This document shows positions 1 through 28,561 of a DNA stretch of 28,561 nucleotides, piece by piece. Origin of the DNA: a virus. Within the stretch, counting starts at the first letter, position 1; each line of letters begins with the position of its first letter. The DNA lies in IMG/VR virus record IMGVR_UViG_3300005265_000157, positions 1-28,561 of that record, one strand, 5' to 3'. The translations under genes were made by a program, and so were the position numbers. The notes under the pieces were generated by a model. It was not told where the DNA came from. It worked only from the letters and a program-made list of their open reading frames with translations, and did no database searches.

Positions 1-550
1 AAGAACCTTTTACGTCTGCACGTTCGAGGCGTAATCGACCAAATGTACCCTGGTCGATATTGAGCGTGTCCGTCATCGTGCCACCGGATTTAGATAGCTT
101 AGTAGATGCTAAGACTAATACGGCGCTATCTAACTGCCCTTTATTCACAGCATCATTAGCAGATACGCCGTTGGCGAGATTGCTGATTACATGATTCTCC
201 ATTGACACGTTGGAATTTATTTTGTTGAGGGTACTTATAGAGCCGATAACCCCAATGGAGTAGAGATTGTCAACTCTTAGGAGATTATCGATGTAGTTAA
301 TATTATGAATAGCGCGTCCGTCCATATCAATATCACCCGTCATCGTGCCACCGGATTTAGATAGCTTAGTAGATGCTAAGACTAATGCGGCATCATCTAA
401 CTGCCCTTTGTTCACCGCATCATTAGCAGATTCCCCATCGGCTACATTTATTATTTTGTTTTCGTTCATGTTAATGTCTGAATATAATTTATATTCAGGG
501 GTGCAAAATCCGATTGCTGTCATTAGTATTGCTAATAGTATCTTTTTCAT
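1..550 (-). CDS. Tail-fibre-like protein with signal-peptide-like N-terminus (C-terminus outside window)
   Basis: This frame opens at ATG 550 and stays open for 183 codons to the window edge, so the C-terminus is missing. A GGAG ribosome site lies 6 nt upstream. Two copies of a phage tail-fibre repeat are visible. Each has an asparagine-rich strand, then SANDAVNKGQLD, then LSKSGGTMT. This is the pattern of repeats that precede receptor-binding tips in many phage fibres. The first 16 residues (MKKILLAILMTAIGFC) look like a bacterial signal peptide: two lysines, a hydrophobic core and then Cys16. That is odd for a fibre, which normally starts with a virion-anchoring domain. The lipobox is imperfect because Phe precedes Cys. 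It is the last gene of the late cluster, starting 1 nt past the stop of the upstream gene. A fibre or appendage role is likely; export of the protein is inference. Confidence 0.75.
   Translation of the reverse strand, partial: MKKILLAILMTAIGFCTPEYKLYSDINMNENKIINVADGESANDAVNKGQLDDAALVLASTKLSKSGGTMTGDIDMDGRAIHNINYIDNLLRVDNLYSIGVIGSISTLNKINSNVSMENHVISNLANGVSANDAVNKGQLDSAVLVLASTKLSKSGGTMTDTLNIDQGTFGRLRLERADVKGS
71..386 (-). repeat. In-frame direct repeat in the fibre gene (49-bp identical cores 267 bp apart)
   Basis: Positions 71-119 and 338-386 are identical over 49 bp, and similarity continues with scattered mismatches to about 177 and 444. The 267-bp offset is 89 codons, so the repeat stays in frame and encodes the duplicated fibre module (QLD, then VLASTKLSKSGGTMT). 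Homologous recombination between copies would remove or add one module without breaking the frame. Confidence 0.9.
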
Positions 551-551
551 T

Positions 552-1211
552 TTAATCTCCTTTTCCGTCTCCATTTACAAATAATTTGTAATTATTTTGT
601 GCGCCAAAAAATATAGCACCACTTCCTAACGCTACATCGTTGCCAATTATTGTTGCTGGGTCTGTAGTTTTTCCACTTTCATATTCGTGCATCTTAAAAT
701 ACTCTGCTCCAGTATTCACATTGAACTCAAGAGAGTTGGAGTCTTCATTAACAGATATTTTCCATCTATTATATAAGCCGAGATATACGGAAGATTTACC
801 CATGTGAAGAGGTATTCCAGATGTTGTCTGTTGCCAAGCTACTCCATAATTAGGAAACCCAACCAATGGGACGTATGTGGTTCCATTAAGATAAGCAATC
901 TTCATTATGTTATCTATATCACACCACATCTTAAATTCGTTATTCCCACCAAAAAATATAGCCGCTCCGTTCATCTGAACATTATCAGAAGCAAAAGCTC
1001 CATTAACAAACGTAACCCTTAATGCTTGGGTTTCATCATCTGTTATAGAATGTAATGTCATTCCAGAGTCTTGATTATTTATCATATCTGGCTGGTCATC
1101 TACATATAATCTTAGAGAACCTTCATGTATTCCATCTATACTTTTCCTTCCGCTGAATAGACCTACCCATAAACGTATAAACGGTTCTATACTAAAATAT
1201 TTTCTTCTCAT
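552..1211 (-). CDS. Probable tail fibre/appendage protein with three internal repeats
   Basis: This 219-aa protein starts at ATG 1211, sharing a TAATG with the stop of the upstream gene, with GGAG nearby. I do not recognise a named family. Three copies of a short repeat are visible at about residues 78-102, 137-161 and 192-216. Each has a small hydrophobic strand (AIFFG or VYLG), then Asn, an aromatic residue, Lys and an acidic turn (for example NGAAIFFGGNNEFKMW and SGAIFFGAQNNYKLF). Such glycine/asparagine-bounded strands are typical of beta-structured phage appendages and fibre shafts. Its place between a large ejection-type protein and a fibre gene supports an appendage role. Another structural role is possible. 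Confidence 0.6.
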   Translation of the reverse strand: MRRKYFSIEPFIRLWVGLFSGRKSIDGIHEGSLRLYVDDQPDMINNQDSGMTLHSITDDETQALRVTFVNGAFASDNVQMNGAAIFFGGNNEFKMWCDIDNIMKIAYLNGTTYVPLVGFPNYGVAWQQTTSGIPLHMGKSSVYLGLYNRWKISVNEDSNSLEFNVNTGAEYFKMHEYESGKTTDPATIIGNDVALGSGAIFFGAQNNYKLFVNGDGKGD

Positions 1212-4200
1212 TAAAAATCTCCTCTGAGTTTTTTAATATTATAATCTATGTTTTCTAACTTGTCAAGTATAATCTGTTTGTTTTTACTCTTGTCCCAACC
1301 AGTCAAAACTTTTCCTTTCTCAAGTTCTCGTTTCAATCTTGAACGTTCTTTGTACATCTTGTAAATTACAGATTTAATCTGCTTGTCTTTATCAAGATGA
1401 TATGGTCTGAACCCAAATGCTACTTTAGCAAATCTCATCGGTGCTGACGGTAATGGATAACCTCCCCTCGCTTTGAGCGACTTATCATTTTTGGAGAAGT
1501 TCCTTACAAGATAATTAAGTTCTTTTCCAGGTCTCAGAAGCGATTCAAACAGGTAGTTCATTGCTCTCGGATATGTTCCTACTGGAGAGAATGGTATTGG
1601 AGATTTACTTGCTCCAAGTGTGGTTATCGGCACATCCCTGTACAACGATTTATTTTGTAATAATTCGTATATTGATTTTATAAGAGGATTGCCCATTTCA
1701 ATAGATGTAGAAGCTGTTTTGCCAATAGGCATTATTTTAGCAAGGTCAACCGACGGCAAGAAACCTTCTCCAACAACTACGTTCTTATTACCGAGCCTTA
1801 TAGGGAATCTTCCCTTCAACCATTCTGGTATGAGTTCTTCTTCAATTTTATCACTCGAATTATCTTCAAGTTCTGCTTTAAGTTGATATAATCTACTAAA
1901 TGTTTTAGGTTTTTTAACGAGTAAAGATATTTGCCTCGGTAAATTAAACCTTGTAAACGAATAAAATGGTATTAGCGCGTTAGAGAACAAAGCTCTCTCT
2001 GTATGGGTGATACCATGATTATAGTCAAAAAGTGTGTCCAGAGCCATCCTGGCTGCTTCTTCTGGGGCGTATCCTTTATCAAGACCCCACATAAATGCCC
2101 ATAAATGTCCTTGGTCTTCAACGTCCCCCATAGCCTTAGTAACCTTTGCTAAATATCCTTTCCTTCCAGCAAATACATCTCTCGCTGATTTGTACGCTCC
2201 AAAACCTCCGCCTCTTTGTATCATCTCAATTTGTGATGGACGAGTTTCCATTGACCGACCTATTCCGAGCAAACCATATTTTTCTGCAAGATGTCTTAGC
2301 TGCTCATCTGTATATTTAATGTTCCCAAGCTGTATAGGATTCTTGCTCTTCATACCAAACATTATTTTAGCTGCTCTTTTTCCAAGTCCTATATTATGCT
2401 GGTCAAACATATTTATTCCACGAGTATGCAAGAAGAATACATTACCAACAAAGTTTCTAAATACCGTGCCAGGAGAACCGAGAGCGTATCTTTTCCATAT
2501 TGAAGTATAATGAGATAATGATTTCATTATTTCAAGAGGATGTTCATATAATTGAAGCATATTACCCATCTGGTGTGCTATAGAGTTAGGCATAAATATT
2601 CTTCCTAATTCATCTTTAGGAATACCAACTCTTTCTAATACTATATCTGGTCTTTTTATTCCAATCTTACCCATAGCCTGTTCGATGGACATATAACCTT
2701 TTTTAATCATATCTCCTGTTTCGTCCGTGCTCTTCACTTTTTTCATGAAAGGTAGATACTCATCTGTGAGAAGTTCACCGAATTTGCTTATCTTTTTACT
2801 GCTTCCAGCCTTTCTTGCAAGTCCAATTATATCTTCTGCGTATTGCTTTGTAGATAACGTATTAACTTTTTTGAGAATATTATACTCTGCTTTGGTATTC
2901 GTATTTTCTATAGGTCTCGTCGCTCTTGACTTTACCTTAGCAATATATTTATCTACTTCATCTGGGGCAAACGCTTTATACCTTTTCCTATCTCTTAATA
3001 TATTCTCAAGTAATGTTCCTTCGTGTTCACGTGCTAATTGTACGAAACCAACTTCTTTTCCAGCTTTACTTGTTCCAAACTTACCAGTATTTATAGCAGT
3101 ATGCGGGAAATATCCAAGTCCATGTTTTGTTGCTATAGGCATAGATAATTGCCCAGTATTTAACAATTCTTTTTCTGTTGATTTTAAATATTTTGAAAGA
3201 TTATCATAGTATTTAACATTGCCTTTTGTCTTCAAAAGATTCTTGTCTAATACAGATTTAAGCCTATTTGCACTTTGTTTATAAGCTGCTACATCACCGT
3301 TCGCAATAGCCGCTTCCATATTTGCACCTATAAGCTTTATTTCTTTAGGCATTATATCACTCTGCAATACTTTCTTTGCATTCTCATACGCACCGTATGC
3401 ACTTGTGTATAAATCTTTATATATACCAGAAGTTTTGTTTATTCCTTTTATTAATTCTTCTGGCTCGGTTCTTGCAACAATGCCCATTATATCTGGCATG
3501 TCTTTATTTATAGAATATTCTACAAGTTTGTTTACTGGTTCGTATATTTCGTGCATTGTTATAGCACGAGGGGCTACGCCAAGCTTTGATATGTTTAGAG
3601 TGTTTGGTCGAGTTTCGCCATAAACCTTTATATCTCTTGCTGTTAAGAAACTTTTAATAGTTTTCTTATCAAAAAACTTCCTTGTTTCTTTGTTATAAAT
3701 TATATCTGGTAATTTATCGAGAAGCTTAGTTTGTGTTTTCTCTCCGGCGGACGAAGCTATTTTGTTGATATTTCGTAAATCTCTATTAGTGAATGCTTTG
3801 GCATTGAATGTTTTTACGGTTTTACCAAATGTATTAAGAAGGCTGTCTCCTTTTGTGAGTTGTTTACCTTCCTGTGCCAAATTCATAGCTCTTGTTACTT
3901 TGTTCTTTGCGAGCTGTGTCATTTGTGGTATTTTGAGTTTCTTTAATATAGAACCTCCATAATGTTTACCACCAATATTAACTATGCCTTCCTTACCCAT
4001 ATTAACATGTTTTAAATATTTTTCAGGGTCTTTTACAAGTCTTGCAACATGCTTTTCTATATCTGGGGAATATTTTATATTTATAGCCGCTGCTGTGAGA
4101 CGTGGAATATCATATCTTGACATAGTTCTTATTTTATACGGAACATTCCTCTTTATTGCGAGTTTGTGAACTATTCTCTCAAGGTCGTCTATTTTGTCTA

Positions 4201-4690
4201 TTCTTCCAACATTTAACAATCTCGAAACATCATCTACATTGTTAGGGTCAACAAAGTATTTTACACCTTTACCGATGTTTTTCTTTATTAACCTCGCTCC
4301 GTTTCTAAGTCCTATTTTAGCAACATCATCATTTAAAGATATCAAAGACTTCGCTCCGAGTGCAGCTTTGTTTGAACCAAAAGAAACATACGTTAATGGG
4401 TCTATCAACGCGTCAACACCAAACCCAGCAGTCCCTAAGCCTATTCTTGCCAAACGAGATTTTGGTCTTTTATCAATTCCAAACGCACTTCTTATCAATC
4501 CAGAACCAGTATATAACCTTTCACCTTTGTGTATCTTACGCATAGCTTTATACGCATCTTGTCCAGAAACAAGACTCGTTAATATACCTGCTGTGTAATT
4601 CCTCGGTGCGTCAACCTTGGAAAGCATTTTCATAAATGCTCCGCTGTCCACATTAGGGTCTAATTTAACGTAATGCGCTTTCCTGCTCAT
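1211..4690 (-). CDS. Large ejection/internal virion-type protein with LPD38-like region (1159 aa)
   Basis: This 1159-aa, lysine-rich protein shows two recognisable segments. Near residues 24-104 is a pattern common at the start of such proteins: an 'A-P-R-N-Y-x-A' strand, a glycine-containing helix and GFGVDALIDPLTYVSFG. Near residues 885-920 is FDYNHGITHTER followed by IPFYSFTRFNLP. That matches the 'large polyvalent protein-associated' LPD38 type, an element of phage proteins thought to travel with the DNA. No lytic transglycosylase motif was found by eye. The frame starts at ATG 4690, 26 nt inside the preceding frame, with no clear Shine-Dalgarno, so translation may depend on coupling. An in-frame TAA eight codons upstream rules out a longer start. 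Packaging inside the capsid and ejection into the host are inferred from size, position and family. Confidence 0.7.
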   Translation of the reverse strand: MSRKAHYVKLDPNVDSGAFMKMLSKVDAPRNYTAGILTSLVSGQDAYKAMRKIHKGERLYTGSGLIRSAFGIDKRPKSRLARIGLGTAGFGVDALIDPLTYVSFGSNKAALGAKSLISLNDDVAKIGLRNGARLIKKNIGKGVKYFVDPNNVDDVSRLLNVGRIDKIDDLERIVHKLAIKRNVPYKIRTMSRYDIPRLTAAAINIKYSPDIEKHVARLVKDPEKYLKHVNMGKEGIVNIGGKHYGGSILKKLKIPQMTQLAKNKVTRAMNLAQEGKQLTKGDSLLNTFGKTVKTFNAKAFTNRDLRNINKIASSAGEKTQTKLLDKLPDIIYNKETRKFFDKKTIKSFLTARDIKVYGETRPNTLNISKLGVAPRAITMHEIYEPVNKLVEYSINKDMPDIMGIVARTEPEELIKGINKTSGIYKDLYTSAYGAYENAKKVLQSDIMPKEIKLIGANMEAAIANGDVAAYKQSANRLKSVLDKNLLKTKGNVKYYDNLSKYLKSTEKELLNTGQLSMPIATKHGLGYFPHTAINTGKFGTSKAGKEVGFVQLAREHEGTLLENILRDRKRYKAFAPDEVDKYIAKVKSRATRPIENTNTKAEYNILKKVNTLSTKQYAEDIIGLARKAGSSKKISKFGELLTDEYLPFMKKVKSTDETGDMIKKGYMSIEQAMGKIGIKRPDIVLERVGIPKDELGRIFMPNSIAHQMGNMLQLYEHPLEIMKSLSHYTSIWKRYALGSPGTVFRNFVGNVFFLHTRGINMFDQHNIGLGKRAAKIMFGMKSKNPIQLGNIKYTDEQLRHLAEKYGLLGIGRSMETRPSQIEMIQRGGGFGAYKSARDVFAGRKGYLAKVTKAMGDVEDQGHLWAFMWGLDKGYAPEEAARMALDTLFDYNHGITHTERALFSNALIPFYSFTRFNLPRQISLLVKKPKTFSRLYQLKAELEDNSSDKIEEELIPEWLKGRFPIRLGNKNVVVGEGFLPSVDLAKIMPIGKTASTSIEMGNPLIKSIYELLQNKSLYRDVPITTLGASKSPIPFSPVGTYPRAMNYLFESLLRPGKELNYLVRNFSKNDKSLKARGGYPLPSAPMRFAKVAFGFRPYHLDKDKQIKSVIYKMYKERSRLKRELEKGKVLTGWDKSKNKQIILDKLENIDYNIKKLRGDF

Positions 4691-7600
4691 TTGTTTTAAA
4701 TATAAATAATAATGTTAAAAGTGGTATTAATTTATCTAAAGTTCTCGCAGTTGAAATTTTTCCTTTTCTTTCATATTTTCTTCTGATTTCAGAAAATACA
4801 TCTGGGTAATTTTCTTCTTTAGTTTTAGCTATTTCTCTAAGGTCATATTTATCAAGTTCAAGAAGTAGGTCAGAATTGTTGATGACATCCATAACTTCTT
4901 TTTCTATTTGAGTTATTTTTTTTGATAATTCTTGCCTGTTTGGCTTTTTGCCAAATATTCGTCTTATGAATTTATCATCTTTTATTTCTTTAGGTGCTGT
5001 ATATTTTTTAATAACATTATCTGTTATAAGCATATCTACAGCGTCTTTAACATCTTTTTTAAGAAGTATTTTATTAATTCTTTCTTTGGCTGTTTCCGGA
5101 CTCGGAACTCCAACCTCTACTCTATCAGAAAATCCATCACTCATAATATCTGCATCGCTATATTTGCTCTGCAACCATTTGAGAACTTTCCGTATAGCAT
5201 TTTCTTCATGAGCAGTCATCTTTCTTACATTAGCAAAAGCTTTTTTTTCTCTTGCGTTTTTGTTTCCTATAATAACTCTCTTTGCAAGTTCTTTGCTTTT
5301 AATATCGTATGGCTTGCTTTCAAGCTTGCTTCTCATATAATCAGCTTTCTCTTGAGCATACGATACTGCTTTTCTAACAATATCACTCAATAAAGGAGAC
5401 TTATATTTTAATTTCGCAAGTTTTCTGTCAACGTACCCAGTAGATACTGGAGAAGCCTTTTCTGATATTACGCCTCTTTTATTAGGCTCGAATACAGTTC
5501 TCTTTGTTCCAACACGTACAGGAGATATTTTAGACATTTCTGCCGTATGAAGAAGATTCTTGTTATATAATGCTCTTCGAATCAGTTTTGGAATATTACC
5601 ACTTTGAGGAATCTTTTTAGTTTTCATAAATTCTTCAAAATCTTTATACATCCCAGCAGGTCTTGCTACTCTTTCAAGTTCGTCATAAGTTATCTTTTTA
5701 TGTTCTGGAGTGTTTTCTTTATATTTTTTAATATATTTATCTTCATATCCTTCGAGAATATCAACAGGTTTTCTAATTTTATCAAGCTTCTTAATTTTCT
5801 GTGCGCGAATATATTTATAAGAGCTGTCTGGCATTTTAGCTTTTTCCATATCACTAAACAAAAGATGTCTTGCCAGTTTCAGACTTGTATCAGATGGATT
5901 TTTCATCTGCGCAAATTTCCTTAACAATACTTCATCCATTGTTCCCTTATGATAAACATCATTGTTCAATGCTTGTTTCGCAAATTCTTTAACTACAATT
6001 CTCGCTTGCAACGGAAACATTCTTTCAAGTTCTTCAACTTTAATGTTATTTACTGCGTTCTGTTGTGGTTTATACATACCACTCATTTTTCTCGTAAAGA
6101 ATCCATCGTGGCTTTCGAGATTAGCTTCGGCAACTATTCTATCAAGCAGAGTATTAAGCTTGCCATCTACACCAACGCTCCTTATGCCATTAACGTCATC
6201 AACAATACTCTTCAATGCTTTGTTAGGTACTTCCAATTGAGTATTTTCAAGTATTTTCTTTATTCTGACATCTTTATCACTCAAATTTTTCAATGTAGGT
6301 CTTCCGCCTTTTCTTATCGCATTGTATTCAGAAGCAGTCATAGGAATAGCTATTCCTATTCTATCTGGTGCTATATCTATTGGTGTATTAGCTTCTGTAT
6401 ATCTTCCTTTCGACAAAGCGTGTCTTGACAAAAATGATGTCTTGGAATCTGGGATAAATGGTTTCTTATAAGGTTTTATTGCAACACCAGCCTCTTCAAC
6501 ATCTACATTTTTATCTATATTATAACCGCGTTTTGGCTCATCATAATTTTCTTGTTTAGAGTCTGCATATTTAGCATATTCCTTTCCTGCTCTTGTAACC
6601 CTTTCGTTCTCAACGTCTTTGACTTTTTTTTCAGTATAGTTTTGAGTGTATGTTCTATCTACACCAGCCTTGCCAGTATATTTGAATTTTTCTGGATTCA
6701 CCATATAATTCTTATTATCAATAGAAACTCTTAAAACTCCATAAGGGTTCTTACCATCATGACCTTTATCTATGCTTATTCTATAATCATCTATGGTTCC
6801 ATTTTCTATGGCTTCATTTAATACAAGTTCAGCGGAAGTTTTAAGAAATTTTTTATCAATCTCTTTTCCGTCTGCGGCTTTGGTAACAGTTTTTGTAACA
6901 TCTCTCAGCTTGGCTAATGTATCTTCTAATGTAGTTTTTACTTCCGTGCTATCTAAATTGTTTATCTTAGGAAACTTTACTTTCTGATTAGTTCTCGCAA
7001 AGTGTGTTCCCTCTAATGCTTTATATTCTGATATTAGTCTGTTTATTTTATTTTCAAGCTGTGTTAAACTACTAATAGAGTGTCCAGAATAGGCAAGCAT
7101 TTTAGTATGCTTATCTTTAAATTCTCGTGCAAGTTTTATAAGTTTGCTGTTCTTAGCGTGATATTCAGCGTCGCCTGAAATGTTCATTAGTTCTTTACCG
7201 CTCATTTCAGCAAGTGTTTTCTCTCCAGATTTATTCCGAAGATATTCGCTAAATAATTTTGGTTTTTTTCTAAGCTTTTTATATGCTTTTACAAGTTCAC
7301 GTATTTTTATTAGTTCATTTATTTCAGCATTCTTTTTTGCGGCTTTAGCTATTATTAAACCAGACTGTGTTTTCGGAACTATACCTTCTTCTATATATGA
7401 TTTTGTCGTATATGGAAGTCCAGCATTTTTGGCAAACATACTAACCAAACCTGTAGGTTCATCGCCGTCTTCTGCAAACTTTGCAGCACCTATACTTATA
7501 CCAATAGTCTTTTGCTTATTAGGCTTCATATCGAACGCCTTGTGAAGCATATCTGAATATTCTTTTTTGGTAACAAATTTGTCGCCAACCATATCGACTA

Positions 7601-8102
7601 TGCCTTCAGCTTCTCCAGTCTTTGGATTTATAATATATCCAGCAAGAGATTTTCTTACAGTACCAAGTTTCTCTACTTTCGGAGATACATTTTTACCAGA
7701 TACTGTAACGATAACTATGTTTCTATTAGACTTGTTAGGAGCTTTCTTGTCTAAAGCAATATATTTAATACCTTTAGAAGACTCGTTCCATCCTGGTTTA
7801 GGTCTTATATTAAATACTGCGCCAGTATTTCTGTCAATAACGTTGCCTGTATCATCAACATCAAGCTTCATATAGCCATTGTCCGATAACACTTTTTTGC
7901 CTTTGTTATTTACTTTAACTTTTGGTTTTGATTTTGTTCCTTTATTTTCGGAGTATATTCTCCTTCTTATATTTGATTGTTTTTTTTGATTTTCTCCAAA
8001 TACTTTAGGCGGCTTTTCATATTCAATACCACCTTTGTAAATTTCGCTCCCGTCATTACCTACTACAGATAGTTTGCCGTTGTCGGATACTATGTACCCC
8101 AT
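4665..8102 (-). CDS. C-terminal part of giant ejection-type protein (1145-aa frame; true start probably by frameshift)
   Basis: The frame from ATG 8102 encodes 1145 residues, lysine-rich and mostly helical in look, ending in a hydrophobic stretch (LIPLLTLLFIF) before the stop. I recognise no enzyme motif. The ATG is unlikely to be the natural start. It lies inside a repeat domain (GTYRYIKADGKTF, then NG-KLSV) whose first 23 codons are upstream in the same frame, and a paralogous copy sits at residues 836-885 of the preceding protein. Only a weak GATAGAG precedes this ATG, whereas most standalone genes here have GGAG or GAGG. An upstream TGA closes this frame just before the candidate slip site at 8171-8177. 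The simplest reading is that this is the downstream 1168 residues of a 2,111-aa protein. Independent translation cannot be excluded. Confidence 0.7.
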   Translation of the reverse strand: MGYIVSDNGKLSVVGNDGSEIYKGGIEYEKPPKVFGENQKKQSNIRRRIYSENKGTKSKPKVKVNNKGKKVLSDNGYMKLDVDDTGNVIDRNTGAVFNIRPKPGWNESSKGIKYIALDKKAPNKSNRNIVIVTVSGKNVSPKVEKLGTVRKSLAGYIINPKTGEAEGIVDMVGDKFVTKKEYSDMLHKAFDMKPNKQKTIGISIGAAKFAEDGDEPTGLVSMFAKNAGLPYTTKSYIEEGIVPKTQSGLIIAKAAKKNAEINELIKIRELVKAYKKLRKKPKLFSEYLRNKSGEKTLAEMSGKELMNISGDAEYHAKNSKLIKLAREFKDKHTKMLAYSGHSISSLTQLENKINRLISEYKALEGTHFARTNQKVKFPKINNLDSTEVKTTLEDTLAKLRDVTKTVTKAADGKEIDKKFLKTSAELVLNEAIENGTIDDYRISIDKGHDGKNPYGVLRVSIDNKNYMVNPEKFKYTGKAGVDRTYTQNYTEKKVKDVENERVTRAGKEYAKYADSKQENYDEPKRGYNIDKNVDVEEAGVAIKPYKKPFIPDSKTSFLSRHALSKGRYTEANTPIDIAPDRIGIAIPMTASEYNAIRKGGRPTLKNLSDKDVRIKKILENTQLEVPNKALKSIVDDVNGIRSVGVDGKLNTLLDRIVAEANLESHDGFFTRKMSGMYKPQQNAVNNIKVEELERMFPLQARIVVKEFAKQALNNDVYHKGTMDEVLLRKFAQMKNPSDTSLKLARHLLFSDMEKAKMPDSSYKYIRAQKIKKLDKIRKPVDILEGYEDKYIKKYKENTPEHKKITYDELERVARPAGMYKDFEEFMKTKKIPQSGNIPKLIRRALYNKNLLHTAEMSKISPVRVGTKRTVFEPNKRGVISEKASPVSTGYVDRKLAKLKYKSPLLSDIVRKAVSYAQEKADYMRSKLESKPYDIKSKELAKRVIIGNKNAREKKAFANVRKMTAHEENAIRKVLKWLQSKYSDADIMSDGFSDRVEVGVPSPETAKERINKILLKKDVKDAVDMLITDNVIKKYTAPKEIKDDKFIRRIFGKKPNRQELSKKITQIEKEVMDVINNSDLLLELDKYDLREIAKTKEENYPDVFSEIRRKYERKGKISTARTLDKLIPLLTLLFIFKTNEQESALR

Positions 8103-10999
8103 ATCTCTATCAACATATTTTTCTTCGATAAGAAATGTTTTCCCATCAGCTTTAATGTATCTATATGTTCCTTTTTGTAGTCTGGAGGAAAAAACTCACT
8201 CTCTGATTCAATAGGATGTTCCTCATTACTAATCGGCTTTACATCAAGTTTTGTGTTAGATTGTTCTTTCTGATTTTGAGTTTTTCCTTCTACAGGTTCT
8301 GTTTTAGCTCCTTTAAATTCAAATTTACCGTTGATGCGACCGTGGAATTTATTAACTATATTACCGTCAGAATCATAAACATATAATTTGGTTCCGTTGT
8401 TATTAAGTTCATATTTATACTTCGGATTTATATCTTCTGAATCTAAAACAAATTGTTTATCTCCAACTTTAACAACTCTATATGTACCTTTATCAATGTT
8501 ATCTATTGTGTATGCTCTATTAGATATATCATCAAGTCCTTTGTATTCTTTTGGTTCAATCGTTGTACTGTCTTTTATTTCTCTTAATTTATTTTTGCCG
8601 ACACTTACAGTTCTTACTTTGGTTGTTGTAGTTGCAGATGGTTTCAAAACATCAATATGTTTTTTATAAAACGATTTCTTGATGTCTGGTTTGAACGCGT
8701 CTTCTATTCTTACATAATCAATAGTGCCATCAGAATGGACTACTGGTAAAACATTTTTGCTTATCAGCTTTTCAAATACTCTTCTTCTTTCTTTGTATGT
8801 TTTTGAATTGAAACCTTTTTTAAAATACGAATCTATAGGCTCGCCAATTATTTTGGTGTCTTGTGGATTTATATCTTCAGAAGAACTTTCATTTACTTTT
8901 GATTCCTTTGTTTCAGTTGGTTCAAATTCGTCGTCTATTATCTCTTCATCATATTCGTCTTTAGGCTCTTTTTTTGGTTCTTCTTTAACTGTTGTTTCGT
9001 TTTCATCATTTATGTCTTTATCACCGTATTCATTGCTCGTTTCTTCTTCACTTGCTTTTTTATTAAACTTATGTTCCTCAAGTTTTTTGTTTATCTTTTT
9101 GAGTTTTTCGTTTATTATTTTATTGGGATGTTTGTTGATTAGTTTAACTTCACCATTGTCATACTTTATGATGTCTCCATCATATTCTATTCCATTACGT
9201 CTATATTGGTCTTTAAGTTTTCTGTTCAATTCATATACATCTTTATCAATGTTGTTATAGTCTATATTATCTATAGCTTCCGCTATTTTACTTTCGGATA
9301 ATTTCAACTTTGGTTTTTTCTTTGGAATACCAACAACATCTCCCCTATCATAATATTCTCTGAATTTAGCAAGAGTCTTATTGATATGAGGTTGTTTTAT
9401 TATGTTTTCTGCATAGTCAAAGTCAATGTTGCCATTTTTATCTAAGAAATCAACATCTCCAGATGTATCATATCCAGCTTTCTTAACATATCGTTTGAGA
9501 ACTGTGTTTATATGTTGTGTGTCCCATTTGTCTGGACTTCCTTCCATCGCAGAATACAATTTATCTACTGTCTTATCTGCTGCACTAAATACATTAGAGT
9601 CTTTAATAACAGAATGGTCTGTGATTATTTTTCCACGTTTGTAATCATACCCAAACGGTTCTTTATTAAAATGACGTTTATAATATCTATTAAGAGTATC
9701 TGTAACTTTATTACCGTCTAATCTTATTTTACCTTTAGGAGAATTATTAAACGTTTTTGCTCTATCTAAAGCAAGTTTTGCAATTTGTTCTTTAGGTTTT
9801 AATATTTTTTTTGGTATCTCAGATAGATTAACGCCTTTGGCATTTTTTATTATTTTAAGTTTTCTTACATTACTTTCTGGGAGTATATTTTGCTTTTTAT
9901 ACCTTTTTACTTCTGCACCTTTTATTGCAGACCTTTTATTAAGTTTACCGAGACCTTCCATCCCAAGTTGAAATGCAGAATTGGCTGCCGATTCTTTTAG
10001 TATATCAAGTGAATTTTTGGCGAGAAACTTCCAGCCACTTGTGCCCTTCTCTATATGTGAACTGTGGACAATATCATCACGTATTCTTTTCTTCTCTTCT
10101 TTATCATTTATCAAAGCAGCTTTTGTCAAATCAGCTATAGGGTCAACAATTTTGCCTACAGCAGCAGGCTTTGTGAATTTAAGAGTCTGTTTCCCAAACT
10201 TTTTAAGTATCCTTCTCGGAAGAGTCTTAGAGAATATTTTTTCTGTAGCTTTCTTAGCAGTATCTGATATTGCGTTTTTAGCACCTTTTGGTATTATCTT
10301 TGGACTAAATACTTTGCCAAGAAAATAATCTTTAGTGGCTGTTTTTGCAGCGTTAGGTACAGCTCTTTTCCAATATTCTTTTTTATCATCGAAAGAGTCA
10401 ACGAGTGATTTAGCAGCTCCATAGCCAGCAAACGCCCTTGCTCCTCCTCCGAGAACACCAGCTCCAGATATAGTTTCTCCAAGCCCAGAACCGAACTCTA
10501 ATGCTTTATCAGTTATCTTAGCTCCAGTACCTTGGACTTTTTTTATGTCTTCAAGATTCTGGTTTACTTTTTTATATGCCTTTCTATATCTTTGAATAGG
10601 ACTGCCTTTTTCTTTAAATGCACCAGCTATAGCCGCTGCTGGTTTTGCAGTAGTTATCCCTTTTGCAAGACCAGTAGTGATACCATGTTTTATCAATCCA
10701 ACGTTTGCTTTTTTTGCTAATCCGACTAATTTGTTATCATCGTATGTTAATTTTTTGGCTTCTGGAGATTTCCAGAATTTTTTAATAGTTGGCTTGCCAC
10801 TATCTTTCAACATTTTATCTGCAGCAATAGAAGACACAACAGCAGACAATTTACGACCATTAGTAAAACCTTTCATGCTAGCATTATTCTTAACATAATA
10901 TTTTACTGCTGCATTAAACTGCTCCTTGGTTAAAGGCTGTTGACCTTTAAACATTGGTATTTCACTAAACTTATTTATATATGTTGTGTATTTTAACAT
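8090..10999 (-). CDS. N-terminal part of giant ejection-type protein (969-aa frame)
   Basis: ATG 10999 follows the stop of the 426-aa gene by 3 nt, with AGGG about 10 nt upstream. The protein is very basic at its N-terminus. An Ala/Gly-rich zone lies at about residues 170-200, a very acidic stretch (DEYDEEIIDDEFEP) in the second half, and near residues 836-885 there is a beta-type domain, DKGTYRVVKVGDKQFVL then NGTKLYVYDSDGNIV. The last 26 residues after the C AAA AAG heptamer (from EHIDTL) show no family likeness, while the -1 frame there repeats the domain. This probably encodes the first 943 residues of a 2,111-aa fusion with the 4665-8102 frame. By position it corresponds to T7 gp15/gp16-type internal core proteins, though I see no direct sequence similarity. 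An ejection role is inferred. Confidence 0.7.
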   Translation of the reverse strand: MLKYTTYINKFSEIPMFKGQQPLTKEQFNAAVKYYVKNNASMKGFTNGRKLSAVVSSIAADKMLKDSGKPTIKKFWKSPEAKKLTYDDNKLVGLAKKANVGLIKHGITTGLAKGITTAKPAAAIAGAFKEKGSPIQRYRKAYKKVNQNLEDIKKVQGTGAKITDKALEFGSGLGETISGAGVLGGGARAFAGYGAAKSLVDSFDDKKEYWKRAVPNAAKTATKDYFLGKVFSPKIIPKGAKNAISDTAKKATEKIFSKTLPRRILKKFGKQTLKFTKPAAVGKIVDPIADLTKAALINDKEEKKRIRDDIVHSSHIEKGTSGWKFLAKNSLDILKESAANSAFQLGMEGLGKLNKRSAIKGAEVKRYKKQNILPESNVRKLKIIKNAKGVNLSEIPKKILKPKEQIAKLALDRAKTFNNSPKGKIRLDGNKVTDTLNRYYKRHFNKEPFGYDYKRGKIITDHSVIKDSNVFSAADKTVDKLYSAMEGSPDKWDTQHINTVLKRYVKKAGYDTSGDVDFLDKNGNIDFDYAENIIKQPHINKTLAKFREYYDRGDVVGIPKKKPKLKLSESKIAEAIDNIDYNNIDKDVYELNRKLKDQYRRNGIEYDGDIIKYDNGEVKLINKHPNKIINEKLKKINKKLEEHKFNKKASEEETSNEYGDKDINDENETTVKEEPKKEPKDEYDEEIIDDEFEPTETKESKVNESSSEDINPQDTKIIGEPIDSYFKKGFNSKTYKERRRVFEKLISKNVLPVVHSDGTIDYVRIEDAFKPDIKKSFYKKHIDVLKPSATTTTKVRTVSVGKNKLREIKDSTTIEPKEYKGLDDISNRAYTIDNIDKGTYRVVKVGDKQFVLDSEDINPKYKYELNNNGTKLYVYDSDGNIVNKFHGRINGKFEFKGAKTEPVEGKTQNQKEQSNTKLDVKPISNEEHPIESESEFFPPDYKKEHIDTLKLMGKHFLSKKNMLIEIWGT
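8171..8177 (-). other. Candidate -1 ribosomal frameshift site (C AAA AAG) or frameshift lesion
   Basis: In the 969-aa frame the codons here are TAC AAA AAG GAA. Slipping back one base after AAG leads directly into GGA ACA TAT AGA, giving KK-GTYR. That matches the KGTYR of the upstream domain copy (DKGTYRVVK). The switch must fall between the TGA in the -1 frame just upstream and the TAG at 8090, and homology starts exactly at this heptamer. C_AAA_AAG resembles the A_AAA_AAG slip site used by insertion sequences and phage tail genes. I see no strong downstream hairpin or upstream SD-like stimulator. Gain of one A in the A5 run would give the same product, so a deletion or sequencing error is the main alternative. 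Confidence 0.6.
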
Positions 11000-11002
11000 T
11001 GT

Positions 11003-12283
11003 TTATTGCCCTGTTATGTTATCTACTAATCCTCTAAAGCTTCCAAGTAAATTTTTACCGAATCCCATTGATGTAGGTTCCTGTTCTTGTTCTGGGTATA
11101 AAGACCTTCCTTCAAAGTTTATACCACTCATCTCTTCTTCAATACGGCTCTTTTGCTGTTTCAACGAACTTATGTTTTTAAGGATGTCAACTTTCTGTGT
11201 ATCATCTATTTCGTCATTATTGAGTAATTTAGTTTGCGTTTTAAGAGTTTTATTTATAGCCTCAAGTTGTTTAGATAGGATAGAAAAGTTCATTTCTTTT
11301 ATTCTTTGAAATGCTTGTGCGTTCTTCAATGTATTATTACCATTCGTGCCATACCTTCTGCCATTCATGCCCATAGGATTATTTATTCTGTCAATAAGAG
11401 AAGCTATAATCGCTTTTGCTTTTGTAGTATCTGCTGCTTTATCAAAACCAGCCGCATTAACATCTGCCCTTCTCATCGTTCTCCTATTTGTATTTATGGA
11501 ATCATCTCTCGCGTCATTCGTCAATGCCTTTCTAAGCCAATCTGGTCTAAACCTTATTCCAGACGGCATAGAGAAAAAACCTTTAGGGTTTCTATCATAT
11601 CTGAATTGCATAGCACCAATTAAAGAATTTATGAGAGGTGTAGCTTTGCCCCAATTCCAATAGCCAGCAGGAGCTTCTTTATCTGGTACTTTCTTTACAT
11701 ATTCTTTTTTGGCTTTTTCGTATTTGTTTCCAAACTCATCTATTTGGTTTCTTCTTTCTTTATATTTCTTAATTGCCAAATCATATACATTTGAAGTGAA
11801 ACCATTTGTTGTTGGTACATCTTTATTTGTTTCCGTTGGGTTATCTTTTTTTGGTTGGTCATTATTAATTACTGGGTCTTCACTAAACCCACCACCATTA
11901 GTCATTGCACCTTCTGGATTTACTTGAGCCACAACATCTATTAACGCTTTTCTAATTTTCTGCTGTTGTGAATATCTTTTACGGCGTTTTTCTACCATTT
12001 TAGACATTCGTTTTGCATCTTTTATAGCTTCATCTTCTGTACTATATCTCATATAGTCTTTTTTTACTTTTGCTATATTAATAGCGTCTTTTGGTTTGTA
12101 TTGAACAAGACCTTCTTTTGTCTGTCTGATAGTAGGAAACAATATAGCCTTACCACCATCTGTTGTGGCGGTCATAGTCTTCATTGTCGAAAATGTTCCA
12201 TCTGCGTTTGGTATATTGTTTGTCATACCTGTATTTAACGCTCTCTGAAACCATGCTGGATAATTAGTTATTGCATTGCCCAT
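11003..12283 (-). CDS. Virion protein with N-terminal ADGTFST-type phage domain (426 aa)
   Basis: Start ATG 12283 has a good AGAGGT site and lies 20 nt inside the end of the preceding gene. Residues 24-100 follow a pattern I know from many phage structural and large polyvalent proteins: 'N-x-D-G-S-x-x-T-hydrophobic strand', then a 'hydrophobic-P-T' strand, a segment aligned with the DAI helix, and 'T-E-D-E-A' plus a long basic helix. Here this reads NADGTFSTMKTMT, AILFPTIR, KDAINI and YSTEDEAIKDAKRM. The function of that module is unknown to me. The rest is a polar linker rich in Asn/Thr/Pro (about 115-165), lysine-rich helices and a coiled-coil-like stretch near 330-395. Its place between the 298-aa protein and the giant ejection frames suggests an internal virion or tail component. 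Confidence 0.55.
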   Translation of the reverse strand: MGNAITNYPAWFQRALNTGMTNNIPNADGTFSTMKTMTATTDGGKAILFPTIRQTKEGLVQYKPKDAINIAKVKKDYMRYSTEDEAIKDAKRMSKMVEKRRKRYSQQQKIRKALIDVVAQVNPEGAMTNGGGFSEDPVINNDQPKKDNPTETNKDVPTTNGFTSNVYDLAIKKYKERRNQIDEFGNKYEKAKKEYVKKVPDKEAPAGYWNWGKATPLINSLIGAMQFRYDRNPKGFFSMPSGIRFRPDWLRKALTNDARDDSINTNRRTMRRADVNAAGFDKAADTTKAKAIIASLIDRINNPMGMNGRRYGTNGNNTLKNAQAFQRIKEMNFSILSKQLEAINKTLKTQTKLLNNDEIDDTQKVDILKNISSLKQQKSRIEEEMSGINFEGRSLYPEQEQEPTSMGFGKNLLGSFRGLVDNITGQ

Positions 12284-13160
12284 TACTCTTACCTCTTTTG
12301 GTTTTGTATAGTCCTATATGATAGCAAGCAACAGAACCTATAATTGATACTATTCTTCCGAAGATACTGCCTTTTCTTACTGTTCCAAGTTGATACGCTA
12401 TTTCTGTAGCCCAACTTGTTGCTATTTTACTTGCTATCCATGTAAGAACTTTAGATTTTTTCATTAATTCAACTGCTGGTATAGCCCATGTCCAATATCC
12501 AATAATAAGAACAGGATTTGTAATCTTAATATATTCTCCAAATAGTTCGTCAGCGTCTCTAACTTCCTCTGGCAGTAATCCCTGCCTATACAACTCAGAA
12601 CAAATAACTTTGCCTCCACCATCCACTTTGGGCGGTTTGCCAGCATAAGAAGCCATGACTTGATTAACTTGCTGGTCTCTCATTATTTTATAGTTTCTAT
12701 CTGTATTAGCTTGCCCAAGACCAAGACGTAACGCTTGCAACAAATCATTTCTGTTTTTATCAACAAATGCCCTATTCATAGCATTAATTCCGCCTCCGAG
12801 TTTCATTTCACTATCTGCATCTATCTTTCTTTGCTGGTCTTGTCCTATGCCTGTATAAGTTGTTCCAAGTTTTGCTGATGTTTGTGCAAGCCTTCTGAGT
12901 CCCGCGTTTTTAGCTGAAAGGATTGAATTTTTAAGTTCGGCTTTTTGTGAATTTGCAAAGTTTTCATCCCTCGTATATGGATATTCCATAAGACGCGCGA
13001 GAGTTCCATAGGAAGCTTTTCGGGCAAGTTTTCTTGTTTTGGATTGTCCTTCTTTCCATCTGAATGGTGTCAATTGATTACTTGGTTGCGCAAAGTTATT
13101 CCAAGGAAGTGAATATGGTTTTTTACGAGGAAATCTTTGCTTTTGATATGGGACGTACAT
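12264..13160 (-). CDS. Conserved podovirus-type virion protein, gp14-like candidate (298 aa)
   Basis: ATG 13160 has GGAG 6 nt upstream. The N-terminal half (about residues 70-170) is a glutamine/alanine-rich helical segment with LGLGQAN. The C-terminal half has a signature I recognise from proteins encoded between the tail nozzle and the ejection proteins in podovirus-like genomes: ICSELYRQGLLPEEV (186-200), then a GYWTWAIPAVELM segment (221-233), and two hydrophobic helices around 238-285 (WIASKIATSWATEIAYQLG and IFGRIVSIIGSVACY). The hydrophobic helices could help form a channel in the host envelope, as proposed for small internal core proteins such as T7 gp14. That comparison rests on size, position and hydrophobicity. 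The protein ends in a basic tail (KTKRGKSN). Confidence 0.6.
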   Translation of the reverse strand: MYVPYQKQRFPRKKPYSLPWNNFAQPSNQLTPFRWKEGQSKTRKLARKASYGTLARLMEYPYTRDENFANSQKAELKNSILSAKNAGLRRLAQTSAKLGTTYTGIGQDQQRKIDADSEMKLGGGINAMNRAFVDKNRNDLLQALRLGLGQANTDRNYKIMRDQQVNQVMASYAGKPPKVDGGGKVICSELYRQGLLPEEVRDADELFGEYIKITNPVLIIGYWTWAIPAVELMKKSKVLTWIASKIATSWATEIAYQLGTVRKGSIFGRIVSIIGSVACYHIGLYKTKRGKSNGQCNN

Positions 13161-13170
13161 TTATTTCTCC

Positions 13171-15537
13171 TTATTTATAATTTCGTGTTAAATCACCTTT
13201 CGGTTTTAATTCATATCCGAACGAGCTTATTTCAACAGGAACTCTTCCAGATAACATTACGTTACACACAGTTCCTCTGCAAGGAATCGGTGCTCGGTCA
13301 TTAAGCAATTTACTATCGAGTTTACCAGCTGATAATACCCAACCAGAGCCATCTTTATTTCCAACTCCATAGTAATCGTTTTTATATTCTAAGTTGTATT
13401 CGCCACCTCGAAGATTAGGTACATGAACAATATTGAAGTAATGCCACCTTTTCACCGTTAGTGGTGTTCCAAGATTGGTTTCAGCGAAAGTGATAATCCA
13501 ATCATATCCTATATTATCAACATCTTTCTCTATATTGTCAAGTACAGACAAACCATATATTAAATCAGTCGGCTCGCTATCAGGAGGATTAGTTGCTCCA
13601 GCGTCAGTAACCATAAGAACTCTTCCAGATTTATTATCTATAGAATCAACTATTTCTTCATCTGTTGACAATATTGATGTTACATTATAATTAGCAAATT
13701 CCCACACATACCATGTGAACTTACTATCATTATCAGTTTTTGTCTGGTCGAATACTATAGCATGAGGATAAGCACCGTTGTCATCTGGATTAACCAAGAA
13801 TATAGCTATATTCCTTTCTTTATCATATATAGCTCTTGTTAAATGGATTTTGCTTATATCTATTCTGCTGAATGTGTTAGGTTTATCTGGGGTAAATGTA
13901 TTTCCGTTAGTCCACCAGTTTTTTACTGGCATTGATATATTAACCATATCTCCACCAATAGTATATCTATATACTCCGTTTCTCGACATCCAATACATAT
14001 ATTTTCCATTATCACATATCGCCTTCTTGCCAACGCACCCTATTCCATGGAAAGAGTCAGACTCTGTTATCATATCGCTGTTGTCAAGAAACTGTAGCGT
14101 GCTGAACGAATTATTTTTGAAAACGAATAATCTCCCCTTATGAACATGTAAACACGTCACAGGCAAGCCATCATTTTTCCCAGTAAGTATATAAAAAATA
14201 CTTGGGGAACTATCTGGACTATTTATTTTACTGTATCTTATTTCTTGAACTGGTCTTGTTATAACAGCACTTTCATTTATACAGCTCTCGGCAAGTAAAT
14301 ATATAGTCTTTATTATGAATTTATATTGAGAATAATAATCATCAAGATATTCAGGCTTGCCATCTTGAGTATATATATTGCCAGTATTTCCGTTGTTAGA
14401 AATATCGGTAATTGTTAATCCAGTATCTCCACTTATGATTGGTAATAAAGATATAGACGGTGAAGAATTTCCATAGTTTGTAAAGCTAAAAGAAACAAAA
14501 TCGAGAGAATCATTTATAAAATCAGCGTCGTATTCAAAAAGCTTAATATGATTATCATAATTTATACGCATATATTCTTCCAATATAATGGAATTACTAT
14601 ATTCTACACCATCAACAATACACACCATTGTATGCTTGTATTTATCGTTTATAAATTCGGACGTATATACAACACTACACCATTTTCCTTCTATACCATC
14701 TATTTCTGGAGGAAGTGTAACTTGTAATGTTTTCATAGAACTCTCATTAATCATTATTTTACATTGAAAATATTGTTCTACACCTGCCCTGTATAATAAA
14801 TCTAATGAAAAATCAATATAGTTATTTTCATCCATTAATGTAGCAATATGAAAATTTAACTCTGGAACAGCAGTTCTGTTTTTATCACAATTGAATCTAA
14901 ATTTTGTGGAAATAATAAACGACCTTGTTGCAGCAAAACTTTGACTGTTAGGTATTATTATTTTGCATGGAGTTGTATTAGTACTTTTTATTCTTATGAC
15001 ACCTTTTCTGTCTTTCGTACTTAATATATTATCAACGCCGTATGTTCTGTTTTGATTGATAATGTTTATTATATTGCTTCCTTGAGTGTTTTCTATATTA
15101 TCTTTAGTAAGCAAAACTATATCATTTTTGACTCCATCAACCATTATCTGGTCAAGTTTGCTTCCAGAATATATCATCCTGTCTTTATATGTTTCTATTA
15201 TTTCTGGAACAATAGGTTTTGTATTATCAAACTCAACTTGGTCTCCGAGATATTCATCTGCTATACCATCGGTATATTCAGAGCCTTCCGCATTATCTAT
15301 TTCTGCACACAAAGAATAGTTTATTCCATTGTTAGACGCTCTATATATTCTTATTTTATCAGCTTCTGTATCGTCTGATTTATTTATGTTAGATACTTTT
15401 ATTGCGTATTCTTTTAACTCGTTGTTATAATTTTCTATAGCGTTCTTTTTAATTATTGTTACATGAGTAACTTCTTCTATTGGGTTTCCATCTGGAGACC
15501 CAGTATCAGAATATATAGACTTTGAAATCTCCATCAT
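13171..15537 (-). CDS. C-terminal part of tail nozzle/stabilisation protein (788 aa)
   Basis: The frame from ATG 15537 encodes 788 residues carrying the body of a gp12-like tail nozzle, the part that closes the short tail and contacts the host. Recognisable landmarks are an RIYRASNNG strand (63-71), TYKDRMIYSGSK (117-127) and a propeller-like block at about 455-540: VHKGRLFVF, then SFHGIGCVGKKAI, then YWMSRNGVYRYT, then VNISMPV. The end, ELKPKGD, is also typical. In relatives I know, an N-terminal GG-x-N strand and a NPSP strand precede RIYR in the same chain; here they lie in the upstream frames 16939-17187 and 15672-16937. No Shine-Dalgarno precedes ATG 15537, an in-frame TAA sits 9 nt upstream of the first ATG, and the frame differs by +1 from the preceding one. 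It may be made by coupled re-initiation, by frameshifting, or not made as a separate chain. Confidence 0.75.
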   Translation of the reverse strand: MMEISKSIYSDTGSPDGNPIEEVTHVTIIKKNAIENYNNELKEYAIKVSNINKSDDTEADKIRIYRASNNGINYSLCAEIDNAEGSEYTDGIADEYLGDQVEFDNTKPIVPEIIETYKDRMIYSGSKLDQIMVDGVKNDIVLLTKDNIENTQGSNIINIINQNRTYGVDNILSTKDRKGVIRIKSTNTTPCKIIIPNSQSFAATRSFIISTKFRFNCDKNRTAVPELNFHIATLMDENNYIDFSLDLLYRAGVEQYFQCKIMINESSMKTLQVTLPPEIDGIEGKWCSVVYTSEFINDKYKHTMVCIVDGVEYSNSIILEEYMRINYDNHIKLFEYDADFINDSLDFVSFSFTNYGNSSPSISLLPIISGDTGLTITDISNNGNTGNIYTQDGKPEYLDDYYSQYKFIIKTIYLLAESCINESAVITRPVQEIRYSKINSPDSSPSIFYILTGKNDGLPVTCLHVHKGRLFVFKNNSFSTLQFLDNSDMITESDSFHGIGCVGKKAICDNGKYMYWMSRNGVYRYTIGGDMVNISMPVKNWWTNGNTFTPDKPNTFSRIDISKIHLTRAIYDKERNIAIFLVNPDDNGAYPHAIVFDQTKTDNDSKFTWYVWEFANYNVTSILSTDEEIVDSIDNKSGRVLMVTDAGATNPPDSEPTDLIYGLSVLDNIEKDVDNIGYDWIITFAETNLGTPLTVKRWHYFNIVHVPNLRGGEYNLEYKNDYYGVGNKDGSGWVLSAGKLDSKLLNDRAPIPCRGTVCNVMLSGRVPVEISSFGYELKPKGDLTRNYK

Positions 15538-15721
15538 ATAATGTTATGGCGCAAAAGCTTTGGTCCTTACTGGCAAAATCATTCCCATTTGTCCAATATT
15601 TATCTTGCTTTATGCTCGGTATATATCCTCTGACTTCGTATAATCCAGATTTGTTTTTACCATTTGAATCTTTAGTTATAATCCTTACTGACTTCGTATA
15701 ATCCAGATTTGTTTTTACCAT
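15506..15721 (-). pseudogene. Out-of-frame continuation of the middle nozzle gene
   Basis: This short open frame repeats the end of the 421-aa protein (RIITKDSNGKNKSGLYEV) and then continues with RGYIPSIKQDKYWTNGNDF to a TGA at 15506. The shared part arises because both frames read through the 58-bp duplication. With one copy of the repeat, the 421-aa frame would run straight into this tail, giving 457 residues ending at 15506 and overlapping the 788-aa start by 32 nt. I therefore read it as the displaced C-terminus of the middle nozzle segment, not as an independent gene. Confidence 0.75.
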
Positions 15722-15746
15722 TTGAATCTTTAGTTATAATCCTTAC
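15631..15746. repeat. Perfect 58-bp tandem duplication inside the nozzle gene
   Basis: Positions 15631-15688 and 15689-15746 are identical over all 58 bases and directly adjacent. Because 58 is not a multiple of three, the second copy shifts the frame and creates the TAA that ends the 421-aa protein. Perfect identity indicates a recent event, or one kept identical by recombination. A single base of microhomology is seen at the borders. Confidence 0.97.
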
Positions 15747-16937
15747 CATAAAATCATCTGTAAGGTTGCCATCAGTTAATTCTTTGTTAGAGTTAGTAGG
15801 AGGGATAGTTTTAAGAAATACAGAATCATATTCATTCCTATCTCCTATTATTATTGCTCTCTTATTTGATTTTTGCTTTTTAACTCTCTTGACAACATTC
15901 AAATCAAGTATTATATCATCATCAGATAATATCTTCTCAACCATATACATTTGACCAACAAACGGCTTCTTTTTCAATGGCGCACTCAGAAGAGCCATTT
16001 TAGAACTCATATCATAATCAATTATCCACCTTGATTCAGAATTTCTTTTATTAGATATCGTATCTTTGTATGTATCTTCTTTTACATCATCATTAAAAGT
16101 TTTGCTGTAAAGTGTAATCTTTCTACCAAAATAATCATCTGAACCAACATTTCCAAGATGTATCCATTTTTTATTATTATGTTTGTTGGCTACTTTAACT
16201 TCCGTTAAGTCTTGGTCTGTTATATAACCTATTTCATAATCACCATCTTCTATATAATATTCTTTTGATGATGTTATCTGGTCTTTATTTATATATACAT
16301 CATCTTCTGTTGTTGTTTGTATGGATAATGCTATTTCATTAGATGATTTTAAATAACTTATAGAACTTATTTTTCTTGAGAATAATATATCTTTATCAGA
16401 GTTAGAACCGTATGTTCCATAAGATGTAGATGTTATGTCTAATGAGAAGAATATGTATTTACCAATAAGACTATCTACCTCAGCAAAATCTTGATTTATG
16501 TAAACAGTTACTATAGCGTTATATACTCCGCCGCCGCCTCCTCCGCCGCCGCCGCCGCCGCCGCCGCCGCCTACGCCACTGACGACAGGTGTTCCGAGAT
16601 TTTCACTCGTTGCATTTCTGGTAAACTTTCCTTCTTGCCTTTTGTTTATTTCAACTTTGTTGCTTATAGGGGACGGGTTACTCTCAACATCTTCTTTTGA
16701 GTTGTAATATGTATAAGCATAAGAATACTCAACACCTGGCATTAATGCGCCCTCAGAGCGTATCTGCCGTATTTCTGGTGCGTTTAATGGTGGAGATATC
16801 CCGACATCGTGTACCTTTATTCCAGTATCGCCATCTGGTACTGCCTTTAAAAATTTGTTTCCGTCTGTCGCAAATAATCTTCCATTCATCTTCGCAACAG
16901 ATATTAAACTATTACTGTTGCTTTTGAGTCCAATCAT
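15672..16937 (-). CDS. Middle part of tail nozzle protein with poly-glycine insert (421 aa, truncated by duplication)
   Basis: ATG 16937 follows the TAA of the 82-aa frame after one base (TAA A ATG). There is no good Shine-Dalgarno; the nearest AGGA is about 20 nt upstream. Residues 14-92 match the early part of nozzle-like proteins: VAKMNGRLFATDGNKFLKA, then VGISPP, then an EYSYAYTYYNS strand and ESNPSPIS. Residues 123-137 are 15 consecutive glycines. After that comes a ~280-residue beta-rich region that I do not recognise and that seems inserted relative to nozzle proteins I know. The last codons read into the second copy of a 58-bp tandem repeat and stop at a TAA; with one copy the chain would extend to 457 residues. 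It should act with the frames on either side as one nozzle. Whether functional protein is made is uncertain. Confidence 0.7.
   Translation of the reverse strand: MIGLKSNSNSLISVAKMNGRLFATDGNKFLKAVPDGDTGIKVHDVGISPPLNAPEIRQIRSEGALMPGVEYSYAYTYYNSKEDVESNPSPISNKVEINKRQEGKFTRNATSENLGTPVVSGVGGGGGGGGGGGGGGGVYNAIVTVYINQDFAEVDSLIGKYIFFSLDITSTSYGTYGSNSDKDILFSRKISSISYLKSSNEIALSIQTTTEDDVYINKDQITSSKEYYIEDGDYEIGYITDQDLTEVKVANKHNNKKWIHLGNVGSDDYFGRKITLYSKTFNDDVKEDTYKDTISNKRNSESRWIIDYDMSSKMALLSAPLKKKPFVGQMYMVEKILSDDDIILDLNVVKRVKKQKSNKRAIIIGDRNEYDSVFLKTIPPTNSNKELTDGNLTDDFMVRIITKDSNGKNKSGLYEVSKDYN
16527..16571 (-). repeat. Poly-glycine microsatellite (15 GGN codons, mostly GGC)
   Basis: Fifteen glycine codons in a row, mainly GGC, form a GC-rich island in an AT-rich genome. 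Slippage by whole codons would change linker length without breaking the frame. The tract separates the NPSP-type region from the unrecognised insert, so it probably acts as a flexible linker. Confidence 0.95.
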
Positions 16938-16938
16938 T

Positions 16939-17187
16939 TTATGTAAAGTCTATTGTTCCTGTACGTATTTTTCCGTCAGATGAAATGTATTCAATCGAAT
17001 CCTTAACTCCTGACCCAGTAAATACATTAAGCTTTTTTATCGACGGTCTTGTAGTAAGACTACCAAGTTTGTCAAAGAAAATATTTTGCGCGTAAAGTAA
17101 CTGATTAGGTGAAGCGTCAAACTCATCTCTGTTATTGACCACACCACCTATGTTACGAAAGTTTGCATGTATCTTACCTTTAGGCAT
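16939..17187 (-). CDS. N-terminal part of tail nozzle protein (82 aa)
   Basis: ATG 17187 shares TAATG with the stop of the adaptor gene, and AGGA lies about 10 nt upstream, so coupled translation is likely. The sequence has the classic opening of nozzle-type proteins: NIGGVVNNRDEFDASPNQLL, then YAQNIFFDKLGSLTTRPS. In relatives I know, this is the first strand pair of a much longer chain. Here a TAA ends it after GTIDFT. The next nozzle segment starts 2 nt further on in the +1 frame. Dropping one T of the TTT at 16945-16947 would join the two frames (IDLHKMIGLK). An 82-aa product would lack the propeller and tail-contact parts. It is either a split subunit or the 5' end of a broken gene. Confidence 0.7.
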   Translation of the reverse strand: MPKGKIHANFRNIGGVVNNRDEFDASPNQLLYAQNIFFDKLGSLTTRPSIKKLNVFTGSGVKDSIEYISSDGKIRTGTIDFT

Positions 17188-17825
17188 TAGTACGGGAATC
17201 CTGTTTCGCTAAATGGCTGAGTTACTTTTTGCTCTGTCGTGTCGTAATCGCCATACATAGCGTCTATTGTTTTCTTTAAAAGATAATTATATTTTTGTAT
17301 CCACATCTGCTGACTTGTTCCAGTCTCTTCTTCATAATCAAGTCTAAACCAATTTATCAGCGACATAAATGCACTTATAGCACCAGCAGGAATAGGTAGA
17401 TAATCATTTGCGCCTTCAACCAACTCAGGAGAACAATAATATTGAATAGTAAACTTTGTATCTTTGTCTTTCGGAGGATTTATCTTTATGATACGTTTAT
17501 AACCATCTGTCTTATTACCTACCATCCCTGCTTCGTGCCATTTAATTCCTGTCTTAGTCTGATGACTTTCAAGAGGTAAAGCGTCCTTCACTACATTCCC
17601 GTCTTCGTCATAGATAAACTCTATTCTTATAACATCATCTGGTATTTTTGCGTAACCATCAGATGCAATATAATTTATTTCTGCCGTTTTACGAGACCAT
17701 GTGAATCTTCCGTTAAGATATATTTCTCTTAATGCGGAATTTATCCAATCAACAATATTATCGTTAAGAGTTGTATCTCTAAGATACTTCTGCTGATTAT
17801 CTATTATCTCCTGAACTTTCATCAA
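17187..17825 (-). CDS. Head-to-tail adaptor (T7 gp11 / tail tubular protein A-like)
   Basis: This 212-aa protein starts at ATG 17825 with GAGGT upstream, inside the last 29 nt of the zinc-finger gene. It opens with an amphipathic helix pair (QEIIDNQQKYLRDT, then VDWINSALREIYLNGRFTW), followed by beta strands (YAKIPDDVIRIEFIY, then YKRIIKINPPK, then FTIQYYCSPELV). A helical end follows (IPAGAISAFMSLINWFRLD, then a glutamine-rich helix). This alternation of helices, an IPDD strand and a carboxy-terminal helical bundle is typical of adaptors that ring the portal and receive the nozzle. The gene's position directly before the nozzle frames agrees. Assignment is by fold pattern and position, since the sequence is too diverged for a motif call. 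Confidence 0.65.
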   Translation of the reverse strand: MMKVQEIIDNQQKYLRDTTLNDNIVDWINSALREIYLNGRFTWSRKTAEINYIASDGYAKIPDDVIRIEFIYDEDGNVVKDALPLESHQTKTGIKWHEAGMVGNKTDGYKRIIKINPPKDKDTKFTIQYYCSPELVEGANDYLPIPAGAISAFMSLINWFRLDYEEETGTSQQMWIQKYNYLLKKTIDAMYGDYDTTEQKVTQPFSETGFPY

Positions 17826-18603
17826 TTATGACCTCTGGTTCTGTGACTATATTAGCTCTTCTGAAATTCTTTACAGAAGAATCTTTAAGTTCCAATGTTA
17901 TATGAAGCTTATTTTCTTTGAGAATCTTTCCAACAATTTTACTCGTGCCACGTGCAGTTTCATAAATAAAATAAACCATATCGCCAACACTTGCTGTTTC
18001 TCCAACATCTTCGACTACTGCTCCAGTTAATATTCTCATCTCAGCTTCTTTGTCATACACGATTGAAACAGTCTTTCCTTTGTATGCTCCATAGGTGGCT
18101 TCTATTTTCGCGCCATTCCTATTAGGAACAGATTTTACACCATGAACACTTGCAAGATGTGATATGATTATAGATTTAGAAGAACCAAGTCCTCTCCATC
18201 CACAGAAAGCACACACGTAAGTAGAACCAGTTTTGTACATTTTTTGAATTTTATATTTAGGGAAAAACTCTTGTGGTTTTTCTTCTACTTTTTCTACTGG
18301 TCTTTCTTCAATTGGTATATAATCAAGTGGAACTTCATATACTGTGTTTATATTACCAACATCTTCTTCAAGTTTTCCTGCATACGATGATAATTTTTCA
18401 ATAGCTTCAATTTTTTTCTTTCCCTCGTCTGTACTATCATCAATACTTATTGAACAAGCAACAGCTAAAAAATTAGGTTCAAACTTAATAGACTTTGATG
18501 GTACAGTTACTATTCCTTTAATCGGGTCAAGCTCTTTTCTTGAGTGTTCATAAATCACTCTTACTTTCCTTGCACCAAATTTCATGAATCTTCTAATAGC
18601 CAT
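17797..18603 (-). CDS. Virion-module protein with a C2H2-type zinc finger (268 aa)
   Basis: ATG 18603 has GGAG 8 nt upstream. The protein sits between capsid and adaptor, where decoration, head-fibre or head-completion proteins are usually encoded. Residues 131-154 hold CAFCGWRGLGSS and then HLASVH: Cys131, Cys134, His149 and His154, a C-x2-C-x14-H-x4-H arrangement like a zinc finger. The N-terminal ~50 residues form beta strands (KVRVIYEH, IKFEPNFLAVA). A proline/glutamate/lysine linker (about 93-115) leads to the finger, and the C-terminal third is again strand-rich (GKTVSIVYDKEAEMRILTG, VGDMVYFIYETARG). I do not recognise the whole protein. Zinc binding is inferred from residue spacing. 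It could be a capsid-associated protein or a DNA-contacting protein made with the late genes. Confidence 0.6.
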   Translation of the reverse strand: MAIRRFMKFGARKVRVIYEHSRKELDPIKGIVTVPSKSIKFEPNFLAVACSISIDDSTDEGKKKIEAIEKLSSYAGKLEEDVGNINTVYEVPLDYIPIEERPVEKVEEKPQEFFPKYKIQKMYKTGSTYVCAFCGWRGLGSSKSIIISHLASVHGVKSVPNRNGAKIEATYGAYKGKTVSIVYDKEAEMRILTGAVVEDVGETASVGDMVYFIYETARGTSKIVGKILKENKLHITLELKDSSVKNFRRANIVTEPEVIIDESSGDNR

Positions 18604-18626
18604 AATAGTAGCTCCTTTATTGTAAC

Positions 18627-18652
18627 AGAGGGGAAGAACAAACCTCCCCTCT
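18627..18652 (-). other. GC-rich hairpin between capsid gene and downstream gene
   Basis: An 8-bp perfect stem (AGAGGGGA with TCCCCTCT) and a 10-nt loop lie 8 nt after the capsid stop codon. No T-run follows on the minus strand, so it is not a standard terminator. It could stabilise the 3' end of a processed capsid mRNA or lower read-through into the next gene. Its GC content stands out in this intergenic gap. Confidence 0.6.
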
Positions 18653-18660
18653 TAATTCGA

Positions 18661-19896
18661 TTATCCGATTTTGACTACTTTACCCTGTGTTTCTGGGAAG
18701 TGTAAGAAACAACCGTATTCGCCCATATAAGCATCAACGATTTTATCTACGCCATCGGTTTTCATTGATTTCACTTCTGGATACATTCTAAATTCACGAC
18801 CTTTCTTAGGATTGATTTCGATGAATTTAGGACGCAAGAAAACAGCATTTCCTTCAAGACCATACTGTGCCGAGAAGAGAGGTTCATTAACAAAGTGTAC
18901 CCAACCAGCCTGATGTAAGTAACTCGATACTCTACCACCATATTTGGTAACAAGGTTATTTGTCTGAACTTTATCCTTAGCAAAGCTTGTAACAGCTTTC
19001 ATCATATTAGTACCAGCATAACACCATAATGGTTCTTCATCAAAAGATAAATCTTCTGCGATGTCATTAAGGATGTCATCAAGGTCTCCTTCTGTGAGAG
19101 CTGCTCCACCAACATCAGTTGTATTTTCTGTAAGTTTTACATCAATACCATTGGTGAGATAGATAGGCTTGCCGTCTGTTCCAGTAATATAGAAATCAGC
19201 AGGTGCTCTTCCGAATAACAGCAATCTTTCAAACTGTGAAACAACTTCCTGCGCTTTGAGAATTCTTTGCTGCGCAAGAGGTTTACCAGCTTGCTGTCTT
19301 TCAGCTTCTGCACTACCGCCAACTTCAAGTTCTGCTCTCATAATCTGAGTAGCATTTTCTGATTTTGTTCCTTTATACATTACGCTTTCACCCAAGTCAG
19401 AACCATCAGAGTTAGCACTTGACATAATAAGTAATGTAGCCCCTTCTGGAATAGTAGTAGTTTCTGTTGGTGCACCAATGTGTCTTAAAACAGTTATTGT
19501 TTTTGTTGACAGAGTTCGTGCAACTACATAGACTCTCTCACCAGTAGCTGGAATATAAAGCAAATTGCCAGGTCTAATACCAAGAACATCAAGAACAACG
19601 AGGCTTGTTGCAGTAGAATTATAGCCACCACCATGATTAATCTTAGTCATAAACTTAGGATTATTCTGGATATAAACTGGATAGACTGTATTCTCAACAG
19701 GTCTGATTTTAGCTGGCGGTGGAACCTGTCCACCATAGCTATCAACTTTTCCAAACTGTGCACTAAATAGTGTAGTGGAAACAAGAGGATAGCGTCTCAA
19801 GTTAAACATATACGGTTTATCTTGCAACGGGACAGAAGCTCTGTCCTTCACATTTTCATAAAGCATTTCATTGCTTGGTGCTGCATCTGTAGGCAT
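18661..19896 (-). CDS. Major capsid protein (SU10/DUF5309-like)
   Basis: This 411-aa protein starts at ATG 19896 with a strong AGGAG site, as expected for the most abundant virion protein. The pattern fits the SU10-type major capsid family (DUF5309). There is an early 'N-L-R-R-Y-P-L-V-S-T' segment with LFSAQFGK, a long central helix with ERQQAGKPLAQQRILKA followed by a FERLLLFGRAP strand, a 'LDDILNDIAED' helix with LWCYAGTNMMKAV, and a C-terminal domain with YLHQAGWVHF and KIVDAYMGEYG. These correspond to the spine helix and P/A domains of an HK97-fold shell protein, though the fold is inferred and not proven here. The gene sits directly after the scaffold gene, the usual order. A GC-rich hairpin follows the stop. 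I am confident it is the capsid protein and less so of the exact family. Confidence 0.88.
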   Translation of the reverse strand: MPTDAAPSNEMLYENVKDRASVPLQDKPYMFNLRRYPLVSTTLFSAQFGKVDSYGGQVPPPAKIRPVENTVYPVYIQNNPKFMTKINHGGGYNSTATSLVVLDVLGIRPGNLLYIPATGERVYVVARTLSTKTITVLRHIGAPTETTTIPEGATLLIMSSANSDGSDLGESVMYKGTKSENATQIMRAELEVGGSAEAERQQAGKPLAQQRILKAQEVVSQFERLLLFGRAPADFYITGTDGKPIYLTNGIDVKLTENTTDVGGAALTEGDLDDILNDIAEDLSFDEEPLWCYAGTNMMKAVTSFAKDKVQTNNLVTKYGGRVSSYLHQAGWVHFVNEPLFSAQYGLEGNAVFLRPKFIEINPKKGREFRMYPEVKSMKTDGVDKIVDAYMGEYGCFLHFPETQGKVVKIG

Positions 19897-19919
19897 TTTA
19901 ATCTCCTTTTCTTAATAAG

Positions 19920-20735
19920 TTATAGCCCACCATCTTCATACGCTTTGTCCATCTCCGCTTCAACTCTGTCAATAAGTGTATTGCCTTGTCTGACGTTTCC
20001 GTAACTTTGAGCATTGTCGATAGGGACTTCATTTCTTTTTTGTAATAATGTTGATAGAGTTTCTCTATCGTTGTTTTCTACAGCTTCTCTCAAAGCTGTT
20101 GCGTACAGTTCATTTGCTCTCGCCTTTATTGCATGTTCTAACGCCGTCGGGTTATCAAATTGCAATAAAAAAGCTTCTGCATTTTCGCCATACTGTTTTG
20201 CTTCTTCGCGAAGCTGTTCGATGGTGTCAGCAATCACCTGTTCTCCGTATGTTCCTACAAGATATTCCCTAAATCCATCCACATCTTCAGCATTACTTTT
20301 TCCTTCCAAGGTTTGGATTTTGGTCTCTAAAGGTTTTACATACTGTTCAACGAATTCGGGAATATACTCTTTGAGAACTTCTTTTATCCCCTCGTCAGGT
20401 TCAGTAAGAATTTTCTCGGCGAGTTCTGCCCTTCTTCGTTCAAGCTCATCGGAATTTTTGCTTGTACCTATTTTTTGGATTAGTTCTGTGAAAGGAGAAA
20501 CTTTTTCCTGCAAAGATTCGAATTTTGAGGTCAAGTCATTTATAGCTGCATCTTTTTCTTCTAATGTGTTTGTAAGTTCTGAAACTTTTCTACCCATAGA
20601 ACTTTGAAGATGCTTATAACTATCCCACATGTCGTCTTCACTCTTAAAAGTTTCCTTCCAAGCAGAGTCCTCACCACCAGTCTCGATGGCTGGTTGCTCT
20701 TCATTACTAATCTGTTCGTTAAAATCTTCTGGCAT
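19920..20735 (-). CDS. Capsid scaffolding protein
   Basis: This 271-aa, strongly acidic and helical protein precedes the capsid gene by 23 nt. It has an acidic N-terminus (NEEQPAIETGGEDSAW), a long coiled-coil-like stretch at about residues 40-150 with repeated Glu/Lys heptads (VSELTNTLEEKDAAINDL) and a predominantly helical end. This is the usual composition of scaffolds that fill the procapsid and leave before DNA packaging. The AGAGAGGT site upstream of ATG 20735 is strong. No protease motif is visible, so maturation cleavage would need another gene. A possible -10 element and a small hairpin lie just upstream, which could give scaffold and capsid their own transcript. Confidence 0.82.
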   Translation of the reverse strand: MPEDFNEQISNEEQPAIETGGEDSAWKETFKSEDDMWDSYKHLQSSMGRKVSELTNTLEEKDAAINDLTSKFESLQEKVSPFTELIQKIGTSKNSDELERRRAELAEKILTEPDEGIKEVLKEYIPEFVEQYVKPLETKIQTLEGKSNAEDVDGFREYLVGTYGEQVIADTIEQLREEAKQYGENAEAFLLQFDNPTALEHAIKARANELYATALREAVENNDRETLSTLLQKRNEVPIDNAQSYGNVRQGNTLIDRVEAEMDKAYEDGGL

Positions 20736-20755
20736 TTTATACCTCTCTTTGTTTT

Positions 20756-20761
20756 ATTATA
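20756..20761 (-). promoter_or_regulatory. Possible -10 element upstream of scaffold gene
   Basis: The minus strand reads TGTATAATA about 20 nt before the scaffold start. TATAAT is perfect, but no TTGACA-like -35 lies at 16-18 bp. It would make sense as an internal promoter for scaffold and capsid, but an AT-rich genome yields such matches by chance. Confidence 0.3.
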
Positions 20762-20773
20762 CAGAACTTCTTC

Positions 20774-20788
20774 CTAACACCGTGTTAG
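20774..20788 (-). other. Small hairpin after the 57-aa gene
   Basis: CTAACAC and GTGTTAG face each other with a minimal loop, 1 nt beyond the stop of the small gene. There is no T-run after it on the minus strand. It may be an RNA processing or stabilising element, or a dyad bound by a protein near the possible scaffold promoter. Confidence 0.4.
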
Positions 20789-20789
20789 A

Positions 20790-20963
20790 TTAGACTTTCT
20801 GTCCTTCGCTTCTTATCAATTCTCTAATAGAATTTGCTTCCATTAATTTTCTCTCGAATATTTTCCCAACTGCTTTCAAGCCTCTGGCTTCGAGTAATTT
20901 AGCTTCAACTTCATCTTTCCTTCCTTGACCAGCAAGATGTTCTGCCAATAAATATCTTTTCAT
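20790..20963 (-). CDS. Small protein between portal and scaffold (57 aa)
   Basis: I place the start at ATG 20963, which shares TAATG with the portal stop, as at three other junctions in this window (1211, 17187, 26454). A longer version starting at ATG 21017 would add 18 residues and overlap the portal by 55 nt, but its GAAGGA motif directly abuts the ATG with no spacing. The product is a short, charged helical protein (MKRYLLAEHLAGQGRKDEV, then ARGLKAVGKIFERKLME) without cysteines or membrane segments. Small proteins in this slot occur in many phages and may assist assembly. I cannot assign a function. Confidence 0.6.
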   Translation of the reverse strand: MKRYLLAEHLAGQGRKDEVEAKLLEARGLKAVGKIFERKLMEANSIRELIRSEGQKV

Positions 20964-23900
20964 TATTTCTTCGTCAATATCTTCACAAAAATATTCCCAT
21001 CCTTTTGTGTTTGCCATTCCTTCAAGGCAACTTGCTCTATCAAGTCGCTTATTTGCTTATTACCTTCATTCCAAAAATTACTTTTAAGCCAATCGCCACT
21101 CTTCCAACCACCAAGACCACCTATTCCTGCGCCTATTCCTGCACCTACAAGTGGATGTTTTTTATTAACCAATGCACCAACACCTGCTCCAACCAACGCT
21201 CCAGTCAATGGATAAGCCCATCCGTAAGCTTTATTGTTTGGATTCGAATACATATCTACAACTTTACCACCAAGATTCATAGCACCCTTGCCAGCTTTCT
21301 TAGTATAATCATACATTGTATCAATAAAATTGGCGTTCGTTTTCTTTTGCGATTGATTGTTTTTAGTTGTATTGTTCTGAGGGGGCATTGTATTATCAGT
21401 CTGTTCTACTTTCATGTTAATGTTTTGCGCCCCCCCAGAGTTATTATTTTGAAGATAGTCAGGTTTGACATTATCTATATTTTGCGCTGATAACTCTTGT
21501 GTCCCAGACGCAGGAGCAACAGACATATTGTTACTTTTTAGCTTAGGTATGTTACTTATGGCATTACCACCTATTGATGTCAACAAATCAGTACTAAGAT
21601 TAACGGCTTCATTTGCTAAATTTTGTTTAGCATGTTGTGGGTCTAATGCCACGCTAAGAGAGTATTCTGGAATTTTGTTTGTAATAGGATTGTTCAACAC
21701 AGACCAGTTTGAAGCAACACCTTTAGCTGTGCTATTAACAAAATTTCCACCTGGTACTTTACTAATATTTTCAGCAAGTTTTGACACCATAGGTTTTGTT
21801 GCACCTTTTACTGCATCTGTAGATACTTTATCAAGATAATTAAAACCATTTTTGATTCCAGATATGCCTTCCTTAGCTGCGTTTACAGCATCTGTTCCTA
21901 AGTTCTTTGCCCCTTCTATAACTGGAGCAGAAGCACTTTTCATTACGTCGCCTATTGGTGTAACAGCAGACTTTGCAATATCGGTTGCTGGCTTTATTCC
22001 ACTCATAATACCAGACATTAGTCCAGAAGCTCCAGTTGCATTTGCAGCAGCGCCTGCCGCATTAGCAACAGCACCTCCAGCGGATGATAGTGCACCAGTA
22101 GCAGCTGGCATAGCTGCAGAAGCTGCTGACATAAGTGGAGAAGCAAGACCAGCCGTAGCTGCTGATAATCCAGCAGTACCAAGACCTATACCTGCGTCTT
22201 TCCATGTAGAACCTGCTTTTCTTCCTTTAATCAAATCACCAGCAAGCTTGGGCAGAAATCCAACAATAGGTAATGTTCCGATTATTTCTCGTGTTAGCTC
22301 CGCTATATTAACAACTGGATAAGCATTTCCTGGGGTCTGAGCATCTGGGCTTACGTCTTGTAATCCCTGCGCGATATTAAGGAAATTAATAAGCTGTTGT
22401 CTTAATGCAGGTTCTCCTTTCCAAGTGGACGAACCAGCCATTGGTTTATATACAAAATTATGTCCTATAATATTTTCTGGTAATACTCTTTTGAATATCC
22501 TTTGACCACCGTCTTTATATGTAGGTATAAGTTGTGGTTCACTTATATATTGCTGTATCAAACTGCCTGTTTGCGTCATTACTTCGCCCCAAGATTGGTC
22601 AACAAGCATTTCTGTTAAAGCAATTCTTCCATCAGAAAGCATTAACATATCTGCTGCGCCTTCGGCACTTAGTTGTTGACCTGGCGCAGAGCTGACTTGT
22701 GGACTACCGCTTGTCTCTTTAGCGAATGTAATAATCGTATTTAACTGGTTGAAAGTAGCTCCGCGACTGTCAGGTATTTGTAGCGGACGTATATCGTCAT
22801 GGTCAATAACATTAAACTTGCGACCTGGATATAACTTGATTGTTTTTTCATTTACGAGGTCAGAGGTGTCTCTTACTGTAAATACGTTGTTGACGGATAT
22901 ATTACCATTATCTATCGCTACATTGAGAGTATCATTTGCGGCTTTATGTAAATCTCTTACTGGTGAAATCCAGCCTTCTCCATGACAGGAACCTGGGAGA
23001 CCAAGTGTTTTGAAAGATACGTATGGTTTTTTGCCATGATAATATTGATTTACCCCGTTATATACAACAACACTTTCTTCCGCTATTTCTATGCACTTCC
23101 TATTTGATGTCCAACATCTGTAAAGTAAAACGTTTCTTGAACCAGTTATTTCACCATACAATTCTTGAACTTTAGTAACACGTTTGCTATTAGCCATACT
23201 TATGGCTTTTTCAACATTTGAATATCTACCAGAAACAATAGGCTTACCTTCTTCATCTATTCCTATAATCTCTTTTTTATGTCTTCTAAGGTATTCTGGA
23301 CTTACATATATTCTCTCTATAACCCATCTCGCTGATTCAATTGAAGTAGCACCTGGTTCTATAAAGAAATTAAACGGATTTATGAAACGTAGATATGGCT
23401 GGTCTTTTGTTACTATTTTCTTAGTATCTGTTTTAAGTATCTTATTACCTTGTTCATCTGTAATTATCTTCCTGTACTTAACTGTTTCCTCTTTAAACTC
23501 CCAACCTGTTCCAACGATAGCTTCTGTGAATATACCCATAGACATATATACATCTATAGCAAGTTGTTTTATCTTAGCTTTATCAAGCATGTGCTCCATA
23601 AGAGCACTCATATCTTCTGCGGCATTCGCTGCTTCTTCACTATCAGACGTTATTGGTATAACATCTGTTTTCATTGGAAATCCGTATAATCTTGCTGCAA
23701 ATGTACATACAAGAGAATACGAGAATGGTATATATAACTTTGAATTAAGTGGGTAGCTTTGTGCGTTTTCTCTTATTCTTCTAAAGTCTTGAAGCGATTT
23801 CTTCCAATCAACATGGAGACTTTTCATATTAGCGTCGCCGCTCTGAAACCATGCTGTTATTTGACTGGCTAATACTCTATCCGCTTCTTCTTTGTTTATA

Positions 23901-23974
23901 TCTTCTCCAGAATACGCATCGTCTAAATATATATCATATTTCGCATCTGCTTCTAAAATATTCTGCTGTTGCAT
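20963..23974 (-). CDS. Portal protein with ~430-residue Ala/Gly-rich and glycine-zipper C-terminal extension
   Basis: Residues 1 to about 575 form a complete portal: an N-terminal helix region with AWFQSGDANM, SKLYIPFSYSLVCTFAARLYG (79-99), a wing with YLRFINPFNFFIEPGA (194-209), the stem/clip part with HGEGWISPVRDLHKAANDTL (331-350), and a crown-like segment ending near the TREIIG helix. Twelve copies would form the DNA gate. After that comes an unusual extension: Ala/Gly-rich (590-710), polar (740-810), Gln/Asn-rich (840-880), and a glycine zipper at 919-958 (ALVGAGVGALV, then VGAGIGAGIGG). Glycine zippers pack against membranes or each other, so this looks like a portal fused to an ejection-type or internal protein. 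ATG 23974 follows the terminase stop by 1 nt without a Shine-Dalgarno. A G7 run in the linker is noted separately. Confidence 0.85.
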   Translation of the reverse strand: MQQQNILEADAKYDIYLDDAYSGEDINKEEADRVLASQITAWFQSGDANMKSLHVDWKKSLQDFRRIRENAQSYPLNSKLYIPFSYSLVCTFAARLYGFPMKTDVIPITSDSEEAANAAEDMSALMEHMLDKAKIKQLAIDVYMSMGIFTEAIVGTGWEFKEETVKYRKIITDEQGNKILKTDTKKIVTKDQPYLRFINPFNFFIEPGATSIESARWVIERIYVSPEYLRRHKKEIIGIDEEGKPIVSGRYSNVEKAISMANSKRVTKVQELYGEITGSRNVLLYRCWTSNRKCIEIAEESVVVYNGVNQYYHGKKPYVSFKTLGLPGSCHGEGWISPVRDLHKAANDTLNVAIDNGNISVNNVFTVRDTSDLVNEKTIKLYPGRKFNVIDHDDIRPLQIPDSRGATFNQLNTIITFAKETSGSPQVSSAPGQQLSAEGAADMLMLSDGRIALTEMLVDQSWGEVMTQTGSLIQQYISEPQLIPTYKDGGQRIFKRVLPENIIGHNFVYKPMAGSSTWKGEPALRQQLINFLNIAQGLQDVSPDAQTPGNAYPVVNIAELTREIIGTLPIVGFLPKLAGDLIKGRKAGSTWKDAGIGLGTAGLSAATAGLASPLMSAASAAMPAATGALSSAGGAVANAAGAAANATGASGLMSGIMSGIKPATDIAKSAVTPIGDVMKSASAPVIEGAKNLGTDAVNAAKEGISGIKNGFNYLDKVSTDAVKGATKPMVSKLAENISKVPGGNFVNSTAKGVASNWSVLNNPITNKIPEYSLSVALDPQHAKQNLANEAVNLSTDLLTSIGGNAISNIPKLKSNNMSVAPASGTQELSAQNIDNVKPDYLQNNNSGGAQNINMKVEQTDNTMPPQNNTTKNNQSQKKTNANFIDTMYDYTKKAGKGAMNLGGKVVDMYSNPNNKAYGWAYPLTGALVGAGVGALVNKKHPLVGAGIGAGIGGLGGWKSGDWLKSNFWNEGNKQISDLIEQVALKEWQTQKDGNIFVKILTKK
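21430..21436 (-). repeat. G7 homopolymer in the portal extension
   Basis: Seven consecutive G (minus strand) encode Gly847-Gly848 in the Asn-rich linker. Slippage here would keep the portal core but replace or cut off the glycine-zipper end. Such G-tracts are uncommon in AT-rich coding DNA and are used as switches in some bacterial genes. Confidence 0.7.
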
Positions 23975-23975
23975 A

Positions 23976-25466
23976 TTAGTATTGAGGTAATCCTGTTACG
24001 GTTACTATATGAGGTTTCGGTGTTACTATTAATGTTGGATTTACATATCTCATCCCTTGCATTTCCATATATTTCCAGCAATCTATTAAATGGTCTTTGC
24101 GTTTTATTATACGAGTCTTGTCATCAAGACTATTAGCTTCGTGCCTCGCATATTGTTCTATTTGTTGAATGAACACAGGGCATTCGGGAGAAATTCGTAA
24201 GATTGGTTTCCCATTAGAATCTCTCTCCTGCAATGCACGTGTCATTGCTTCGATACTCAATTCTACACTTCCTGCTCCTTTTTTTGCAAGTATTGTTGGG
24301 ATTTTGTATAAATGTCCATCTGACCTGTGCCTAAAATCTCCTCCTATAGCGAACTCTCTTCTTATATCAAATCCCTTTATATATGTACCTATAGTAGCCC
24401 AGTCACATATAGTCCATTTTATTTTCATTGGGCGACCATTAATAAAACTTTTTTCTGTTATATTCTTTATATGGGTATTGTATCCTGCTGTTCCTTGATA
24501 CTCTCGAAAAACTGTTTTGTATCCTCCCTTATCAACGGCTATCCACAGCGTTCCTGTTACTCCATTTGCACCAGCCCAGTCTATCCCTCTGTAAATTGTA
24601 CATTTTGCAAGATATTCTGGTGGGGGAGCTACCTTCATCATTTGTATTTCTTTATCAAAAAATGGGAACACAAGCCCGCCAGGAGGCATTCTTTTGCCAG
24701 TAAGCATAGTGGAAGCTTGAGCGAAGCCACTAACGTCATCTGCGAAGTGCTCTCTTTCTTCTTTCGAGTTGTAATAATTATCTTTATAACAACCGTGAGT
24801 TGAGTACCAATATCTGTCTGGAGATTCTATAACTTTTTGTTTAATCCAATCTTCGAACCACACAGATTTCATAGACATAGGTGTTGCTGTTACGGCTATA
24901 TTAACTGGATACTTACCAAATCGCGCACGTGTTTGAGAAAATACCCTTTCGTCATCTATATCTTCGTCAAAAAGAACATATATCTTCTCTGCTGACTGGA
25001 ACACTCTGTATCCCTGTTCCTGCGATTTGAAGGAAATTTTATTTTTGTAGAGCTTTCCTTTGTATTTGTGGTGGACTTCTATGAAGTCGGGAATATCATT
25101 TCTCGTGAATACTATTCTTCCTATCTTATGTTCTGGGTCGTAATTCTTTTTAGGAAGCCATTTAAGTGTTTCGGAAAGAATCGCCTCTCTACTATGGTCG
25201 CGCGTCTGAGTAACAAACCAGATATTACCCCCTTCTGGAGGTGTATTTCTATACGGATGTCTGCCAAGTAAGAACCCAAGTCCGTCAACCACTCCTGCTG
25301 TTGTCTTACCGCTCCTGTTACCTGTTGCCCAATACCTGACCTGCGCCTGTGACAGGTGAAACGGCAATTGAGTAGGCAGAGGGTCGTAGAAAGAAAGTAA
25401 ATCTTCTTCCTTTCTTTTAGCCAATTCCTGCTCGATTTCTTTTTTAAGTTGTTTTACGTTGTCCAT
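23976..25466 (-). CDS. terL: Terminase large subunit (ATPase and nuclease)
   Basis: This 496-aa motor protein cuts concatemeric DNA and pumps it through the portal. The ATPase half has Walker A GNRSGKTT (49-56), Walker B YVLFDED (163-169) and the coupling motif TATP (193-196). The nuclease half shows the expected acidic residues in GIDWA (Asp296), ICDWA (Asp355) and KDHLIDCWKY (Asp458, Asp462), an RNase H-like set. Length is normal for a complete TerL. The only visible ATG is at 25466. It has no Shine-Dalgarno and sits directly after a repeat-containing leader whose GGGTAA/TTACCC arms could fold over the start, so translation may be controlled. The gene is followed after 1 nt by the portal gene, as is usual for packaging modules. 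Confidence 0.95.
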   Translation of the reverse strand: MDNVKQLKKEIEQELAKRKEEDLLSFYDPLPTQLPFHLSQAQVRYWATGNRSGKTTAGVVDGLGFLLGRHPYRNTPPEGGNIWFVTQTRDHSREAILSETLKWLPKKNYDPEHKIGRIVFTRNDIPDFIEVHHKYKGKLYKNKISFKSQEQGYRVFQSAEKIYVLFDEDIDDERVFSQTRARFGKYPVNIAVTATPMSMKSVWFEDWIKQKVIESPDRYWYSTHGCYKDNYYNSKEEREHFADDVSGFAQASTMLTGKRMPPGGLVFPFFDKEIQMMKVAPPPEYLAKCTIYRGIDWAGANGVTGTLWIAVDKGGYKTVFREYQGTAGYNTHIKNITEKSFINGRPMKIKWTICDWATIGTYIKGFDIRREFAIGGDFRHRSDGHLYKIPTILAKKGAGSVELSIEAMTRALQERDSNGKPILRISPECPVFIQQIEQYARHEANSLDDKTRIIKRKDHLIDCWKYMEMQGMRYVNPTLIVTPKPHIVTVTGLPQY

Positions 25467-25469
25467 ATT

Positions 25470-25667
25470 AATAGGGTAAGATGGGGGTAGTTATTACCCC
25501 ATTTAATAAATGTGCCGCAAATTGGTAAAAACTATGCAATCTACGCCATTTTTGTTTTACTTTTTTCTGAATCAAGCTGATAGACGGCGATACAGCGTAA
25601 TAGGGTAATATGGGCATCCTTCTTACCCCATTGACAACCAATCCGAAAATCGGTAAAATTGTTGCCG
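25470..25667. repeat. Two diverged ~68-bp repeats with internal inverted repeats upstream of terL
   Basis: Copy A (25470-25537) ends against the terL start and copy B (25599-25667) lies 129 bp further from it. Within the first 30 bp, 24 match. Both copies keep AATAGGGTAA, an ATGGG, a TTACCCCATT and a later GGTAAAA. In each copy GGGTAA can pair with TTACCC, and in copy A ATGGGG can instead pair with CCCCAT, so alternative hairpins exist in the leader RNA. In copy B, CCG and CGG around AAAAT form a further small stem. The block lies between candidate small terminase and terL, a common place for packaging sites, but this could equally be a regulatory leader. Confidence 0.7.
25631..25659 (+). promoter_or_regulatory. 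Plus-strand sigma70-type promoter (TTGACA, 17 bp, TAAAAT)
   Basis: TTGACA at 25631-25636 and TAAAAT at 25654-25659 are separated by exactly 17 bp. It points to the right, against all genes here, so it would produce RNA antisense to the leader of terL and toward the 10-bp repeats. The same positions in copy A of the repeat are degenerate (TTTAAT and TAAAAA). No plus-strand gene follows. A T-rich stretch near 25812-25828 might end the RNA, but without a clear hairpin. Confidence 0.5.
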
Positions 25668-25669
25668 TA

Positions 25670-25684
25670 GGGGGGAAAGGGGGG
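25670..25684 (+). other. Two G6 runs separated by AAA
   Basis: GGGGGG-AAA-GGGGGG, followed 5 nt later by another GGG at 25690-25692, is exceptional in this AT-rich non-coding stretch. It begins about 10 nt beyond the -10 of the plus-strand promoter, so it would be near the 5' end of that RNA. It could form a G-quadruplex or similar structure, or mark a packaging or binding site. Confidence 0.6.
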
Positions 25685-25710
25685 TCGAAGGGTATCAAGG
25701 ATATAAGGAT

Positions 25711-25740
25711 GATAAGGAATGACAAGGAATGACAAGGAAT
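25711..25740. repeat. 10-bp tandem array GA(T/C)AAGGAAT x3
   Basis: Three adjacent 10-bp units (GATAAGGAAT, GACAAGGAAT, GACAAGGAAT), followed by a further G. Related AAGGAT words precede at about 25697-25710. A 10-bp period puts each copy on the same face of the helix, as in arrays bound by ring-shaped small terminases or by replication and partition proteins. Between the array and the gene starting at 25936 is AT-rich DNA with a 14-bp palindrome (TATAACATGTTATA, 25764-25777) and no convincing gene. Confidence 0.75.
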
Positions 25741-25935
25741 GCTAAACAGTATATATAATATATTATAACATGTTATATAAATTAAATTACTCTTCATTAC
25801 ATTTAACTTGGTTGTTTTTTCTTAAAATAAATTTTTCACATTTCATACAAAGGCGTGAGCCAACTTTACAATAATCCTCTCGATAAGGACATTGCGTCTT
25901 TAATATTTTACCTTTAATTTCATAATCTATTTTGT

Positions 25936-26454
25936 TCACACGTCTGTTATATCATTTAATTTTTCATCTATAGAGTCAATCTTCTTTAACATATCCCTTA
26001 GTTGCTCTGTGGAAAATTCACTCATAGGTGTCTTTTGATTCTTTATACCCTTACCATCAGTATTAAGTATTTTATGCAAAGTTTCTACAGCCTTTATCTT
26101 AGTTGACTGCATATATCTCTTTTCGGTAATTACTCCTTTGGGGGTATCCTTTACAATAATATCTGGCTTGCTCATACTCTCGATAAGCACTTTTGCCAAA
26201 AACGCACCAGCTTGGTCGTCAGTAAGTCGCTCAACCTCGCTTAGTGCGTCTAATTGTAAATTCGTCTCCTCGGCTATCATAGCCTTCATTTCTGGATGTT
26301 TCGCAGCATCATATTTTTTCGCAGCGTAAACCTCGGCTGCTTCTTCGCCTTCCGTTTCTTTTATTTCGATAAACTCTTTTTTGATTTTCTTGAGTCTTTC
26401 TTCCGCTTTATCCAAACTTATGGCATTCATACTTTCAGGATAATGCTGTATCAT
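25936..26454 (-). CDS. Candidate terminase small subunit (172 aa)
   Basis: ATG 26454 shares TAATG with the stop of the preceding gene. The protein is charged and helical. Near residues 117-136 it has STKIKAVETLHKILNTDGKG, which resembles the 'K-I-K-A-L-E-L-L-G-K' helix seen toward the end of many small terminase subunits. A C-terminal helical tail follows (QLRDMLKKIDSIDEKLNDI). A classical N-terminal helix-turn-helix is not obvious; the first ~60 residues are a Glu/Lys helix. Small subunits recognise viral DNA and hand it to TerL, and this gene lies one non-coding stretch upstream of terL. The 10-bp repeats in that stretch would be a natural target. The assignment rests on position plus one motif. 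Confidence 0.5.
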   Translation of the reverse strand: MIQHYPESMNAISLDKAEERLKKIKKEFIEIKETEGEEAAEVYAAKKYDAAKHPEMKAMIAEETNLQLDALSEVERLTDDQAGAFLAKVLIESMSKPDIIVKDTPKGVITEKRYMQSTKIKAVETLHKILNTDGKGIKNQKTPMSEFSTEQLRDMLKKIDSIDEKLNDITDV

Positions 26455-26717
26455 TACCGTAACCTTATCTTCGTTTTAAAGATGTCTTTATCGTTTATCC
26501 ACTCTATACCTTCCATCCACCTAAAAAGTTCATCCTCCGAGCAGTATATTCGTTTCCCAGAGTCTAATTGTACCTCCACGGGTAACTCTTTAGCACTTAA
26601 CTTATTCTTTATCGTGTTAAAACTAACAGGAAAGTATCTACGCTCTTGATTATCCAAATGTTGAGCATACCACACTCCGCATAAAAATCCATAAACAGCA
26701 CTTTGACCACTTAGCAT
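26454..26717 (-). CDS. Small protein, possibly DNA-binding (87 aa)
   Basis: ATG 26717 has GGAGG 5 nt upstream, a strong site. The N-terminus is aromatic and hydrophobic (AVYGFLCGVWYAQHL). The second half (SFNTIKNKL, then LDSGKRIYCSEDELFRWMEG) resembles the recognition helix plus wing ending in 'S-x-x-E-L-x-x-W' found in MerR/excisionase-type small proteins. The likeness is loose. It is translationally coupled to the candidate small terminase, so it might help that protein bind DNA, or serve as a regulator. I would treat it as a conserved small protein of unknown function. Confidence 0.55.
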   Translation of the reverse strand: MLSGQSAVYGFLCGVWYAQHLDNQERRYFPVSFNTIKNKLSAKELPVEVQLDSGKRIYCSEDELFRWMEGIEWINDKDIFKTKIRLR

Positions 26718-26768
26718 TTATCCCTCCATTTTTTTACATTAGTTAAAAGAAATACAAATTCAAGAAAA

Positions 26769-27335
26769 TTAATCACCTTTTGCCTCCGTTAATTGGTTAC
26801 GCTTCTCTATAGCATTTATTACAGATACAGCCAAGCCAATATCCTCACTATGTATTTTATTTTCCTTATGCCTCTGGCTGAACCAACATCTATACTGAGG
26901 GTTGTAAATCCAACCCTTCTCACTCAACAAATTAATAAAACCCATCCTCTTACTGTACGCCTCGTCCTTCCAAGCTATCTTTAATTCTATCCTGCCTGCC
27001 TCTGGATTCTCAACCCAATAACTCGAACTCACCTTGTCATTCATTACCTCCCGTATCTCCTTAGCCTGTGTAACGCTCATCACCATTTTCATAAATTCCC
27101 CGTCAAAAGGATTGACAGTATCATTGTTGGCTTCCATCTCCCTCTGCACCAACATCAGTAAATAAGCACTCAAACTCATGTGATAAAAAAAAGCCTTCGC
27201 CTCAACATAATACCACAACCACGCAGGAAATACTATCCTCTTTCCTAAACTCGCGTAATAACTGTTCTTTATAGCCTCAGTCTTGGTCCCAAGTATAGCC
27301 TCAACTTCCTCTGTACCCTTACTCGCTCTCCCCAT
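26769..27335 (-). CDS. Probable ribbon-helix-helix protein (188 aa)
   Basis: ATG 27335 follows GGAGG by 6 nt and lies 17 nt inside the end of the previous gene. Residues 31-68 look like a ribbon-helix-helix unit: a strand KRIVFPA, a helix WLWYYVEAKAFFYH, the turn MS, then a second helix LSAYLLMLVQREME. This is the arrangement of MetJ/Arc-type dimeric DNA-binding proteins. After a linker with NPFDGEFM, the rest (about 85-180) is a mixed domain with WVENPEAGRIELKIAW and IYNPQYRCWFSQRHKENKI, rich in aromatic and basic residues, which I do not recognise. A role as a regulator or packaging-related DNA-binding protein is plausible. The gene is the second behind the strong promoter at 27623-27651. 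Confidence 0.55.
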   Translation of the reverse strand: MGRASKGTEEVEAILGTKTEAIKNSYYASLGKRIVFPAWLWYYVEAKAFFYHMSLSAYLLMLVQREMEANNDTVNPFDGEFMKMVMSVTQAKEIREVMNDKVSSSYWVENPEAGRIELKIAWKDEAYSKRMGFINLLSEKGWIYNPQYRCWFSQRHKENKIHSEDIGLAVSVINAIEKRNQLTEAKGD

Positions 27336-27594
27336 CTACAACCTCCGAATCGCCTCGGTTAAGTACATTCAAATTCATCATTATTCTCTCAAGCGTACCG
27401 TGTAACTCTTGTATATGAGTCTCTAAAAAACTTATCCTGTTGTGTAACTCATTCACATCCCTTACGCATATCTTGCCTCCTTCATTCACAGCTATGCCAC
27501 TCTTGAACGCTATCTCGCTTAACCCCTTCACTATACTAAGTACATCTTCCATCGTTACTTCATGTCCTCCCTTCATTTCAATCTCTGTAGTCAT
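27319..27594 (-). CDS. Small coiled-coil protein, first gene behind the strong promoter (91 aa)
   Basis: I chose ATG 27594 because GGAG lies 5 nt upstream and the promoter -10 sits about 30 nt upstream. The longer frame to 27672 would begin inside and upstream of the promoter and cannot be made from it. The product has a short helical domain (TMEDVLSIVKGLSEIAF) and a coiled-coil-like segment (VNELHNRISFLETHIQELHG), with an acidic end. No catalytic motif is visible. I do not recognise it. Its position suggests a role early in expression of this gene block. Confidence 0.65.
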   Translation of the reverse strand: MTTEIEMKGGHEVTMEDVLSIVKGLSEIAFKSGIAVNEGGKICVRDVNELHNRISFLETHIQELHGTLERIMMNLNVLNRGDSEVVDGESE

Positions 27595-27622
27595 ATTGTC
27601 TCCTTTTTTTATTGTTGAATAT

Positions 27623-27651
27623 ATTATACCATACATACTCCCGTTTGTCAA
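27623..27651 (-). promoter_or_regulatory. Consensus sigma70-type promoter for the minus-strand gene block
   Basis: On the minus strand TTGACA (27651-27646) and TATAAT (27628-27623) are both perfect and 17 bp apart, and the -10 is preceded by TGG (extended -10). Transcription would begin near 27616, about 20 nt before the first ATG. AATGGTATTGC just upstream of the -35 recurs near 27870-27880 and may be an operator or part of the promoter. This is the clearest promoter in the window and probably drives much of the minus-strand cluster. Confidence 0.9.
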
Positions 27652-28189
27652 CCCGCAATACCATTTTAACACTATCTGATAAAACTATACCCATTTTCGC
27701 GGGCTGAGACTTTTTCATTCCTCGAAATTGAGCAGATTGTGTTATTCTTGAATGGAACTTTAATAGGCGATTTTGGGGAACTTGTTTGTTTTGGGAAGGA
27801 TATACTAAGGATCGGAATTTTTTTTGCCCTCCTCTATCACTCCGCCACCCTTTCTGGTATTGCGGTGCTTCAATACCATTTTTATTGTTTTTTTGTAACA
27901 TTCAATTGCCTTTTTTTTAATGGTATATAATGCTGGTATAATGGTATATATATCAATACTATTATATCATTCATGCTTTACATTTATAATACTGTCCGTT
28001 ATTGTACGTATATAACACTATTTTTATTTAATGCTATAATGGTATTAAAAACAAAAAAAAACAGTAAAGAGAGTATAATATCGCTCTTGTACGTGAATTT
28101 ATATGTGATATACAACTATAAACTTATTATCGACTCATTACATTTCAATAGATTATACCATTTCACTAAAACTTGCTGTTTTATTGTTA
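27652..28189. promoter_or_regulatory. Non-coding control region with repeated AATGGTAT/ATACCATT motifs and extended -10 elements on both strands
   Basis: No convincing gene lies between 27595 and 28189. ATACCATT or its complement occurs at 27658-27665, 27873-27880, 27919-27926, 27940-27947, 28038-28045 and 28155-28162. Several copies overlap or adjoin extended -10 elements (TGN-TATAAT): plus strand at 27934-27942 and 28032-28040; minus strand at 27961-27969 and 28152-28160. None has a good -35 at 17 bp. The stretch is AT-rich with A/T runs. It may be a hub where a regulator binds near several weak promoters on both strands. A weak AT stem (28167-28183) lies just after the gene at the right end. 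Confidence 0.5.
27855..27878 (+). terminator. Perfect 8-bp dyad with T-rich tail on the plus strand
   Basis: TGGTATTG and CAATACCA face each other across an 8-nt loop, and the plus strand continues TTTTTATTG and then TTTTTTT. That is the look of an intrinsic terminator for rightward RNA, but only three of eight pairs are G-C. The arms contain the AATGGTATTG word that also lies beside the main promoter, so the dyad could instead be an operator for a dimeric regulator. Confidence 0.4.
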
Positions 28190-28561
28190 TTAAAGTTCAC
28201 TTTCGGTTATAAGATAAAACTTTGTAATTGAATTACCATTTCCATCGGTTGATTTTTTACCAACTATGAAGCCGTCAATTGATTCGGGCTTCTTCATTCG
28301 CGATTTGATACGATATGCAAACATTTTATTATCAACATCAAGATTATCTATGTATTCCTCTTTAGTTACTGAACCTTTACTACTTTTCTTTTTCTTACTA
28401 CCTGTATTGCAGACTATATCATACTTCTGCAATTCCATTGCTATTTTAAGCTGATTTACGTCCGCAATATCAATAGGAACGCCTGAAATCAGGCTCATTA
28501 CAAGGTCGCTGTCCACTTTTAGTTTTTTTGTGATTTTTTGTACTATTTCAATCTTTTTCAT
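28190..28561 (-). CDS. Protein of unknown function at the window edge (123 aa)
   Basis: An ATG coincides with the last bases of the window (28559-28561), so either this is the true start or the gene continues beyond. No ribosome site can be seen. The protein has a helical N-terminus (IEIVQKITKKLKVDSDLVM), then a basic patch (KKKKSSKG), and ends in strands (IDGFIVGKKSTDG, KFYLITESEL). It contains no recognisable catalytic motif. The pattern of a short helical unit plus a lysine patch might indicate nucleic-acid contact, but I would not assign a function. It precedes the non-coding control region. Confidence 0.6.
   Translation of the reverse strand: MKKIEIVQKITKKLKVDSDLVMSLISGVPIDIADVNQLKIAMELQKYDIVCNTGSKKKKSSKGSVTKEEYIDNLDVDNKMFAYRIKSRMKKPESIDGFIVGKKSTDGNGNSITKFYLITESEL

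Follow-up and report, generated by a model that had tools for sequence, protein, structure and literature searches.

The 969- and 1145-aa ORFs of virus record IMGVR_UViG_3300005265_000157 very probably specify portions of a single protein. Domain homology crosses the ORF border and codon usage switches near 8173, which means that the sequence forms, or formed until recently, one gene of about 2,111 residues. The two ORFs likely represent one giant virion (ejection) protein gene of an SU10-like phage, whose frame is broken at or near a run of five A (A5, 8172-8176) through an error of one base in sequence or assembly. The window analysed comprises the entire virus record (28,561 bases), and its late genes are located on the minus strand.

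The broken giant gene has the 969-aa ORF (8090..10999, minus strand) as its 5′ part and the 1145-aa ORF, taken from its annotated ATG (4665..8102, minus strand), as its 3′ part; the two overlap by 13 nt. A first-pass annotation of this DNA had related them by a −1 shift, and on the reverse complement they indeed occupy frames 0 and 2. As had been described, a TGA (8198-8196) precedes the opening of the 1145 frame; the ATG follows 31 codons later, and these open codons (8103..8195, minus strand) read GTYRYIK and onwards from 8171, thereby encoding the first beta hairpin of a domain. The heptamer C AAA AAG, which contains the A5 run, was located as reported at 8171..8177 (minus strand; 0-frame reading TAC AAA AAG) and is the likeliest place of the frame break. 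A slip at AAG joins 943 and 1168 residues into the 2,111-residue product that had been calculated earlier, and the last 26 residues of the 969-aa ORF (8170-8093) form a 0-frame tail that is out of frame with the remainder of the gene. Codon usage gave the best switch points at 8155 and 8173 (log scores of 9.68 and 9.64, respectively), and the break point lies at or adjoining the A5 run, near 8173. A T6 run (8189..8194, minus strand) was considered as a second place for an indel; its log score was 5.3, and it is disfavoured because codon usage gives the A5 run an advantage of about 4.3 log units.

The repeat homology on which the earlier reading was built was reproduced. The −1-frame segment starting at 8195 matched residues 835-885 of the 969-aa protein with a score of 96, and none of 2000 shuffles reached this value (38 ± 5.4). 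Taken by itself, the portion before the ATG scored 52 against the 969-aa protein (1 of 2000 shuffles as high), and the 0-frame tail gave no repeat match in this protein, its score being reached by 651 of 2000 shuffles. The repeated unit is a small beta domain, with a first copy at 8285..8533 (minus strand; residues 823-905 of the 969-aa ORF) and a second copy at 7968..8171 (minus strand) in the 1145 frame. The two copies matched each other in phmmer with an E value of about 1e-4, and the strand order was alike in their AlphaFold models. The model of the second copy had a mean pLDDT of 74.6 (about 85-90 over the domain), and that of the first copy was weaker (mean pLDDT of 59.7). A fold search with the beta domain gave no match at E ≤ 0.001.

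The annotated ATG 8102 cuts the second copy of this domain, as had been claimed. In the predicted structure, strands 1-2 (model residues 11-24) would precede the ATG, which corresponds to residue 32, and a start at this codon would thus leave this copy of the domain without both strands; the other copy is complete. This loss argues against a two-gene arrangement, in which the 1145-aa ORF would be translated from ATG 8102 and coupled to the stop codon TAG 8092-8090 after the gene had genuinely been split in the past. The overlap of the two ORFs is well placed for reinitiation, and other gene pairs in the record overlap by 20-26 nt. However, the coding signal of the 1145 frame begins upstream of ATG 8102, the −1 frame being coding-like for approximately 20 codons before it, and the ribosome site of this ATG is weak, a point on which the sequence bore out the earlier remark. 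Two separate genes are therefore regarded as an unlikely explanation.

Programmed −1 ribosomal frameshifting at C AAA AAG, which would yield the 969-aa and 2,111-aa forms in a set ratio, had been the favoured reading of the first-pass annotation. The tetranucleotide A_AAG is a known bacterial −1 slip sequence (PMC5009743) and is present at the site, and the heptamer sits where domain homology and codon usage place the frame switch. The heptamer is also rare: among in-frame 105-nt stretches of the genome, C_AAA_AAG occurred in 1.0%, AAA_AAG in 4.6% and A_AAG in 25%. However, the tandem slip motif has the form X_XXY_YYZ (PMC5009743), and C_AAA_AAG departs from it in X, so that the P-site tRNA would need to pair with CAA; because A_AAG is preceded by C_AA, only one of the two tRNAs can re-pair. 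A stimulatory structure is usually placed 5-9 nt past the slip site (PMC5009743), whereas the sole nearby hairpin, a weak one (−7.3 kcal/mol, z of −2.5), begins 22 nt after the heptamer. The earlier statement that no stimulatory hairpin was seen accordingly holds for the usual distance and not for the downstream region as a whole. No Shine-Dalgarno-like stretch was found at the usual place upstream of C AAA AAG. One-base errors tend to fall in A runs, and the coincidence of a slip motif with an A run therefore favours neither frameshifting nor error.

The known cases of frameshifting in dsDNA phages comprise lambda G/GT, gene 10 of T7 and T3 and the coat genes of Listeria phages (PMC5009743). 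The present locus resembles them in that its two ORFs stand in a −1 relation and meet at a lysine slip motif, and differs from them in lacking an X_XXY_YYZ motif and a stimulator at the usual distance; moreover, the join here coincides with the beginning of a domain, which would be cut by the second ORF's ATG. No paper linking ejection proteins with frameshifting was found in open-access full text.

As judged from its sequence, the phage is of the SU10-like short-tailed type, with Pfam matches to the SU10-type portal (PF23899, 3e-13), capsid (PF17236, 6.9e-22) and adaptor (PF24175, 2.6e-14). The adaptor gene (17187..17825, minus strand) is situated before the nozzle gene, and the ORFs past it are, in order, 82, 421, 788, 298, 426, 969, 1145 and 1159 aa long. 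In SU10-like phages, the nozzle would be expected in one gene, whereas in this record it is distributed over the 82-, 421- and 788-aa ORFs. This assignment follows from matches in the first and last of these ORFs to a profile built from the nozzle proteins of seven relatives. The 82-aa ORF (16939..17187, minus strand), representing the nozzle N-terminus, matched HMM positions 43-99 (E of 3.8e-5), and the 788-aa ORF (13171..15537, minus strand), representing the C-terminal part, matched positions 204-313 (E of 2.3e-12). The 421-aa ORF (15672..16937, minus strand) had no significant HMM match of its own and is assigned to the nozzle middle by its position and coding frame. Approximately 15 CCG triplets at 16528-16571 encode a long glycine stretch in this 421-aa part.

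The nozzle frame switches near 16941, 15680 and 15521, the last break being located at about 15521-15545. The second switch corresponds to a perfect tandem duplication of 58 bp (15630..15746, a feature to which no strand applies), and 58 is not a multiple of three. Across 80 matched records, the nozzle was split in the window only and was contained in one ORF in the other 79 of 79. No split loci were observed for TerL (0/84), MCP (0/83), portal (0/11) or the homologue of the 1159-aa protein (0/75). The relatives used for the nozzle and 1159-aa comparisons were recovered by alignment-based scans at about 25-30% identity. The three nozzle breaks in this record, set against the intact nozzle of the other matched records, indicate an unusual load of indels; since the three breaks are not at homopolymers, they do not point to a single type of error. 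In the window's late genes, a frame-tracking model found no unexplained break beyond those of the nozzle and the 969/1145 pair.

Because a nearby tail gene is broken three more times, including once by a perfect 58-base duplication, the 969/1145 break is much likelier to be a sequence error or a lesion than a programmed slip. The duplication is inexplicable by decoding, and the three independent breaks in the nozzle gene, together with a motif that is not X_XXY_YYZ and the want of a stimulator at the usual spacing, led us to set aside programmed frameshifting, which we regard as very unlikely. In its fuller version, this reading takes the A5 run as correct and has −1 frameshifting at the start of the repeated beta domain produce a giant ejection protein in two forms, a short one of 969 aa and a long one of 2,111 aa; it is judged highly improbable. 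The first-pass annotation had itself named a missing base as an alternative, and this alternative is the better reading of a record that carries three other frame breaks. The missing base in the A5 run would be an error of the record, and the 969/1145 break would then be the fourth of a set with the three indel-type breaks of the nozzle gene.

In SU10, the nozzle forms a structural part of the tail and serves genome delivery (PMC9509320), and on this ground the thrice-broken nozzle gene is best read as an error in the record, a defective phage being less likely. Were the mutations real, the record would represent a phage that is defective, or a provirus in decay, with loss of both the nozzle and the giant 969/1145 gene. 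The structural genes of the record carry four frame breaks, as such a history would produce, and the recent 58-bp duplication is compatible with replication slippage. However, the other long late genes of the record are all open with a strong coding signal, and the scanned proteins of the record included no recognisable integrase or host gene; genuine lesions are therefore considered rather unlikely. Errors of sequencing or assembly in metagenomic records resemble the present case in that the break falls in an A run and the same record carries further breaks along with a short, perfect tandem duplication, whereas among the genes tested in the other records of the group, none shows a break of this kind.

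Relatives of the 969- and 1145-aa ORFs were sought in several collections, from which near-identical records had been left out. No relative of either ORF was detected by a peptide-pattern search of viral contigs, among 31 related virus records, by phmmer over 3.5 Mb of fetched loci or among 50,697 phage records, and peptide patterns gave no relative of the 1145-aa ORF in bacterial genomes. Neither ORF had a match in PHROGs or Pfam, and matches in the PDB were at chance level only. Single-protein scans with the capsid and TerL, and a TerL motif scan, found nothing.

The ejection role that had been assigned to the product was retained in part: a location flanked by the nozzle and 1159-aa genes is consistent with an ejection protein, and neither the 969- nor the 1145-aa ORF has sequence homology to a known one in PHROGs, Pfam or the PDB. 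Five different ejection proteins are contained in SU10 heads and released from them; their presumed tasks are wall degradation and tail extension (PMC9509320). The record shares with SU10-like (Kuravirus-type) phages the SU10-type portal, capsid and adaptor and a cassette of large proteins past the nozzle, a layout also observed in the relatives. It differs in that the 969/1145 ORFs are without a detectable relative, and only the neighbouring 1159-aa protein has relatives. Since the 2,111-aa product has no homologue of its own, we infer from gene position that it may be one of the SU10-kind ejection proteins.

The neighbouring 1159-aa ORF (1211..4690, minus strand) encodes a giant ejection-type protein with many relatives (373 in one scan), and it is one ORF both here and in the relatives. 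Its family is characterised by the motif PFY[ST][WF]xR[KF], and among the best 34 relatives listed, the proteins are single ORFs of 816-2,367 aa, some of which reach the contig end. An ORF of 2,111 aa is thus not unusual at this place, given that the relatives of the adjacent gene reach 2,367 aa in a single ORF. A LysM-like stretch was found in the 1159-family protein of one relative, and the family profile weakly matched LytE in the PDB. The family is widespread and apparently unnamed; it has no PHROG or Pfam match, and its profile showed a weak match to PDB 9k3a, ‘Tail protein’.

Several further features of the record were noted. The portal ORF (20963-23974) encodes 1003 aa, and portals in the best-matching relatives have 592-628 aa. 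The portal part stops near residue 548 and is followed by about 450 Gly/Ala-rich residues, which hold a glycine-zipper stretch at residues 924-956. A direct repeat of 154 nt (70-223 and 337-490, 79% identical) lies within the record's terminal ORF. The stretch at 25487-25941, of about 450 bases before TerL, is without coding signal and contains a 10-base repeat, AAGGAATGAC, in 3.8 copies at 25705-25741.

Were the frameshift programmed, it would be, to our knowledge, the first case in which frameshifting sets the proportion of two versions of an ejection protein. The finding calls instead for caution in the reading of such joins in virus records: where two frames meet at a lysine slip motif, the motif means little until the other genes of the record have been checked for indels, and this is illustrated here by the neighbouring nozzle gene, an essential gene that is broken three times.
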